DNA of 64,000 nt from NCBI RefSeq assembly GCF_001563285.1, contig NZ_CP005188.1:1989501-2053500 (forward strand), written 5' to 3'. Each line of letters starts with the position of its first letter. The stretch's first letter is position 1. Made by a program: the position numbers and the translations under genes. Positions 1 through 64,000 of the stretch are shown here, in pieces. The notes beneath the pieces are model-generated. The model ran no database searches and was not told the origin of the DNA. It was given only the letters and a program-made list of their open reading frames with translations. Source of the stretch: Sphingobium sp. MI1205 (GTDB lineage Bacteria; Pseudomonadota; Alphaproteobacteria; Sphingomonadales; Sphingomonadaceae).

Positions 1-1574
1 CCTTTGGCCGGGGCCGCAGCGCCAGCGTCCGCGCCACCCACCGGCTCGGCCACCGCTCGCGCCAAGTGATCGTCAAGGCGCGGGTGGTCCGGCATGGCGG
101 CCGCGCGTCACTCGCCGCCCATCTCAACTATCTGCAACGCGATGGCGTCACGCGCGATGGCGAACGGGGCGTGCTGTTCGGCGCCGAAGCCGACAACCTC
201 GACCGCAACGACTTCGCTTCGCTCTGCAAGGACGATCGCCACCACTTCCGCTTCATCGTCTCGCCCGAGGACGCCGCCGATATGGGCGACCTCAAGGGCT
301 TCACCCGCGAGTTGATGCGCCGCATGGAAACGGATCTCGGCACGCGCCTCGACTGGCGCGCCGTCGAGCACTGGAACACCGACAATCCCCACGTCCACAT
401 CATCGTGCGCGGCGTCGCCGAGGATGGGCAGAACCTCGTCATCTCCCGCGACTATATCCGCGAGGGGATGCGAGCGCAGGCGCGCGACATCGTGACCCGC
501 GAGCTGGGGTTGCGCACCGACCTTGAGGTTCGCCAGTCGCTGGAGCGACAGGTCGAGGCCGAGCGCTGGACCGAGATCGACCGCGACCTCTCACGGACCA
601 TGCAGCGCGATGGCGTGATCGACATGGCGCCCGAGGCCGGGACGCGGCCCGACGCCGACCATGCCTTGAGGATGGGGCGGCTGCGCAAGCTCGAACGGCT
701 CGGCCTCGCCAGCGAAGTCGCGCCGGGACAGTGGACGCTCGCGGGCGACGCGCAGGCGGCCTTGCGGGAGCTGGGCGAGCGGGACGACATCATCAAGCGG
801 ATGCACAAGGCGATGACCGAGCGCGGCATCGACCGCGGCGCCGCCAGCTATGTGCTTGAACCCGATCCCGCGCAGCCCGTCATCGGCAAGCTGGTCGATC
901 GCGGCCTCCATGACGAGTTGACCGGCCACGCCTATGCGATCGTCGATGGAATCGATGGGCGCACCCATCACGTCCAGTTTCCCGACATCGAGGCGACCGG
1001 CGATTGCCGGCCCGGCGCGATCGTCGAGTTGCGCCGGTTCACCGACCGCAAGGGCCGCGACCGGGTGGCGCTCGCCGTGCGATCGGACATGGACCTCGAC
1101 GCACAGGTCCGGGCGCCGGGCGCCACCTGGCTCGATCGCCGCAACCTGTCGAGCGATGGCCGTGACCTCGGCGGCGGCTTCGGAACCGAGGTGCGCGCCG
1201 CGATGGAGGCGCGGGCCGAGCATCTCGCCGGCGAGGGGCTGGCCCATCGGCAGGGCCAGCGCATCGTCTTTGCCCGCAACCTGCTCGACACGTTGAGGCG
1301 GCGGGAGCTGGACGCGACAGCGAACGAATTGTCGGCGGAGATCGGCTTGCCGCACACGCCGTCCAAGTCCGGCGAATATGTCGCCGGCGCGGTGCGGCAG
1401 CGGCTGACGCTCGCCTCCGGCCGCTTCGCGATGATCGACAACGGCCTCGGCTTCCAACTCGTGCCCTGGTCCCCCTCACTCGACAGCCAGATCGGCAAGC
1501 ACATCTCCGGCGTCATGCGTGGCGACGGCAGCGTGGACTGGTCGTTCGGCCGCGGTCGGGGCCTCGGCTTGTGA
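1..1574 (+). CDS. Conjugative relaxase (VirD2/DUF3363 type), 5' end outside window
   Basis: Relaxase that would nick oriT and lead the transferred strand into the recipient. The reading frame is open from base 3, so the GTG at 66 is probably internal and the start lies upstream of the window. Family signs are a Tyr in 'AHLNYLQRDGVTRDG', which is the expected catalytic-tyrosine region, and a metal-binding His cluster in 'HWNTDNPHVHIIVRG'. A long C-terminal DUF3363-like region follows. The coupling-protein gene starts 16 bases after its stop, which fits a transfer operon. About 523 residues are visible. The family call is from motif recognition and the exact subfamily is inferred. Confidence 0.85.
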   Translation, partial: FGRGRSASVRATHRLGHRSRQVIVKARVVRHGGRASLAAHLNYLQRDGVTRDGERGVLFGAEADNLDRNDFASLCKDDRHHFRFIVSPEDAADMGDLKGFTRELMRRMETDLGTRLDWRAVEHWNTDNPHVHIIVRGVAEDGQNLVISRDYIREGMRAQARDIVTRELGLRTDLEVRQSLERQVEAERWTEIDRDLSRTMQRDGVIDMAPEAGTRPDADHALRMGRLRKLERLGLASEVAPGQWTLAGDAQAALRELGERDDIIKRMHKAMTERGIDRGAASYVLEPDPAQPVIGKLVDRGLHDELTGHAYAIVDGIDGRTHHVQFPDIEATGDCRPGAIVELRRFTDRKGRDRVALAVRSDMDLDAQVRAPGATWLDRRNLSSDGRDLGGGFGTEVRAAMEARAEHLAGEGLAHRQGQRIVFARNLLDTLRRRELDATANELSAEIGLPHTPSKSGEYVAGAVRQRLTLASGRFAMIDNGLGFQLVPWSPSLDSQIGKHISGVMRGDGSVDWSFGRGRGLGL

Positions 1575-1590
1575 CCCGGAAAGGATAATC

Positions 1591-3618
1591 ATGTCCGCCA
1601 CCAAGATTCAGTGGGGCCAGCTTACCGCCGTTCTCTCGATCGTGGTCGCGGCGACGTGGGCCGCGACCCAATGGACGGCCGCCTCTCTCGGCTATCAGTC
1701 TGAATTGGGAACGCCCTGGTTCACGATCGCCGGCTGGCCGGTCTATCCGCCCTACGCCTTCTTCGTCTGGTGGTTCGTCTTCGACGCCTACGCGCCCAGG
1801 ATTTTCATCACCGGCGCATATATCGCGGCCTCGGGAGGCATCGCCGGCTTCCTGGTCGCTATTGCCATGTCGGTCCATCGGGCGCGCGAGCTGAAGAACG
1901 CCGAGACCTATGGTTCGGCGCATTGGGCGGTGCGCGAGGATGTCGAGGCCGCTGGCCTGCTCGGCGAGAACGGCGTCATGCTCGGCCGACTGGGGCGGGA
2001 CTATCTGCGCCATGATGGTCCCGAGCATGTGCTGTGCTTCGCGCCGACCCGGAGCGGCAAAGGCGTCGGGCTTGTTGTTCCCACGCTGCTGACCTGGCCG
2101 GCCTCGGCGATCGTGCATGACATCAAGGGCGAGAACTGGCAGCTCACCGCCGGCTTCCGCGCCCGCCATACCCGCGTGCTGCTGTTCGACCCGACCAACG
2201 CGGATTCGGCCGCCTACAATCCGCTGCTCGAAATCCGCAAGGGCGCCTGGGAGGTGCGCGACGTGCAGAACGTCGCCGACGTGCTGGTGGACCCGGAAGG
2301 GTCGTTGGATAAGCGTAACCACTGGGAAAAAACCTCCCATGCGCTGCTGGTCGGGGCGATCCTCCACGTCCTCTACGCCGGCGAGGACAAGACGCTCGCC
2401 GGCGTCGCGGCCTTCCTGTCCGACCCGGCGCGCCCGATCGAGTCCACGCTGCGCGCGATGATGACGACGCCGCATCTCGGGCAAGCCGGCGTCCATCCCG
2501 TCGTCGCCAGCGCCGCGCGCGAGCTGCTCAACAAATCGGACAATGAGCGATCGGGCGTCCTTTCGACCGCCATGTCGTTCCTCGGCCTCTATCGTGATCC
2601 CGTCGTCGCGCAGGTCACGCGCACCTGTCAGTGGCGCATATCGGATCTGGTCGGCGGCGATCGGCCGGTGACGCTCTACCTCGTCGTGCCGCCATCCGAC
2701 ATCTCGCGCACCAAGCCGCTGATCCGCCTCATCCTCAACCAGATCGGGCGCCGGCTGACCGAGGACTTGCAGGCGCGGCAGTCGCGCCATCGGCTGCTCC
2801 TGATGCTGGACGAGTTTCCCGCGCTCGGGCGGCTCGACTTCTTCGAGTCCGCGCTGGCGTTCATGGCGGGCTACGGCATCCAGAGCTTCCTCATCGCGCA
2901 GTCGCTCAACCAGATCGAAAAGGCTTACGGCCCCAACAACGCCATCCTCGACAACTGTCACGTCCGGGTGAGCTTCGCGACCAACGACGAGCGGACGGCC
3001 AAACGCATATCGGATGCGCTCGGCACGGCGACCGAGATGCGGGCGATGAAGAACTATGCCGGCCATCGGCTATCGCCGTGGCTGGGGCATTTGATGGTGT
3101 CGCGCTCTGAGACCGCCCGCCAGCTCCTCACGCCCGGCGAGATCATGCAGCTCCCGCCCGAGGACGAAATCGTGATGGTGGCGGGCGTGCCGCCGATCCG
3201 GGCCAACAAGGTCCGCTACTATAAGGATCGGCGCTTCACCGAGCGGGTGGTGTCGCCGCCCGACATCCGCGGCGGAGGCGGCCCGCAGCGCCCGGATGAC
3301 TGGAGCGCGCTGCCGCCGATCGCGCCGCCACCCGAACCGCCTGCGCCCCAGCCTGAGCCCAAGAAGAAGAAAAAGAAGGCGAAGGAGACCAGCGCCGAGG
3401 ACGAGGCCGACAATGCGGACCTGCGCCGCGAGCCCGAGATGGAGCGGCACATCGATATCGCGCCGCCGCCGCTGCCAGCGTCTGCCAACGAGTTCGAGCT
3501 GGACGAGCCGGAGCACGATCCCGATGCCGACGCCGCCCGGCAGGCCGCCATGCGTCGGCAGATGCAGGGGATGGCGCGCCAGGCGTCGCTCGATCCCGGC
3601 GATGGGATGGACCTGTGA
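1591..3618 (+). CDS. traG: Type IV coupling protein TraG/VirD4
   Basis: Inner-membrane ATPase that links the relaxosome to the mating channel. The 675-residue product has N-terminal membrane segments within about residues 10-100. A Walker A motif 'PTRSGKGVG' lies near residue 152 and a Walker B 'LLLMLDEFPALG' near residue 403. The C-terminal tail is Pro/Lys/Glu rich, with a lysine run near residue 595. The ATG at 1591 is chosen because 'AAAGGATAATC' precedes it; an upstream in-frame start would overlap the relaxase. The stop overlaps the next gene by four bases. Length and motifs are normal for TraG of Trb-type elements. Confidence 0.95.
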   Translation: MSATKIQWGQLTAVLSIVVAATWAATQWTAASLGYQSELGTPWFTIAGWPVYPPYAFFVWWFVFDAYAPRIFITGAYIAASGGIAGFLVAIAMSVHRARELKNAETYGSAHWAVREDVEAAGLLGENGVMLGRLGRDYLRHDGPEHVLCFAPTRSGKGVGLVVPTLLTWPASAIVHDIKGENWQLTAGFRARHTRVLLFDPTNADSAAYNPLLEIRKGAWEVRDVQNVADVLVDPEGSLDKRNHWEKTSHALLVGAILHVLYAGEDKTLAGVAAFLSDPARPIESTLRAMMTTPHLGQAGVHPVVASAARELLNKSDNERSGVLSTAMSFLGLYRDPVVAQVTRTCQWRISDLVGGDRPVTLYLVVPPSDISRTKPLIRLILNQIGRRLTEDLQARQSRHRLLLMLDEFPALGRLDFFESALAFMAGYGIQSFLIAQSLNQIEKAYGPNNAILDNCHVRVSFATNDERTAKRISDALGTATEMRAMKNYAGHRLSPWLGHLMVSRSETARQLLTPGEIMQLPPEDEIVMVAGVPPIRANKVRYYKDRRFTERVVSPPDIRGGGGPQRPDDWSALPPIAPPPEPPAPQPEPKKKKKKAKETSAEDEADNADLRREPEMERHIDIAPPPLPASANEFELDEPEHDPDADAARQAAMRRQMQGMARQASLDPGDGMDL

Positions 3619-4034
3619 CGACGAAATCGCCCCTCTCGGTCTACCTCGACCCCGAAATCATGCGCTCGCTCGCCGCCTATGCCGACCGGCGCGGCAAATC
3701 ACGCTCGCTGATCGCCGAGGCCGCCATCGCGTCCTTTCTATCGCCGGACGCCGACGAACAGCGCGAGGCGGCGATCGCCAAACGCCTTGACCGGCTCGAC
3801 CGACGCACCACGCGGCTCGAACGCGATGTCGGCATCGGCGTCGAGATGATCGCGCTGTTCGTCCGCTTCTGGCTATCCAACACCCCGCCGCCGCCCGAAG
3901 TCGAGCGGGCCGCGATGCGCCGCCAGGGCGGGGATCGCTACGACGCCTTCATCGAGGCGCTCGGCCGGCGACTCGCCAAGGGACCGAAGGTCCGGCAGGA
4001 GATTGGGGAGGACATGCCGCCCCAAGACGAATGA
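3615..4034 (+). CDS. CopG/ribbon-helix-helix family protein
   Basis: Small protein of 139 residues whose N-terminal half ('PLSVYLDPEIMRSLAAYADR...SLIAEAAIASFL') has the length and pattern of a ribbon-helix-helix DNA-binding domain. A coiled region with Arg/Asp heptad-like spacing and one hydrophobic helix near residues 75-90 follow. It starts at a GTG that overlaps the traG stop, so it is translationally coupled. CopG genes often sit between traG and trbB in alphaproteobacterial integrative elements and may regulate transfer. That role is inferred here. Confidence 0.8.
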   Translation: MTTKSPLSVYLDPEIMRSLAAYADRRGKSRSLIAEAAIASFLSPDADEQREAAIAKRLDRLDRRTTRLERDVGIGVEMIALFVRFWLSNTPPPPEVERAAMRRQGGDRYDAFIEALGRRLAKGPKVRQEIGEDMPPQDE

Positions 4035-4175
4035 GGCCGCCTACGCTGCTCCCTGTATTTCTTCGCTAGACTACGACGGCCACATTTACTTGTTGAACTG
4101 ATCTCTTTTCTGTCTCTCTTGATGTGCCCCTGAGACCGGGCGGCGGTTCGTCCGGCTCAAATCAGGGGCCGTTTC

Positions 4176-5156
4176 TTGACCACCCGCCCGATCACTTCCG
4201 ATGCGAGAGCGCGCGGCGCGCGGATGCTGCGCACGGCGCTGGGACCGTCGATCGCGGCCTGGCTCGAAGACCCGGCCGTCATCGAGGTGATGCTGAACCC
4301 CGACGGCCGCCTGTGGGTCGATCGGCTCGGCGAGGGGATCAGCGACACCGGCGAATTGCTGACCGCCGCGGACGGCGAGCGGATCGTTCGCCTGGTCGCC
4401 CACCATGTCGGCGTCGAGGTTCATGCGCGCAGCCCCCGCGTCTCGGCCGAGCTGCCGGAAGGCGGCGAACGGTTCGAGGGGCTCGTGCCCCCTGTGGTCG
4501 CGGCGCCCGCCTTTGCCATCCGCAAGCCCGCCGTCGCCGTGTTCACGCTCGACGACTATGTGGCCGCCGGGATCATGTCCGCCGTCCAGGCCGGGGCGCT
4601 GCGCGACGGCGTGGGGAGCCGAGCCAACATCCTCGTCGCGGGCGGGACCGGCACCGGCAAGACCACTTTGGTCAACGCGCTGCTCGCCGAAGTCGCCCGG
4701 ACCACCGACCGCATCGTTCTGATCGAGGACACGCGCGAGCTGCAATGCGCCGCGCCCAACCTCGTCGCCATGCGGACCAAGGACGGCGTGGTCTCGCTGT
4801 CTGAACTCGTTCGCTCCTCGCTGCGCTTGCGTCCCGACCGCATCCCCATCGGCGAGGTGCGGGGCGCCGAGGCGCTCGACCTCCTCAAAGCCTGGGGCAC
4901 CGGCCATCCGGGCGGCATCGGCACCATCCATGCCGGCACCGGGCTCGGCGCGCTGCGCCGCATGGAGCAGCTCATTCAGGAGGCCGTCGTGACGGTCCCG
5001 CGCGCGCTGCTCGCCGAGACCATCGACCTGATCGCGGTGCTGGTCCGCGACGGGCACGGCCGCCGGCTCGCCGAGCTGGCCCGCGTCGAGGGGCTCGACC
5101 CCGCCACCGGCGACTACCGCCTGACCCCGTTCCCCAAAACCGGAGACGCATCATGA
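4176..5156 (+). CDS. trbB: Conjugal transfer ATPase TrbB (VirB11 family)
   Basis: Cytoplasmic hexameric secretion ATPase of the mating-pair formation apparatus. The 326-residue product has a Walker A '[10 protein letters not shown]' near residue 156, an Asp-box region '[11 protein letters not shown]', and the VirB11 signature '[15 protein letters not shown]'. The start codon is probably TTG at 4176, and no better ATG lies before conserved sequence. A 141-base gap separates it from the CopG gene, the largest break in the transfer cluster, so an internal promoter is possible. It overlaps trbC by four bases. Confidence 0.94.
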
Positions 5157-5518
5157 AAGGACTGAAAGCCCGGCTGCTGGCCGGCACCATGCTCGATCAC
5201 CTCGGCCACGCGCGGATCAGGGCGAGCGGCGCGCTGGCGCTCGCCACCGCTGCCGTGATGGCGAGCCCCGCCCACGCTTCGGGATCGTCGATGCCGTGGG
5301 AAACGCCGCTCAACTCCATATTGGAGAGCATCGAGGGGCCGGTGGCGAAGATCGTCGCGGTCATCATCATCATCGTCACCGGCCTCAGCCTCGCGTTCGG
5401 CGACACCAGCGGCGGCTTCCGCCGGCTGATCCAGATCGTGTTCGGCCTGTCGATCGCCTTCGCCGCGTCGAGCTTCTTCCTGAGCTTCTTCAGCTTCTCG
5501 GGCGGGGCGCTGGTCTGA
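5153..5518 (+). CDS. trbC: Conjugal transfer pilin TrbC (VirB2 family)
   Basis: Predicted prepilin of the conjugative pilus, 121 residues. It has a long basic N-terminal leader followed by 'LALATAAVMASPAHA', a good cleavage-type signal, and then two hydrophobic segments ('IVAVIIIIVTGLSLAFG' and 'IVFGLSIAFAASSFFLSFF') as in VirB2/TrbC pilins. It sits between trbB and trbD, and its stop codon overlaps the trbD start (TGATG). Confidence 0.9.
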   Translation: MKGLKARLLAGTMLDHLGHARIRASGALALATAAVMASPAHASGSSMPWETPLNSILESIEGPVAKIVAVIIIIVTGLSLAFGDTSGGFRRLIQIVFGLSIAFAASSFFLSFFSFSGGALV

Positions 5519-5799
5519 TGGAAGCCCCATCGGATTTTGGTTCGCCGACCGCCGGCTTCACCGCGCCGGTGCATCGCGCGCTGACCGAGCCGATCCTGCT
5601 GGGCGGCGCCCCGCGCAGCCTCGCGATCCTGAACGGCACGCTGGCCGGCGCGCTCGGCCTCGGCCTGCGCCTCTGGATCGCCGGCCTGGTCCTATGGGCG
5701 GTCGGCCACGCGGTCGGTGTGTGGGCGGCGCGGCGCGATCCGCAGTTCGTGGACGTGGCGCGCCGCCACCTCCGCTACCCGACCAGGCTCCGGGTGTGA
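5518..5799 (+). CDS. trbD: Conjugal transfer protein TrbD (VirB3 family)
   Basis: Small inner-membrane component of the mating channel, 93 residues, with one or two hydrophobic segments ('LAILNGTLAGALGLGLRLWI', 'AGLVLWAVGHAVGVWAA'). The ATG at 5518 overlaps the trbC stop by one base, which decides the start against a longer open frame beginning at 5296 inside trbC. Position between trbC and trbE and the size agree with TrbD. Confidence 0.9.
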   Translation: MEAPSDFGSPTAGFTAPVHRALTEPILLGGAPRSLAILNGTLAGALGLGLRLWIAGLVLWAVGHAVGVWAARRDPQFVDVARRHLRYPTRLRV

Positions 5800-5809
5800 G
5801 GGCGGCCCG

Positions 5810-8284
5810 ATGATGAGCTTGCGCGAATATCGAAGCGGTGCTGCGCACCTCGCCGACTTCCTGCCCTGGGCGGCGCTGGTCGGCGAAGGGGCGGTGTTCA
5901 ACAAGGACGGATCGTTCCAGCGCACGGCGCGCTTTCGCGGCCCCGATCTCGATAGCGCCACGCCGGCAGAGCTGGTCGCGACAACGGCGCGGCTCAACAA
6001 CGCGCTGCGCCGGCTCGGCTCGGGCTGGGCGATCTTCGTCGAGGCGCAGCGCGCGCCCGCGCTCACCTACCCGGATTCTGACTTTCCCGATCCGGCCTCG
6101 GCGCTGGTGGACATGGAGCGGCGCGAGCAATTCCGCGAGGAAGGCGCGCATTTCGAGAGCCGCTATTATCTGACGCTCGCCTGGATGCCGCCGGCCGAGG
6201 ACGCGGCCCGCGCTGAAGGCTGGCTCTACGAGGGGCGCTCCGGCAGCGGCGTCGATCCGTGGGAGCTGCTCAAGAGCTTCGTCGACCGCAGCGACCGCGT
6301 GCTCAATCTGGTCGAAGGCTTCGTGCCCGAGGTCTGCTGGCTCGATGACGCCGAGACGCTGACCTTCCTGCACAGCACCATCTCGACCCGGCGACAACGC
6401 GTCCGCGTGCCGGAAACGCCGATCCACCTCGACGCGCTGCTCGCAGACGAGCCGCTGACCGGCGGGCTGGAGCCGAAGCTGGGCGATCATCATCTCCGCA
6501 CGCTCACCGTCATCGGCTTCCCGAGCGTCACCTTTCCCGGCCTGCTCGACGAGCTGAACCGGCTGCCGTTCGAGTATCGCTGGGCGACGCGGGCGATCAT
6601 GCTCGACAAAACCGACGCGACCAAGCTGCTGACCAAGATCAGGCGGCAATGGTTCGCCAAGCGCAAGTCGGTCGCGGCGATCCTCAAGGAAGTCATGACC
6701 AACGAGGCGTCGGTCCTGCTGGACAGCGACGCCTCGAACAAGGCCGCCGACGCCGACACCGCCTTGCAGGAGCTGGGCGCCGACTATGCGGGTCTCGCCC
6801 TCGTCACCGCTAGCGTGACGGTGTGGGACCGTGACCCGACCGTCGCCGCCGAGAAGCTGCGGCTGGTCGAGAAGGTCATCCAGGGCCGCGACTTCACCGT
6901 CATCCCCGAAGGGATGAACGCGATCGAGGCGTGGCTGGGAAGCCTGCCCGGCCATGTCTATGCCAACGTCCGGCAACCGCCGATCTCCACGCTCAATCTC
7001 GCCCACCTGATCCCCCTGTCAGCGGTATGGGCGGGGCCGGAACGGGACGAGCATTTCGGACAGCCCCCGTTGCTCACCGCACGGACCGAAGGCTCGACCC
7101 CGTTCCGGTTTTCCCTTCACGTCGGCGACGTCGGCCATGAGATCATCGTCGGGCCGACCGGCGCGGGCAAGTCGGTGCTGCTCGCACTGATGGCGATGCA
7201 GTTCCGTCGCTACCCGGATTCTCAAATCTTCGCCTTCGACTTCGGCGGCTCGATCCGGGCGGCCGCGCTGGCGATGGGCGGTGATTGGCAGGATCTCGGC
7301 GGCGGCCTCTCCGACGAGAGCGAGACCGGCGTTCAGCTTCAGCCGCTCGCCCGCATCGACGATCCGGCTGAACGCACCTGGGCCGCCGAATGGCTGGCCG
7401 CGATCCTTGCCCGTGAAGGCGTCACCATCGACCCGCAGGCCAAGGAGCACATTTGGTCGGCGCTCGGCTCGCTCGCCAGCGCCCCGTTGGCCGAGCGCAC
7501 CCTGACCGGCCTCGCCGTGCTCTTGCAGAGCCAGCAACTCAAGCAGGCGCTCGCGCCCTATTGTGTCGGCGGGCCGTGGGGCCGGCTGCTCGATGGCGAG
7601 ACCGAACGGCTGGGCGAGGCCAGGGTCCAAGCCTTCGAGACCGAGGGCCTGGTCGGCGCCGGATCGGCCGCGGCGGTGCTCGCCTATCTGTTCCACCGTA
7701 TCGAGGGCCGGCTGGACGGATCGCCGACGCTCCTCATCATCGACGAGGGCTGGCTGGTGCTCGACAGCCCGGAGTTCGCGGCCCAGCTCCGCGAGTGGCT
7801 CAAGACGCTCAGGAAAAAGAACGCCAGCGTCATCTTCGCCACGCAGAGCCTCGCCGACATCGAAACCTCGGCCATCGCGCCGGCCATCATCGAAAGCTGC
7901 CCGACGCGCATCTTCCTGCCCAACGAGCGCGCGGCCGAGCCACAAATCACCGCCGTCTATCGCCGCTTCGGCCTCAACGACCGCCAGATCGAGATCATCG
8001 CGCGAGCCACGCCGAAGCGGGATTATTACTACCAGTCGGCGCGCGGAAATCGGCTTTTCGAGCTGGGGCTGGGCGAGGTGGCCCTGGCCTTCACCGCCGC
8101 CTCCTCGAAGACCGATCAGCGCCGCATCGCCGAATTGATCGACCGCCACGGCCGCGATGGCTTCGCCGCCGCCTGGCTGCGCGAACGCGGCGTCGCATGG
8201 GCGGCCGATCTCCTGCCGGCCTTCGCCCCCGACGATCGCAGGCAAGCCGAACTTCCCCTGTCCGCCGAGGAGATCATCCCATGA
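5810..8284 (+). CDS. trbE: Conjugal transfer ATPase TrbE (VirB4 family)
   Basis: Large VirB4-type ATPase that energises pilus assembly and substrate passage at the inner membrane. The 824-residue product has a CagE/VirB4 N-terminal domain, a Walker A 'GPTGAGKSVLL' near residue 447, and a Walker B 'LLIIDEGWLVLD' near residue 641. An ATPase-sensor stretch 'VIFATQSLADIE' follows. It starts at 5810 with the double-Met 'MMSLREYRSG'. The open frame extends upstream into trbD, but that part is not family-like. The stop overlaps trbJ by four bases. Confidence 0.95.
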   Translation: MMSLREYRSGAAHLADFLPWAALVGEGAVFNKDGSFQRTARFRGPDLDSATPAELVATTARLNNALRRLGSGWAIFVEAQRAPALTYPDSDFPDPASALVDMERREQFREEGAHFESRYYLTLAWMPPAEDAARAEGWLYEGRSGSGVDPWELLKSFVDRSDRVLNLVEGFVPEVCWLDDAETLTFLHSTISTRRQRVRVPETPIHLDALLADEPLTGGLEPKLGDHHLRTLTVIGFPSVTFPGLLDELNRLPFEYRWATRAIMLDKTDATKLLTKIRRQWFAKRKSVAAILKEVMTNEASVLLDSDASNKAADADTALQELGADYAGLALVTASVTVWDRDPTVAAEKLRLVEKVIQGRDFTVIPEGMNAIEAWLGSLPGHVYANVRQPPISTLNLAHLIPLSAVWAGPERDEHFGQPPLLTARTEGSTPFRFSLHVGDVGHEIIVGPTGAGKSVLLALMAMQFRRYPDSQIFAFDFGGSIRAAALAMGGDWQDLGGGLSDESETGVQLQPLARIDDPAERTWAAEWLAAILAREGVTIDPQAKEHIWSALGSLASAPLAERTLTGLAVLLQSQQLKQALAPYCVGGPWGRLLDGETERLGEARVQAFETEGLVGAGSAAAVLAYLFHRIEGRLDGSPTLLIIDEGWLVLDSPEFAAQLREWLKTLRKKNASVIFATQSLADIETSAIAPAIIESCPTRIFLPNERAAEPQITAVYRRFGLNDRQIEIIARATPKRDYYYQSARGNRLFELGLGEVALAFTAASSKTDQRRIAELIDRHGRDGFAAAWLRERGVAWAADLLPAFAPDDRRQAELPLSAEEIIP

Positions 8285-8991
8285 GCAAGTCCATCATGCG
8301 GCGCACGGCGTTAGCCGGTGTCGCCGCCATCGCTGTCCTCGCCGCGAGCGTTCCCGCGCAGGCGCAGTTCGGCAGCGGCATCGTGTTCGATCCGACCAAC
8401 TATGCGCAGAATGTGCTCACTGCCGCGCGCGAGCTGCAACAGATCAACAACCAGATTCAGCAGATCGAGAACCAGGCGACCTCGCTCATCAATCAGGCGA
8501 AGAATCTCGCCTCGCTGCCATTCAGCACGCTCGCGACCTTGCAGGCGCAGATCCAGCGCACCCAGCAACTCCTGAACAATGCCCAGCGCATCGCCTACAG
8601 CGTCCAGTCGATCGATCAGGCGTTCACCACCCGATACAACGGCGCGACCGCCTCGACCTCCGACGCGCAGATGGTCGCCAACGCGCAGGAGAGCTGGAAA
8701 ACCAGCGTCGCCGCATTTCAGGATACGATGAGGGTTCAGGCGGGCGTCGTCGGCAATATCGACGGCGCCCGCACCAGCATGAACGGCCTGGTCTCGGCCA
8801 GCCAGTCGGCGACCGGCGCGCTCCAGGCGGCGCAGGCCGGCAACCAGCTTCTCGCGCTCCAGTCGCAGCAGATCGCCGACCTGACGGCGCTGCTTGCCGC
8901 GCAGTCGCGCGCGCAGGCGCTGGAGATGGCCCGCCAGACGCAGATCGAGGCGGACGCGCAGGAGCGGTTCCGCCGCTTCATGGGCAACTGA
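8281..8991 (+). CDS. trbJ: Conjugal transfer protein TrbJ (VirB5 family)
   Basis: Periplasmic or surface minor pilus component of 236 residues. A clear signal peptide ('LAGVAAIAVLAASVPAQA') precedes a Gln/Asn-rich helical region ('QQINNQIQQIENQATSLINQ') typical of VirB5/TrbJ coiled coils. It ends in 'ERFRRFMGN', a terminus nearly repeated in the small gene at 13749-14042. Start ATG 8281 overlaps the trbE stop. Confidence 0.93.
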   Translation: MSKSIMRRTALAGVAAIAVLAASVPAQAQFGSGIVFDPTNYAQNVLTAARELQQINNQIQQIENQATSLINQAKNLASLPFSTLATLQAQIQRTQQLLNNAQRIAYSVQSIDQAFTTRYNGATASTSDAQMVANAQESWKTSVAAFQDTMRVQAGVVGNIDGARTSMNGLVSASQSATGALQAAQAGNQLLALQSQQIADLTALLAAQSRAQALEMARQTQIEADAQERFRRFMGN

Positions 8992-8999
8992 GCTCGGCC

Positions 9000-9254
9000 A
9001 TGTCGCGCACCGCGAAAATTGGCGGCGTCGCCGCGCTCGCCGGCATGATGATGGCGGTCGTGGTCGCCGGGGTCGTGACGCGCGAGCGGCCGGCTCAGGT
9101 GGCGACACCCGTTCAACAGACGGCGGCTGTGCCCGAGGCGCTGGCGCGCGAGCTGGACCGCTGCGCCACGCTCACCATGCCCGACGCGGGATGCGAGGCG
9201 GCGTGGGCCGCCAATCGCCGTCGCTTCTTCGGCGAGGAAGGCGCCCGGCCATGA
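9000..9254 (+). CDS. trbK: Putative entry-exclusion protein TrbK-alt
   Basis: Protein of 84 residues with an N-terminal membrane anchor ('VAALAGMMMAVVVAGVV') and a short periplasmic part with two Cys ('LDRCATLTMPDAGCEAAW') followed by 'RRRFFGEEG'. Its place between trbJ and trbL and its build match the TrbK-alt family, thought to limit entry of a second copy of the same element. The exclusion role is known only from relatives. It lacks an obvious lipobox Cys, unlike classical TrbK. It overlaps trbL by four bases. Confidence 0.8.
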   Translation: MSRTAKIGGVAALAGMMMAVVVAGVVTRERPAQVATPVQQTAAVPEALARELDRCATLTMPDAGCEAAWAANRRRFFGEEGARP

Positions 9255-10552
9255 CCGACACCGGCGTCATCGACACCTTCCTCAACACGTTCAGCACTTA
9301 CATCGACAGCGGGTTCGGGCTCCTCGGCGGGGAGGTCGGATTCCTCTCCTCGACGCTGATCGCGATCGACGTGACCATTGCCGGCCTGTTCTGGGCCTGG
9401 GGCGCCGACGAGGACGTGTTGCAGCGTCTCGTTAAGAAGACCCTCTATATCGGCACCTTCGCCTTCATCATCGGCAACTTCTCCAATCTCGCCGGCATCC
9501 TGTTTCAGAGCTTCGCGGGGCTCGGCCTGAAAGCGTCGGGCGGCACTCTCGCGATCGGCGATTTCATGAAGCCGGGCAGCATCGCCGCCAACGGCCTCAC
9601 CGCCGCCAAGCCGCTGCTCACCGCCGCCGGCCAATATAGCAGCCTGTGGGCCTTCTTCTCCAACGCCGCGCTGATCGTGGTGCTGCTGCTCGCCTGGGCG
9701 ATCGTCGTGCTCGCCTTCTTCGTGATCGCCGTGCAGGTCTTCATCACGATCATCGAGTTCAAGCTGGTGACGCTCGCCGGCTTCGTGCTGCTCCCCTTCG
9801 CCTTCTGGCACCGCACCGCCTTTATGGCCGAGAAGGTGCTCGGCCACATCGTCTCGACCGGCATCAAGGTGCTGGTGCTGGCCGTCATCACCGGCATCGG
9901 CACCACTTTGTTCAGCCAGTTCACCGACGCCAGCCTCGGAACCGTGCCGACAGCCGAACAGGTCATGGCCATCGCGCTTGCAGCCTTGTCGTTGCTCGGC
10001 TTGTCCGTCTTCGGCCCCGGTATCGCCAACGGCATCGTCGCCGGCGGTCCGCAACTCGGCGCGGGCGCGGCGGCGGGAACCGCGCTCGCCGCCGGAGGCG
10101 CGATCATGGGAGGCGTCGCCGGTGCGCGCCTCGCGGCCGGCGCAGCGGCAGGCGCGATCGGCGGCATGGCGACGGGCGGTGCGCGCGCCGCAGGCGCCAC
10201 GTCGGGCGCCTATGCCGCGCGCTCGACCGGCAAGTCCGGCGCGGCTTCGGTGGCTGGCGGCCTCGGCGGCGTCGGCAAGGCGGCGGGAAGCGCCGCGATG
10301 TCGCCGCTCCGCCAGGCCGCCGCTTCGGTGAAGCAGAACTACCAATCGGCAAGCGCCGCGACCTCCGCCGCAGCCTCGACGACGGGCACGGCCGCCCCGG
10401 AGGCGTCCGCCGCAGCCGGCCCGCCGGCCTGGGCCAAGGCCATGAAGCACCGCCAGACCATGAGCCACGGCGCGAGCGTCGCCGCCCACACGCTACGCGG
10501 TGGCGACAGCCACGGCGGCGGCTCCTCGGTCGATACCAGCGAGAAGGACTAG
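9251..10552 (+). CDS. trbL: Conjugal transfer membrane protein TrbL (VirB6 family)
   Basis: Polytopic inner-membrane channel component of 433 residues. About six hydrophobic segments lie between residues 30 and 270, including 'AALIVVLLLAWAIVVLAFFV'. A low-complexity Ala/Gly-rich tail with many small residues follows (about residues 270-400), typical of TrbL. Order trbJ-trbK-trbL-trbF is canonical. Confidence 0.93.
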   Translation: MTDTGVIDTFLNTFSTYIDSGFGLLGGEVGFLSSTLIAIDVTIAGLFWAWGADEDVLQRLVKKTLYIGTFAFIIGNFSNLAGILFQSFAGLGLKASGGTLAIGDFMKPGSIAANGLTAAKPLLTAAGQYSSLWAFFSNAALIVVLLLAWAIVVLAFFVIAVQVFITIIEFKLVTLAGFVLLPFAFWHRTAFMAEKVLGHIVSTGIKVLVLAVITGIGTTLFSQFTDASLGTVPTAEQVMAIALAALSLLGLSVFGPGIANGIVAGGPQLGAGAAAGTALAAGGAIMGGVAGARLAAGAAAGAIGGMATGGARAAGATSGAYAARSTGKSGAASVAGGLGGVGKAAGSAAMSPLRQAAASVKQNYQSASAATSAAASTTGTAAPEASAAAGPPAWAKAMKHRQTMSHGASVAAHTLRGGDSHGGGSSVDTSEKD

Positions 10553-10558
10553 CCGCTT

Positions 10559-11251
10559 ATGTTCCGACGCCCCTCCATCCGCTACGGGCAGACGCCCGAG
10601 CCCGAGACGCCCTACCAGCGTGCCGCCCAGGTCTGGGATGACCGCATCGGCTCCGCGCGCGTGCAGGCGAAGAACTGGCGGCTTGCCTGCCTGGCCTCGC
10701 TGGCTTTGTCGGGCGGACTCGCCGCCGGCCTTGTATGGGAGTCCGCGCGCGGCTCGATCGTGCCGTGGGTGGTGCAGGTCGATCGGCTCGGCCAGGCGCA
10801 GGCGGTCGCGCCCGCCGACTACGGCTACCGCCCGACCGATCCCGAAATCGCCTTCCACCTCGCGCGCTTCATCGAGGAGGTGCGCGGGATCGCCGCCGAC
10901 GGAATCGTGGTCCGCCAGAACTGGCTTCGCGCCTACGACTTCACCACCGACAAGGGCGCGGTCGCGCTCAACGATTATGCGCGCTCGAACGACCCGTTCG
11001 CCAATATCGGCAAGGTCCAGGTCGCGGTGGACATCTCCAGCGTGATCCGCGCCTCGCCCGACAGCTTCCGCGTCGCATGGACCGAGCGGCGCTACCAGGA
11101 CGGCAACCTTGCCGCGACCGAACGCTGGTCGGCGATCCTGACGATCGTGATCCAGACACCCGCCACCCCCGATGCGCTCCGCAAGAATCCGCTCGGGATC
11201 TACGTCAACGCCATCAACTGGTCGAAGGAGCTGTCCGATGACGCATCCTGA
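10559..11251 (+). CDS. trbF: Conjugal transfer protein TrbF (VirB8 family)
   Basis: Bitopic inner-membrane assembly factor of 230 residues with a cytoplasmic N-terminus 'MFRRPSIRYGQTPEPETPYQ', one membrane segment near residues 40-60 ('LASLALSGGLAAGLVW'), and a periplasmic VirB8-like domain. It follows trbL by six bases and overlaps trbG by 14 bases. Confidence 0.93.
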   Translation: MFRRPSIRYGQTPEPETPYQRAAQVWDDRIGSARVQAKNWRLACLASLALSGGLAAGLVWESARGSIVPWVVQVDRLGQAQAVAPADYGYRPTDPEIAFHLARFIEEVRGIAADGIVVRQNWLRAYDFTTDKGAVALNDYARSNDPFANIGKVQVAVDISSVIRASPDSFRVAWTERRYQDGNLAATERWSAILTIVIQTPATPDALRKNPLGIYVNAINWSKELSDDAS

Positions 11252-12257
11252 CGCACGCCGGGCCGCGCTGCCGGTCCTGCTGCTTTCCGCCTCCGCGCTC
11301 GCCGGCTGCGCCACTGCCGGCGCCAAGCCGCCCGCCATCGCCTATGACGATGCCGTGCCCGCCGTTCAGGCAGTCCCTGCGCCCGAACCGGCCAAGCCGG
11401 TCGAGGTGGTGGCGATCCCGCAGCCGCTGCCCCTGCCGGGGCAGTTGAAGCCGGTGAGGGCTGCGCCGCGCGTGCCCGAGGCGGCTGATCCGAAGGAGCG
11501 CGTCGGCCTCGCCAATGCTGCGGCCCGCGTGCAGCCGGTCAAGGACGGCTTCCTCAACGCCATCCAGCAATATCCCTACGCCGATGGCGCGCTCTATCAG
11601 GTCTATACCGCGCCCGGCGAGGTGACGGATATCGCGCTGGAGGAGGGCGAGGAACTCGCAGGCTCCGGGCCGGTCGCGGCCGGCGATACGGTGCGCTGGG
11701 TCATCGGCGACACGACAAGCGGATCGGGCGCGACGAAGCGCGTCCATATCCTCGTGAAGCCCACCCGGCCCGAGCTGACCACGAACCTCGTCATCAACAC
11801 CGCCCGGCGCACCTATCACCTCGAACTGCGCGCCACGGCCGCGACCTATATGGCGTCGGTCTCGTGGACCTATCCGCAGGATAGCCTGATCGCGCTCCGT
11901 CGCCAGAACGCCGAGGCGAGCGCGGCGGCGCCGATCGCATCGGGGCTGGACATAGCCGCGCTCAATTTCCGCTACGCGATCGACGGTGACAATGCGCCGT
12001 GGAAGCCGCTGCGCGCGTTCGACGACGGCCGCCAGGTGTTCATCGAGTTTCCGGCCGGTATCGCGCAGGGCGAGATGCCGCCGCTGTTCGTGGTCGGGCC
12101 GGCCGGTGGCGGCGAGCTGGTCAACTACCGTGTCCAGGGCCGGTACATGGTGGTGGACCGGCTGTTTGGCGCGGCCGAACTGCGCATGGGCGACAAGAAG
12201 TCTCAGCAGAAGGTGCGCGTCACCCGCACCGATGGCACGCGCCGGGGCCGGTCATGA
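11238..12257 (+). CDS. trbG: Conjugal transfer outer-membrane protein TrbG (VirB9 family)
   Basis: Core-complex protein of 339 residues. The N-terminus is a lipoprotein-like signal ending 'LSASALAGCAT' (lipobox LAGC), followed by a Pro-rich linker and a VirB9/CagX beta domain in the C-terminal two thirds. The start at 11238 overlaps trbF and the end overlaps trbI by four bases. Function follows from VirB9 relatives. Confidence 0.93.
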   Translation: MTHPDARRAALPVLLLSASALAGCATAGAKPPAIAYDDAVPAVQAVPAPEPAKPVEVVAIPQPLPLPGQLKPVRAAPRVPEAADPKERVGLANAAARVQPVKDGFLNAIQQYPYADGALYQVYTAPGEVTDIALEEGEELAGSGPVAAGDTVRWVIGDTTSGSGATKRVHILVKPTRPELTTNLVINTARRTYHLELRATAATYMASVSWTYPQDSLIALRRQNAEASAAAPIASGLDIAALNFRYAIDGDNAPWKPLRAFDDGRQVFIEFPAGIAQGEMPPLFVVGPAGGGELVNYRVQGRYMVVDRLFGAAELRMGDKKSQQKVRVTRTDGTRRGRS

Positions 12258-13501
12258 GCGGGTCCGAACAGGAATCGGCCGCGCCGACCAGCATGGCGGC
12301 GACCGCCGCACCCCAATCCCCATCGGATGCGCAAGCGTTCCGTCTGCGTGGAAGCCCGCCGCGTGTGATGCGGCTGTCGCGCAAGGCGCTGGCGGCGGTC
12401 GGTGTCGTCGCGGGCCTCGGCATCGGCGGCTCGCTGATCTATGCGCTGCGCCCGGCCGGCCAGCACCAGGCGAAGGAGCTATACAGCACCGACAACCGGC
12501 CGACCGCCGATGTCATCAGCGCCGCACCCAAGGATTACGGTCATGTCCCGAAGCTCGGCCCGGCGCTGCCCGGCGATCTCGGGCCGCCGATCCTCTCGGC
12601 CGAGCAGCGCCGCGAGGCGGCGCTGGGAACTCCGGGCACGGCCCCGGCCGGTGCGGGCGCGCAGGCGAACGCTGCCGCCGAAGCACGCCAGCGCGTGCTT
12701 CAGGAGCGCGATGCCGCGCGCACCAGCAAGCTGTTCCTGGGCGGCGAAACGGCGCCGGGCGCCGCGCCCGCGCTCGCCATCGCGGATCAGCCCGCCGCAG
12801 CATTGCCGGCCGCCGCGCCGACCACGCAGTCCGACTACGCCAGCCCCAACGGGCAAGCCGCCAAGCGCGCCTTCATGAAGGATGATGGCGACCGCCGCGT
12901 GGTCAGCGCGGAACGGCTGTCGGCGCCGGCGTCGCCTTATGTGGTCCAAGCCGGCAGCGTGATCGCCGCCGCGCTCATCACCGGCCTCCGCTCCGACCTT
13001 CCCGGCCAGATCACGGCCCAGGTGACGCAGAACGTCTATGACAGCCCGACCGGCCGCATCCTGCTGATCCCGCAAGGGTCGAAGCTGATCGGCGCCTATG
13101 ATTCCTCGGTGTCGTTCGGGCAGAGCCGTGTGCTCCTCGCCTGGACGCGGCTGATCCTGCCCGATGGTCACTCGATCGCGCTCGAGCGCCAGCCCGGAGC
13201 CGACGCCGCAGGTTATGCCGGGCTTGAGGACAGCGTGAACAACCATTGGGGCAAGCTGTTCAAGGCTGCGCTCCTTTCGACCATGCTCAGCGTGGGCAGC
13301 GAGGCCGGCACCAGCCAGAGCGAGAACAATCTGGCGCAGGCGCTCCGGGCCGGCGCCGCCAACGGATTCAGCCAGGCCGGGCAGCAGATCGTCGAGCGCG
13401 AGCTGAATATCCAGCCGACGCTCACCATCCGGCCCGGCTTCCCGGTTCGGGTCATTGTGACGCGCGACCTGGTGCTCACCCCGGCAGGAGGCGGGCAATG
13501 A
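12254..13501 (+). CDS. trbI: Conjugal transfer protein TrbI (VirB10 family)
   Basis: Core-complex protein spanning inner and outer membrane, 415 residues. A cytoplasmic N-terminus is followed by one transmembrane segment near residues 42-62 ('ALAAVGVVAGLGIGGSLIYA') and an Ala/Pro-rich linker. The C-terminal VirB10 domain carries 'VQAGSVIAAALITGL' and 'PQGSKLIGAYDS'. It overlaps both neighbours by four bases and is the last mating-pair gene of the cluster. Confidence 0.94.
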   Translation: MSGSEQESAAPTSMAATAAPQSPSDAQAFRLRGSPPRVMRLSRKALAAVGVVAGLGIGGSLIYALRPAGQHQAKELYSTDNRPTADVISAAPKDYGHVPKLGPALPGDLGPPILSAEQRREAALGTPGTAPAGAGAQANAAAEARQRVLQERDAARTSKLFLGGETAPGAAPALAIADQPAAALPAAAPTTQSDYASPNGQAAKRAFMKDDGDRRVVSAERLSAPASPYVVQAGSVIAAALITGLRSDLPGQITAQVTQNVYDSPTGRILLIPQGSKLIGAYDSSVSFGQSRVLLAWTRLILPDGHSIALERQPGADAAGYAGLEDSVNNHWGKLFKAALLSTMLSVGSEAGTSQSENNLAQALRAGAANGFSQAGQQIVERELNIQPTLTIRPGFPVRVIVTRDLVLTPAGGGQ

Positions 13502-13719
13502 CCGCGAAGCTCAGGCTCGGACCGATCACCGACGACAAGCCGGTGAAGCTGACCGTGGAATTGCCGGCGTCGCTCCACGCGGACCTCGCGCTTTACGCGC
13601 GCCTGCTCGCCGATGCCGGCGACGCGCCGATCGAGCCCGGCCGCTTGATCGTCCCCATGCTCCAGCGGTTCATCGCGGCTGATCGCGCCTTCCTGAAAGC
13701 TAGGCGACAGCAAGGGTAA
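13498..13719 (+). CDS. DUF2274 domain protein
   Basis: Protein of 73 residues beginning 'MTAKLRLGPITDDKPVKLTV'. DUF2274 proteins are small, of unknown function, and regularly follow trbI in alphaproteobacterial and gammaproteobacterial conjugative elements. The central part ('LPASLHADLALYARLL...') has the feel of a ribbon-helix-helix protein, so a DNA-binding role is possible but not shown. It overlaps trbI by four bases and is the last gene on this strand in the transfer cluster. Confidence 0.85.
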   Translation: MTAKLRLGPITDDKPVKLTVELPASLHADLALYARLLADAGDAPIEPGRLIVPMLQRFIAADRAFLKARRQQG

Positions 13720-13748
13720 CGGCCGCGATCGGGGGCGGGGTGGTGCGG

Positions 13749-14042
13749 TCAGTTGCCCATGAACTTCCTGAACCGCTCCTTGCCTTCGGCTTCCGTGACG
13801 GCTTGCCCGGCATTGGCGCACTCGGCGCCGCGCACTGACCCCGCCTGGCATCCCGCCACCACTCGCCGCGCCTCATCGAGATGCGCGGCGAAATACTGTT
13901 CGGCGCGCGGCGCCGTCTCGGCCGGGATCGCGGTCGCCGCCATCTGACTGGCGGGCGCGATAATCGGGCGCAGGATAAACCCCGCCCCGAACCCGACGAT
14001 CAGCGCCACCAGCGCGATGATGATTGTCTTGCCCTGTATCAT
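13749..14042 (-). CDS. Small membrane-anchored protein, TrbK/Eex-like
   Basis: Protein of 97 residues, convergent with the trb operon. It has one N-terminal membrane segment ('TIIIALVALIVGFGAGFILR') and a periplasmic remainder with two Cys ('VVAGCQAGSVRGAECANAG'). It ends in 'KERFRKFMGN', almost the same terminus as TrbJ ('ERFRRFMGN'). Size, anchor and Cys pair recall TrbK-alt at 9000-9254, so it may be a second entry-exclusion-type protein. No firm family can be assigned. Confidence 0.65.
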   Translation of the reverse strand: MIQGKTIIIALVALIVGFGAGFILRPIIAPASQMAATAIPAETAPRAEQYFAAHLDEARRVVAGCQAGSVRGAECANAGQAVTEAEGKERFRKFMGN

Positions 14043-14062
14043 GGCTGCTCCTCCTTCTCCGC

Positions 14063-14989
14063 TTACTGAGTTTCGCGCCGCCGATGCGGGATGGGTGGCA
14101 GCGAATAGCGGCTGACAACGAAATCGAGGAACCGCCGCAAGACGGGATTCTGGTTATCCTCGCGCCAATAGCCTGAATAGCCGATCCTCGTATGGCCGTT
14201 GGTCTCAAAGATCTCGCGGAAGACCACGCCTTGAATCTGGATGCCGCACGCCGTCTCGGCAATGATCGAGATGCGACCGCCAAGCGCGATCGAACTCAGC
14301 GCCGTCTCGCGTGTGATGTCGTCCATGTCGATTTGCGGCGAGAAGCCCGGCATCCCCAGCTTGCTCAGGATGAGGCTGCGCGTCTCCGGCCCGGGATCTC
14401 GCACCATAAGCAGGAAGCGCTCGCCGGCCAGGTCCGGCCAGTAGATACGTTCGCGCGCGGCGAGCGTATGATCCTCCGGCAGCGCCGCGAGCAACCGTTC
14501 GCTCCAGAACGGGCGGCTCGCGAGCCCCGGATAAGTCGTCTCACCTACAATGATCGCGATGTCGAGCAACTGGCTTTCTATGCCGGCCAGCAACAGGTCG
14601 CGATCGCGCTCGAACCCGCGAATCTTCACGTCGGGATAGCGGGTCGTGAACTCGCTCACTGTGGCGCGCAGGTTGCCCGCCGAAAGCGAGGTATAGAAGC
14701 CGACCGCGAGTCCCCCGGTGGCGCCGTTACGGGTCGTGCGGACCCATTCGTTCAGCTCGTCCAGCTCTTTCATGATGCGTTGCGCCCGCCGCAGGTAGGT
14801 CTCGCCGTCCAGTGTGAGGGTTGCACCGCGTGTCTTGCGATCGAACAGCACCATGTCCAGCCGCTTCTCCGTTTCCAGAATATGCCGGCTGAGGGTTGCT
14901 TGCTTGATGCCCAGCCGCCGGGCCGCTCTGCTGAAGCTGCCGGCCTCTGCCGCGGCGATCAGATAGCGGAGCTGGCGAAACTCAATCAT
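14063..14989 (-). CDS. LysR-family transcriptional regulator
   Basis: Regulator of 308 residues with the N-terminal winged helix-turn-helix ('FSRAARRLGIKQATLSRHILETE', about residues 19-41) and a periplasmic-binding-like effector domain from about residue 90. It lies 20 bases upstream of the small membrane protein gene on the same strand and may be co-transcribed with it. No divergent partner gene is visible upstream. LysR genes are common beside trb clusters of sphingomonad elements, and control of transfer or cargo is inferred only. Confidence 0.9.
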   Translation of the reverse strand: MIEFRQLRYLIAAAEAGSFSRAARRLGIKQATLSRHILETEKRLDMVLFDRKTRGATLTLDGETYLRRAQRIMKELDELNEWVRTTRNGATGGLAVGFYTSLSAGNLRATVSEFTTRYPDVKIRGFERDRDLLLAGIESQLLDIAIIVGETTYPGLASRPFWSERLLAALPEDHTLAARERIYWPDLAGERFLLMVRDPGPETRSLILSKLGMPGFSPQIDMDDITRETALSSIALGGRISIIAETACGIQIQGVVFREIFETNGHTRIGYSGYWREDNQNPVLRRFLDFVVSRYSLPPIPHRRRETQ

Positions 14990-15321
14990 TCGTTATACGA
15001 TGCAATTGGTGACTCCCCGGTAGAGAGCCGGGAACGTGACATCATCTTTACGCCGGTCTGGTGCGAAGAGTTCACACAAGGCGCGTTGCACCGGCGACGC
15101 ATAGGACAACGACCGCGGTCGAGCTTATCAATGGTTGAGGCGACCGGCCCGCCCAAGAAGGCCGCAGATACTATGAGACCGAGGTCAAGGTCCTGCCGAT
15201 TTGTGGCACGAGCGCTAGCAGAGTGATGGGTAAGATCGAGCGCTCGCCGGCGATGAAGCCACCAGCACGCCGATCGTCCCCTACACTATCAAGCGTGTGC
15301 TATCTCCTCCGTATTCCACCT
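14990..15321. other. Intergenic region upstream of LysR, no gene seen
   Basis: About 330 bases separate the LysR start from the 3' end of the esterase gene. Open frames here are extensions of antisense shadows. An imperfect dyad 'TCGTTATACGA' lies 9-19 bases upstream of the LysR start and could be an autoregulatory site. Base composition becomes less GC rich towards the esterase, which suggests a cargo junction. Confidence 0.4.
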
Positions 15322-16299
15322 TTACTTAACGTAGCGTTCGAAGAAGCGCTGGATTTCACCGAAGACATACCGCACCTCCGGGAAAGCGGGATTCGCAGTG
15401 TCTGCATGAGCATGGCCCTCCATAACTATAAGTCGAGTTTCGATACCACTCTCGCGCAGTTTTCTGTCAACCCTTACGGTATTGGAGAGAAAGACGTCCC
15501 TAGTACCGCTTATGAGGACGGCGGGCGGAAAGTTCTCATAATCGCCATATACTGGAGAGACCAGAGGATTCGTCAATTCAAGGTCGCCTGCATACACGCG
15601 CGCCATCGGCTCAAGGGTTTCGAATGTTGTCGGATCGATGCCATCCATTATGAAGTAGCTGTCACCCGTACAACTGAGGTCAGACCACGGTGAATTGACA
15701 CATATAGCGGCTGGGAGCGGAATGCCCTCACGTAGCGCCCGCTGAATAACCGCTAGAACCATGTTGCCGCCGGCTGACGTGCCGAACATGGCCATACCCC
15801 GAGGCGATCGTAACGCCGCGAGCTCGGACCACACGGCAAAACCATCATCTATGGAAGCCGGGAACGGGTGATCAGGCGGCATGCGATAGTCGATCTCCAA
15901 CACGGGCGTACGTGTCAGTCCCGCCATCAGCACGGCCTCATCGGTGCCAGCCTTGCCTGCATGGACAACGAAGCCACCGCCGTGCATATTTAGGTAGAGT
16001 TGATCTCGCCTTGCATCGGTTAGATCACGAGGCACGATCTCAAAGCACGGCACGCCAGCAATCGTGCGACTGGTCATATCCAGATTGAAGGTTGCGAGAA
16101 GCTCATCGATACGAAGATCATCATATCCGCGCGCAAGAATCCACTGACGCCATTCCTCATTCGTTGACGGAATGACCCCCCCAGGATAGCTCTCTATTTT
16201 CGCCGCATCTATAGTTTTTCTGCGAAGTTCATCACTAGCGAGTGATGACACCGGTATTCGGCGGGCGGGAACTAGGATATCTAAATTGGATTCTGCCAT
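15322..16299 (-). CDS. HSL-family alpha/beta hydrolase (esterase)
   Basis: Serine esterase of 325 residues. The HSL-type oxyanion motif 'HGGGF' is at residues 106-110 and the nucleophile elbow 'GTSAGG' is at 173-178 (Ser175). Asp268 in 'SGTRDVF' and a His in 'EGHAHAD' (296/298) complete the likely triad. No signal peptide is present, so it is cytoplasmic. A strong Shine-Dalgarno 'GGAGGGG' precedes the ATG. It lies 38 bases downstream of the TonB-dependent receptor gene on the same strand. The pair suggests uptake followed by ester cleavage of an unidentified substrate. GC is lower than the conjugation genes, a sign of separate origin. Confidence 0.88.
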   Translation of the reverse strand: MAESNLDILVPARRIPVSSLASDELRRKTIDAAKIESYPGGVIPSTNEEWRQWILARGYDDLRIDELLATFNLDMTSRTIAGVPCFEIVPRDLTDARRDQLYLNMHGGGFVVHAGKAGTDEAVLMAGLTRTPVLEIDYRMPPDHPFPASIDDGFAVWSELAALRSPRGMAMFGTSAGGNMVLAVIQRALREGIPLPAAICVNSPWSDLSCTGDSYFIMDGIDPTTFETLEPMARVYAGDLELTNPLVSPVYGDYENFPPAVLISGTRDVFLSNTVRVDRKLRESGIETRLIVMEGHAHADTANPAFPEVRYVFGEIQRFFERYVK

Positions 16300-16337
16300 A
16301 GCGGCCCCTCCAGTTAGCGATTTATGTCAGCTATGGC

Positions 16338-18716
16338 TCAGAAGTTTGCGCTAGCCGTAAGTCCGAAGGTACGCGGTCGTCCTGTATATCGAACGGAGGA
16401 GTCGCCGCCGGAGACTACACTTGTCCAATAGTACTCGTTCGTAAGATTTCGAACAAAGAGACCGGCTTGCCACCCAGCGCGAGCACGAATGCCCACACGC
16501 GCATCTAGAACCGTATAGCTGTTTATGCGGAAGCCGTCCGGCTCACCCAAGTCAGCAAAAGTGCGACTGTTATATACCATGCTTCCCCCGACATACCCCT
16601 CAAGAGAGGACGCGATGGGGACCCGGTACTCAACGTCTGCCGTAGTAGAGAAGCGAGGCGCATAGTTAAACTCCTTACCGCTAAAATCAGTAAGCATTCC
16701 CAAATAGTTAAACCCGCTATATCGGTTAACGTTAGTATCTAGTAGCGTCGCCGAACCACGCACGGACAACCTATCCGTTGGGCGGGCCGTAAAATCAATA
16801 TCTAACCCCTTCACAGATGACCTTGGAACATTGACGACCGTAGACACATTGATAAAGCCACCAACCGGAACGTATGTAAAAAACTGCTTGTTGCGGTAGT
16901 CATAGTAGAAACCCGTGAGGTTTACCTGGAGTCTACGATCGAATATGGATTGTTTAACTCCGATCTCATAAGATGTGACGCTTTCCTGCTTCACGGGTCG
17001 GATTGAGGACAGGACTAAGCTAATCTGGGCGGGGAAGCTGCCGGCCTTATAGCCTCGGCTGATCAAGCCATAAATCAAGCTCGATGTAGTGGGCTTGTAG
17101 TTAAGACCCGCGCGCCAAGAAACATTGTCTTCCTTCTGAGCAAGATCGGCAGAAACAGGAAGGTAGGCGGGGACAGAGCCCACATCATTGATAAGAATGC
17201 ATTGCCCAGGCAGGTACGCATTAGTCGGGGGTAGCCCACTGGCGGCCCGGAGGATGTTGGCGACACCACCTACAGTAGCGGAAAACAGCCCATTTCCGCC
17301 ATCCGCAGTGCATCCCTTAAGGGTCTGGCGGGTTGAGGTGTACCGCGCTCCCCCCGTCAAGGTGAGCTTGGAAGTGAGGTCATAGTCGACGTTGGCAAAC
17401 AAGCCGACTGCCCGATTTGTAACCCGGTACTTGTTGACTTCGACGACCCCGCGGGGCAAGCCAGAATACGCAAACGACGTATCAATCAGATCATCATGGA
17501 CAATGTCCCTTTGGTAGTTGGCGCCTATGATGTAATGGAGGCGCGCCTGGGATAAACTTCCCGCAATGCGCAGCTCTTGGGAAAATGTGTTGAAGCTAGA
17601 AAATGGCTCAGCCACAATCACGGGTATTGCGGTCCCGTCGTTATCAATTGGTGTACGTGACTTGGACCGAATGTAGTTCGTGATCGATGTTACAGTTGTT
17701 GAATTGCCGAGCTTATAGTCTGCTCGCAATACATTCTGCACCGTGTAATTTTGCTTATGCGTATTGAAACCCGCGTCGAAATCCGCGTCTCGGTCACCAT
17801 GCGGCGAGGGATATCCTATAAAACCCGGCGGTGAAGCCGCTGGAATGACCGGAGTTACGGAAGCCGCTTGGCCTTGTTGCGCCTCGCCATGATCGTACGA
17901 GCCCGTGACGTTGAGCGAAAGAGCGAGCCGATCGTCCGGTGTCCACTCTAGCAATAGACGGGCCGCTCCGAGGTTCTGATCACCGTTCTTCTGGTCGCTG
18001 AGATAGTAGCCTTTCTGCCAGGCTCCGAATTGAGTCGTGCTCGCAGCAACACGAGCGCGCAGCGTGTCGGTTATCGGACCGCTAATGTATCCGGTTAGCA
18101 TAACCTGACCAAAATTATCGACTTCGGTTGCGATCCCTGCGTGAAACTCCCTGGTTGGCTTCGCTGATATGACGTTTATCGATCCTCCGGTCGCATTCTG
18201 GCCGAATAAGGTGCCTTGTGGTCCCTTCAGAACTTCTACGCGCTCGACGTCGAGTAAGAGCCCACCCGTCATGGCCGGATATGGTAGCGCCGCTTCGTCA
18301 AGGTATGTGCTCACAGCGGGCGGGGCGGACGCGGACAGTGAGTTAAAACTCACGCCCCTGAGAGAGAATACAGGATATCCAAACGACGATGTAGCGGCAG
18401 AGAACCCAGGGACAACTTGCCGTAATCCCGCGATGTCAGTTATCCCCGAGGTTCTTAACTGCTCACCAGACGCTACCGCTACGCTTATTCCGACGTCACT
18501 TAGCCTCTGCGATCGCTTTTGAGCGGTCACAACGATTTCGGCTACGCCTGTGTCGGGATGCGTATTCTCACGCGACGCTATACCGTCCGGCGCTGGCGGT
18601 GTGGCAGATCCTGATTGAACAGCCTGACCGTGTGCTTGGGTCCCGGTAATTACCGAGAAGAGCGCAGACATAACGACACCACTATGCAGCGTGATTCGAC
18701 GATGATTCCCCATCAT
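16338..18716 (-). CDS. TonB-dependent outer-membrane receptor
   Basis: Outer-membrane gated channel of 792 residues with a signal peptide ending near 'GTQAHGQA', a TonB box region 'VAEIVVTAQKR' near residue 60, and a plug domain ('TSGITDIAGLRQVVPGFSA', 'VLKGPQGTLFGQNATGG'). A C-terminal beta-barrel ends in Phe ('LTASANF'). The start at 18716 is preferred over upstream Met codons because 'TTTTTAGGAGAGGC' lies directly before it. The build resembles the sphingomonad TBDR expansion associated with aromatic and plant compounds rather than classic siderophore receptors, but the substrate is unknown. It is first in an operon with the esterase. Confidence 0.93.
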   Translation of the reverse strand: MMGNHRRITLHSGVVMSALFSVITGTQAHGQAVQSGSATPPAPDGIASRENTHPDTGVAEIVVTAQKRSQRLSDVGISVAVASGEQLRTSGITDIAGLRQVVPGFSAATSSFGYPVFSLRGVSFNSLSASAPPAVSTYLDEAALPYPAMTGGLLLDVERVEVLKGPQGTLFGQNATGGSINVISAKPTREFHAGIATEVDNFGQVMLTGYISGPITDTLRARVAASTTQFGAWQKGYYLSDQKNGDQNLGAARLLLEWTPDDRLALSLNVTGSYDHGEAQQGQAASVTPVIPAASPPGFIGYPSPHGDRDADFDAGFNTHKQNYTVQNVLRADYKLGNSTTVTSITNYIRSKSRTPIDNDGTAIPVIVAEPFSSFNTFSQELRIAGSLSQARLHYIIGANYQRDIVHDDLIDTSFAYSGLPRGVVEVNKYRVTNRAVGLFANVDYDLTSKLTLTGGARYTSTRQTLKGCTADGGNGLFSATVGGVANILRAASGLPPTNAYLPGQCILINDVGSVPAYLPVSADLAQKEDNVSWRAGLNYKPTTSSLIYGLISRGYKAGSFPAQISLVLSSIRPVKQESVTSYEIGVKQSIFDRRLQVNLTGFYYDYRNKQFFTYVPVGGFINVSTVVNVPRSSVKGLDIDFTARPTDRLSVRGSATLLDTNVNRYSGFNYLGMLTDFSGKEFNYAPRFSTTADVEYRVPIASSLEGYVGGSMVYNSRTFADLGEPDGFRINSYTVLDARVGIRARAGWQAGLFVRNLTNEYYWTSVVSGGDSSVRYTGRPRTFGLTASANF
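18705..18716 (-). promoter_or_regulatory. Start-deciding ribosome binding site of the TonB receptor gene
   Basis: On the minus strand the ATG ATG pair at 18716-18711 is preceded by an AGGAGAGG element in 18717-18726 at good spacing. Longer versions starting at 18746 or 18827 lack such a site and would lengthen the signal peptide abnormally. Confidence 0.7.
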
Positions 18717-18907
18717 GCCTCTCCTAAAAAGCGTTTTGATTTTCATACCGTCATTCAGACGTAATCTTTTTGAAGCGATGACATCGGGAGTTCTCCCGAT
18801 GCCGAGATTCTCGCCACCTAGCGTCATAAACTAGTGCTTGTGCCTAACCGGTGGCCTTGCGCGCGGCCGTCGCATCTCCCTCAGTATGCCCTAATGCCTC
18901 CACGGCG

Positions 18908-18930
18908 TTAGCATAATGTGATTATGCTAA
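18908..18930. promoter_or_regulatory. Perfect 10-bp inverted repeat, probable TetR operator
   Basis: The sequence TTAGCATAAT-GTG-ATTATGCTAA is a perfect inverted repeat with a 3-base spacer. It stands 56 bases before the TetR-gene start and about 190 bases before the divergent receptor gene. Size, symmetry and place are what a TetR-family dimer or dimer pair would need to control both promoters. Binding is inferred, not shown. Confidence 0.75.
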
Positions 18931-18986
18931 GCAATCGGGGTGAAAAAAAACTTCGTTCGCTGGGGGCGATCCGTTAAGGTGCCTTC

Positions 18987-19757
18987 ATGGAAACGCTAGC
19001 AAAGTCGAATGCGGATTCGCGGCGGAAGACAGGCACGTCACTTTCCCCCGCCAAGCGCAAGAGCCGCGCCTCGCTTGCAGCTACTGCGAGGTGGGGCAAG
19101 TCAGCCGGCCAAAGGGCGGATGGCCACGAATATCAGGAATTGGAGCCCTCGGAGGCGGTTCTGCGAGCGGCAACTAAGGCTTTCGCGGTCTCCGAGGCGC
19201 ATGAAGTTACAATGCGTGAAATCTCAGATGCTGCGGGCGTCAGCCTGCAAACGGTTTACCGCTATTTCCCCAATAAGAGGTCATTGATCTCATCCTGTAA
19301 AGATCATATCGTCAAGAGTTATGTTGACTATCTTGATCATCTTATCGACCTAAATGATGAGCCGGAGACCAAGTTATTTTCTATTGCACTAGGTCTCAAT
19401 TTCGTACTAATATATCCGGACAAGATGCGGCTTACATATCTTCGGATATTGGAAATGCCCGCGGCGATGCTCGATAGCTCGGTCGGTCCGATTGTGGCGC
19501 CTTACTACAAGCGTTGTTTTGCGCTGGCGCGAAAGATGTGCTTTCCGAATGCCGAGAGCCGCTTAATAACTCTTATTTCTGCCATAAATGGAATGTCTCA
19601 GCTCGTTTCGCTTCGGGAGTCCATTCCCGAATTGAATGACTTTGTATCCTCCCTTGAGGGGATGTCTGTTGACACGATGGGGATCGCCTTCCCGGGCGTT
19701 GACTGGGCTTCGGTCTACGCCAGGACGAAATTCGAGCCGTATTTAGAGGAAGTTTGA
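18987..19757 (+). CDS. TetR-family transcriptional regulator
   Basis: Protein of 256 residues. A poorly conserved basic leader of about 50 residues precedes a TetR helix-turn-helix ('TMREISDAAGVSLQTVYRYF', about residues 74-93) and a ligand domain. It is divergent from the receptor/esterase operon, and the perfect palindrome lies in the shared promoter region, so local repression relieved by a substrate is the simplest model. The long N-terminal extension is unusual and the true start could be internal, although 'AAGG' sits 11 bases before this ATG. Confidence 0.88.
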   Translation: METLAKSNADSRRKTGTSLSPAKRKSRASLAATARWGKSAGQRADGHEYQELEPSEAVLRAATKAFAVSEAHEVTMREISDAAGVSLQTVYRYFPNKRSLISSCKDHIVKSYVDYLDHLIDLNDEPETKLFSIALGLNFVLIYPDKMRLTYLRILEMPAAMLDSSVGPIVAPYYKRCFALARKMCFPNAESRLITLISAINGMSQLVSLRESIPELNDFVSSLEGMSVDTMGIAFPGVDWASVYARTKFEPYLEEV

Positions 19758-20072
19758 ACGGCCGCCCTTGGTCGTTCAGGCGCTAGATTGGATCTACGCC
19801 GCGATACAGGCAGTTGCTCTTGCGACCGTTCTGCGGCGCAGAGAAAGACGGGATGTGCTTTCGATGTCGTGCACGAGCGCGGCGAGCGTCCCTCGGATCA
19901 TAAGCCGCATTGGGGATCAGCTTGGATAGCCAGGTCTCGATGCGTTATGGACCCGCTTAATCATCCGCTTTGCCAAGGTCATCTCCGCTTGCCGGCCGGC
20001 GGTTGATGCTTCTACGATGGTGACGGCGTACTTCACACCGATTAGGTCGTGAACCCATAAGCGCCGCCGGCA
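19758..20072. other. Intergenic stretch, no supported gene
   Basis: About 315 bases between the TetR gene and the next minus-strand gene. A 72-codon plus-strand frame at 19788-20006 shows no recognisable domain or ribosome site. The stretch may be degraded mobile-element sequence. Confidence 0.35.
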
Positions 20073-20471
20073 CTATTTTAACGCGCGGACGCTTGTAAGC
20101 TTCTCGATGAGGACGGTTCTGGTTGCGTCACCAAGGTAGCGTTTCTCGTGGGGGTTGAGGCTTACGCGCCCGACCAGCACCACTTTGAACGTTCCCCATG
20201 GTCGCTCAGGCTTTTTCCACCGCGCTGCCTTGCGGGCCGCTGCGTCCAATTGCTCGCATATGCCTCGGACACACTTGATGGATGCGCCATCGCCATCCTG
20301 CAGCAGTTTTCCCGTGGCGTCCTGGCATTGCTCGAACCGACTGTTCTCAAAGTTGGTGAACCAGGTGCAGGTAAGAGCGCGTTGCGCTCCGAAGGCTTCG
20401 CCGTCGAAGGTAAGGTTCTGTTGTCCGGCGAGGGCCGTGGACGTCAGAGCAAGGACAGCGAATTGCCACAT
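20073..20471 (-). CDS. Small predicted secreted protein of unknown function
   Basis: Product of 132 residues starting with a probable signal peptide ('MWQFAVLALTSTALAGQQ'). The mature part has four or five Cys ('CTWFTNFENSRFEQC', 'CVRGICEQLD') suggestive of disulfides. I recognise no named family. The frame has coding character and the signal sequence, so I take it as real although the opposite strand is also partly open. It lies between the TetR gene and an IS5-type element whose left end is close to its start. Confidence 0.55.
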   Translation of the reverse strand: MWQFAVLALTSTALAGQQNLTFDGEAFGAQRALTCTWFTNFENSRFEQCQDATGKLLQDGDGASIKCVRGICEQLDAAARKAARWKKPERPWGTFKVVLVGRVSLNPHEKRYLGDATRTVLIEKLTSVRALK

Positions 20472-20555
20472 ATGAGCACAATACCCTCCCGCTCGCTGTC
20501 TGCAATCGTGTCAGCGGACCTTTCGCGATGCGCTGAGTTCTGATTCAGCGTGGGT

Positions 20556-21322
20556 ATGAGCCGATACGATCTGAACGACTTCGAGTGGCGCGTGATCGAG
20601 CCGCTGCTGCCCAATAAGCCTCGGGGCGTGCCGCGCGTTGACGACCGGCGCGTGCTGAACGGAATCTTCTGGGTGTTGCGGTCGGGGGCGCCGTGGCGCG
20701 ACCTGCCCGAGCGCTACGGCCCGCGCACCACGTGCTACAACCGCTTCGCGCGATGGCGTAAGGCGGGCGTGTGGGATCGACTGATGGACGCCATCACCGC
20801 CGCCCATCATGGTGACATCCAGATGATCGACAGCACCTCCGTTCGCGCCCACCAGCAGGCTGCGACGGCAAAAAGGGGGGTGCAGATCACTGTCTCGGTC
20901 GATCACGCGGCGGGCTCACGACCAAGATCCACGTCGTCGTCGACGCGCAAGGGCTCCCGATCCGGCTCGGACTGACAGCTGGGCAGACGCACGATGGCCA
21001 GATCGCCGACACATTGCTCGACCACCTGGGCCCGCGCACCATCGTATTGGCCGACAAGGCCTACGACGCCGACCGCATCCGCGAGCTGATCCAGGACCGG
21101 GGCGCCACGCCCAACATCCCGCCCAAGAGCAACCGCAAGTGGAAGCCGTGTTTCAGCAAGCGCCTCTACCGAGAGCGCAATCTCATCGAGCGGTTCTTCT
21201 CGAAGCTGAAGCACTTCCGTCGGGTCGCCACCCGCTACGACAAGCTGGCCGCCAACTTCCTCGCAATGGTCCAACTCGCCTCAATGCGGCTGTGGCTACG
21301 TGCTTATGAGTCTACGGCCTAG
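20556..21322 (+). mobile_element. IS5-family (IS427-like) transposase in two frames
   Basis: Transposase read from two overlapping frames. The N-terminal part 20556-20975 begins 'MSRYDLNDFEWRVIEPLLP' and contains the first DDE Asp in 'IQMIDSTSVRAH'. The C-terminal part continues in the -1 frame from about 20873 to 21322 with 'GLTAGQTHDGQIADTLLD', 'VLADKAYDAD' and 'RNLIERFFSKLKHFRRVATR'. The frames meet at an A5G6 run (20870-20880), where a -1 slip GGG to GGG restores one protein. IS427-type elements normally use such a frameshift, so the gene may be functional. I could not delimit terminal inverted repeats with certainty. Confidence 0.85.
20870..20880 (+). promoter_or_regulatory. Candidate programmed -1 frameshift site
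   Basis: The run AAAAAGGGGGG joins the two transposase frames. In the upstream frame the codons are AAA AGG GGG GTG. A slip of one base back at the G run re-pairs GGG with GGG and enters the frame that carries the remaining DDE region. Confidence 0.6.
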
Positions 21323-21394
21323 ATAGTTGACGGCGTCGAGACTGCGCCTTGCCGTCGTGCGCTGAAGTGTACCGCGGCGGTTCAGATCGCGATG

Positions 21395-21704
21395 GTGACA
21401 AGCTGCCGCTCGAAGGCTCGCGCCAGCGCTACCCTTCGTCGCTCGCGTTTTCGCAGATGGCGGCTGCGCCGGACGCCTCGTGAGCTGGGTCTCCAATAAG
21501 ACCCATATCACGCCCGAGATCATCCCGCGCGGCGCTCAAGGCTTCGAGGTCCTGCCGCCGCGGTGGGTCGTGGAGCGAACCTTCACGTGGATCTTCAAGA
21601 ACCGGAGCCTTGTCCGCGACCACGAGCAGCTCACCGCCATCGCCGAGACCCTCATCTCATCATCATTTGCCGCTTTTGCCACCCTGCTACGCCGCTGGGC
21701 ATGA
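21395..21704 (+). pseudogene. IS5-family transposase 3' fragment
   Basis: Only the C-terminal end of a second, different IS5-type transposase is present. The frame 21480-21704 gives 'GFEVLPPRWVVERTFTWIFK' and 'EQLTAIAETLISSSFAAFATLLRRW', the usual end of this family. The catalytic region is missing or scrambled. It lies between the complete IS and the integrase gene and is a relic. Confidence 0.7.
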
Positions 21705-21825
21705 GCACGCAGCCTTCTCCGACGCGCTCCTAGAGATCATCGATGCGGACGGTGAGTTTGAAGTCCTGCCAACCGCCCTCGACAGGGCCGACATCCGGCC
21801 GCTGCGACTCGCAATCGTCTCCACA

Positions 21826-23259
21826 TCACTGTCGTACCGGCGCACCGAAATCAGGCCCGCCTCCATTGAGCGGAAAAGGCACGACACGCCCATTGACTCG
21901 AGCCGGCAGACGTTCCTCCTTTTCGGTACGTGGTGTATCTGAGTGAGGCGCCAGGAACCGCGTCAACGCCGCCTTCCGCGAGCTTCGATCGAGCGCGTAA
22001 TGAGTGTGGGACAGCACCGCCCCGTCGAGTAGCGCCTGAATGTAGCCGGACACTGTGTCAGCAGCCATCACGAGCGCTGCATCGAGCGTATGCACATAAC
22101 GGCTCGTGATCGACCCCGAGGCATGGCCGAGCAGCGCCGCAATGGTGATCTCGGTGAAGCCAAGATCGTTGGCGATGCTGGCGAAGCTGTGACGCAGCAC
22201 ATGGGCCGTGAGGTCCGCCAGTTCCGTGTCGGCGAAGATCTTCTCCCAATGCCGGGGGAAGCTGCCGAACGGTCCGTCCGGGTTCCTTCCGCCGGGAAAA
22301 ACAAAGGGGCCGTCGCCTTTCATGTCCCGCTCGTCAAAATACTCGACAATGGGCAGGCCCATAGGACGAACGGATTGGCCTTCCTTCGAGTCCTCGAACC
22401 GGAAGGCGCTCCCAACCGTGTCAATCTCCGCCTTCTTTGCCTCGATGATCTCCCCGCGTCGGCAGCCGGACATGGCGATCAGCCGGATTATATCGACCGT
22501 GCGCGTATAGCGTTCGTCCTCGGCGGCTTTGGCGAGGATGCGGCCGAGGCTTCGATATTCCTCCTCGTTCAACCGACGCTTCCGCACAGCGTCTTTCGGC
22601 TTACGGACACCATGCGCCGGATTGGCCTCAATGATGCCCAGCTCATCTCGCGCATAGGTGAAGATGCCACCAAGCAGCCCGACGGTGCGACTCGCGGCCC
22701 CGAGTCCGCCCCGGACAATCGACTTGCCGCGCAGCTTCTTCGTCTTCTCGCTGACGCGCGTCTTGCCGGCCATGATGTCCTTCATCATCACCGTCACGTC
22801 CACCTTGGTGACATGGGTAACACGCTTCTGGCCGAGCAGAGGAATGATGTGCCGGGTGATCCGGCCAAGATCGGTGATCTTGGTGCTCGCCTTCTTCGGC
22901 CGCCCGCCCTTGCCGAGAATTCGGCCGGTTTCCAGCTCCGCGATATACAGCTCGCAAAGCTCTTTCACCGAGATCGCTTTGCGGGCGCTGTTCCGATCTT
23001 CGAGCGGATCGTTGCCCTTGGCGACGTCGGCGAGCGCTTGGATCGCGAACGTCCGCGCCTGTTCGGCCGTGACCGCGCCATGCCGGCCTAGCTTCATCCG
23101 GCGCCGCACATTGTTCGCGTTACGGTAATCGACAAAGTAGGTGCGCGTGCCCGAGGGCAGCACGAACACGCCGAAGCCCTTCAGATCGCTGCACCAGACG
23201 GTATATTGCCGGTCTCTCGGCTCAGTCTTGTCGATGATGGTTTTCGTCAGCTTTGGCAT
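21826..23259 (-). CDS. P4-type tyrosine integrase
   Basis: Site-specific recombinase of 477 residues with an N-terminal DUF4102-type arm-binding domain ('MPKLTKTIIDKTEPRDRQYTV') and a C-terminal phage-integrase domain. Catalytic residues appear in order: Arg in 'MSGCRRGEI', His-x-x-Arg in 'LTAHVLRHSFAS', and Tyr in 'SITSRYVHTLDAAL'. The ATG at 23259 is preferred to the GTG two codons upstream. The gene reads away from the tRNA-Arg scar 180 bases upstream, the expected geometry for an integrase next to its attP. A close but broken copy lies at 39154-40496. It probably mobilises the conjugative element on its left. Confidence 0.92.
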   Translation of the reverse strand: MPKLTKTIIDKTEPRDRQYTVWCSDLKGFGVFVLPSGTRTYFVDYRNANNVRRRMKLGRHGAVTAEQARTFAIQALADVAKGNDPLEDRNSARKAISVKELCELYIAELETGRILGKGGRPKKASTKITDLGRITRHIIPLLGQKRVTHVTKVDVTVMMKDIMAGKTRVSEKTKKLRGKSIVRGGLGAASRTVGLLGGIFTYARDELGIIEANPAHGVRKPKDAVRKRRLNEEEYRSLGRILAKAAEDERYTRTVDIIRLIAMSGCRRGEIIEAKKAEIDTVGSAFRFEDSKEGQSVRPMGLPIVEYFDERDMKGDGPFVFPGGRNPDGPFGSFPRHWEKIFADTELADLTAHVLRHSFASIANDLGFTEITIAALLGHASGSITSRYVHTLDAALVMAADTVSGYIQALLDGAVLSHTHYALDRSSRKAALTRFLAPHSDTPRTEKEERLPARVNGRVVPFPLNGGGPDFGAPVRQ

Positions 23260-23284
23260 ACGCACCTCGCTAGAGCGGGTCCAG

Positions 23285-23305
23285 AAAACTCACCAAAAAC
23301 TCACC
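23285..23305. repeat. Tandem direct repeat upstream of the integrase
   Basis: Two copies of AAAACTCACC lie one base apart (23285-23294 and 23296-23305), between the integrase start and the tRNA scar. Such short direct repeats can be arm-type sites for integrase or excisionase. The second integrase locus has a single copy (40521-40530). Confidence 0.5.
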
Positions 23306-23380
23306 AGCAGATCGAAAACTGTGGGGTGTTTTTGCGTAGCCTGGAATACCCTCCTTGTCAAGAAATCACTGCATAAACAG

Positions 23381-23734
23381 CTACTTATAGTGCCCTAGCG
23401 TTGGCTTGAAAAGCTTGGCGTAGCGTTGTAGTTCTAGCTCCGAAGGCAAAGGCCAGTGGTTCGAATCCACTTGGGTGCACCATTCTCGAACAAAAGAGAG
23501 AACTGCGGGCGTGGTTTTGGCCACGCCCGCTGCCGCACTCCGGGCCAGTACGGCTTTCGAGCCGGAGATGCGGATTTCCCGTTCATCGACGCGCGCCTCG
23601 CTGAGTAACAGCCGTGCATAGGCCTGCCGCAGATCGGGCTGGCCATGATGCAGCTTATCCCGCAGGAGCAGAGCTAGCTTCTCAATCCTCGCTGGCGTGA
23701 TCACAGGTTCGGCTATGGCGAGGCGACGAGTCAT
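23381..23734 (-). pseudogene. Serine recombinase C-terminal remnant reading through a tRNA scar
   Basis: The open frame of 117 codons carries the tail of a large serine recombinase ('EREIRISGSKAVLARSAAAG', then 'PAVLSFVREWCTQ'). The catalytic N-terminal domain is absent. From about 23482 downwards the frame runs antisense through the tRNA-Arg 3' half, which produces the low-meaning tail 'VDSNHWPLPSE'. Tails of this kind are common where recombinase genes end on tRNA genes. The upstream end passes into IS3 sequence. It is a scar of a second mobile element. Confidence 0.65.
23438..23482 (+). other. tRNA-Arg(CCG) 3' half, attachment-site scar
   Basis: The 45 bases from the anticodon loop to CCA fit tRNA-Arg(CCG). 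The loop CTCCGAA is at 23438-23444, the 3' anticodon strand GGCAA follows, and a 5-base variable region comes next. The T stem is AGTGG/CCACT around the loop TTCGAAT, then the acceptor strand TGGGTGC, discriminator A and encoded CCA at 23480-23482. No 5' half follows from upstream: neither TTGCC before the loop nor GCACCCA can be found. This is what remains at the far end of an element inserted in a tRNA gene. The intact tRNA should lie left of this window. Confidence 0.85.
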
Positions 23735-23739
23735 GTCGG

Positions 23740-24233
23740 ATATTTGCTCGACTATCTGGTCGCCATCATGGACTGGGCAAGCCGCAAGGTGCTGGCTTGG
23801 CAGTTATCGAACACGATGGATGCAGCCTTTTGCATTAAGGCACTGGAGGACGCGCTGGCCCGTTTCGGCAAGCCCGAGATATTCAACACCGACCAAGGCA
23901 GTCAGTTCACCAGCAACGCGTTGGCCTGACGGCCGACTACGTCCCACCGGCGTTCTGTGCGCGGCAGAGATCAAGATCAGCATGGATGGTCGGGGACGGT
24001 GGATGGACAATGTCTTCATCGAACGGCTCTGGCGGTCTGTGAAGTACGAATGCGTCTATCTGCACGCCTTCGAGACCGGATCTGAACTGCGTGCCGGTCT
24101 TGGCCGATGGTTCGCCTATTATGATCAGCATCGTCCTCATTCCCGCCTTGCGGGGAAAACCCCGGGCGAGGCATATGGGCAAATCGGCGGATCAAATCGC
24201 GGCATGAGAACAACCAGGATGAGCTTAACTTAG
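23740..24233 (+). pseudogene. IS3-family transposase OrfB fragment
   Basis: The 3' part of an IS3-type transposase, broken by a small internal deletion. The first piece (frame 23744-23929) reads 'YLVAIMDWASRKVLAWQLS' and 'FNTDQGSQFTSNA' with the second DDE Asp. A stop interrupts near 23929, and the second piece continues to 24233 with 'ISMDGRGRWMDNVFIERLWR' (Glu of DDE) and 'RPHSRLAGKTPGEAYG'. OrfA and the 5' half of OrfB are missing. Confidence 0.8.
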
Positions 24234-24651
24234 CCGCAAACCCGTCCAAGAAGACGAGACCACCTCAATCGCCATAGTTAGGCGGTATCAACGAATTCGA
24301 GCATGATAGAAAGGCGGGTTCTGGCACGTTAGCGCCGCCCTGGACCGATGTCTAGATCTGGTTGGCTGGTTCGTGAGTAGGAAGTAAGTATGGCGAAAAG
24401 CCCTATCATCCACATCGCCCCCCAAGCAACGGTCCGGAGATGACAAATCGGACGCCGTTCTCATCCGTCTGGAAGACGATCAATGAAGTCGGGCATCGCA
24501 GCGGGACATTCGATGCGTTAGACCGCCGAAAAGCTTACGTCATGGCCTTTTCCGCGAAATTGCGTACATGCACATCAACGAGGTGGAGCTCGCTGAAAGC
24601 GATCGTTATAAAGTCTTCGCGCCGAGCTTATCTTGCAATCGGCTCAACCCT
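24234..24651. other. Region without a supported gene
   Basis: About 420 bases between the IS3 fragment and the small secreted-protein gene. A plus-strand frame at 24440-24841 is antisense to the next gene and has no family features. No RNA gene or clear terminator is seen. Confidence 0.35.
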
Positions 24652-25068
24652 TCACATCGCTTCAATTGCGAAATCGAGGCGATCGGTATCGAATCCGGCG
24701 GCGCCAGGGATTGCGCGCAAATCCCGCTCTCTTAATGCGGGCCCTTGCGAGACACTGACTGTAGCTGTTCCCGATCCGTCGAGAACAATTTGGTCATCAC
24801 CCACCGTAACCACCGCGCCACGCATGGAGCCGGGCGAATAGGTCAGGTTGACCCTGTAACCTCTCGCGGCGTTGCAATATTCCTGGAGAGACCCGAGGCG
24901 ATATTCATTCGCGCCCAAAAGCGACAATCCTGGATTATGCTTTAAGCTGCATTGGAGCGGGACTGTCAGTGAGACGAGATAGCCGTTTCTCGCCACTATT
25001 GCCGCCGGGGCGGCGACTGAACCAGTCACAAGCAAAAGCGCCACAGAAGCGCGGAAAACACTCAGCAT
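24652..25068 (-). CDS. Secreted beta-rich protein next to the pilus operon
   Basis: Product of 138 residues with a signal peptide ('MLSVFRASVALLLVTGSVAA') and a mature domain with two Cys ('VPLQCSLKH', 'LQEYCNAARGY'), rich in alternating polar/hydrophobic strands. The start at 25068 is chosen because the signal peptide begins there and AGAGG precedes it; an in-frame ATG at 25122 adds 18 unlike residues. It is divergent from the chaperone-usher operon across a 319-base AT-rich promoter region. The Cys spacing and strand pattern suggest a pilin-like or carbohydrate-facing fold, but I recognise no named family. Confidence 0.6.
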   Translation of the reverse strand: MLSVFRASVALLLVTGSVAAPAAIVARNGYLVSLTVPLQCSLKHNPGLSLLGANEYRLGSLQEYCNAARGYRVNLTYSPGSMRGAVVTVGDDQIVLDGSGTATVSVSQGPALRERDLRAIPGAAGFDTDRLDFAIEAM

Positions 25069-25387
25069 AGAAGCACCATCCTCTATAGATGACACCGAAG
25101 TACTGAGATTAACCTGACGCAACGTATCCAGATAGGGTTAATATCCTCAGGCCATAACTAGCCTGATATCGATATTTTCTGAAAATCCAGCGTGACGGAG
25201 TTGAACCAGACGAAATCCGATTTTTGTTAACCTTAAGTCAAACCCCATAGATTGCCGCCCTGGGACGGCAGAATTAAGTTTGGTCCTGATTTGAGACATG
25301 ATTATAAAGTTTTCGTTTAGAATCCCCTCGACAGAATAACCAAAGCTATATATCCGACGCCCTCGTTAAGTATTTGTAAAGATATAG
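25069..25387. promoter_or_regulatory. AT-rich divergent promoter region of the pilus locus
   Basis: About 320 bases between divergent genes, clearly richer in A/T than both. It holds short inverted repeats such as TGCCG...CGGCA near 25252-25269 and alternating AT tracts ('GATATCGATATTTT'). No box can be assigned to a named regulator. The composition is typical of controlled surface-structure promoters. Confidence 0.4.
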
Positions 25388-25960
25388 ATGGGGGTTCAAA
25401 TGGGGGGTGGCTTTCAGGCCATGCGGGCGTGCGCGCTTTCGGCATGCTTCATCTTCGCCGCGCCATTTGGCGACGCCCACGCGGCGGACGCCAGCCGGGC
25501 CTCCGACAATCGCAGCGTCGAACTCAATGTTCACGGCCGGATCATGGAACAGTGCGCGATCGGCAACGCCGGGGACATGAATTTCGGCGACATCACGCGC
25601 CCCGACTTGAAGGCCAGCGCACGCGTATCTTTCAGCTGCAACGTCCCCTTCCGGGTTGACGTACGATCCGCCCACGGCGGCCTTACCAATGACAGCTTTC
25701 CCAACGGGCAAGGCCCCTATGCAGGCCGCCTGCCCTATAGCCTGGGCTTTCAGATCCCGGTGCTCAAGCCCTCAGCTTCCCTCGTCGCCCAGACGTTCAG
25801 CAGCAGTGAACTGATGGGCGGGCGCAGCTTCAACAGCGCGGGCGGCATCGCCGTGGATGGAATGGCCCTCACTGTAGCGCTCGGTCGTCCGTCGGGCGAA
25901 GCTGGACTTCTCGCAGGAAATTATTCTGAAACGATTATTATTTCCGTTTCTCCTTCATAA
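25388..25960 (+). CDS. Spore coat U-domain minor pilin
   Basis: Secreted subunit of up to 190 residues with a signal peptide ending near 'FGDAHA' and one SCPU-type domain. Family features are the early Cys and 'NFGDI' ('QCAIGNAGDMNFGDITR'), the second Cys in 'VSFSCN', and the C-terminal strand 'LAGNYSETIIISVSPS' that would serve in donor-strand exchange. The initiator could be the ATG at 25388 or Met12 ('MRACALSACF'). It is the first gene of a chaperone-usher locus arranged like the Csu archaic pili. A minor-subunit role is inferred from gene order. Confidence 0.82.
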   Translation: MGVQMGGGFQAMRACALSACFIFAAPFGDAHAADASRASDNRSVELNVHGRIMEQCAIGNAGDMNFGDITRPDLKASARVSFSCNVPFRVDVRSAHGGLTNDSFPNGQGPYAGRLPYSLGFQIPVLKPSASLVAQTFSSSELMGGRSFNSAGGIAVDGMALTVALGRPSGEAGLLAGNYSETIIISVSPS

Positions 25961-26046
25961 TTAATACAATATATAATGGTTAATGGCGTTGTCATTAATA
26001 TGATAACCTAAATATATATCAAAAATAACTGTTGGTCGCATCATTA

Positions 26047-26068
26047 ATGAAAGATTTATTTCTTTCAT
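26047..26068 (+). promoter_or_regulatory. 8-bp stem-loop in the leader of the major pilin gene
   Basis: ATGAAAGA and TCTTTCAT pair perfectly around the loop TTTATT, 49 bases before the pilin start, inside a very AT-rich 157-base spacer. No T run follows, so it is more likely a leader structure (mRNA stability or translation control) than a terminator. Confidence 0.5.
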
Positions 26069-26117
26069 ATCATTACATGTCCGGAATTTTTACCGGCATA
26101 TTTATTGGAGATAGAGA

Positions 26118-26915
26118 ATGAATAAGGCTGTTATCAAGAGCGCTTTCGCTGTTGCCCTGCTCGCCGGTTCGTCGATGGCTCTTGCCGGTCCGAGCGACAA
26201 GGTTGTTTACGGCAACACGCTGAACCTTGGCATCTTCGGCACCATCAATGCGAACATCGGAATCTCCACCAACAACGTTGGTGGCGAGCTCCTTGCAGGC
26301 CTTGCCGATGGTGTTCGCAATGGCCTCCCCGTCAACGCGAGGGGCGCTCGTTACGAACAGAGCAGCGACGTGAACGGTAACACTGAAGCTGCAACCGCAA
26401 CCCAGACCGCCAAGTTCACCCTGTCAGGCACTGTCGACAAGGACTGCTCATTCTACAGTGGTGGCCAGCAGACGCAGGCGATCAACCTGGGCACCATCGG
26501 CGTGCGCACCGGCAACAACGACAATGTGACGATCGCGTTCAACCAGAACGGTGCGATCAACGCCAACGTCAACACCTCGACGGCCGGCTGCAATACGCAG
26601 AACCAGATCACCATCACCAAGGGCAATGGCGCAAGCGGCCTGCTGAACGCTGCCGCGATCGCTTATGACACCAACCAGTTCACCAACAAGATCCCGTACA
26701 GCGTCAAGGCGACCTGGCAGGGCGTCGCGCTGGGCGCGCCGACCACCGGCACCCAGCAGACGCTGACGGCCACGACCGACGACTCGTTCAAGGCGGTGCA
26801 GGTTGGCGCATGGCGTTCGGCCTTTAACCTGGACGTCAACGCGCCGGTTCAGCCGCTCGGCCTGATCGCCGGCACCTACAGCGACACGATCACTGTCGAG
26901 CTGAAGGCTCTCTAA
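26118..26915 (+). CDS. Probable major pilin subunit of the chaperone-usher pilus
   Basis: Secreted protein of 265 residues with signal peptide 'FAVALLAGSSMALA'. The mature part is Asn/Thr/Gly rich, has a Cys pair ('VDKDCSFYSGG', 'STAGCNTQNQITI'), and ends with a strand 'GLIAGTYSDTITVELKAL' suited to donor-strand exchange. A strong ribosome site ('TTGGAGATAGAG') and the hairpin after its stop point to high expression relative to downstream genes. It is longer than usual CsuA/B subunits (about 180), with about 75 extra N-terminal residues before the pilin domain. Confidence 0.75.
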   Translation: MNKAVIKSAFAVALLAGSSMALAGPSDKVVYGNTLNLGIFGTINANIGISTNNVGGELLAGLADGVRNGLPVNARGARYEQSSDVNGNTEAATATQTAKFTLSGTVDKDCSFYSGGQQTQAINLGTIGVRTGNNDNVTIAFNQNGAINANVNTSTAGCNTQNQITITKGNGASGLLNAAAIAYDTNQFTNKIPYSVKATWQGVALGAPTTGTQQTLTATTDDSFKAVQVGAWRSAFNLDVNAPVQPLGLIAGTYSDTITVELKAL

Positions 26916-26931
26916 TCATTTAACGCGATTT

Positions 26932-26966
26932 AAAGGAGGGGGGAGCCATGACTTCCTCCTCTTTTT
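26932..26966 (+). terminator. 14-bp stem-loop with T run after the major pilin gene
   Basis: The arms AAAGGAGGGGGGAG (26932-26945) and CTTCCTCCTCTTTT (26952-26965) pair over 14 positions with three G-T wobbles around the loop CCATGA, and the 3' arm ends in a T run. It lies 17 bases after the pilin stop and about 40 before the chaperone start on the same strand. It is probably an attenuating terminator that keeps chaperone and usher levels below pilin. Confidence 0.75.
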
Positions 26967-27004
26967 CCATATGTCATGGGATATAGTCCCTGGGGGGATG
27001 TTCA

Positions 27005-27850
27005 ATGCTCGCCTTTCTGCTTCGCGCGCTACGGCCAGCCGCGAAACCTGTTCTTGCATTGTCCGCTATTGGCGCGCTGAGCTGCGCCGTTTCGCCCGCC
27101 AACGCCATGCGTGTGTCGCCCATGGTTGCAGAGATGACGACGAGCGGCACCAATGCCGTCGCGCGCATCCAGGTGCAGAACCTCAACCAGGGCCAGCTAT
27201 CTTTCGAAACGCGGATTTCCCGCATCGAATTTCAGGATGATGGCACGATCAAGGAATTTCCCGCCGATGAGGATTTCCTGGTCTTCCCGCCGCAGGGCCA
27301 ACTCGGGGCTTCGGCCCGGCAAGTCATCCGCCTGCAATGGGTCGGGCCAGCCGACATGCCTGCTTCCCGCGGCTATTATCTTTCCGTCAATCAGCTGCCG
27401 ATCCAGATGAGCGCGCAGGACGCTGGCACGCCGGGCGCCAACGTGCAGGTGGTCTATCATATGAAGGCGCTGATCACCGTCGCCCCGCCCAAGGCGGAGC
27501 CCAAGGTCGAGTCTGTTTCCATCAAGCCGATCATGGTCGAGGCGAAGGCGCCGCCGCCGATCGACGGTCAAGCCGCCCCCGCCCCCGCCCAAAAGCCAGC
27601 TTCCGTACCGGGTCTGGAGATCGTCCTGCGCAACAGCGGCAATCGCTATGCGATGATGGCCGGCGTGCGATGGGTGCTTGAAGGGAAGGACAAAGCGGGC
27701 AAGCCGCTGAAGCTGACCGTCATGCCCGACGAGATCAACCGCGAGATCGGTGTGGGCTATCTGCCGCCGCTTGGTGGCACTCGCACATTCAAACTGCCGA
27801 CTGCTGCGGAATTCGGATCGGCCCCGATCAAGATCAGCTTCGTCAACTAA
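27005..27850 (+). CDS. Periplasmic pilus chaperone (archaic FGL-type/Csu-like)
   Basis: Chaperone of 281 residues with a signal peptide ending 'SCAVSPANA' and an N-terminal immunoglobulin-like domain. It has the chaperone strand pattern 'MRVSPMVAEMTTSG' and 'LGASARQVIRLQWVG', which holds the subunit-anchoring Arg region, then 'RGYYLSVNQLPI'. A Pro/Ala/Lys-rich insert of about 30 residues near 160-200 separates the two domains, longer than in most chaperones. Its stop overlaps the usher start by one base (TAATG). Confidence 0.88.
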   Translation: MLAFLLRALRPAAKPVLALSAIGALSCAVSPANAMRVSPMVAEMTTSGTNAVARIQVQNLNQGQLSFETRISRIEFQDDGTIKEFPADEDFLVFPPQGQLGASARQVIRLQWVGPADMPASRGYYLSVNQLPIQMSAQDAGTPGANVQVVYHMKALITVAPPKAEPKVESVSIKPIMVEAKAPPPIDGQAAPAPAQKPASVPGLEIVLRNSGNRYAMMAGVRWVLEGKDKAGKPLKLTVMPDEINREIGVGYLPPLGGTRTFKLPTAAEFGSAPIKISFVN

Positions 27851-30513
27851 TGCGTCGCTCCCGCTCTGGCAGTGTCCAGCGGTTGCTGTGGCGCCTGAGT
27901 GCTTCGAGTGCACTTGTCGTTGTGCTGCCCGCGTGGGCCCAGGTGAGCGTACCCCTGCCCGGTCGCAACGGCGAACCGCGCCTGCCGAGCGCGCCCGCTA
28001 CCTTGCCTGCGCAACAACCCGCGACGTCTGGCGGAACCAGCGTGCCGCTGCCTGGCAGCTCATCTGAAACAGCGCCGTCGCCCGTGCCCATCGGCCCCCA
28101 TGGGCGCCCGGACATCAATCCTTATGACCGCGACATTGCGCTGACGGCGCCGCTGACCTATCGCGACAAGCCGCTGGGCGAAGTGCCCGTCCTACTGACT
28201 CGCGACGATCGTTTCCTGATCGATACCGCTCCGTTCCTGGACCTTATCGACACACTGCTGAACGACAAGGCAAAGGCGGACATCAAGGCCGCGCTGCAAG
28301 GTCATGAGCAGTTTGAAAATGAAGACCTGAAAGCCACTGGCGTCTCACTGCAATTTGACCCCGGTTCGCTGTCGGTCGTGGTTTTGAAGATCGATTCAGC
28401 CCATCGAGCGACCATGCCGCTGTTCGACACGCCGCGCCCCGATGATGAGAAGCCCGATGTGAAACCCGCCGGTGTTTCAGCCTATCTGAACATCGACGCT
28501 GTCGAAAGCCGGGTATGGGGCAACGTCGCCAATAGCGGATTTCGCCGCCCGTCCATTTTCATGACAGGCGCCGCACGCATGGCCGGCGTGGTGCTGGAAG
28601 CCGACGTCCAGTGGGCGGAAACATCGGGTCTTTCAGGTGGCACCGGATATCGTTTCGATCGCAACTATGCCCGCTTTGTCTACGACGAACCGGAGGATTT
28701 TCGCCGCTGGTATCTGGGCGACCTGACCCCGGAAATCCGCGGTCAGCAGGGCTATGTCCAGATGGGCGGCCTTGGCGTTTCGCGACAGCGGCAAAGGTTC
28801 GACCAGTTCCGGTCCGCGATCCTGCAAGGCAATCGTCAGTTGCTGTTGCAGCGGGACGCGACGGTCGATGTCTATCGTAACGGCACATTGCTAAAACAGT
28901 TCAACCTTCAGGCGGGCTCTTATGACCTGAGCTCGCTTCCGCTTCTATCGGGCAGCAACGACCTCCAAATTCAGGTCCGCGATACGAGCGGGCTGGTTCA
29001 GGACATCGCCTACCGATCCTATCTCGATCCGATCGATCTTCAGCCCGGGGACTATGAATATAGCGGCTATATCGGCCGGACCAGCAACCGGTTCGGGCGA
29101 ACGCCGACCTATAGCGGCCCCCTCGCCTTCTCGGGCTTTTATCGCAAGGCATTTGTCGGCAAGCCTGCGGTGGGGATCGGTCTTCAGGCCAGCAAGCGCA
29201 CGCAGGTTCTGACCGGCCAGACCCAATTCATCCTTCCCGGCGGATCGCGGCTCCAGTTCGACATGGGGGTCAGCCACACCAAGGCCTTTGGCGTCGGTTA
29301 TGCGCCCGGCGTCACATATGAGCGCATTTTCGACCGAGGAGGCCTGATCGACTCCTTCACGCTTCATGCTGGCTATATGTCGCGGCGTTTCGGCAGCCTG
29401 GGCAATGACCAACCGGACAATAGCAGCTCGATATCGGTGGACGCGCAATATACCCGTGCCATGTCGCAAAAACTGACGCTGCTCTTCAACGGGAGCTATA
29501 TCCGCAATCGCGGCTCCTTTGGCGATAATTACCGGCTCAATACGCTTGCATCATACCGGATGAACCGCAAATGGAGCGTTCGTGGAGGCGTGAACTATAC
29601 CCATTATGGCAGCGGCTTCGGGAGCGCCAACGGTATGGGATTCAACGTCTCGCTCGTGTTCGAGCCGTCCTATCGCGATCGCGCGGAAATCTCCTACGAC
29701 AAGCTGGCGTCCACAACTACGGCCAGCTACTCGCACTTGTCCGACGGCACCATCGGCAGCATCGGCTATGGGGCGCTTGCTACGCGCAGTGATGGGCAGG
29801 CAAACGGTCAGGCTTATATCGATTATATCGACAGCAAGTTCGACGCTTCGCTGATACATTCTGCCTATGGCCGGAACTTCGGCAACATCGCAGATCAGCA
29901 GGTTACATCATTGCGAGTAGGCACAGCACTCGCCTTTGCTGACGGTTCCTTCGGAGTCGGACGTCGTATAGGCGACAGCTTCGCAATTCTCACTCCGCAC
30001 AAGAGCCTTAAAGGCCACGACGTCGTCGCGGGTCAATCCATCGCCGAAAACGCCTATCTGACCCGCAGCGGACCGTTGGGCGGCGCCGTGAACAGCTATC
30101 TCAGCTCTTACGTCACTCAGTCCGTGCAATATGACGTCGAAAATCCGCCTCCTGGCTATGACGTCGGTTCGGGCGTCTTCCGCGTGCGCCCCCCTTATCG
30201 CGGCGGCTATGCGATGGAAGTCGGAACGGATGCCTTCGCAAGCGCCATGGGCACAATGCTTTACGCCGACGGCAAACCTGTGTCGCTCATGGGCGGAAAG
30301 GTCGTGCCGGTTGATCGCAATAATGGTGAACCGCTTCCGTTTTTCACCAACTCGGTCGGCCGTTTCGCAATCCAGAATCTTCGGCCCGGGGCTTCCTACC
30401 GGATCACTCTGGTGAATTCGACGTCCAGCCTGTTCTTCACAGTGCCAAAGGATACCAAAGGCCTGGTCGATTTGAAGACCGTCACGGTCACGGATGAGGG
30501 AGTGAACAAATGA
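27850..30513 (+). CDS. Outer-membrane pilus usher
   Basis: Usher of 887 residues that forms the outer-membrane pore and assembly platform for the pilus. A signal peptide precedes a Pro-rich linker, and an N-terminal domain ('VPVLLTRDDRFLIDTAPFLD') follows. The central beta barrel includes 'GTGYRFDRNYARFVYDEPED' and a plug-region 'RNGTLLKQFNLQAGSYDLSS'. The C-terminal domains include 'NGEPLPFFTNSVGRFAIQNL'. Length and order are normal for FimD/CsuD-type ushers. Coupled to the chaperone (1-base overlap) and to the next gene (4-base overlap). Confidence 0.92.
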   Translation: MRRSRSGSVQRLLWRLSASSALVVVLPAWAQVSVPLPGRNGEPRLPSAPATLPAQQPATSGGTSVPLPGSSSETAPSPVPIGPHGRPDINPYDRDIALTAPLTYRDKPLGEVPVLLTRDDRFLIDTAPFLDLIDTLLNDKAKADIKAALQGHEQFENEDLKATGVSLQFDPGSLSVVVLKIDSAHRATMPLFDTPRPDDEKPDVKPAGVSAYLNIDAVESRVWGNVANSGFRRPSIFMTGAARMAGVVLEADVQWAETSGLSGGTGYRFDRNYARFVYDEPEDFRRWYLGDLTPEIRGQQGYVQMGGLGVSRQRQRFDQFRSAILQGNRQLLLQRDATVDVYRNGTLLKQFNLQAGSYDLSSLPLLSGSNDLQIQVRDTSGLVQDIAYRSYLDPIDLQPGDYEYSGYIGRTSNRFGRTPTYSGPLAFSGFYRKAFVGKPAVGIGLQASKRTQVLTGQTQFILPGGSRLQFDMGVSHTKAFGVGYAPGVTYERIFDRGGLIDSFTLHAGYMSRRFGSLGNDQPDNSSSISVDAQYTRAMSQKLTLLFNGSYIRNRGSFGDNYRLNTLASYRMNRKWSVRGGVNYTHYGSGFGSANGMGFNVSLVFEPSYRDRAEISYDKLASTTTASYSHLSDGTIGSIGYGALATRSDGQANGQAYIDYIDSKFDASLIHSAYGRNFGNIADQQVTSLRVGTALAFADGSFGVGRRIGDSFAILTPHKSLKGHDVVAGQSIAENAYLTRSGPLGGAVNSYLSSYVTQSVQYDVENPPPGYDVGSGVFRVRPPYRGGYAMEVGTDAFASAMGTMLYADGKPVSLMGGKVVPVDRNNGEPLPFFTNSVGRFAIQNLRPGASYRITLVNSTSSLFFTVPKDTKGLVDLKTVTVTDEGVNK

Positions 30514-31403
30514 CCAAGGCCGTCTTGACTACATTGTTGCTGGGGTCTGCACTCACCACCCCAGCTTTGGCAAAGCCCGACGACACCTGCCGACTGCGCA
30601 TAGACGCGACGCAGGGGCAATGGATCATCAACGGTTATGACGCCTTTTCCAACAGTCCCGCCACAGCCAGCTTTGATCTTACCTTCATAAACTCCGGCGA
30701 AGGGGCATGCCGCTTCCTGCCTATTTTCCAGACAGATGGCAGCCCATTTGGTCTTTCCTCCGGTAATGGCGATTCATTGCCATATAGCCTGTTCGATCTT
30801 TATGGCGGCTATGATGCGACGCCGGTCGGGGGACGAACATTACGCACGGCCAACCATCGCCGCGTGGAAATCGCACCTCGCGCACAGCAGATCGTCCGCT
30901 ATACGCTTACAGTCGGCGGCTCCCCGACTGCCGATGGACTGTTCAAACAGCGCCTCGCCATCATCGCCGAGGATGATAACGGCTCATCGCTCGCCGAGCG
31001 GTCCGTGAACGTGGGCATTCACATCCTTCCTTCGGCGACCTTGGGACTGGCCGGCGCCTTCCAGCGCCACAATGGACAGGCAGATATCGATCTGGGCGAA
31101 CTCCAGACCGGCATTGCGGCAGTCCCGTTGGCTCTCTATGTGCAGAGCACCCGTGGCTATTCTCTGGCTTTCAAGTCACTTAACGCAGGTAATCTCAGAC
31201 TCGCGGGTCAGGAATGGACTATACCCTATCGGTTGATCGTTGACGGTAAATTGCTCGATTTGAGCGCCGAGAGCATCTATTCCAAACGGGCGAGCAGCAT
31301 GCGGCGGGACAGTTTGCCAATGGCGTTTCAAATTGGCGACGTCACCAATAAGCGAGCAGGAACCTATTCCGATCTTGTCACAGTTACCGTGTCCGTGGAC
31401 TAG
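30510..31403 (+). CDS. Two-domain pilus tip subunit (CsuE-like)
   Basis: Secreted protein of 297 residues, signal peptide 'LLLGSALTTPALA'. An N-terminal domain with Cys ('DTCRLRIDATQGQWIINGYD', 'GEGACRFLP') is followed by a second domain ending 'RAGTYSDLVTVTVSVD', the usual donor-strand-accepting pilin end. Two domains and last position in the operon fit the tip adhesin of archaic pili such as CsuE. Binding specificity is unknown. Confidence 0.75.
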   Translation: MTKAVLTTLLLGSALTTPALAKPDDTCRLRIDATQGQWIINGYDAFSNSPATASFDLTFINSGEGACRFLPIFQTDGSPFGLSSGNGDSLPYSLFDLYGGYDATPVGGRTLRTANHRRVEIAPRAQQIVRYTLTVGGSPTADGLFKQRLAIIAEDDNGSSLAERSVNVGIHILPSATLGLAGAFQRHNGQADIDLGELQTGIAAVPLALYVQSTRGYSLAFKSLNAGNLRLAGQEWTIPYRLIVDGKLLDLSAESIYSKRASSMRRDSLPMAFQIGDVTNKRAGTYSDLVTVTVSVD

Positions 31404-31607
31404 ATTTTTCTCCATCGCATGAGCGGCGAGTGGCGTGCGCACATGTGGTCGCCTGCCGCGAGATCGCACCGGCCGCCGAGATGCTGATCGCATCGCGTGA
31501 TAGGGGCGCTTCGCCGCATGACGGCTCCAAGCCCCTAGCAAACTGGTGAAAAGGACAGCCTGATGGGCTAGCCCTGCGTCATCTGCTGGGTGTAGGTGAA
31601 AACGGCG

Positions 31608-32330
31608 ATGTCGATAAGCGCAATCCTTGAACCATCTGACGACTCCCAGAACAAGCGCGGCACATCTCGACTACGCATCCGCGTGCAGACGGCGGGGGAA
31701 CTTGAGCAAGGTCAGCAGGCCGATGTCACGATCCACAATATTTCAGCTTCCGGCATCCTTATAGAGACTCGATCCGTGTTGGCGGTTGGGCAAATTATCA
31801 GAATAGAGCTACCCGAGAGCGATCCCGTTTTCTCAACCGTTGTCTGGGAAAGCTCGCCGATTTTTGGATGTCGATTTCATAATCGCCTGTCCCAAGCCGT
31901 GCTTAGCGCCGTGCAATTACGCAATCCCTTGCCGCCAGAATTCGATCCGGTCTGTTCGCCCCGAGTTCCCTCAGATGAGGAACCCTTGGCAGCCCGAATT
32001 TTGCGCCTTCGTCATGCTAGAGGGCTCAGCCGAACCGAGTTGGCGGCGGTAACCGGCCTCAGCAAGCCAAGCATTTGGTCGTGGGAGACCGGAAAATCTA
32101 AACCAAGGCATAGCAATATAGTTCTGCTGGCAAATGCCCTAGAGGTTTCTGTAAAGGACTTACTGAAAAAAGATATAATCCAACGCATACAGCCTATGGT
32201 CGAAGATGATGACCATCCTACCGATTTCCATCGACAAGACATTTCTGATATAATTGAACAGTCTAAGAATAGTATATCTGAGTTTACCGGAGTTAATAAG
32301 GAAAATATCAAGATAATAATCGAATATTAA
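31608..32330 (+). CDS. PilZ - XRE fusion, putative c-di-GMP-responsive regulator
   Basis: Protein of 240 residues with two recognisable parts. Residues 20-100 form a PilZ domain with both ligand motifs, RxxxR ('RLRIR', 21-25) and NxSxxG ('NISASG', 44-49), which in PilZ proteins bind cyclic di-GMP. Residues 117-175 form an XRE/Cro helix-turn-helix ('LSRTELAAVTGLSKPSIWSWETGK'). The tail is acidic and Asn/Ile rich. An in-frame GTG at 31596 is an alternative start. The gene lies 200 bases after the pilus operon on the same strand. Binding of c-di-GMP and control of the pilus promoter are inferences. The tail and following DNA are unusually AT rich. Confidence 0.85.
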   Translation: MSISAILEPSDDSQNKRGTSRLRIRVQTAGELEQGQQADVTIHNISASGILIETRSVLAVGQIIRIELPESDPVFSTVVWESSPIFGCRFHNRLSQAVLSAVQLRNPLPPEFDPVCSPRVPSDEEPLAARILRLRHARGLSRTELAAVTGLSKPSIWSWETGKSKPRHSNIVLLANALEVSVKDLLKKDIIQRIQPMVEDDDHPTDFHRQDISDIIEQSKNSISEFTGVNKENIKIIIEY

Positions 32331-32436
32331 TATAATTATTTTATAATTTACAAATGTTTATGTATGTTGCGTTATATCGGTTTTCATACGAACTGGATCG
32401 GCAGGCGTTCCCTTTGTTGCGCAGATATGATTTAAG

Positions 32437-32985
32437 GGCACTGTCAAAGGAAGTGCACCGAATGTTTGAGAGTCAGGGGAGATCGGACGGATGCCATCGG
32501 CCCAGCGGCTCTACCAACCCGTTCTGCTATTTCAACTGATCGCCGGAGATCATCCGGCTGGCAGTGATGATCTATGTGCGGTTTTCGCTCAGCCTGCGGA
32601 ATGTCGAGAACCTGCTATCTTCGAACGCGGCATCAAGATTAGTCATGAGACCACCCGCTACTGATGGAACAGCTTCGGCCTTCCCGCGATGTCCGCCGAC
32701 AGCGGATCAGCCGCATGCGAGGGTCCCGGCTGGTGGGGGCACCTTGAAGAAATGTACGTCAAAGTAAATGGCGAGATGTTTTACCTATGGCGCGCTGTCG
32801 ATCAGGAAGGGAAAAATCCTGGAGAGCTATGTCACGAAAACCCGCGACAAAGCTGCCGCCCTGACCTTCATGAAGAAGGCGATGAAGCGCCGGATCCCCG
32901 GAAGCGACCACCGCTGACGGGCTGCAGCTATGGTGCTGCAATGGGCGAGCTTGGCAACCGGGCATCCGATTCATCGGATCGATGA
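32437..32985 (+). pseudogene. IS6-family transposase remnant
   Basis: A left-end-like sequence 'GGCACTGTCAAAGG' at 32437-32450 is followed by IS6-type transposase text split over several frames. 'PEIIRLAVMIYVRFSLSLR' lies at about 32546-32602, 'IKISHETTRYWWNSFG' at about 32632-32679 and 'EMYVKVNGEMFYLWRAVD' at about 32749-32803. 'KAMKRR' and 'YGAAMGELGN' come near 32880-32960. At least three frameshifts are needed, so it is dead. The right end is cut by IS5-type sequence. Confidence 0.8.
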
Positions 32986-32989
32986 CTTC

Positions 32990-33330
32990 CTGCCGTGGAA
33001 ATGGGACGCATCGAGGCTGACCAACGATCTGGAGAAGGCGTCTGGGCTGATACCGCCGATCGATCCAAGAAGAACGAGGTGTTCCTTGCGGGTGGCATGT
33101 TCACCAGCCACGTCCACCAGAAGCGAAAGCCGCGGCGGCCGCTGCCCGAACGGATAGCCAGGGCCAATATCAGGCGTTCAAAGATCCGCGCTCAGGTCGA
33201 GCATGTGTTCGCCGGACAAAAGCACCGGATGGGACTGTCGTGCGCACCATCGGTATCGCCCGGGCCACCATCAAGATCGGAATGGCCAACCTTGCCTATA
33301 ACTTCCAGCGCCTCGCCTGGCTGGGGGGCG
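32990..33330 (+). pseudogene. IS5-family transposase C-terminal remnant
   Basis: The 3' end of an IS5-type transposase abuts the IS6 remnant. The frame from 32995 gives 'DRSKKNEVFLAGGMFTSHVH' and 'PERIARANIRRSKIRAQVEH', then 'VFAGQKHRMGL'. After one frameshift near 33230 it continues as 'RTIGIARATIKIGMANLAYN' and 'FQRLAWLGG' in the frame beginning 33240. The 5' part is missing. Confidence 0.75.
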
Positions 33331-33737
33331 TACTGTGCCCGCTTGATGCAGAAACCGACCCCCCCCCCCGGCGGCGGCGGCGGCATGGAAATTGCCAAGA
33401 ATACGTTGCCCCATCAGGCTCACCCGGCTCTGCCGTCCGTGCCGCCGTCGCCCTACCAAAATCCGACAGTTCTTTCGAGGTGTCCAGCTTCGGGCAGACC
33501 GGCTTCAGGCGTCATCTCCATGATCATTCTCCGATGGCCAGATTGGTCGCTTGAAGAACGCATTGGAGCCTGATTAGCAGGAACGTCCCGAGGCACCTGC
33601 CGACCAATCACGAACATGGCTGGTCGGCGAGCGAACGACCGCTTCGAGCAAAGCGGCCGTTCGCCTCGCCAATTTGAGGACCAGCGTGGAGAAGAACTGT
33701 CCCTAGTCAAACCTCGCATCGAGCGAGCATATAGGAC
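33331..33737. other. IS flank without a gene, with a C11 run and GGC repeats
   Basis: About 400 bases between the IS5 remnant and the 3' end of the TPR gene. It contains an 11-base cytosine run at 33359-33369 followed by GGC triplets to about 33384. Frames crossing it are IS extensions, and no gene is supported. Confidence 0.4.
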
Positions 33738-35096
33738 TCACGCCTCCTCCAAACGCGATTCGGCTCCACGCATCTGGTTGTTCTGGCCGGTTGCTCGGTC
33801 GCCTAATCGTTGCGCCCAAGGGCTGTGTGGCTTGTGAGCCAGTCGCTCCGCCGCGAAGGACTGACCGGCACCTGCCATGCCTGCACGCAGAGCGGCATGC
33901 AACGCGGTGAGCGACAGGATGTCGCGCTGCGCGTGGCTGCCGCCGAAGCGCTGAGCTATCCCGCGCACGCTTGCGATCGTCTCTACACATTCTGCGTAGC
34001 GGCCCGCTTCGAAGGCGACCAGGGCTTCGGCAAGCGGCAGACCAACGGTGCGACTCATGTCGCCATTGTCACCCTCTTCGCCTGCTGCTCGGCGCATCCC
34101 GCGCAGCGTCCGGTCCACATCCGCCATGCGGCCGGCGCCGAGGAAGGCCATCACCGCATGGAGATCGTTGAAGGCATAGATACCGTCCTCCGCCGCCCGC
34201 TCCCAGCAAGCGGCGAGGCTGGCGAATCGACCGCCCAGTTCGACGCCCTCGAGCTTTAGCCGCCACAGCAGTGCCGAGGCATCGATCCACTCGAGCACGA
34301 TTTGCGTGTCCGGATCGGGCCGCACCTTCTCGTCGTAGAGCTTGAGGACCTGCGCGGTATCGCCAAGATCGAGATACAGCAGCGCGAGGTGCCACCAGTT
34401 GTGGTAGGCGAAACCACTCTCCGGCGCCCAGTGCCCGGCGCTATCGACAAGCCAGGGGATTCCTGCGTCCAGATCTCCACGCATTTCATTGACATGTGCT
34501 ACGGCGTGAACAGACCACCCGTCGCGAGGGTCATGCTCCACAGCTTCCCGTCCGTACTGATCGGCACGCGCATAGTCGCCACATTCCTCCAGGCCGAAAG
34601 CAGCCATGCCGAGCACGTAGCTGCGGCCGTCATCCCCTGGCGCGTAAGCGCGCATCGCCTGTAGCGGCCAGTCGCGGAGTTCGTGCTGCATGCCAAGGTA
34701 GAAGCACCCGATATGGGCATATTGCAGAGCGAGAAGGTCCCTGGGCTGTTCGCGCGCCAGAAGGCCAAGGCGGGCAGTGCCTTGCCGGAAGCGTCCATCG
34801 ATCCAGTCTTGCGCTGCCTCCAGATGGATGCGGTCCCGATTATTGAGCGCGGCAACCCGACCGGCGCGCACGCTGCGAACAGCTTCGCCCAGATAGGCCT
34901 TGTCGGTCTGTTGCACCAACAGTCCCGCTCGGGCGGCCCACGCCCCTCCAAAGTCGGGGTCCTCCGCAAGGGCCTCGTCAAGCAACGCGATAGGATCGCC
35001 TCGGTAAGTTCTGATCAGGTCTAGCGCCGCATCGTAATGGGCCAGCGCGGCGGATGAGTTGGTCGAGGCGGGATTTCCGTAGCGGTCTTTCAACAT
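33738..35096 (-). CDS. TTC38-like tetratricopeptide-repeat protein
   Basis: Cytoplasmic protein of 452 residues that begins 'MLKDRYGNPASTNSSAALAH' and has helical TPR-like repeats throughout ('ALLDEALAEDPDFGGAWAAR', 'YGREAVEHDPRDGWSVHAVA'). The conserved block 'HVNEMRGDLDAGIPWL...HNWWHLALLYLDLGD' is characteristic of the TTC38 family found in bacteria and animals, whose function is not well defined. The open frame extends upstream to 35324, but that part overlaps the promoter shared with the divergent TetR gene and looks non-coding, so I place the start at 35096. TetR control is likely. Confidence 0.82.
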   Translation of the reverse strand: MLKDRYGNPASTNSSAALAHYDAALDLIRTYRGDPIALLDEALAEDPDFGGAWAARAGLLVQQTDKAYLGEAVRSVRAGRVAALNNRDRIHLEAAQDWIDGRFRQGTARLGLLAREQPRDLLALQYAHIGCFYLGMQHELRDWPLQAMRAYAPGDDGRSYVLGMAAFGLEECGDYARADQYGREAVEHDPRDGWSVHAVAHVNEMRGDLDAGIPWLVDSAGHWAPESGFAYHNWWHLALLYLDLGDTAQVLKLYDEKVRPDPDTQIVLEWIDASALLWRLKLEGVELGGRFASLAACWERAAEDGIYAFNDLHAVMAFLGAGRMADVDRTLRGMRRAAGEEGDNGDMSRTVGLPLAEALVAFEAGRYAECVETIASVRGIAQRFGGSHAQRDILSLTALHAALRAGMAGAGQSFAAERLAHKPHSPWAQRLGDRATGQNNQMRGAESRLEEA

Positions 35097-35246
35097 GACA
35101 TGAGTTCCAAAGTGATAGGTAGGGGCGCTATTCCGTCCAGCACCTAATGATCGGCGCACAGATGCTGGAATGGCGTCAATCTTACCGGCAGGGGCAACCG
35201 GACGATAGAAAGCTTGTGGTACAGGCGGGCCATTCGCCATTTTCAC

Positions 35247-35273
35247 GTTTCTAGCCAACGTGTTGCAAGAAAC
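35247..35273. promoter_or_regulatory. Candidate operator between TTC38-like and TetR genes
   Basis: GTTTCT (35247-35252) and AGAAAC (35268-35273) form an inverted repeat with a 15-base spacer in the divergent promoter region. Location suits autoregulation by the TetR protein, but the arms are short. Confidence 0.35.
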
Positions 35274-35359
35274 CCGTCGCGCGCGCAGCGGCATCACACC
35301 GCGCCGGTTGGGCGGAAACCGCACCCATGGTACAGTGCGAGCGAGGCACGGCTCGGGGA

Positions 35360-35989
35360 ATGACAGTGAAGGTTCAGACCAAGGGCGAACAAACGCGCGA
35401 GCGCATTCTTGACGTCGCGCAGGAGTCTGTGCTGCACAAAGGGTTCGCTGGTACCTCGATCGAAGAAATCCTCTGCGATGTCGGCATCACGAAGAGCGGC
35501 TTCTTTTATCATTTTCGCGATAAGAACGACCTCGCGAAGGCGATGTTACAGCGCTACCTCGATACAGAATGGCAGATTTTCGACAGACTTTTCGCACAGG
35601 CCGACGAACTGACCGAAGACCCGCTCCACGCCTTCCTAATCTTCCTCAAGCTGTTCGCCGATATGATGGCCGACTTGCCCAATGGGCACCCCGGTTGCCT
35701 CGCGGCTTCCTATGTCTACCAGGATTATCTGTTCAGTCGTGATGTGCGCGCCATGACCACGGAAGGACACATAATCTGGCGCCGGCGTTTCCGCGAGCGA
35801 TTCGACGGCATCGCGGCACGCTACACACCCCGCACCGAGATCGACCTGGATGATCTCGCCGATTTGCTTTCCGCAGTAGCGGATGGAAGCATCATCCTGT
35901 CGAAGAGCCTGTCGGATCCACAAATCCTGCCGCGTCAGATCCTGCAGTTTCGCAACTATGTTAAACTCATCTTCCTCGGGCCGGCCTGA
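35360..35989 (+). CDS. TetR-family transcriptional regulator
   Basis: Regulator of 209 residues with the TetR helix-turn-helix near residues 25-46 ('TSIEEILCDVGITKSGFFYHF') and an all-helical ligand domain containing 'GHPGCLAASYVYQDYLFSRD'. This resembles the AcrR/NemR-like group with a Cys (here in 'PGCL') that can sense electrophiles in relatives; that function is not shown here. The start at 35360 is preferred to 35327 because the family begins shortly before 'QTRERILDVAQE'. It is divergent from the TPR gene. Confidence 0.88.
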   Translation: MTVKVQTKGEQTRERILDVAQESVLHKGFAGTSIEEILCDVGITKSGFFYHFRDKNDLAKAMLQRYLDTEWQIFDRLFAQADELTEDPLHAFLIFLKLFADMMADLPNGHPGCLAASYVYQDYLFSRDVRAMTTEGHIIWRRRFRERFDGIAARYTPRTEIDLDDLADLLSAVADGSIILSKSLSDPQILPRQILQFRNYVKLIFLGPA

Positions 35990-36213
35990 GCAGCCGGAGC
36001 TCCATTCAACCGAGGGCTGTGATCCAATGAGAAAGAAGCTGCGCCGTTCATCCCTATTGCGCACGATAGTCTGTTCCTGCTGGAAGCGGTCATCGTATGA
36101 AACCTTCGGGAGCGAGGGCCTGGTCCCAAAGTCGGTCTATCTATGCCGGGGCAGCCGGATGAATAAAGGCCCGATTTCAGGGAACCATTTTGCGCCCTCG
36201 AATGGTCGTAATG

Positions 36214-37134
36214 TCAGCATATGCGGCCAACCACCGCGAATTCGGACGCGATCGCGAGGAATTGCTCCAGCGTCGCTGGAATTTGATCGCGACGCCACGT
36301 GATCCCTGTTTCGAGGCAAGGCGGGGCATCCAGCAGATCGGCGTAACATACGCCCGTACGCGCAAGATGGCGTAGCGAGGCAGGAACAATCGACATGCCG
36401 ATGCCGGCCGACACTAGGCTGATGATGGTCTGCATCTGGATGGCCTCCTGCACGACGCGAGCGGGTCTGCATCGCTCGGCATAATAGCCGGTTACGAGAT
36501 CGTGGAAGCCAGGCGCCACATGGCGCGGGAAGATGATGAGCGGCTGCTCGACCACTGTGGCGGCGGGGACCTTGCCGTCGACCAGCACGATCCGCCTTTC
36601 GGCAATCCACGCCTGCGGAATCGCGGCGACGAGCGGCTCGGAAACGAGGCGGCGATACGCGAGCGCGGGCGGCAGCACCCCATCCGCAGGCGGGATGATG
36701 ATGCCGGCATGGCCTTTCCCGTCGACCAGTGCCGCGATCTGCACGTCGCTCGTCGCCTCGGTAAGCGCGATCTCTACGTCGGGGAAGAGCGAGGCATAGC
36801 GGCGCACCAGAGTGGGGAGGATGCTGTAGTCGGCCGTGCTGACGAAGGAGAGCTCCAGCCGGCCCGCTTCGCCGTCGCGCAGACGGCGCGCGATCTCCGG
36901 CAGGCCATTCACGCGATCGAGCGCGGCCTGTACATGCCCGAGCCATTGCTCGCCGAAGGGTGTCAGCTTCACGCTCCGCTTGGTGCGGGTGAACAGCTTG
37001 GCGCCAAGCTCACGCTCCAGCGCCTGGATCGATTGGCTGAGCGGCGGCTGCGTCATACCGAGCCGCTCGGCTGCGCGTCCGAAATGGAGCGTCTCTGCCA
37101 CGGCCGCGAAATGCCTCAGCCGGCGGAAGTCCAT
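36214..37134 (-). CDS. LysR-family regulator divergent from ilvD
   Basis: Regulator of 306 residues with N-terminal helix-turn-helix ('FGRAAERLGMTQPPLSQSIQ', about residues 18-37) and a LysR substrate-binding domain. The 96-base gap to the divergent ilvD start is the usual LysR arrangement, so it probably controls ilvD and itself. It resembles the BenM/CatM type in 'LHFGRAAERLGMTQPPLSQ', but the effector is unknown. Confidence 0.9.
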   Translation of the reverse strand: MDFRRLRHFAAVAETLHFGRAAERLGMTQPPLSQSIQALERELGAKLFTRTKRSVKLTPFGEQWLGHVQAALDRVNGLPEIARRLRDGEAGRLELSFVSTADYSILPTLVRRYASLFPDVEIALTEATSDVQIAALVDGKGHAGIIIPPADGVLPPALAYRRLVSEPLVAAIPQAWIAERRIVLVDGKVPAATVVEQPLIIFPRHVAPGFHDLVTGYYAERCRPARVVQEAIQMQTIISLVSAGIGMSIVPASLRHLARTGVCYADLLDAPPCLETGITWRRDQIPATLEQFLAIASEFAVVGRIC

Positions 37135-37149
37135 TCATATCTCCTGCGA

Positions 37150-37192
37150 CCTAATAGGCCTCCAATAAGATATTTCTACTCCGATTGATATC
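37150..37192. promoter_or_regulatory. Candidate LysR binding region in the ilvD promoter
   Basis: The 96-base divergent spacer holds CCTAATAGG (37150-37158, a dyad) and an inverted pair GATAT (37069+100, i.e. 37169-37173) and ATATC (37188-37192). These are in the size range of LysR recognition and activation sites. Assignment is tentative. Confidence 0.35.
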
Positions 37193-37230
37193 CAGTTAGG
37201 TGAAACGTGAACCCACGATCGAGACTGACC

Positions 37231-39081
37231 ATGCCCGTTTACCGCTCCCGCACCACCACCCATGGCCGCAACATGGCCGGCGCCCGCGGCCTCTGGCGCG
37301 CCACCGGCATGAAGGACGAAGACTTCGGCAAGCCGATCATCGCGGTCGTCAACAGTTTCACCCAATTCGTGCCCGGCCATGTCCACCTGAAGGACCTTGG
37401 CCAGCTGGTCGCGCGCGAGATCGAGGCGGCGGGCGGCGTTGCCAAGGAGTTCAACACCATCGCGGTCGATGACGGAATCGCCATGGGCCACGACGGCATG
37501 CTCTATAGCCTGCCGAGCCGGGACCTTATCGCGGACAGCGTTGAATATATGGTCAACGCACACTGCGCGGACGCGATGGTCTGCATCTCCAACTGCGACA
37601 AGATCACGCCCGGCATGCTGATGGCGGCGCTGCGGATCAACATCCCGGTGATCTTCGTCTCCGGCGGTCCGATGGAGGCCGGCAAGGCGGATGTTCGCGG
37701 GCAAACGGTCGCGCTCGACCTGGTGGACGCCATGGTTGTTGCCGCCGACGAGGCATACACCGATGAGGAGGTGAAGGTGATCGAGCGGTCAGCCTGCCCG
37801 ACCTGCGGCTCCTGCTCGGGCATGTTCACGGCGAACAGCATGAACTGCCTGACCGAGGCGCTCGGCCTGTCATTGCCCGGCAATGGCTCGGTGCTCGCCA
37901 CCCATGCCGATCGCGAGGCGCTGTTCCGCGAAGCCGGGCATAGCATCGTCAATCTAGCCCGCCGCTGGTACGAGCAGGACGATGCGTCGGCGCTGCCTCG
38001 CTCGATCGCGAGCTTCGCTGCGTTCGAGAACGCCATGAGCCTCGACATTGCGATGGGCGGTTCGACCAACACGGTGCTGCACCTGCTCGCCGCCGCTTAT
38101 GAAGGCGAAGTGCCGTTCACCATGGCGGACATCGACCGGCTGTCGCGCCGCGTGCCCTGCCTGTGCAAGGTCGCGCCGGCCAAGCAGGATGTGCATATGG
38201 AAGACGTCCACCGCGCGGGCGGCATCATGGCGATCCTGGGCCAGCTTGATCGCGCCGGCCTCATCGACACCAGCCTGCCGACCGTGCACGCGCCGACGCT
38301 GGGCGACGCGCTCGATCGTTGGGATATCAGCCGCACCACCAGCGAGAGCGTGCGGGAGTTCTACAGCGCGGCGCCCGGTGGCGTTCGCACAACGCAGGCG
38401 TTCAGCCAGAGCAATCGCTGGAAAGAACTCGACACCGATCGCACGAACGGCGTGATCCGCGATGCCGAGCACCCCTTCTCGAAGGACGGCGGCCTTGCCG
38501 TGCTCTACGGCAACCTCGCCCCTGAAGGCTGCATCGTGAAAACGGCGGGCGTCGACGAGAGCATCCTCACCTTCCATGGCACGGCGCGGGTCTATGAAAG
38601 CCAGGACGCGGCGGTCGCCGGTATCCTCGGCAATGAGGTAAAGGCGGGCGACGTGGTGGTGATCCGCTACGAAGGGCCGAAGGGCGGACCGGGCATGCAG
38701 GAGATGCTCTATCCGACGAGCTATTTGAAGTCGAAGGGTCTTGGAAAGGCCTGTGCGCTGATCACCGATGGGCGCTTCTCGGGCGGCACCTCGGGTCTGT
38801 CGATCGGCCATGTTTCGCCGGAAGCGGCCGAGGGCGGTCTGATCGCGCTGGTCGAGACGGGCGATCCGATCCTGGTGGACATTCCCGACCGCGTCATCCG
38901 CCTCGACCTCGCTGACGAGATTCTCGTCGCCCGCCGCAAAGCGATGGAAGCCAATGGTGCAGCCGCTTGGAAACCCTTTGGCCGCAAGCGCACCGTTTCA
39001 CCGGCCCTAGGTGCCTACGCCGCGCTCACCACCAATGCGGCACGCGGCGCAGTGCGCGACGTCAGCCAGATCGAGCGCTAG
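37231..39081 (+). CDS. ilvD: Dihydroxy-acid dehydratase (E. coli-type IlvD)
   Basis: Fe-S enzyme that dehydrates 2,3-dihydroxy-3-methylbutanoate and the isoleucine homologue to 2-oxo acids in branched-chain amino-acid synthesis. The 616-residue product shows the IlvD/Edd signatures '[13 protein letters not shown]' and '[19 protein letters not shown]', and near the end '[20 protein letters not shown]'. The start at 37231 ([15 protein letters not shown]) matches the usual N-terminus; the frame extends eight codons upstream. It is divergent from a LysR gene and lies in an island between IS remnants and a broken integrase, so it may be a second copy rather than the housekeeping one. Confidence 0.93.
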
Positions 39082-39153
39082 GGTCGGCGATCACTAGTTG
39101 TAAGACTGGCCCACTATGGCGGGCGCGACTGCCAGCAGCAGTCGCGCCATTGC

Positions 39154-40496
39154 TCAGGCCGCCAGCCTATTGGATTCGTCGGGCGCGGGTGCATCCGGTT
39201 TGTGCGTCAGAAACCGGACCAGCGCGGCCTTCCGCGAGCTGCGATCGAGCGCATAGTGGGTATGAGACAGGACGGCTCCGTCGAGCAGCGCCTGAACGTA
39301 GTCCGACACCGTGTCGGCGGCCATGACGACGGCCGCATCGAGCATATGCACATAGCGGCTCGTGATCGAGCCCGACGCATGACCGAGCAGCGCCGCGATG
39401 TGATTTCGGTGGAGCCCAGGTCATTCGCGAAGCTGTGGCGCAGCACATGCGCGGTGAGGTCCGCCAACTCAGTCCCGGCGAAGATCTTCTCCCAATGCCT
39501 GGGGAAGCTGCCGAACGGCCCGTCTGTGTTCCTTTCACCCGGAAAGAGATATGAGTTGCGGCCAGTCATGTCACGCTCATCGAAATATTCGACGGCGGGC
39601 AAGCCCATCGGACGAACGGACCGATCTTCCTTCGTGCCCTCTAACCGAAAGGTGCTCCCAACGGTGTCGATCTCGCTCTTCCGTATCTCGATGATCTCAT
39701 TGCGGCGGCAGCCGGACATGGCGATCAGCCGGATGATATCCACGGCGCGCGTGTAGTGTTCGTCCTCAATCGCTTTGGCGAGGATGCGGCCAAGCGTCCG
39801 ATACTCGTCCTGGTTCAGACGACGCTTCCGCACAACGCTCTTGGGCTGGCGGACCCCGTGGGCGGGATTGATCTCGATGATGCCCAGCTCATCCCGTGCA
39901 TAGCTGAAGATGCCGCCCAGCAGGCCGACCGTGCGGCTCGCGGCCGCGAGGCCACCCCGGACAATCGATTTGCCGCGCAGCTTCTTCGTCTTTTCGTTGG
40001 CGCGCGTCTTACCCGCCATGATGTCCTTCATCATCGCCGTCACGTCCGCCTTGGTGACGTGGGTTACGCGCTTTGAGCCGAGCAGCGGAATGATATGGCG
40101 GTAATCCGGCCAAGATCGGTGATCTTGCTTCTTGAAGCGGCCGCCCTTGCCGAGAATACGGCCGGCCTCCAGCTCCGCCATATACAGCTCGCACAGCTCC
40201 TTGACCGATATCGCCTTACGAGCGCTGTTCCGACCTTCGTGCGGATCATTGCCCTTGGCGACATCGGCCAGCGCTTGGATCGCCAGCGTCCGCGCCTGTT
40301 CGGTGGTGACTGTGCCGCGGCGGCCGAGCTTCATTCGACCCCGGACATTGTTGGCGTTGCGGTAATGGACGAAATAGGTTCGCGTGCCGGAGGGCAGCAC
40401 GAACACGCCAAAGCCCTTCAGATCGCTGCACCAAACGGTACATTGCCGGTCGCGCGGATCGGCTTTGTCAACGACGGTCTTCGTTAGTTTTGGCAT
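39154..40496 (-). pseudogene. Degenerate second P4-type integrase
   Basis: A close relative of the integrase at 21826-23259, alike over nearly the full length, but broken. Near 40110-40130 a compensated frameshift replaces 'KKASTKITDLGRITRHIIP' by an unlike stretch. Around 39420-39430 three codons are missing ('RHSFASIAND' becomes 'RHSFAND'). Near 39400 one G is missing from the codons for 'TEITIAALL', so the catalytic Tyr region falls out of frame. The in-frame tail continues at 39154-39351 ('YVQALLDGAVLSHTHYALDR'). The main open frame is 39207-40502. Confidence 0.85.
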
Positions 40497-40502
40497 ATGC
40501 AC

Positions 40503-40612
40503 CTGCTAGAGCGGGTCCAGAAAACTCACCAGTAGAGCGAAAACGGTGGGGTGTTTTTTGCGTAGTCTGGAACACCCAAACTTTCAATAAAACTCTGTAA
40601 AAACAGATGTTT
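40503..40612. other. Upstream flank homologous to the first integrase locus
   Basis: This stretch matches the region upstream of the first integrase ('GCTAGAGCGGGTCCAG', one AAAACTCACC at 40521-40530, 'GTGGGGTGTTTTTTGCGTAG') and diverges near 40607. No tRNA half is found here, so the island border seems to run directly into the Kup remnant. Confidence 0.55.
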
Positions 40613-40900
40613 GATCTCCGGCTCCTTTCTGTGACTCACCGGGCGATCCAGTTAGGTTTTCTGTCGCGCTGCGGACGCTGCACACCAGTGATAAGGCCGT
40701 CGGGCAGATTTACATCCCGTCGGTCAACTGGGGCTTGCTGGTCATGGTGCTTGTGCTGGGCTTCGGAGAATCAACCCGGCTTGCGTCGGCCTATGGTATC
40801 TCAGTGATCGGCACGATGTTGATCACCACGCTGATGCTTGGCTTCCTGGTGTTTAAAGTCTGGTGCTGGAACCGCTGGCTGGTGTGGTCGAGCTGGGTAG
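40613..40900 (+). pseudogene. kup: Kup potassium transporter fragment
   Basis: About 95 codons from the middle of a Kup/HAK/KT potassium uptake protein. '[16 protein letters not shown]' begins the match, one frameshift follows near 40670, and then '[20 protein letters not shown]' and '[20 protein letters not shown]' continue in the frame 40735-41052 with a final '[14 protein letters not shown]'. Both ends are missing. The chromosomal kup gene may have been cut by island insertion or deletion. Confidence 0.75.
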
Positions 40901-41062
40901 CCAAATACAAATATAACACGGCAGTATGTGAGGCTATTTCGCAAACCGTCCGCTTGCCCCGCAGCAACGCACAACCTCGCCCCGTAAGCTTCTCCACCTA
41001 CAACGAGCCATGCCTATGCCATTGTCAGGGCGGCGGGACCTCCGCAAATTAGGGAAGGCGCG

Positions 41063-43960
41063 TCAGCGTGCCACTACCCCCTCCGGCAGCACCACGGCTG
41101 ACCAGCTCTTGCCCGGCTCCAGATATTTGGCGGCAAGGGTCTGGATCTGGGCAGGCGTGACGTTCAGCATATCCCTGGCCATAGTCTGCATCGCCTGCAC
41201 GTAGCGAGGATCCTGCGTCGCTCCTTCCATCTGGTTCATCCAGAAGGCATTGCCCGTGCTGGCGCGCATTAGAAGCTGACGCATTGGAGCGACGGTGCGC
41301 TGCAATTCATCGTCGCTGACGGGATTTTTGGCGAGGTCCGCGGCGGTGTCTTTGACCACGCCGTAGAAATATTTGACGCGGTCGGGCCGGACCTGACTTG
41401 TAACAAGAATATAGCCACCATTCTCATATGAGAATGGCCAATTATTCTGCACGCTCGGCGAGTAGGCGGCCCCCTCAGTCGATCGCAGCTTGTCGAACAG
41501 CCGATCGTTGAAGATCTGCGTCAATATCTCCAGCTGGCGCGCCTCCTGGGTAAGCGTCAGGCCGCCAGCAGTGGGCCAGGCCATGACCGCTGCCGCCTGC
41601 TCCTTATCGCCTTTGTGCCGAAGAATGACAGGGCTGGTGACGGGAGCCGGAAAGCGCATCCGCTTGTTAGCTGCAGGGACGGGAACATCCGGGCGGGGAG
41701 ACATCGCTCCAAAGGTCGCAGCAACCGCCTGGATCGCTTCTTCCGCCTTCACCTGTCCGAATATTTGTACTTCAATCGGCCCGGAGGCGAGCAGGGGTTC
41801 CCATGTCGCACGGAACGCCTGGGGTGTCAGCGCCTCCACCTCGGCCCGCGAGGGTGTGCGGAACCGGACGTCCTTGTCGCGCAACAACCAGTTTAGGTCG
41901 CGGGCCAGCACAGAGTCTGGCGAGCGCCCCATCGCGTCATAAGCGACGGCAGCGCCCGTCTTCACACGGGCGATTGGCGCGGGATCCCAGCCGGGCGCGG
42001 CGAGCTTGGCGGCGAACAGCTGAAGCTGATCCCGGTAATCGGCAGGCCGCGTCACCGCCTGCAATTCGAAGGCATTATCGTCGATCGAAAAATCGAGGCC
42101 CATGCGGCGGCCATTGGTCAGGTCATCCAGTTCCCGCTGACCCAGATCGCCGATGCCGCTTGCCACCAAGGCGTAGTTCGCGGCCCAACCAGGCGCGGGC
42201 TTGGTGGGCGAGAATGCCTGCTGACCATGCCCGAAGCGGACATTGATGCGGACCTTCTCCGTTTCCGCATCATTGGCGAACAGCGTCAGCTTCACGCCAT
42301 TGGCAAAGCTTATGCTCTCCATCCCAGGCAGGCCGGTCTGGGTACGTGAAACAACCTTGCCCGGAGGCCCAAGCGTGGGCAGATCCGCCATCGTGATCGC
42401 CTTGTCAGCCAACCGGGCATCGGTTGCGGCCTTGACCGGCGCAGCGACTGCGGCGGCCAATCTCGCCTCGGTGCCTGGTGCTGACTTTCCCGTGATCAGC
42501 AATGCACGGAACACGCCTGCGGAAAAAAGGCGGCGGGTGGAATCGAGCATTTTCTGCGGCGTCATGGACGGTTTGCCCGAGCGGAATATCTCCAGAGCCG
42601 CTTGAGGGCTGACCGTGGTTTCGCGAATATCAACCGCGCTCACAAGATCGCTCGCCTGCTTAGCCCCCGCTTCGGTGTCCGCATTTTCGACCTGAATCGC
42701 CAGCGCCGTATCCAGCTGCGCATATTCGCGGTCGATTTCCGTTTGGCTGGGTGGAGTTGCCTTGGCGTCTTCAATGATGGCGCGGACATCGCCCAGCGCC
42801 TTTTCCCAATTGTCCCCCGTGGGCATAATGGTGACGAACGTACCGTCGGCTGAACGGCTGACATCCTGCTGATCAACGCTGGTCTGTAGAAAGCTGCCGC
42901 CGCGGCGTGCGGCCTGTTCCAGCCGGCGGCTGATGATCTGCAGCGCCAGCATGTCAGTCAGCTTGTCCTGATTGTAGACGATCGTGTCAGCACGCGGCTT
43001 CCACGGGCGCAGCCAAGCCATGGTCAGGCCAGTGGGAGCGCCCGGTTCTACGGTTACGCGCGTGGCGGCGGCTTTTGGATCCGGTTCCCCGAAATCGGGC
43101 AGCGGAGCCCCCTTCCCCGCCACCGACCAAGACGCGAAATTATCCTTTATGATCTGCTCGGCAACAGCTGGATCGATGTCGCCAGCAATGGAGATCACCG
43201 CATTCTCCGGCCGATACCAACGCTGGTGAAACGCCTCTATCCGCGCGGCCGTGGCGGCATTGAGCGCGGCGACCGTGCCAATGGGACTATGATTCGCGAG
43301 CGGCTGTCCAGCAAAGAAGTGGCGGCGGCTCGCGTCGGAAATACGCATTTGCGGGCCGTCGCCTTCGCGCCGTTCGGCCAGCACGACGGCCCGCTCAGCG
43401 GCGACCGCACTATCGATTATGTTGGGATTGGCCATCATGCCGGCGAGGATTTTCATGCTCTCGCCAAGGCTCGCCTGCGTCGCCTGCGGCAGATCGAGCG
43501 AATAGGTGGTGCCGGTTGGCGTGGTCTGGGCATTGCTGTCGCTGCCAAATGTTACGCCCAGCCGCTGCCATATCCGCTTTGATTCGCCGTCAGGAACATG
43601 GCGCGACCCACGAAAGGTAATGTGCTCCATGAAATGCGCGTAACCAAGCTCATCGGGCTGCTCCATCAGAGAGCCCACATCCATGCGCAAACGTATGGAA
43701 ACCTGCCCTGGCGGCACACCGTTGCGGCGGACCGCATAACGCAAGCCATTGGACAGCGTACCGAACCGCCATGCCGCGTCGATCGGTACATCGCTGTTTT
43801 CGTAAAGCCAAGGGCGAACCTGCGCCCGCATATCGGTCGATGAGACGGCCGATTTGGTAGTTGTCGGTTCCGTGCGCGCCGACAGTGGGAGGGGCGATCC
43901 CGAAAGAAGCAGTGCGAGGACGGTCAGCGAAACGGCGGAGCGCCGAGGGGAAAAGCTCAT
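41063..43960 (-). CDS. M16-family zinc metallopeptidase
   Basis: Periplasmic or secreted peptidase of 965 residues with signal peptide 'LTVLALLLSGSPLPLSA'. The zinc motif HxxEH occurs as 'HFMEH' near residue 107 ('LGYAHFMEHITFRGSRHVPD'), followed by the downstream Glu region ('AAERAVVLAERREG'). Two tandem M16 halves make up the rest, the second without the zinc motif, as in insulinase-like fused proteases. Function is degradation of small peptides by family analogy. It is separated from the helicase gene by a long inverted repeat. Confidence 0.92.
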   Translation of the reverse strand: MSFSPRRSAVSLTVLALLLSGSPLPLSARTEPTTTKSAVSSTDMRAQVRPWLYENSDVPIDAAWRFGTLSNGLRYAVRRNGVPPGQVSIRLRMDVGSLMEQPDELGYAHFMEHITFRGSRHVPDGESKRIWQRLGVTFGSDSNAQTTPTGTTYSLDLPQATQASLGESMKILAGMMANPNIIDSAVAAERAVVLAERREGDGPQMRISDASRRHFFAGQPLANHSPIGTVAALNAATAARIEAFHQRWYRPENAVISIAGDIDPAVAEQIIKDNFASWSVAGKGAPLPDFGEPDPKAAATRVTVEPGAPTGLTMAWLRPWKPRADTIVYNQDKLTDMLALQIISRRLEQAARRGGSFLQTSVDQQDVSRSADGTFVTIMPTGDNWEKALGDVRAIIEDAKATPPSQTEIDREYAQLDTALAIQVENADTEAGAKQASDLVSAVDIRETTVSPQAALEIFRSGKPSMTPQKMLDSTRRLFSAGVFRALLITGKSAPGTEARLAAAVAAPVKAATDARLADKAITMADLPTLGPPGKVVSRTQTGLPGMESISFANGVKLTLFANDAETEKVRINVRFGHGQQAFSPTKPAPGWAANYALVASGIGDLGQRELDDLTNGRRMGLDFSIDDNAFELQAVTRPADYRDQLQLFAAKLAAPGWDPAPIARVKTGAAVAYDAMGRSPDSVLARDLNWLLRDKDVRFRTPSRAEVEALTPQAFRATWEPLLASGPIEVQIFGQVKAEEAIQAVAATFGAMSPRPDVPVPAANKRMRFPAPVTSPVILRHKGDKEQAAAVMAWPTAGGLTLTQEARQLEILTQIFNDRLFDKLRSTEGAAYSPSVQNNWPFSYENGGYILVTSQVRPDRVKYFYGVVKDTAADLAKNPVSDDELQRTVAPMRQLLMRASTGNAFWMNQMEGATQDPRYVQAMQTMARDMLNVTPAQIQTLAAKYLEPGKSWSAVVLPEGVVAR

Positions 43961-44039
43961 AGCGCGCTAGCCTAGAGCGAAAATTCTGAATGGCTACTGA
44001 CAATGCGACGGCTTGGCGGAAGCGCGGACCATCTCATGC

Positions 44040-44075
44040 CGACCGTCATGCCAAAACGATTAGGCATGACGGTCG
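44040..44075. repeat. Perfect 13-bp inverted repeat between two genes
   Basis: CGACCGTCATGCC (44040-44052) and GGCATGACGGTCG (44063-44075) pair perfectly around AAAACGATTA. It lies 23 bases beyond the helicase stop (minus strand) and could end its transcript, but no T run follows on that strand. The unit GGCATGACGG recurs at 55369-55378, which suggests an extragenic palindromic repeat family. Confidence 0.7.
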
Positions 44076-44098
44076 GATTTATTGAGCGTGCTGGGCTC

Positions 44099-45478
44099 TT
44101 ACCGCCCGCCGACCTTTTGCACCGCGCCCTTATGCGCGCCGACACCGCTGCGACCACGCCGGAAGTTTTTCTTGGCAGGCTTGGCGGCGTCTCCGTCGGG
44201 ACGATGCGCCCTTTCAGCGGTACCGCGCTGTTGCCTCTGATCGTCCTGATAGCGGCGCTGACCCTCGACGCGCTTCGCCTTCTGTTCGGACGTCTGTTCG
44301 CGCCCCTTGCGCTGGGGCGCGGCCTTGGGGAGATTGCGGACCGCTTCCACGAAATTCTCGGGCAGCGGCACGATGTCGAGCTTGATCCGCGTGGTCCGCT
44401 CGATAGCTTTCAGATAGGGCTTCTCATCATCGGCGACGAAACTGATCGCCACGCCCTCCGCCCCCGCGCGGGCAGTACGGCCGATGCGATGGACATATTG
44501 TTCGGGAACGTTGGGCAGCTCGAAATTGATGACATGGCTGACGCCGGAAACGTCGATTCCGCGCGCGGCGATGTCGGTCGCCACCAACAGCTTCACATGG
44601 CCGTGACGGAACGCCTGAAGCGCGGTGGTGCGCTGGGCCTGGCTCTTGTTGCCGTGGATCGCGACAGCCTGGATGCCGGCGCCTTCCAGAAAGCGCACGA
44701 CCCGGTCCGCGCCATGCTTGGTGCGGGTGAAGATCAGGGCGCGGTCAATCGGCTCATTTTTCACGGTCAGCGTGAGGAGCGCCTGTTTTTCCACCTGGTT
44801 GACGAAAGTCGCCTGCTGGCGGACCCGTTCGGCCGTGGTGGCCTGGGGAGCGACGCTGACCTTCACGGGATTGTTCAGGAACTGCGCGGCCAACGATTCG
44901 ATCTCGCTTGGCATGGTGGCGGAGAAGAACAGGTTCTGCCGATCCCTGGGCAACAGCTTGGCGATGCGCTTGAGCGGGTGGATGAAGCCCATGTCCATCA
45001 TCTGATCGGCTTCGTCGAGGACGAAGATTTCCGTATCCTTGATGGTGAAGGCGCGCTGGTCGATCAGGTCGAGCAGGCGGCCGGGCGTGGCGACAACGAT
45101 ATCGACGCCCCGGCCCAGCGCCCGAATCTGGCGGTTGATCGGCACGCCGCCGAAGACGACTTCGATGGAAAGCTTCATGAAGCGACCATAGTCGCGGAAG
45201 CTCTGCGCGATCTGCGCCGCCAGTTCGCGGGTCGGCGACAGGACGAGCATGCGGCAGCCCTGGAGCGGGGTCGGCTTGGGATTGCGGGCGAAGTGATCCA
45301 GGCTGGGCAGCGCGAAGGCGGCCGTCTTGCCGGTGCCGGTCTGCGCGATGCCGCACAGATCCTTGCCCTGCAGCAGGACCGGAATGGCCTGCGTCTGGAT
45401 CGGCGTGGGGGAAGCATAATTCTTGGCGGCGAGCGCCTTCAGGATGGGCTCGGCGAGACCAAGGTCGGTGAATTGCAT
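44099..45478 (-). CDS. DEAD-box RNA helicase (RhlE-like)
   Basis: ATP-dependent RNA helicase of 459 residues acting in ribosome assembly or RNA turnover by family analogy. Motifs in order are a Q motif 'ASPTPIQTQAIP', motif I 'GTGKTAAFALP', 'PTRELAAQI', 'TPGRLLDLI', DEAD ('VLDEADQMMDMGF'), 'FSATMP', 'ATDIAARGID' and 'HRIGRTARAG'. A basic Arg/Lys/Gln-rich tail follows. The start at 45478 (MQFTDLGL) is the conserved family start; an upstream Met at 45523 is unlikely. Confidence 0.93.
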   Translation of the reverse strand: MQFTDLGLAEPILKALAAKNYASPTPIQTQAIPVLLQGKDLCGIAQTGTGKTAAFALPSLDHFARNPKPTPLQGCRMLVLSPTRELAAQIAQSFRDYGRFMKLSIEVVFGGVPINRQIRALGRGVDIVVATPGRLLDLIDQRAFTIKDTEIFVLDEADQMMDMGFIHPLKRIAKLLPRDRQNLFFSATMPSEIESLAAQFLNNPVKVSVAPQATTAERVRQQATFVNQVEKQALLTLTVKNEPIDRALIFTRTKHGADRVVRFLEGAGIQAVAIHGNKSQAQRTTALQAFRHGHVKLLVATDIAARGIDVSGVSHVINFELPNVPEQYVHRIGRTARAGAEGVAISFVADDEKPYLKAIERTTRIKLDIVPLPENFVEAVRNLPKAAPQRKGREQTSEQKAKRVEGQRRYQDDQRQQRGTAERAHRPDGDAAKPAKKNFRRGRSGVGAHKGAVQKVGGR

Positions 45479-45720
45479 GAATGAACTCTCGAATTGAAAA
45501 GCCCACGCGCCAATAGGTTGCATTTCGCAACCGGGCGCAAGGCGGGTTACGAAACGACCCGCGTGAAAAGGGAAGCCTCAAAGCTTGGCGCAGACTTTCA
45601 TTGGCCGGCCCCGTTACCCCATATCAAGGGCCGGAACGATCACGCTGCCAATCGCTGATGGGCCATGAAGGCCGCCCGCTGCGCTGCGGGCCCTATGCGT
45701 TCATTTACGCAGAAAAGCAA

Positions 45721-45744
45721 GGGCCCCCGTATAGTTAGGGGCCC
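45721..45744 (-). terminator. Rho-independent terminator of the PNPOx-like gene
   Basis: GGGCCCC (45721-45727) and GGGGCCC (45738-45744) form a stem about 10 bases beyond the stop of the minus-strand gene at 45754. On that strand it is followed by TTGCTTTT. Confidence 0.6.
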
Positions 45745-45753
45745 CCGCGACAA

Positions 45754-46224
45754 TCAGAGGGATATTTCCACATGCTTTCCGCGCATTTCGTCGCGTACGT
45801 CCCCGCCGAACATCTGTTTGAATACGCCGCCCAACGACATGTCCGCACGCCAGATTTCGGCATGGCCAAGGTTGAAGCGCAGCATCAGCAAATTGGGATC
45901 CTGCCGCCCGCCGGGATACCAGGCGGCGACTTCATGGGTCCAATAGCGGTCGATCACCGCCGGATCGGTTTCCTCCACCAACGTCCCGTCGATGCAGGCG
46001 AACAGATAATGGCCCTTACCCACGAACTGCGCCATGGCGGGGCCACCCGCGGCCAGCCGGTTGTCCCTGGTCGTATAGAACCAGAAACAATGATTGGCGC
46101 CCGGATCCAGTTGAGCCGTCATGGGCAGCGTATGTTCGTGCGAACCCTGCAAACCAATCATCACAAAGGGGCTTTGCGACAATTCGGTCCAGAAGCGGTG
46201 GCGGATATCGGAATCGTTGCTCAT
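45754..46224 (-). CDS. Pyridoxamine 5'-phosphate oxidase-like flavin protein (general stress type)
   Basis: Small split-barrel protein of 156 residues. Features are 'HEHTLPMTAQLD', 'HCFWFYTTRDNRLA', 'VGKGHYLFACIDGTL' and a C-terminal 'HAEIWRAD'. This pattern belongs to the PNPOx-like/general stress protein 26 group, which binds FMN or F420/heme in relatives rather than acting in vitamin B6 synthesis. It is a single gene, with its own terminator. Confidence 0.8.
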   Translation of the reverse strand: MSNDSDIRHRFWTELSQSPFVMIGLQGSHEHTLPMTAQLDPGANHCFWFYTTRDNRLAAGGPAMAQFVGKGHYLFACIDGTLVEETDPAVIDRYWTHEVAAWYPGGRQDPNLLMLRFNLGHAEIWRADMSLGGVFKQMFGGDVRDEMRGKHVEISL

Positions 46225-46336
46225 CCTGCGTCTCCTGCTTTTGCAAACAGGGAATCAATGGACGGTAGGTGGCGAAGTTCCGTTCATCCTGTCAGGAAAG
46301 CTTGATCTCAGGCAATCTCCTCTCCACATAGCAGCC

Positions 46337-46909
46337 ATGCTGATCGAGACCGAACCAACGCCCAACCCGGCAACCGTCAAATTCATCCCCGGCCGCGTGG
46401 TCATGGGCATGGGAACGCGCGACTTCGCAACGCCGGAAGAAGCCGAAGCGTCGCCCCTGGCCGCCGCGCTGTTCGGGCTGGGTGACGTCACCGGCGTATT
46501 TTTCGGCGGCGACTTCATTTCGGTCACCATCGGCCCCGGCGCCCAGTGGAGCGATGCAAAGCCGGAGATATTGTCGATCCTGCTCGATCATTTTTCCGCC
46601 AACATGCCCTTGTTCACCCAAGGGTCGGCTTCGGACATAATGATCCCGCAAGAGGAAGAATTTACCGACGACCCGGAGGACGCGGAGATCGTCGCGCAGA
46701 TCCGCGAGTTGATCGATACGCGGGTACGGCCCGCCGTAGCCAATGATGGCGGCGACATCGTCTATCGCGGTTTCGAACGCGGCACGGTGTTTCTGCGCAT
46801 GCAGGGCGCCTGCTCAGGCTGCCCCTCCTCCACGGCGACGCTGAAGAACGGGATCGAGCAACTGCTGAAACATTATGTCCCCGAAGTGACGGAAGTTCGC
46901 GCCGTTTGA
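46337..46909 (+). CDS. NifU/Nfu-family Fe-S cluster scaffold
   Basis: Protein of 190 residues with an N-terminal Nfu domain starting 'MLIETEPTPNPATVKFIPG' and a C-terminal NifU-like domain with the cluster-binding pair CxxC in 'GACSGCPSSTATL'. Such proteins carry Fe-S clusters to acceptors. The ATG at 46337 is fixed by the conserved N-terminus; the frame extends further upstream without family likeness. Confidence 0.93.
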   Translation: MLIETEPTPNPATVKFIPGRVVMGMGTRDFATPEEAEASPLAAALFGLGDVTGVFFGGDFISVTIGPGAQWSDAKPEILSILLDHFSANMPLFTQGSASDIMIPQEEEFTDDPEDAEIVAQIRELIDTRVRPAVANDGGDIVYRGFERGTVFLRMQGACSGCPSSTATLKNGIEQLLKHYVPEVTEVRAV

Positions 46910-47000
46910 TGCGATGACGGCGGCATTTGGCGAATCGGGCCGGATGGATTAACCGCTGCTTGCAGGTCATCCGGTCACGCCGGTTCTACAGGGGATTTTC

Positions 47001-47627
47001 TTGCGCATTCTCGTCATCGACACCGCGACGCAGGCGCTGTCCGTGGCGCTGCTCGACGATGGCGTCCCGGCAGGACATTTTCACGAAACAGTGGGCCGGG
47101 GTCATGCCGAAGCGCTGATGCCCGCGATCGCCGCGCTGCCGGATGGCGGCCGGGCCGACGCGATCGCGGTGGACCTGGGTCCGGGCAGCTTTACGGGCGT
47201 GCGGATCGGCATCGCGGCAGCGCGCGCGCTGGCGCTTGCCTGGTCGCTCCCCCTGCATGGTTATGGCGCATTATCCCTGATCGCGGCGAAGGCGGCGCAG
47301 AACCATCAAGGCGGCCCGATCGCGGTGACCATCACCGGGGGGCATGGCGAACTGTTCTGGCAATGCTTTGAACCCGACGGCCTGACCCCCATCACGCAGC
47401 CTGCCTCCACGCCTATCGCGGCGCTGGCGGATCAGCTGGATCAGCCCATTCTCTATGGTACGGGCGCGGAAGCGCTGGTGACAGCACGCGGACATGGCGC
47501 AGCCGTCACCCTGTATCCCAACTCGGCGGATTATCCCCTGATCGCGGGGCTGCCGCCGCTGCCCCCTTCCCCCATATACTGCCGCGACGCAGACGCGCAG
47601 CCGATGTCGATGCGCAAACCGGCATGA
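47001..47627 (+). CDS. tsaB: tRNA threonylcarbamoyladenosine protein TsaB
   Basis: ASKHA-fold partner of TsaD in making t6A37 of ANN-decoding tRNAs. The 208-residue product shows 'ILVIDTATQALSVALLD' and the conserved 'VDLGPGSFTGVRIGIAAARA'. Translation probably begins at a TTG (47001). It overlaps rimI by four bases, the usual tsaB-rimI pair. Confidence 0.92.
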   Translation: MRILVIDTATQALSVALLDDGVPAGHFHETVGRGHAEALMPAIAALPDGGRADAIAVDLGPGSFTGVRIGIAAARALALAWSLPLHGYGALSLIAAKAAQNHQGGPIAVTITGGHGELFWQCFEPDGLTPITQPASTPIAALADQLDQPILYGTGAEALVTARGHGAAVTLYPNSADYPLIAGLPPLPPSPIYCRDADAQPMSMRKPA

Positions 47628-48103
47628 TTCCCGGCATCATCCTGGATACTTATGAAGAGGGCGAGCGCAATGCGCTGTCCGACGCCATGGACGTCATGAC
47701 GCAGGCGTTCGACCCCGTTTATGGCGAGGCATGGACGTTGCCGCAACTTGCTGGCGTCATGATGATGCCGGGCACCTGGCTGACGATCGCACGCGTCGAT
47801 GCAGCGGCCATGGGTTTTGCGCTTGTCCGGTCGGTGCTGGACGAATGCGAATTGCTGCTGTTGGCGGTTCATCCGTCATGGCGCGGAAGGGGCCTTGGGC
47901 GGGAGCTATTGGTCGATAGTCTCAAGACGGCGCGACGCCGCGGCATAAGGTCGATGAATCTCGAAGTCCGTTCGTCGAATACAGCAATCAAACTCTATGA
48001 AAAAGTCGGGTTTGAATATGTGCATCGCCGCCCCGGTTACTACCGGGGCAGCGATGGACAACTATACGACGCCCTGAGCTTTCGTATCGAAATGATTGGA
48101 TAG
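47624..48103 (+). CDS. rimI: Ribosomal protein S18-alanine N-acetyltransferase RimI (GNAT)
   Basis: GNAT acetyltransferase of 159 residues with the acetyl-CoA loop in 'VHPSWRGRGLGRELL' and the C-terminal strand 'KLYEKVGFEYVHRRPGYY' typical of RimI. Position directly after tsaB supports the name. Substrate specificity in this organism is inferred. Confidence 0.88.
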   Translation: MIPGIILDTYEEGERNALSDAMDVMTQAFDPVYGEAWTLPQLAGVMMMPGTWLTIARVDAAAMGFALVRSVLDECELLLLAVHPSWRGRGLGRELLVDSLKTARRRGIRSMNLEVRSSNTAIKLYEKVGFEYVHRRPGYYRGSDGQLYDALSFRIEMIG

Positions 48104-48215
48104 CCTGGATCACCCTTGCTATGCGGCAGACGAGGGTATAACGCTCATGTACCGCTCGTGAAACGAATATGCTTGGGCGGGTCGCATCAAATTCAGCCTT
48201 CGCAGGATAATAGAA

Positions 48216-48638
48216 ATGGAAATCGAATCCGCACAGAGCGAACTGCTCATTACTTTGACTTCGGATATCGTTGCTGCACATGTATCGAACAACAGCGTGG
48301 CTGTGTCTGATGTAGCGACGTTGATCCAGAATGTGCACGCCGCACTTTCAGGACTGACGACGCCCGCTGCTGTTCCCGAAGTAAAGCCGGAGCCAGCCGT
48401 ATCGGTTCGTTCGTCGATCAAGCCGGACTATATTGTCTGCCTGGAAGACGGCAAGAAGTTGAAGATGCTCAAGCGCCACCTGATGACCCATTATCAGATG
48501 ACGCCAGATGATTATCGGACGAAATGGGGCCTGCCCGCGGATTATCCGATGGTTGCCCCCAATTATGCCGAACAGCGCCGTTCGCTGGCCAAAAAGATCG
48601 GTCTCGGCACGAAACGCCGCCGCACCCGCGCGAAATAA
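48216..48638 (+). CDS. MucR/Ros-family transcriptional regulator
   Basis: Zinc-finger regulator of 140 residues. The finger region 'YIVCLEDGKKLKMLKRHLMT' with 'HYQMTPDDYRTKWGLPADYP' and the closing 'SLAKKIGLGTKRRR' is diagnostic of the alphaproteobacterial MucR/Ros family, which represses surface polysaccharide and motility genes in relatives. The N-terminal half is the usual oligomerisation region. A strong terminator follows. Confidence 0.93.
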   Translation: MEIESAQSELLITLTSDIVAAHVSNNSVAVSDVATLIQNVHAALSGLTTPAAVPEVKPEPAVSVRSSIKPDYIVCLEDGKKLKMLKRHLMTHYQMTPDDYRTKWGLPADYPMVAPNYAEQRRSLAKKIGLGTKRRRTRAK

Positions 48639-48669
48639 GCACGGTTGGTGGGCGATCCGGCACGTGAAG

Positions 48670-48696
48670 GGGGCGCATTTGCCGTGCGCCCCTTTT
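48670..48696 (+). terminator. Rho-independent terminator after mucR
   Basis: GGGGCGCA (48670-48677) and TGCGCCCC (48685-48692) form a perfect 8-bp stem with a 7-base loop, followed by TTTT, 31 bases after the mucR stop. Confidence 0.85.
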
Positions 48697-48760
48697 ACAA
48701 TGTCGAAAATGCCGCTAAATTTCTGCCGACTATCTGAAAATTTGAAATGAGCGAGTCCGC

Positions 48761-49183
48761 ATGAACCGCAAGATCGACGTAGAAGCCCTTTGCCATGAAA
48801 AGGGCCTGCGCATCACCGAGCAGCGTCGTGTGATCGCTCAAGTCCTTAGCGACGCATCGGACCATCCTGATGTGGAGGAATTGCACAAGCGCTCTTCCAC
48901 GATCGATCCCGGCATCTCCATCGCGACAGTCTATCGCACCGTCCGCCTGTTTGAAGAAGCGGGCATATTGGAGCGCCATGATTTCGGTGACGGTCGTGCA
49001 CGCTATGAAGCGGCGCCCGAAGCGCATCACGACCATCTGATCGACGTTGAAACCGGCAACGTCATCGAATTCGTCGATCCCGAACTGGAGCAGTTGCAGA
49101 AGCAGATAGCCGAAAAGCTCGGCTTCCGCCTGGTCGATCACCGCATGGAATTGTACGGCGTATCGCTCGACCGCAAGAACTGA
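48761..49183 (+). CDS. fur: Fur-family metal-responsive regulator
   Basis: Regulator of 140 residues with the winged-helix part ('LRITEQRRVIAQVL', 'ISIATVYRTVRLFEEAGILE') and metal-site His residues ('EAHHDHLID'). It lacks the CxxC structural-zinc pairs, as is usual for alphaproteobacterial Fur/Mur. It is the first gene in the fur-plsC-miaB-phoH-ybeY-corC run seen in sphingomonads. Confidence 0.9.
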   Translation: MNRKIDVEALCHEKGLRITEQRRVIAQVLSDASDHPDVEELHKRSSTIDPGISIATVYRTVRLFEEAGILERHDFGDGRARYEAAPEAHHDHLIDVETGNVIEFVDPELEQLQKQIAEKLGFRLVDHRMELYGVSLDRKN

Positions 49184-49187
49184 ACGC

Positions 49188-49946
49188 TTGCGGCGGCTTC
49201 GCTATTTCTGCCGGTTGGGCGCGCTTGCGGGCTGCCTGATCCTTTGTCTGATCCCGCATCTGCTATGGCGGGCTGCGGGCAAGCGATCCCCCTGGCCACG
49301 CCGATTCCTTGGACTGGCTGCGCGAGCGGTGGGCGCGCGCGTGCGGATCGAAGGCCATCCATTTCATGGCGACAGTTTCATCATCGCCAATCATGTCAGC
49401 TGGATCGACATTCTGGCGATGGGCGGAGCGACCGGGGCCGCCTTCGTCGCGCATGACGGCATAGCAGGCTGGCCGTTGATCGGGTGGTTGGCGGCGCAGA
49501 ACAATACGTTGTTCGTGGCCCGCAATCGGCGCGGCGCGCTGTCCAGCCAGATCGCGGCGCTGCGTGCGGCGCTGGCCGGGCATCAGCCGGTCGCCCTGTT
49601 CCCGGAAGGGACGACCAGCGACGGATTGGGTCTGCTGCCGTTCAAGCCCTCTCTGCTGGCCGTGCTGCTACCGCCTCCGCGCGCGGTGATGATCCAGCCG
49701 GTGCATGTGGATTATGGCGCGGCGACCGTCGAGATCGCCTGGCACAGCAATGAACCGGCCGGTCAAAACGCGAAGCGGCTGTTGGAACGGCCCGGCAGAA
49801 TCGACGTAACGCTGCGCTTTCTGGAGCCGTTCGATCCGGCGCTCTACCCCGATCGCAAGCAATTGGCGGCGGTTACGAGAGACAAGATCGCGGCGAGCAT
49901 TGCGATGCACCTGCCGCCTTTCGTTCCGGCTGCTGCCCCTGTATAG
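49188..49946 (+). CDS. plsC: 1-acylglycerol-3-phosphate acyltransferase (PlsC family)
   Basis: Membrane-bound acyltransferase of 252 residues for phosphatidic acid formation. It has an N-terminal hydrophobic anchor, the HX4D catalytic motif 'NHVSWIDIL' near residue 68, and the glycerophosphate-binding 'FPEGTTSDG'. It probably starts at a TTG five bases after the fur stop, and no better start is near. Confidence 0.9.
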   Translation: MRRLRYFCRLGALAGCLILCLIPHLLWRAAGKRSPWPRRFLGLAARAVGARVRIEGHPFHGDSFIIANHVSWIDILAMGGATGAAFVAHDGIAGWPLIGWLAAQNNTLFVARNRRGALSSQIAALRAALAGHQPVALFPEGTTSDGLGLLPFKPSLLAVLLPPPRAVMIQPVHVDYGAATVEIAWHSNEPAGQNAKRLLERPGRIDVTLRFLEPFDPALYPDRKQLAAVTRDKIAASIAMHLPPFVPAAAPV

Positions 49947-49955
49947 CTGGACGGC

Positions 49956-51305
49956 ATGAATCGTAACGACGCCCAAAAGACTCCAGCGACATTCCACGTC
50001 AAATCCTTCGGCTGCCAGATGAACGTCTATGATGGCGAGCGCATGGCGGAGATGCTGGGCGAACGCGGCATGACCGCAGCGGCCGCCGGGGCCGAGGCCG
50101 ATCTGGTCATCCTCAACACCTGCCACATCCGCGAAAAGGCCGTGGACAAGGTCTATTCCGACATCGGCCGCCTCAACCGCGACGATGGCACGCGGCCGAT
50201 GATCGCCGTCGCCGGTTGCGTCGCGCAGGCGGAAGGAAGCGAGATCAGCCGGCGGGCCAAGACCGTCGATATCGTCGTCGGGCCGCAAGCCTATCACAGG
50301 CTGCCCGACCTTATCGAAAAGGCAGGGCGCGGCGAAGAGGCGGTCGATACCGACATGCCGCTGGCGTCTAAATTCTCCGCCCTGCCCGGCCGCACCAAGC
50401 AGGCCCGGCCCACCGCTTTCCTGACCATCATGGAAGGGTGCGACAAATTCTGCACCTATTGCGTGGTGCCCTATACCCGTGGCGCGGAGATCAGCCGAAG
50501 CTGGAACGCCATCCTGGATGAGGCGAAGGCGCTGGTCGATGGCGGCGTGCGCGAGATCACGCTGCTGGGGCAGAATGTGAACGCCTGGACCGGTGAGGAT
50601 GACAGGGGGCGCATGCAGGGCATGGACGGCCTGGTGCGCGAACTGGCGAAGATCGCCGACCTCAAGCGCATCCGCTATACCACCAGCCATCCCAACGACA
50701 TGAGCGACGGCCTGATCGCCGCGCATGGCGACGAGCCAAAGCTGATGCCTTTTCTCCACTTGCCGGTGCAGTCGGGCAACGACCGCATATTGAAGGCGAT
50801 GAACCGCAGCCATGGCGTCGACAGCTATCTGCGCATCATCGAGCGGGTGCGCGAGGCGCGGCCGGACATCGCGCTGTCGGGCGACTTCATCGTCGGTTTC
50901 CCCGGTGAGACTGACGCGGAGTTCGAGGATACGCTGAAGATCGTCGATCAGGTGCGCTATGCGCAATGCTATTCGTTCAAGTACAGCCCGCGGCCGGGCA
51001 CCCCTGCTGCTGACATGGACGGCCAGATCCCTGCGCAAGTGATGGACGAACGGCTCGCGCGGCTGCAGGCGCTGATCAACCGGCATCAGGTTGACTTCAA
51101 CGCCGCGACCGTGGGCCGCCGCACGGACATCCTGCTGGAGCGCAAGGGTCGTCATGCAGGACAGCTGATCGGCAAGACGCCCTGGCTACAGTCCGTTCAC
51201 GTCACCGCGCCGGAACTTTTCATTGGCGATATGGTCGAAGTCGATATCATCAGCGCCGGTCCGAACAGCCTGGCCGGCGAACCTAGCAGGAGGAAAGCCG
51301 CTTGA
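49956..51305 (+). CDS. miaB: tRNA-2-methylthio-N6-dimethylallyladenosine synthase MiaB
   Basis: Radical-SAM methylthiotransferase of 449 residues that modifies i6A37 to ms2i6A37. The N-terminal cluster Cys are in 'SFGCQMN', 'LNTCHIREKA' and 'VAGCVAQ'. The radical-SAM CxxxCxxC is in 'EGCDKFCTYCVVPYTRG', and a TRAM domain ends the protein. Full length. It follows plsC by nine bases. Confidence 0.96.
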   Translation: MNRNDAQKTPATFHVKSFGCQMNVYDGERMAEMLGERGMTAAAAGAEADLVILNTCHIREKAVDKVYSDIGRLNRDDGTRPMIAVAGCVAQAEGSEISRRAKTVDIVVGPQAYHRLPDLIEKAGRGEEAVDTDMPLASKFSALPGRTKQARPTAFLTIMEGCDKFCTYCVVPYTRGAEISRSWNAILDEAKALVDGGVREITLLGQNVNAWTGEDDRGRMQGMDGLVRELAKIADLKRIRYTTSHPNDMSDGLIAAHGDEPKLMPFLHLPVQSGNDRILKAMNRSHGVDSYLRIIERVREARPDIALSGDFIVGFPGETDAEFEDTLKIVDQVRYAQCYSFKYSPRPGTPAADMDGQIPAQVMDERLARLQALINRHQVDFNAATVGRRTDILLERKGRHAGQLIGKTPWLQSVHVTAPELFIGDMVEVDIISAGPNSLAGEPSRRKAA

Positions 51306-51425
51306 ACCTACTCACAGTCGTTCCCGCGCAGGGAACCCATCTCCCGACCTGTCCACCAGGATCGAGCGACAGGAGATGGATATTCGCCTTAGCGGATAGG
51401 ACTGACGGAAAGGGGAGCTGCTGAA

Positions 51426-52430
51426 ATGTCCAAGAAGCCGAACCAGAACCATCGCAGCGACACTGTGGAGCGCGCGCGCCTGGAAGTGACCTTCGACCGC
51501 CCGCACCTGCTGGGCGCGCTGTTCGGGCAATATGACCAGAATCTGGTCGCCATCGAAAACCGGCTGGGCGTCTATATCGCGGCGCGGGGCAACAAGTTGC
51601 AGATCGAGGGCGAGGCCGAAGCGGCAGCGCGCGCGCGCGACGTGATGACCGGGCTCTACAACCGCATCGCGGCCGGGCAGGAAATCGACAGCGGCGCGGT
51701 GGAGGCGGTGATCGCCATGTCCGCCGAACCGACGCTGGACGGCATCATCCGCCACGACGTCGCCGAGCCGCCCAAGGTGATGATCCGCACGCGCAAGAAG
51801 ACGATCGTGCCGCGCTCCGCCACGCAGGTCACCTATATGGAGGCGCTGACCCGCAACGACATCATCTTCGCGCTTGGCCCGGCAGGCACGGGCAAGACCT
51901 ATCTGGCGGTCGCGCAGGCAGTGAGCCAGCTGATCACGGGGAGCGTCGATCGGCTGATCCTGTCACGCCCCGCCGTCGAGGCTGGCGAGCGGCTGGGCTT
52001 CCTGCCGGGCGACATGAAGGAGAAGGTCGATCCCTATCTCCGCCCGATCTACGACGCGCTCTATGACACGCTGCCCGCCGAACAGGTGGAACGGCGGATC
52101 GCGAGCGGAGAGATAGAGATCGCGCCGCTCGCCTTCATGCGCGGGCGAACGCTGGCCAATGCCTTCATCGTGCTGGACGAGGCGCAGAATACAACCGTGG
52201 CGCAGATGAAGATGTTCCTGACCCGTTTCGGCGAAGGGAGCCGCATGGTGATCTGCGGCGATCCGCGGCAGGTCGATCTGCCGCAGCCGGGCGTATCGGG
52301 CCTGGCCGACGCCGTCGCACGGCTGGAGGGCGTGGACGGAATATCGGTCGTGCCGTTCAATATCGCGGACGTCGTGCGCCATCCGGTCGTGGGGCGGATC
52401 GTTCAGGCTTATGAGGGGCCGGATGCCTGA
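51426..52430 (+). CDS. phoH: PhoH-like ATPase
   Basis: P-loop protein of 334 residues with an N-terminal KH-like region, Walker A 'GPAGTGKTYLAV' and Walker B 'IVLDEAQNTT'. The gene sits directly before ybeY, as in most proteobacteria, where it is thought to act with YbeY in RNA metabolism. Confidence 0.93.
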   Translation: MSKKPNQNHRSDTVERARLEVTFDRPHLLGALFGQYDQNLVAIENRLGVYIAARGNKLQIEGEAEAAARARDVMTGLYNRIAAGQEIDSGAVEAVIAMSAEPTLDGIIRHDVAEPPKVMIRTRKKTIVPRSATQVTYMEALTRNDIIFALGPAGTGKTYLAVAQAVSQLITGSVDRLILSRPAVEAGERLGFLPGDMKEKVDPYLRPIYDALYDTLPAEQVERRIASGEIEIAPLAFMRGRTLANAFIVLDEAQNTTVAQMKMFLTRFGEGSRMVICGDPRQVDLPQPGVSGLADAVARLEGVDGISVVPFNIADVVRHPVVGRIVQAYEGPDA

Positions 52431-52454
52431 ACGCTGGATATTGGAGCATGCAAA

Positions 52455-52964
52455 GTGATTGAAGTAGCGGTTCTTCATGAAAGTGGCTGGCCGGGCGAGG
52501 ACTGGGAACTGCTCGCCCAGCGGGCCGTGGTCGCGGCCATCGTCCACAGTCCCTACGCCGCCTTCGCCACGGGCGAGGCCCTGTACGAAGTCGCTGTAAA
52601 GCTGACGACCGATGAAGAGGTCCACAGCCTCAACCGCGACTATCGGGACAAGGACAGGCCCACCAACGTCCTGTCCTTTCCAATGGTGCAGGCCGACCTG
52701 CTGGAAGGCACGGGGAATACCGACGATGGCGAGGTTCTGCTGGGCGACATCGTGCTGGCGGAAGGGGTCTGCGCCAGGGAAGCTGCGGAAAAGGGCATCT
52801 CCATCGCAGACCATGCCACGCATCTGATCATCCATGGGACTTTTCATTTGCTGGGATATGATCATATGGAGGATGCCGAGGCGGAAGCGATGGAGGCGCT
52901 GGAGACCCAGTCGCTGGAAAGCCTAGGCGTTACGGATCCCTATGGGGATCGCCAGACAGGATAG
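52455..52964 (+). CDS. ybeY: Endoribonuclease YbeY
   Basis: Zinc-dependent endoribonuclease of 169 residues used in 16S rRNA 3' maturation and ribosome quality control. The metal site H-G-x-x-H-L-x-G-x-D-H is present as 'HGTFHLLGYDH' near residues 127-137, with the conserved 'DKDRPTNVLSFPM'. It lies between phoH and corC. Confidence 0.95.
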   Translation: MIEVAVLHESGWPGEDWELLAQRAVVAAIVHSPYAAFATGEALYEVAVKLTTDEEVHSLNRDYRDKDRPTNVLSFPMVQADLLEGTGNTDDGEVLLGDIVLAEGVCAREAAEKGISIADHATHLIIHGTFHLLGYDHMEDAEAEAMEALETQSLESLGVTDPYGDRQTG

Positions 52965-52975
52965 TAGGAAGAACA

Positions 52976-53923
52976 ATGGCTGAAGGCAGTCCGAAGGACG
53001 GCAACGGTTCAAAGGAATCGGACAGTAGTAGTCACGAGGGCGGTTTATGGAGCGGCCTGAAGTCGCTGCTTTTCGGTGAGGAAGAAAGCCCCAGCCTCCG
53101 GCGCGAGCTGGAGGAGGCGCTGGACGAGTATGACGAGGATGAGCAGGACGAGAGCGCGCCCTCCCCTGCCAATGGCGACCTGTCGGCGATTGAACGCCAA
53201 ATGGTCCGCAACCTGCTGCATTTTTCCGAGCATACGGTCGATGACGTCGCCGTGCCGCGCGCCGACATCATCGCGATAGAGGAAAAGGCGAGCTTTGCCG
53301 AACTGGCCGCCCTGTTCGCGGAAGCGGGGCATAGCCGCATCCCGGTCTATCGCGAAACGCTGGATACCATTGTCGGCATGGTTCACATCCGCGACGCGTT
53401 CGCGATCCTTGCCGGCAAATCGCCGGTCCCCGACAGCCTGGAGCCGTTGATCCGCCAGCCGCTTTACGTGCCCGAAAGCATGGGTGCGCTGGACCTGCTG
53501 GCCGAAATGCGCGCCAAGCGCACCCATCTCGCCATCGTGCTGGACGAATATTCCGGGACGGAAGGGTTGCTGACGTTCGAGGATCTGGTCGAGGAAATCG
53601 TCGGCGATGTCGAGGACGAGCATGACGATGCCCCCGAAGCGCTGCTGGTCCCGCTGGAAGGCGGAATGTGGGAAGCGGATGCACGGGCTGAACTGGAAGA
53701 CGTCGCCGAGGAGATTGACGAGCGGCTGTCCGATATCGAGGAAGATGTCGATACGCTGGGCGGCCTGGCCTTCGTCATCGCTGGCCGCGTGCCGGATGCT
53801 GGCGAAATATTGAAGCATGAGCAGAGCGGCTGGAAGCTGGAAATCGTCAGCAGCGATGGGCGCAGGGTTACGCGGCTGCGGCTGCATCCCCCGGCGCGAA
53901 GGCCGGATGACGAGGAAGAGTGA
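52976..53923 (+). CDS. corC: CBS/CorC_HlyC domain protein
   Basis: Cytoplasmic CBS-pair protein of 315 residues. An acidic N-terminus is followed by the first CBS block ('VPRADIIAIEEKASFAELAA'), the second ('LDEYSGTEGLLTFEDLVEEI') and a C-terminal CorC_HlyC transporter-associated domain ('VDTLGGLAFVIAGRVPDAGE'). Relatives influence magnesium/cobalt efflux. In related genomes lnt (apolipoprotein N-acyltransferase) often follows, but not here. Confidence 0.9.
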   Translation: MAEGSPKDGNGSKESDSSSHEGGLWSGLKSLLFGEEESPSLRRELEEALDEYDEDEQDESAPSPANGDLSAIERQMVRNLLHFSEHTVDDVAVPRADIIAIEEKASFAELAALFAEAGHSRIPVYRETLDTIVGMVHIRDAFAILAGKSPVPDSLEPLIRQPLYVPESMGALDLLAEMRAKRTHLAIVLDEYSGTEGLLTFEDLVEEIVGDVEDEHDDAPEALLVPLEGGMWEADARAELEDVAEEIDERLSDIEEDVDTLGGLAFVIAGRVPDAGEILKHEQSGWKLEIVSSDGRRVTRLRLHPPARRPDDEEE

Positions 53924-54233
53924 CTGGGGTCGGCGGGGCTGATGTGATGGGTCGGCGGAGGAGGCGGATTGTTCCCATATGGGGTTATCAGTTTCCGCCT
54001 TCGTCCCTGTCGCTCGCCGGTTCTTCGGCACTCAAAGCCTGATGCAGGATGCAGAAGAGTTATCGGCTAACGACCAATTGTGGTCGCTCAAAGGGGCATG
54101 TTCGACCTCTTGGGCCATGTAGAAGTGGCGGATGAACCTGGCGGCCATGTGCTGGTAGTCCACTTTGAGGAAGCGGTCCTGCGCGTCGTCTGAAGCGTGC
54201 GCTGGTGTCCGCCACATGGCCCAATGGAGATCA
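53924..54233. other. Intergenic region where lnt might be expected
   Basis: About 310 bases between corC and the convergent GGDEF gene. A minus-strand frame (54032-54328) contains 'VDYQHMAARFIRHFYMAQEV' but overlaps the GGDEF gene end and shows no recognisable family. It may be leftover coding or mobile sequence. Confidence 0.35.
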
Positions 54234-55181
54234 TCATCCTTTGATCTGATTTCCGCCTGCCGCTGAGGCAGAAAGCAGGTTAGCACGTGCTCGTTCCAAA
54301 ACATCTGTCGTGAGTTCGTGTTGGCCAACTACAATCCCGGCAGAGGCGGTCACGACGCCAACCCATTCTCCGGTGTCACGCAACCTTAAGCGCCGTTGCG
54401 ACATGGCAAGCAGGGCCTCTTCAGCGATTACTCGCGCCTGCATGATCGCGATGTCTTTCAGGATGGTGATGAACCGGTTTCCAGACCATCGGACTAGCTC
54501 CTGTTCCTGAAAATGGTCCCGCAGCGTGGATGCAAGAGCATTAATTATGTTATCTCCGACTGATCGACCGTATTTTTCGTTGAGTTCTTCTATGTCATCA
54601 AGTCCAAACATGATGATCACGTAACTTCGGCCATCAGTCGTCAACTTTCGCAACAAATCCTGTGAACCATCCCTATCGAGGGATCGTGTCAGGGCATCAC
54701 GGCTATTGCTTGGTAAATCACCTTCTTTTCCATCAACGCGTGCCTGCAGCTTTGCCAAGTTATCTCGCAACTCCGCAAGCTCCCGTTCTGCGTCAGACAG
54801 GCGCATCACAAATTCACGTGATGCATTCGGCCATTCACCTGCTTGAGTGACTACGTTCGCCACATCTCGCTCTAGCCCGCTGGTCACCTGATGAGCCTCG
54901 GAAGTTAGAACGCCTAACTGTTCCGTTTGCTGTGCGATCACTTTCTCACGTGCGCCAAGGACCAACTTACTCTTTGAAAGAAAACGCTTTACTAAAGTAC
55001 TAGCCTCTTTGCGGCTCAATCGAACGCCGCCATCTGTTTGTGTATCAATCTCCCGGGACAGTTCGGGTAGCGATCTGGTAACATATGTTAGAGCCAGGTC
55101 ATAGTTAACAGCCGTAGGCTCGAGCTGCTGTAATTCGAGAGAATCGAGGGATTTCCTAGCTTGATCAAAGGTTATTGGCAC
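54234..55181 (-). CDS. GGDEF-domain protein with degenerate active site
   Basis: Cytoplasmic protein of 315 residues. Residues 1-165 are helical with a likely coiled coil, and residues 175-310 form a GGDEF domain ('SYVIIMFGLDDIEELNEKYG', 'ELVRWSGNRFITIL'). The signature GG(D/E)EF is replaced by S-G-N-R-F, so cyclase activity is not expected. It may bind nucleotide or act as a regulator. No EAL domain or membrane segment is seen. It is a single gene with its own promoter. Confidence 0.85.
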   Translation of the reverse strand: MPITFDQARKSLDSLELQQLEPTAVNYDLALTYVTRSLPELSREIDTQTDGGVRLSRKEASTLVKRFLSKSKLVLGAREKVIAQQTEQLGVLTSEAHQVTSGLERDVANVVTQAGEWPNASREFVMRLSDAERELAELRDNLAKLQARVDGKEGDLPSNSRDALTRSLDRDGSQDLLRKLTTDGRSYVIIMFGLDDIEELNEKYGRSVGDNIINALASTLRDHFQEQELVRWSGNRFITILKDIAIMQARVIAEEALLAMSQRRLRLRDTGEWVGVVTASAGIVVGQHELTTDVLERARANLLSASAAGGNQIKG

Positions 55182-55555
55182 GACGACCCCGATGTTTTCA
55201 TTGTTTCAGCGCCACTTGATAGGATCAAGCCGTAATACTGTCAAAGCTGCCTGTCGCAAATCAAAGTACCGAAGCCGTCAGTCCGCCATCCACCCTTCCT
55301 GCCGTCCCGGCGGAAACGGAGAACTTGGGGAAAATTTGTGTGTGGGGACGAAGATGCCAGCTTTCGCTGGCATGACGGAAGGGAAGGCTGTTCGCGCGCT
55401 TCAGCCATACCCCTCCACCCTTGTTTTCCAGCGGCCCTTCTCCTTGCGAGGGAGGATGCCAGGCAGCCTCAACTGAGGCTCACGTTGACGCTGTGTTACC
55501 AATTGATGGCTATAATCCCGCCTCTCCCGCTACGGGCGCAGGATGATGGGGTGAA
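55182..55555. repeat. Intergenic region with extragenic inverted repeats
   Basis: The 374 bases between divergent genes hold two clear inverted repeats and no supported gene. ATGCCAGC-TTTC-GCTGGCAT lies at 55354-55373 and extends into GGCATGACGG (shared with 44063-44072). AGCCTCA-AC-TGAGGCT lies at 55465-55480. A 94-codon frame here is probably chance. The first unit looks like a dispersed repeat common between sphingomonad genes. Confidence 0.6.
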
Positions 55556-57052
55556 ATGGGGACCATGCGGCAGGACAGGTTATCGATATCGCGTGGCAAG
55601 GCCTCCCCCCTGCCCTTTGCTGTTCCGGCAAGCGCGATTCAGGCATGGCTCTTGGCGCTCGCCTGCATCGCGACTTTCGCGTTTGCGGTTCTCACGCCGC
55701 CTTTTCAGGCGCCCGATGAAAATCAGCATTATATGAAGGCGCTGATGCTGTCCGGCGGTCATGTTCTGACGGAGCGGCGGGGTGACCTGATTGGTGCGGA
55801 GCTGCCGCGATCTGCGGTTGATCTGCATGGCGTGGACTTTCCGACCGATGCCGGGCTTGGATCACGCCGGTTCGACTGGGCCATGCTGGAGAGAGCGTGG
55901 GAGGCGGATACCGAACGCACCGGCAAGAGCTTCGCTGATTTCCCTAATGTCGCCAATTATGCGCCAAGCCTGTATGCGCCGGGCGCTGCCGGGCTGCTGC
56001 TGGGCGATGCGCTCGGCCTGCCTCGGCTGGGGAGCTTCTATGTCGGGCGGCTGATAAATGCACTGGCTGGCCTCGCGCTATTGGGTGCGGCGCTGGGGCT
56101 CATGCCGTTCGGTCGTAATGCCTTGCTGGCGACGGCTTTGCTGCCGACATTCTGTTATCAGACAGGGTCGCTGTCGCCCGATGCGGTGATCAACGGAATC
56201 GGATTTGTCGGCTTGGCGCTGTCGCTGCGCGTCGCCGCGATGGGCAGCAATGCCGCGCGCTCTGCCGGGCTGTGGATTACCGCACCGCTGCTGGCGCTGG
56301 CGAAGGGGGTTTATCTTCCGCTGATGGCTGCTGGGCTGCAATGGCCGCAGCATCGGCGGGATTGGAGGCCATGGCTGCTATTGGGAGCGATGGCGGTTGG
56401 CGCGCTGATCTTCATTGTCTGGATGAAGATGTCAGGGGGCAGCCAGGCGCTTTATCACATCATGTCGCGCAAGACCGGAGAGACGGTGATGACCGCGCCG
56501 CTGGGCGCCCAGCTTGCCGTCATATTGGCCGACCCGATCGGCTATGTGCGGACGTTGGTTTCCAGCGTCGTGGAGCGCGCGCCGGTCTATGGCCTCCAGA
56601 TCATCGGCCGTTTTGGCTGGAACGCTATATTGCTGCCGCTCGCCGCCTATCCGCTGGCGGGCCTGATGATAAGCGCGGCCGTCCTGAGCGGGTCAGGCGT
56701 GAGGATCAGCATGGGCCGCCGGCTATGGTGGCTGGCGGTGGCGATCGGCACCGCGCTGCTCATAGAAACCGCCATGTATCTGACCGGAACGCCGCTGGGC
56801 GCTGATTTTATTCAGGGAACGCAGGGCCGTTATTTCCTGCCCATCCTGCCCCTTGTGCTGCTGGCGATCATGCCGGAAGGGGGCATGCCCGGGGCGCGGG
56901 CTGTTTTTGCGTGGGCGGCCATTTTGTTGCTGATGGTGGCGGTGGTCAGCGCCTATGACAGTTTCTGGGTCCACGGCTTCGTCACCGCGGACGGCATGCC
57001 GCCGCACGACCGGTTACGGGATGCGCTGCTGCTGCCCTCGCCCCACTGGTAG
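55556..57052 (+). CDS. DUF2142 polytopic membrane protein
   Basis: Integral inner-membrane protein of 498 residues with about ten or eleven hydrophobic helices. The N-terminal loop 'TPPFQAPDENQHYMKALML' is the signature region of DUF2142. That family resembles GT-C glycosyltransferases in topology, with an Asp-Glu in the first periplasmic loop. Substrate unknown. An ATG three codons downstream is an alternative start. Its 3' end overlaps the convergent PAP2 gene by 39 bases. Confidence 0.85.
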   Translation: MGTMRQDRLSISRGKASPLPFAVPASAIQAWLLALACIATFAFAVLTPPFQAPDENQHYMKALMLSGGHVLTERRGDLIGAELPRSAVDLHGVDFPTDAGLGSRRFDWAMLERAWEADTERTGKSFADFPNVANYAPSLYAPGAAGLLLGDALGLPRLGSFYVGRLINALAGLALLGAALGLMPFGRNALLATALLPTFCYQTGSLSPDAVINGIGFVGLALSLRVAAMGSNAARSAGLWITAPLLALAKGVYLPLMAAGLQWPQHRRDWRPWLLLGAMAVGALIFIVWMKMSGGSQALYHIMSRKTGETVMTAPLGAQLAVILADPIGYVRTLVSSVVERAPVYGLQIIGRFGWNAILLPLAAYPLAGLMISAAVLSGSGVRISMGRRLWWLAVAIGTALLIETAMYLTGTPLGADFIQGTQGRYFLPILPLVLLAIMPEGGMPGARAVFAWAAILLLMVAVVSAYDSFWVHGFVTADGMPPHDRLRDALLLPSPHW

Positions 57053-57658
57053 CCAGTAGCGGCAGAGGAACAGCCAGCCCAGTCCTTCGATCCAACCGGC
57101 CAGCACGTCGCTGGGCCAATGCACGCCAAGCCAGACTCGGCTGACGCCGATCAGCGCGATGGCCATAAAAGCGAGCAGATAGTCGCCCCGCCGACCGGCC
57201 AGCATGGCCAGAGCGCCAAACAGCATCATGTTGCCCGCTGCATGACCGCTGGGGAAACTATAGCTGTGGACGATGTCGAGATGGGGCAGCAGGTCTGGGC
57301 GCGGGGCGGCGAATATCTGCTTGAGGCCAAGGTTCAGCAGTGTCCCGCCCGCCATGACCAGTGCGAGCCATTGGGCGCCGGAACGCCGGCCCCGCCATAG
57401 AAGAAGCGCGATAGCCGCTATAATGACGGCTATACGGCCGACGGTATCGCCGATCCACGAAGCAGCCAGCATGAGCGAGGTGATGGCGGGGTTTATCGCC
57501 CGCGCCTCCCCGGCCGCCGCCATCGCGCCGATGTTCAAACCGTCCAGAACTCCGAACCGTTGAAGCAAGGCAATCGTGAGAACACAAAGGAGCGCGAGGA
57601 TGAAAACCCCCGCGCCCCTTCGCCATGTCCGGCGATCAGATATGAAGCGCGCGCCCAT
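57014..57658 (-). CDS. PAP2-family membrane phosphatase
   Basis: Membrane lipid phosphatase of 214 residues with five or six hydrophobic segments. The three motifs of the family are present: 'KQIFAAPRPDLLPH' (K-x6-R-P), 'YSFPSGHAAGNM' (PSGH) and 'SRVWLGVHWPSDVLAG' (R-x5-H-x3-D). Likely substrates are undecaprenyl diphosphate or phosphatidate. The start overlaps the lpdA end by 23 bases, and the 3' end overlaps the DUF2142 gene. Confidence 0.88.
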   Translation of the reverse strand: MGARFISDRRTWRRGAGVFILALLCVLTIALLQRFGVLDGLNIGAMAAAGEARAINPAITSLMLAASWIGDTVGRIAVIIAAIALLLWRGRRSGAQWLALVMAGGTLLNLGLKQIFAAPRPDLLPHLDIVHSYSFPSGHAAGNMMLFGALAMLAGRRGDYLLAFMAIALIGVSRVWLGVHWPSDVLAGWIEGLGWLFLCRYWLPVGRGQQQRIP

Positions 57659-59051
57659 AGGCGGCGAGCACGCTTTCGTGCATCGATTCCGAAATGGTCG
57701 GATGCGGGAAGACAGTGTGCATCAACTCCGCCTCGGTCGTTTCCAGCGTCTTGCCGACCGTGAATCCCTGGATCATTTCCGTGACTTCCGCGCCGATCAT
57801 ATGCGCGCCAAGAAGCTCGCCGGTCCTGGCGTCGAACACCGTCTTGGTGAAGCCCTCCGCCTCGCCCAGGGCGATCGCCTTGCCATTGCCGATGAAGGGG
57901 AACATGCCGACCTTCACCTCATAGCCCGCCTCCTTCGCCTTGGCTTCGGTCAGGCCGACGCTGGCGATCTGCGGGTGGCAATATGTGCAGCCCGGAATGT
58001 TGCGCGGGTCCATGGCATGGGGATGGACATCCTTGTTGCCCAACGCCTGCGCGATGGATTCCGCGACGATGACGCCCTCGTGGCTCGCCTTATGGGCCAG
58101 CCAGGGCGGCGCGGTGACATCGCCGATCGCCCACATGCCATCGACATTGGTGCGGCCATAAGCGTCGGTCTTGATATGATAGCGCTGATCCGGCTCTATC
58201 CCGACATCTTCCAGGCCGATATTCTCGACATTGGGGGCGATGCCAATGGCGACTATGACATGGCTGTATTCGGCCGTGACATCCTTGCCGTCCTTGCCCT
58301 TGATCGTCGCGGTGACGCCCTTGTCGCCCGTTTCGATCTTTTCGATTTTGGCGCCGGTCATGACGGTCATGCCCTGCTTCTTGACCGCTTTTTCGAGGAA
58401 GGCGGACACATCGGCATCTTCGACCGGGACGATCCGGTCCATCATCTCCACCACGGTGACGTCCGCGCCCATGTCGTTGTAGAAGCTGGCGAACTCAATG
58501 CCGATCGCGCCTGAACCGATGACCAGCAGCTTGGTCGGCATTTCCGGCGGCGTCATGGCGTGGCGGTAGGTCCAAACCCGCTTGCCGTCGGCCTTGAGCT
58601 TCGGCAGGTCGCGGGCACGGGCGCCGGTCGCGATGATGATGTGCTTCGCAGTCAACTCTTCGGTCTTGCCGTCCTTGGTGACCGTGAGCTTGCCCTTCGC
58701 AACGAGCTTGCCGTCGCCCATGTGGACGGTGATCTTGTTCTTCTTCATCAGGTGCGTGACGCCCTGATTGAGCTGCTTGGCAACACCGCGCGAACGCTTC
58801 ACCACCGCGTCGATATCGGCGCTGATCTTCTCGGCGGCCAGGCCATAATCGGCGGCATGCTGCATATAATGATAGATTTCCGCCGAGCGCAGCAGCGCCT
58901 TGGTGGGGATGCAGCCCCAGTTGAGGCAGATGCCTCCAAGATTTTCCCGCTCCACGATCGCGGTCTTGAGGCCCAGCTGGGCGGCACGGATGGCGGCAAC
59001 ATAGCCACCGGGGCCGGAACCCAGAACAATGACATCATAATTCTCAGCCAT
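57636..59051 (-). CDS. lpdA: Dihydrolipoyl dehydrogenase (E3)
   Basis: FAD flavoprotein of 471 residues that re-oxidises dihydrolipoamide in 2-oxoacid dehydrogenase complexes. It has the FAD fingerprint 'VIVLGSGPGGYVAAIRAAQL', the redox disulfide CxxxxC in 'GGICLNWGCIPTKALL', an NAD-binding 'LLVIGSGAIGIEFASFYNDM', and the active-site His in 'HTVFPHPTISES'. It overlaps the thioesterase gene by eight bases in an E2-thioesterase-E3 operon. Confidence 0.95.
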   Translation of the reverse strand: MAENYDVIVLGSGPGGYVAAIRAAQLGLKTAIVERENLGGICLNWGCIPTKALLRSAEIYHYMQHAADYGLAAEKISADIDAVVKRSRGVAKQLNQGVTHLMKKNKITVHMGDGKLVAKGKLTVTKDGKTEELTAKHIIIATGARARDLPKLKADGKRVWTYRHAMTPPEMPTKLLVIGSGAIGIEFASFYNDMGADVTVVEMMDRIVPVEDADVSAFLEKAVKKQGMTVMTGAKIEKIETGDKGVTATIKGKDGKDVTAEYSHVIVAIGIAPNVENIGLEDVGIEPDQRYHIKTDAYGRTNVDGMWAIGDVTAPPWLAHKASHEGVIVAESIAQALGNKDVHPHAMDPRNIPGCTYCHPQIASVGLTEAKAKEAGYEVKVGMFPFIGNGKAIALGEAEGFTKTVFDARTGELLGAHMIGAEVTEMIQGFTVGKTLETTEAELMHTVFPHPTISESMHESVLAAYGRALHI

Positions 59052-59469
59052 GGTCAGTCTCTCTTGTCATTTCGGCCGCGATCGGCGGCACGGAGCGGGG
59101 CTGGCGATCTTCACCGATCGCCACGAAGGTAAATGTCGCTTGCGTCACGCGATAGGAGCGGTCGTCATGGCGGGTGCGCCGCCAGGCTTCGACCGCGATG
59201 TTCATCGACGTGCGGCCCACCGATTTCAGGGTGGCGAATACCGATACTTCATCACCGACGACCACCGGCCGCAGGAAGGTCATGCCCTCGACCGCGATCG
59301 TCACGGCCCGCCCCTTGCTGTGGCGCGCAGCGACGGAACCGGCGGCGGAATCCATCAGGCTCATCAACCAGCCGCCGAAGATATCCCCATAGGGATTGGT
59401 ATCGGCAGGCATGGCGATGACCCGCACCGCCGGGCTTTCGTCAGGCGGCAGTTCGTCAACGACGGGCAT
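59044..59469 (-). CDS. Acyl-CoA thioesterase, hotdog fold
   Basis: Thioesterase of 141 residues with the YciA-type motifs 'ANPYGDIFGGWLMSLMDSAA' (read as 'NPYGDIFGGWLMSLMD') and 'GMTFLRPVVVGDEVSV'. It hydrolyses short or medium acyl-CoA in relatives. It lies inside the pyruvate dehydrogenase operon, with a 1-base overlap with the E2 gene (TGATG), so it may relieve acetyl-CoA or other acyl-CoA pressure. That link is inferred. Confidence 0.88.
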   Translation of the reverse strand: MPVVDELPPDESPAVRVIAMPADTNPYGDIFGGWLMSLMDSAAGSVAARHSKGRAVTIAVEGMTFLRPVVVGDEVSVFATLKSVGRTSMNIAVEAWRRTRHDDRSYRVTQATFTFVAIGEDRQPRSVPPIAAEMTRETDHG

Positions 59470-60788
59470 CAGGCCAGCATGCCAAGCGGGTTTTCGATCA
59501 CCTCGCGGAACAGCTGCATCAGGCGAGCGCCGTCGGCGCCGTCGATTGCGCGATGGTCGAAACTGCCGGTTGCCGACATGACCGTCGCGATCTGGAGCGA
59601 ATCATCCACGACGAAGGGTCGCTTCTCACCCGCGCCGATCGCCATGATCATCGCCTGGGGCGGATTGATGACGGCTTCGAACTGCTTGATGCCGAACATG
59701 CCCATGTTGGAGAGCGAGGCGGTGCCGCCCTGATACTCATCAGGCTTCAACTTGCCGTCCTTCGCGCGGGTGGCCAGGTCCTTCATCTCGGTGGAGATGG
59801 CCGCGACGCCCTTGCTGTCGGCTCCGGTCACGATCGGCGTGATAAGACCGCCAGGGATGGACACCGCGACCGAAATGTCGGCGCGCTGGAATTGCAGCAT
59901 CTGGTCGCCCGCAAACTGCACATTGCATTCAGGCACCTGGATCAAGGCAACGCCCAATGCCTTTATGAGCAGGTCGTTGACCGACAGCTTGACGTTGCGG
60001 CTCGCCAGACCGGCGTTGAGTTCACCGCGCAGCTTCAGCAGCTTGTCGAGCTGGATATCGACGGTGAGATAGATGTGCGGCACCTGCTGCTTCGATTCCG
60101 TCAGGCGGCGTGCGATCGTCTTGCGCATGCCGCTGAGTTTGACGACTTCGTGCGGGATGCCGAAATCCTGCGCGGCCTGGGCTGCGGCGGGTGCAGGAGC
60201 CGCAGGCGCGGCGGCCGCCTTGGTCGGAGCGGGTGCGGCGGCCGCCTTGCTGGGAGCGGGTGCAGCAGCAGCGCCTTCCAGATCCGCCTTGACGATACGG
60301 CCATTGGGGCCGGAACCGCTCACGCTGGCGAGATCAACGCCCTTCGCCTCGGCAAGACGGCGCGCGAGCGGGCTGGCCTTCACGCGGTCGCCCGATTGAG
60401 GAGCGGGCGTTGCATCCGCCTTGGGCGCGGATGCGGGTTCGGATGCGGGGGCTTCTGCCTTTGCGGGAACAGGATCGGCCTTTGGCACCGCAGCCGCCTT
60501 GGGCGCAGGCGCGCTGGCACCCGCCGCCGCTTCGGCAACATCCTCGCCCTCTTCGGCGATGATGGCGATAACCGTGCCGACCTTCACGCCTTCAGATCCT
60601 TCCGACACGAGGATCTTCGCGATCTTGCCCTCATCGACCGCTTCGAATTCCATCGTCGCCTTGTCGGTTTCAATCTCTGCGAGCAAGTCTCCCGACGACA
60701 CCGTGTCGCCTTCCTTCACCAGCCATTTCGCAAGCTTTCCTTCTTCCATGGTGGGGGACAAGGCGGGCATCTGAATCTTCTTGCTCAT
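59469..60788 (-). CDS. pdhC: Pyruvate dehydrogenase E2, dihydrolipoyl acetyltransferase
   Basis: Core enzyme of 439 residues. One N-terminal lipoyl domain has the modified Lys in 'EIETDKATMEFEAVDEG'. An Ala/Pro-rich linker and a peripheral-subunit-binding domain follow ('ASPLARRLAEAKGVDLASVS' ... 'GPNGRIVKADLE'). After a second Ala/Pro linker comes the catalytic domain with 'HRAIDGADGARLM'. Single lipoyl domain and length are typical of alphaproteobacterial PdhC. The operon order is E2, thioesterase, E3, PAP2. Confidence 0.94.
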   Translation of the reverse strand: MSKKIQMPALSPTMEEGKLAKWLVKEGDTVSSGDLLAEIETDKATMEFEAVDEGKIAKILVSEGSEGVKVGTVIAIIAEEGEDVAEAAAGASAPAPKAAAVPKADPVPAKAEAPASEPASAPKADATPAPQSGDRVKASPLARRLAEAKGVDLASVSGSGPNGRIVKADLEGAAAAPAPSKAAAAPAPTKAAAAPAAPAPAAAQAAQDFGIPHEVVKLSGMRKTIARRLTESKQQVPHIYLTVDIQLDKLLKLRGELNAGLASRNVKLSVNDLLIKALGVALIQVPECNVQFAGDQMLQFQRADISVAVSIPGGLITPIVTGADSKGVAAISTEMKDLATRAKDGKLKPDEYQGGTASLSNMGMFGIKQFEAVINPPQAMIMAIGAGEKRPFVVDDSLQIATVMSATGSFDHRAIDGADGARLMQLFREVIENPLGMLA

Positions 60789-60995
60789 GCGTGAGGGCCT
60801 CTCATATTCTTCCCGACAGACGGGCAGCGTTGGGAGCGGTTTTCACCCTTTGGACCGGGGGGTCAAGGCCGCGCCTTGCGCAGGGCAAGATAATCAGTCA
60901 CATTTCACCAGACTGGTTCACAATTTACCAAATTGGTTCAAGAAAGCAGGGCAAGAGCCGGTTCGCCCTGCAATCTGACAGGGGATGCGACAAGG

Positions 60996-61451
60996 ATGCG
61001 CACTTATCTGGTTGTAGTGGACGAATCGCCCGAAGCGGAAACGGCGCTCCGCTTCGCCGCGCGGCGTGCCGCCAAGACCGCAGGGTCGATCCGCATCCTC
61101 GCGCTCGTCCCGCCGGCGGAGTTCGTCCAATGGGGCGGCGTTCAGGCGACGATGGAGGATGAAGCGCGCCAGCGCGCCGAAGCGCTGGTGACCAATGCCG
61201 CGGGCACGCTGACCGAGGAGTCCGGCATCCGTCCCACTATCACCGTTCGCCAGGGCGATCCGGTGGCCCTGGTTCGTGAAACGCTGGACGAAATGCCCGA
61301 TGTCGCGGCGCTGGTGCTGGGCGCGGCGGCCAGCGGCCACCCCGGCACGCTCGTATCCCACTTTGCGGGCGCCGATGCTGGCAAGCTCCCCTGCCCGATC
61401 ATGGTCATTCCAGGCGGCCTCAGCGTCGAGGCGATCGATCGGTTGAGCTGA
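60996..61451 (+). CDS. Universal stress protein (UspA family)
   Basis: Protein of 151 residues with a Usp fold, beginning 'MRTYLVVVDESPEAETALRF' and containing 'VRQGDPVALVRETLDEMPDV' and a C-terminal 'GKLPCPIMVIPGGLS'. The ATP-binding G-2x-G-9x-G(S/T) loop is not well preserved. The ATG at 60996 fits the family start; a longer frame begins at 60933. Convergent with rnr, with one base between the stops. Confidence 0.88.
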   Translation: MRTYLVVVDESPEAETALRFAARRAAKTAGSIRILALVPPAEFVQWGGVQATMEDEARQRAEALVTNAAGTLTEESGIRPTITVRQGDPVALVRETLDEMPDVAALVLGAAASGHPGTLVSHFAGADAGKLPCPIMVIPGGLSVEAIDRLS

Positions 61452-61452
61452 C

Positions 61453-63831
61453 CTATCGCCGGTTCTTCCCACGCTTTGAACCCATGTGGCGGATATTGGC
61501 GGGTCGGCCCCGCTTCGCGCCGGGCCGTGTCCGGTCCTTCTTGAAACTTGGCCGTTGCGGCGGCGCGTCGGGTAACTCAAAGCGCAGGCTGCCGTTGATG
61601 GGGTCGGCCTCCGCAAGGCGCAGTTGGAGATGCTGACCGACGGTATAGCGGTCGCCGCTCTCCACCCCCTCCAGAGCGCGGCCTGCCTCATCAAAGTAGA
61701 AGCGTTCGTCCCCCATGGTCGAAACCGGGACAAGGCCGTCACCGCCCAGCCCCTCGACCGTGGCGAAGAAACCGAAATTCTGGACGCCGGTGATGCGGGC
61801 ATTGACCAGTTCGCCGACATGGGCGGCCAGATAGGCGGCGACATAACGGTCGATCGTGTCGCGTTCCGCCTCCATCGCGCGGCGTTCATGCTGGCTGATC
61901 AGCTCACCCACGCGGCCCATATTCTCGTAATCATCGGCGCTGAGCGCAGTCCGATCGGGCAGGACGCCACCCTTGGACGCGGGGAGTTCAAGGCCGTGAG
62001 CCCCAACCAACGCACGATGGACGAGCAGGTCCGCATAGCGACGGATGGGGGAGGTGAAATGGGCGTAAGAACCCAGCGCCAATCCGAAATGCCCCATATT
62101 CTGGGGACTGTAATAGGCCTGCGTCTGGCTGCGCAGGATCTGCTCCATGATCTGCGGCTTTTCCTCCGCCTCGCCAACGCGGGCGATCAGATGGTTGAAG
62201 GTGGACGGCTTGATAACCTGTCCCAGCGCGAAATCGATGTCGAAAGTCGCCAGATATTCCTTGAGCGCGACCAGCTTTTCACGGCTCGGCGGTTCGTGGA
62301 CGCGGTACATGACCGGCGCTTTCTTTGCCTCCAGCGCTTTGGCGGCGGCGACGTTGGCGGCGATCATATAATCTTCGATCAGCATGTGCGCGTCGAGCCG
62401 TTCACGCACGGCAACGCTGACGATCTTGCCCTGATCGTCCAGAACGACGCGGCGCTCGGGCAGGTCGAGCGCCAGCGGATCACGCTTGTCGCGCGCCTTG
62501 CGCAGGAGTTTCCAGCAGGCCCAGAGTGGTTTGAGGGCGGATTCCAGTAAATCGACGCCCTTCGCCCTAAGCTTGTCGGAGAGCGCGGCGTGGTCTTCGA
62601 CAGGCTCAGCCCGAACGGTTGCAGAAGCGTCGGCCTGACCGTTGGACGAGTCGATCGCCGCCTGCGCGTCTTCATAGGCGAGGACCGCAGCGACGCAGAT
62701 GATCGCCCGGCTGAAACGCCAGGAGGTTATCTTGCCCGATGCATCGATCACCAGATGGCAGGCCATCGCCGCACGATCCTGCCCCGCGCGCAGGGAACAC
62801 ATGTCGGACGAGAGCTGATGCGGCAGCATCGGCACGACCAAGTCGGGGAAATAGACGCTGTTGCCGCGCTTGCGTGCTTCCTTGTCCAGCGCGCTTCCGG
62901 GACGGACATAATAGCTGACGTCCGCGATCGCGATGATCGCGCGATAGCCGCCGGGATTGGCGGCGTCCTCGTCCGGCGCGGCCCAGACAGCATCATCATG
63001 ATCCCGCGCATCGACCGGGTCGATGGCGACGATGGGCAGGTGGCGCAGGTCCTCGCGCTTGTCCTCATGCAGCGCGAGCGCCGATGCGGTGAGCGCTTCC
63101 TCCTCCGCCTGCTCCGGGAATACGTGGGGTATGCCGTACTTGTGGATCGCAATCAGGCTGAAGCTGCGCGGGGCGAAAGGATCGCCCAATATGTCGGTCA
63201 CGCGCGCACTGATGCGTGGAGGGCGGCCGACCGGTTCGGACAGCACAAGGTCGCCCGGCGTCGCGCTGCCTGCATCGCTGATCGGCGTATCCTTGCGAAT
63301 GCGCTTGTCGACCGGGCGCAGCCAGAGCTTGCCGCCCTCTCCCGCTTCCACCACGCCCAGCAGTTCCTCGCTGGCCTTGGCGAGTTTCTTCATCGGGTGC
63401 GCGACCCAGCCGCGCCCTGCTTCTTCCGTCCGCGCGAGGATGCGGTCGCCGATGGTCAGCGCACCCCGCTTACCTCGCTCCATCACGCGCAGGCGCGGCG
63501 CGGGCTGGCCCTCCGCCTCCCAACGTTCCGGCGTGGCAATCAGCGTCGTGCCATCGACGTCGACGATGCGCAGCACCGTGACCTTTGGCACCCCGCCCAT
63601 CTTGTGGAAGGCGCGCGCCGGTCCGATGTCCAGAAGGCCTTCGTCGGCCATGTCCCTGAGCAGCGCCTTGAGCGCTATCTTTTCCTGCCCCTTGAGGCCG
63701 AACGCCTTGGCGATCTCACGCTTGCCCGCTGGCTGATCGGACGAGGTGATGAACTCCATCACCTGATCGCGCGTGGGAAAGCCGGCTGGCCGGACTTTTT
63801 CGGGTTTCTTCTGCTTTTGGGTCGATGCCAT
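61453..63831 (-). CDS. rnr: Ribonuclease R
   Basis: 3'-5' exoribonuclease of 792 residues for structured RNA. An N-terminal winged-helix/cold-shock region is followed by the RNB catalytic domain with its Asp cluster in 'IDPVDARDHDDAVWAAPD' and the conserved 'HFTSPIRRYADLLVHRALVG'. A C-terminal S1 domain ('VNARITGVQNFGFFATVEGL') and a basic tail ('KRGRPANIRHMGSKRGKNRR') complete it. Full length. Confidence 0.95.
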   Translation of the reverse strand: MASTQKQKKPEKVRPAGFPTRDQVMEFITSSDQPAGKREIAKAFGLKGQEKIALKALLRDMADEGLLDIGPARAFHKMGGVPKVTVLRIVDVDGTTLIATPERWEAEGQPAPRLRVMERGKRGALTIGDRILARTEEAGRGWVAHPMKKLAKASEELLGVVEAGEGGKLWLRPVDKRIRKDTPISDAGSATPGDLVLSEPVGRPPRISARVTDILGDPFAPRSFSLIAIHKYGIPHVFPEQAEEEALTASALALHEDKREDLRHLPIVAIDPVDARDHDDAVWAAPDEDAANPGGYRAIIAIADVSYYVRPGSALDKEARKRGNSVYFPDLVVPMLPHQLSSDMCSLRAGQDRAAMACHLVIDASGKITSWRFSRAIICVAAVLAYEDAQAAIDSSNGQADASATVRAEPVEDHAALSDKLRAKGVDLLESALKPLWACWKLLRKARDKRDPLALDLPERRVVLDDQGKIVSVAVRERLDAHMLIEDYMIAANVAAAKALEAKKAPVMYRVHEPPSREKLVALKEYLATFDIDFALGQVIKPSTFNHLIARVGEAEEKPQIMEQILRSQTQAYYSPQNMGHFGLALGSYAHFTSPIRRYADLLVHRALVGAHGLELPASKGGVLPDRTALSADDYENMGRVGELISQHERRAMEAERDTIDRYVAAYLAAHVGELVNARITGVQNFGFFATVEGLGGDGLVPVSTMGDERFYFDEAGRALEGVESGDRYTVGQHLQLRLAEADPINGSLRFELPDAPPQRPSFKKDRTRPGAKRGRPANIRHMGSKRGKNRR

Positions 63832-63908
63832 GGATCAGCTATAGGCACCGCTCCGCCGCCATACCAGATGGGACGACGGAAGATTTGCCCGCTGCCTGTT
63901 TTTCGGCG

Positions 63909-64000
63909 CTATTGCGCGAGCTTGCGGGCGCGGTCACGCCATACCTCAGCCAGCACGGACAATTCCGCGAGCGCCCGCACCGCGTCCGGTTCCGCCTTGT
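63909..64000 (-). CDS. 3' end of an unidentified gene running out of the window
   Basis: The last bases encode on the minus strand the C-terminus 'AELSVLAEVWRDRARKLAQ' followed by TAG at 63909-63911. The frame is open to the window edge. Alternating Ala/Leu/Arg suggests a helical end. It lies upstream of rnr on the same strand (78 bases apart) and may share its operon. Too short to name. Confidence 0.6.
   Translation of the reverse strand, partial: KAEPDAVRALAELSVLAEVWRDRARKLAQ

Follow-up and report, generated by a model that had tools for sequence, protein, structure and literature searches.

A PilZ-XRE protein linked to archaic-type chaperone-usher pili in several sphingomonad lineages, a candidate local regulator

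In several sphingomonad lineages, a protein that fuses a PilZ domain to an XRE DNA-binding domain is encoded beside an archaic-type chaperone-usher pilus operon and probably acts as its local regulator, by means of an XRE affinity for DNA repeats that c-di-GMP would alter. We consider this reading moderately probable, and extend it to the locus studied here, which lies in a stretch of 64,000 nucleotides that we analysed as a whole (hereafter the window). Its parts differ in strength. Position and motifs give good support to a local, c-di-GMP-type regulation of the pilus in several lineages. The same role for the window copy is plausible, and its main rival is that the gene arrived as a passenger. 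In the proposed mechanism, c-di-GMP would bind the N-terminal PilZ barrel and thereby alter how strongly the C-terminal XRE domain binds two sets of repeats, those ahead of the pilus operon and, in the majority of members, those ahead of the PilZ-XRE gene itself; the binding of these repeats by the protein and the sign of the regulation are what we infer here. The window copy would be expressed with the pilus operon and would still control it. Because relatives of PilZ-XRE stand beside pilus clusters of other genera far above chance, the idea that c-di-GMP switches these pili directly is testable. A PilZ-HTH family in which pilus linkage recurs, together with a defined repeat upstream and a locus where pili have been swapped naturally, would make such a c-di-GMP-to-adhesin switch compact to study.

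The pilus genes and the PilZ-XRE protein of the window

Five pilus genes occupy positions 25388-31403 on the plus strand and are followed by the PilZ-XRE gene, which ends at 32330. They encode an SCPU-type minor pilin of 190 aa (25388-25960), a long and probably major pilin of 265 aa (26118-26915), a periplasmic chaperone (27005-27850), an outer membrane usher (27850-30513) and a two-domain tip protein of 297 aa (30510-31403). The order pilins-chaperone-usher-tip is that of the Csu plan, as the original prediction had it. The usher scores above its Pfam cut-off (PF00577, 38.6 bits for a cut-off of 27.1) and the chaperone just under it (PapD_N, 21.5 bits for 23). The SCPU matches of the minor pilin (E = 0.001) and of the C-terminal part of the tip protein (E = 0.0043) are also under the curated cut-off (19.9 and 17.8 bits for 22.4). 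The long pilin, on which Pfam is silent, was recognised by homology and by its position in related operons. Position and homology likewise agree with a PapD-like role for the chaperone; in a comparison with solved structures it had no sequence match, and the usher profile had one short match. A sixth gene, divergent from the others (24652-25122, minus strand), encodes a small pilus-associated protein of 156 aa with no Pfam match above the cut-off. In other genera, most linked loci have its homologue behind the tip gene. All six genes have counterparts in an operon of Sphingobium faniae (locus L048, genome G072) at 71-90% identity (small protein 71%, minor pilin 82%, long pilin 71%, chaperone 89%, usher 90%, tip protein 85%). 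No near DNA match to the locus was found in the plasmids searched.

With SCPU and chaperone matches that stay under their cut-offs, the locus may still fairly be labelled archaic or Csu-type. Its usher, the one protein compared with that locus, aligns with an usher of Acinetobacter baumannii at a low identity of 21.7% over 807 columns (E = 7e-13). The Acinetobacter locus has three ORFs before a chaperone-sized ORF, the usher and a tip-sized ORF, whereas the window has two pilins before the chaperone and the extra small gene. The Acinetobacter record is unannotated there, and we take its genes to carry the Csu labels and order.

The PilZ-XRE gene (31608-32330, plus strand) encodes 240 aa comprising a PilZ barrel, an XRE helix-turn-helix and a conserved C-terminal tail. 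Both domains exceed their Pfam cut-offs (PilZ PF07238, 32.8 bits for 22.5; HTH_3 PF01381, 41.1 bits for 23), and the predicted fold (AlphaFold model, pLDDT 77) and fold matches agree with both. The start had been placed at GTG 31596; alignment with relatives favours ATG 31608. The fusion and its two ligand motifs, RxxxR and [DN]xSxxG, are intact as claimed, and both motifs are kept in 60 of 65 members. An apparent split of the family by presence or absence of the tail was artefactual and arose from where HMMER matches end, since a loose pattern finds the tail in 65 of 65.

Several known regulators share part of this architecture. The repressors SinR, DdrO and P22 c2 match the window protein in XRE helix-turn-helix fold and in sequence; they are not known to have a PilZ domain. 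BldD of Streptomyces has an XRE-type DNA-binding domain and no known PilZ domain, and binds its ligand with another, C-terminal domain. It is described as a c-di-GMP-controlled transcription factor (PMC4151990). The nearest precedent is MrkH of Klebsiella pneumoniae, reported to activate chaperone-usher fimbriae as a PilZ protein that depends on c-di-GMP (PMC3161979), whose logic resembles that proposed here. The logic had been called uncommon for chaperone-usher pili; uncommon it is, but with this precedent. MrkH is the PilZ-domain case among the c-di-GMP-dependent transcription factors listed in a 2025 review, where its DNA-binding domain is termed novel and contrasted with canonical HTH regulators (PMC12564702). 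The window protein, with its XRE helix-turn-helix, thus differs from MrkH in domain plan, as far as the published description goes, and the MrkH fimbriae are type 3 whereas the window pilus is archaic-type. PlzA of Borrelia burgdorferi, also of PilZ type, has been reported to bind nucleic acid, as proposed for the window protein, but it has tandem PilZ-type domains and no HTH, and the parts of its description consulted mention no pilus operon (PMC10333796). Few c-di-GMP-dependent transcription factors are known in print, and PilZ fused to poorly defined domains is named as a research direction (PMC12564702). A search of titles and abstract openings in the open-access literature found none on a PilZ-XRE protein or on sphingomonad chaperone-usher pili.

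Linkage across the family and exchange of pilus operons

We surveyed 397 Sphingomonadaceae genomes. From the PilZ-XRE search 83 of 114 rows were kept, and 31 were dropped for not spanning both domains well (one, G472:C24, covers part of both). For the usher we kept 68 rows in 60 of 108 matching genomes, partial matches at E 8e-31 or weaker being dropped. This gave a two-domain PilZ-XRE in 72 genomes, a full-length usher in 60 and both in 23. In 12 genomes the two lie within 10 kb of each other, where random placement predicts 0.235; the pairs are 1.1-3.1 kb apart, and a profile query returned the same 12 genomes. These represent six genera (5, 3, 1, 1, 1 and 1 genomes), the window included, and count against the local-regulator reading in so far as they are not independent, because five belong to one genus and three to another. 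The genome-level association (23 genomes with both, 49 with PilZ-XRE only, 37 with usher only, 288 with neither) has a Fisher p = 4e-5, with relatedness uncontrolled. A full-length usher is absent from 49 of the 72 carriers of PilZ-XRE, and most PilZ-XRE genes lie away from pilus genes, which also speaks against the reading. Hence, the main job of the family may be elsewhere than pili. In a sample of 385 Alphaproteobacteria, PilZ-XRE matches were confined to the Sphingomonadaceae.

The linked gene is upstream of the operon and divergent from it in nine of the 11 loci besides the window, and downstream in L117 and L118; the window gene is downstream and on the same strand. Complete divergent pilus operons stand at five of 19 named PilZ-XRE loci, and a sixth, in Sphingopyxis terrae, is cut at the contig end. 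Two of the five (a Porphyrobacter MAG and Croceibacterium) are already among the 12 genomes; three Sphingopyxis records are additional. On plasmid Lpl of Novosphingobium PP1Y, PilZ-XRE stands ahead of a pilus operon and is read in the same direction. For another plasmid copy, in Novosphingobium RL4, no usher match lay within 9 kb.

The linked members occupy several positions in the PilZ-XRE tree, so the linkage spans separate parts of the family. The tree, like the motif counts, includes 65 of the 67 members (the two omitted are L146 and the second copy in L148). The window protein is sister of the S. faniae copy (support 100/99); together with 15 further copies from its genus and linked L113-L117 it makes up a supported group of 21 (96/94). 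Linked L119 falls just outside this group (91/59), linked L118 and L120-L122 join three members without linkage in another group (99/84), and L123, also linked, sits on a long branch.

One pair of linked loci shows the exchange of a pilus operon next to a regulator and promoter that stayed constant. L120 and L121 match at 94.5% DNA identity across 6.2 kb that begin inside the first pilin gene, take in the promoter and PilZ-XRE and extend further; on the opposite flank, through a gene encoding a PAS-GGDEF-EAL protein, they match at 95.7% across 5.0 kb. Between these flanks the pilus genes differ (usher 34%), save a stretch of 159 bp at 85%. In a third genome, L122, the same flanks (84-88%) enclose a different operon, whose usher is 47% and 34% identical to the two ushers of the pair; the PilZ-XRE of L122 is about 71% identical to theirs. 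The PAS-GGDEF-EAL gene thus flanks three linked loci; its domains were scanned in L120, where its own PilZ match is under the cut-off, and it is 91-99% identical in L121 and L122. By annotation and tblastn, different operons also follow one and the same TonB-receptor/PepSY pair on two plasmids of Novosphingobium, Lpl and pLA5; on pLA5 there is no PilZ-XRE behind this pair. Because the control module is constant and the pilus variable at L120-L122, we tentatively suggest that PilZ-XRE and the promoter it faces, with the GGDEF-EAL enzyme beyond in some genomes, may form a portable sphingomonad c-di-GMP control cassette, a module fixed at a chromosomal site where one pilus operon replaces another. 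We hold this to be a possibility short of probable. If true, surface adhesins would change while the second-messenger switch stays.

Regulator or passenger in the window

The predicted co-occurrence of PilZ-XRE fusions with these pili in sphingomonads stood, as linkage, at the scale of the family, with its 12 genomes in six genera and the PP1Y plasmid, but this linkage did not extend through the window's genus. In the genus, 16 PilZ-XRE copies were found in 15 genomes (the search apparently missed three of its 94 genomes), and the window copy is the only linked one. The other 15 loci (L033-L047, including the paralogue in the window's genome) showed no pilus genes within about 10 kb on each side, the flank being shorter on one side in L036 (8.5 kb), L042 (8.7 kb) and L047 (1.2 kb). 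Eight of the nine genus genomes with a full-length usher are among the 15 carriers of PilZ-XRE; in a tenth, G061, the usher match is only partial. We rejected this co-occurrence as support, since both traits fall in one clade with too few independent pairs. The gyrB trees cover 30 chosen genomes, and one row (G048) is probably still in the wrong reading frame.

That linkage within the genus is restricted to the window argues against local regulation and brings in the main rival, according to which a mobile-element rearrangement placed PilZ-XRE behind the operon, and the protein acts elsewhere or hardly at all. We regard such an origin as unlikely, though it has several points in its favour. 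The S. faniae pilus operon, whose usher is 90% identical, has no adjoining PilZ-XRE; the copy of that genome is on another contig. DNA homology between the two operons (79% over 6.2 kb) stops exactly at the stop codon of the tip gene. The locus adjoins transposase fragments, with a DDE_Tnp_IS240 match in ORF 32689-32985 and an rve match in ORF 23697-24233. Related integrase genes stand on both sides of it (21826-23265 and 39207-40502; Pfam was run on the first); they share stretches of 213-300 bp at 81-86% identity and have identical 27-bp repeats beside their starts. The composition of PilZ-XRE also sets it apart (GC 0.49 against 0.57-0.63 in the pilus genes, GC3 0.50 against 0.64-0.80). These surroundings and the low GC weigh against the window copy as local regulator.

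Against a passenger stand the recurrence of the linkage in five other genera and the intact ORF with both motifs. Compared with the S. faniae copy (57% identity), silent differences are enriched (pN 0.26, pS 0.77, silent sites saturated). The best operator-like match of the whole window, described below, lies in the pilus promoter. The gap between tip gene and PilZ-XRE has no plus-strand terminator-like site, which leaves room for transcription to read through from the pilus genes. Overall, we retain local regulation as the plausible role of the window copy.

DNA repeats and candidate operators

A direct repeat, TAAC-N7-[TAC]AAC, occurs upstream of 41 of all 67 PilZ-XRE genes and of only 3 of 832 other upstream regions in the same loci; for the strict form TAAC-N7-TAAC the counts are 24 of 67 and 1 of 832. 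At spacings of 5, 6, 8, 9 or 10 it is found in at most 2 of 67. The weight lies with the spacing comparison and the control rather than with the raw count, because these promoters are where we first noticed the pattern. Most clades have the form CTAAC-N6-TTAACC and the window's genus has TTAAC-N6-GAAACC. Searches of five whole genomes showed the repeat to be rare. In four genomes CTAAC-N6-TTAAC has 3-5 sites apiece, close to the count of a reversed-pattern control, and one is always at PilZ-XRE; sites away from it look mostly like chance. Three non-pilus proteins with the repeat upstream had no Pfam matches. The repeat fits autoregulation of PilZ-XRE. Its geometry counts against the local-regulator reading, as XRE proteins usually bind inverted repeats and this one is direct, with an 11-bp spacing.

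The repeat also raises the question of whether CtrA, rather than PilZ-XRE, binds such TTAA-type sites, with the pilus and PilZ-XRE genes both in the CtrA regulon and their neighbourhood reflecting shared timing. The CtrA consensus is given as TTAA-N7-TTAA (PMC9437464), the same spacing as in the PilZ-XRE repeat. This consensus precedes the first pilus gene in L115, L123, L208 and L213, and TTAA-N7-TTAAC occurs 10 times in the window's genome (two overlapping pairs) against 3 for the reversed control. However, the genus form TTAAC-N6-GAAACC is not a CtrA site, the sites of CTAAC-N6-TTAAC are few per genome and always include one at PilZ-XRE, and the full TTAA-N7-TTAA is absent from the whole window, pilus promoter included. 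CtrA is an improbable explanation, more so than a passenger origin, though it may act at some pilus promoters.

Returning to PilZ-XRE as the repeat binder, the pilus promoters had been proposed as its targets, and one of the two regions named gave a candidate. The sequence TGTTAACCTTAAGTCAAACCCC (25225-25246, plus strand), in the pilus promoter region, has the best matrix score of the 64-kb window (15.2, the next being 11.7); when linked loci were kept out of the training of the matrix, its p against shuffles was 0.017. It has one mismatch to TAAC-N7-[ACT]AAC, and the equivalent place is not the best match in L048. A weaker candidate, TTACAAATACTTAAC (25365-25379, minus strand), lies just before the first pilin gene, also with one mismatch; it is kept in S. 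faniae, where the equivalent place is the best match of L048 (p = 0.106). One-mismatch matches are at chance over the window (36 for 30.4 expected). The other region, 25961-26117, had no matrix match (p = 0.71), and neither region holds an exact repeat. We scored 24 regions (23 at pilus genes and one at the window PilZ-XRE), several of them closely related to each other. Five have a match at p < 0.05, and 19, including 25961-26117 and the closest relative L048, have no significant one. This, and the sole exact repeat of the window lying away from the pilus genes (55484-55498), are points against local regulation. So is a terminator-like site (25252-25271) that separates the candidate operator from the first pilin gene, in scans that were at chance for terminator-like sites (8 for 6.9 expected) and for consensus promoters (6 for 4.3). 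The operator evidence at the window pilus promoter is suggestive only.

The window gene appears to have lost its own repeat. The place of its self-operator (31566-31587, plus strand) has a best score of 1.6, and we deduce decay because the S. faniae sister gene retains TTAACCTTGCGTAAACC there. This apparent decay counts for a passenger origin and against the local-regulator reading.

A last alternative, that the PilZ domain serves dimerisation or protein contact and the pilus is regulated without c-di-GMP sensing, finds some backing in two linked members with altered motifs, which also weaken the preferred reading (PP1Y has K instead of D/N in the second motif, L115 is without RxxxR), but it is the least probable of all, as both motifs are kept in nearly all members and the PAS-GGDEF-EAL gene flanks three linked loci.

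Integrase genes and apparent transposase fragments around the pilus locus

The pilus locus of the window lies between two integrase genes, the first identified in a Pfam scan (21826-23265) and the second by its relatedness to this copy (39207-40502), each with one of two identical 27-bp repeats beside it (23269-23295 and 40505-40531). The 17.2-kb stretch bounded by these repeats, with the pilus locus inside it, is possibly an integrative island. The locus is also flanked, one on each side, by ORFs with Pfam matches to DDE_Tnp_IS240 (32689-32985) and to the integrase core rve (23697-24233), apparently transposase fragments. The window further includes, at 66-13501, a gene set that we take to resemble a conjugative transfer module.

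Neighbours of pilus operons in other genomes

At three loci where PilZ-XRE is linked to a pilus operon, a PAS-GGDEF-EAL gene adjoins the far end of the operon (L120 3001-5193, L121 2736-5450 and L122 10439-12661). Its domains were scanned in L120, where a PilZ match fell below threshold, and the other two copies were recognized by 91-99% identity. In three Sphingobium genomes PilZ-XRE is unlinked to the pilus operon, and a LuxR-type regulator gene (GerE domain, scanned in L049) is divergent from a pilus operon of another type (L049 13783-14409, L050 5500-6090 and L051 13792-14385). The Novosphingobium plasmids Lpl (L231) and pLA5 (L232) have in common an annotated TonB-receptor/PepSY gene pair, behind which the pilus operons differ; of these two plasmids, only Lpl encodes PilZ-XRE at this site.

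Partial relatives and further repeats

Four genomes encode, besides PilZ-XRE, a protein whose profile match is restricted to the XRE and tail part (G194:C1:1298679, G373:C11:32948, G527:C7:8392 and G440:C1:3349647). The repeat CTAAC-N6-TTAAC also lies immediately upstream of genes in two genera (L163 514-1476 and L164 510-1478). Their 320-aa products look alike, neither has a Pfam match, and these genes may represent a second target.
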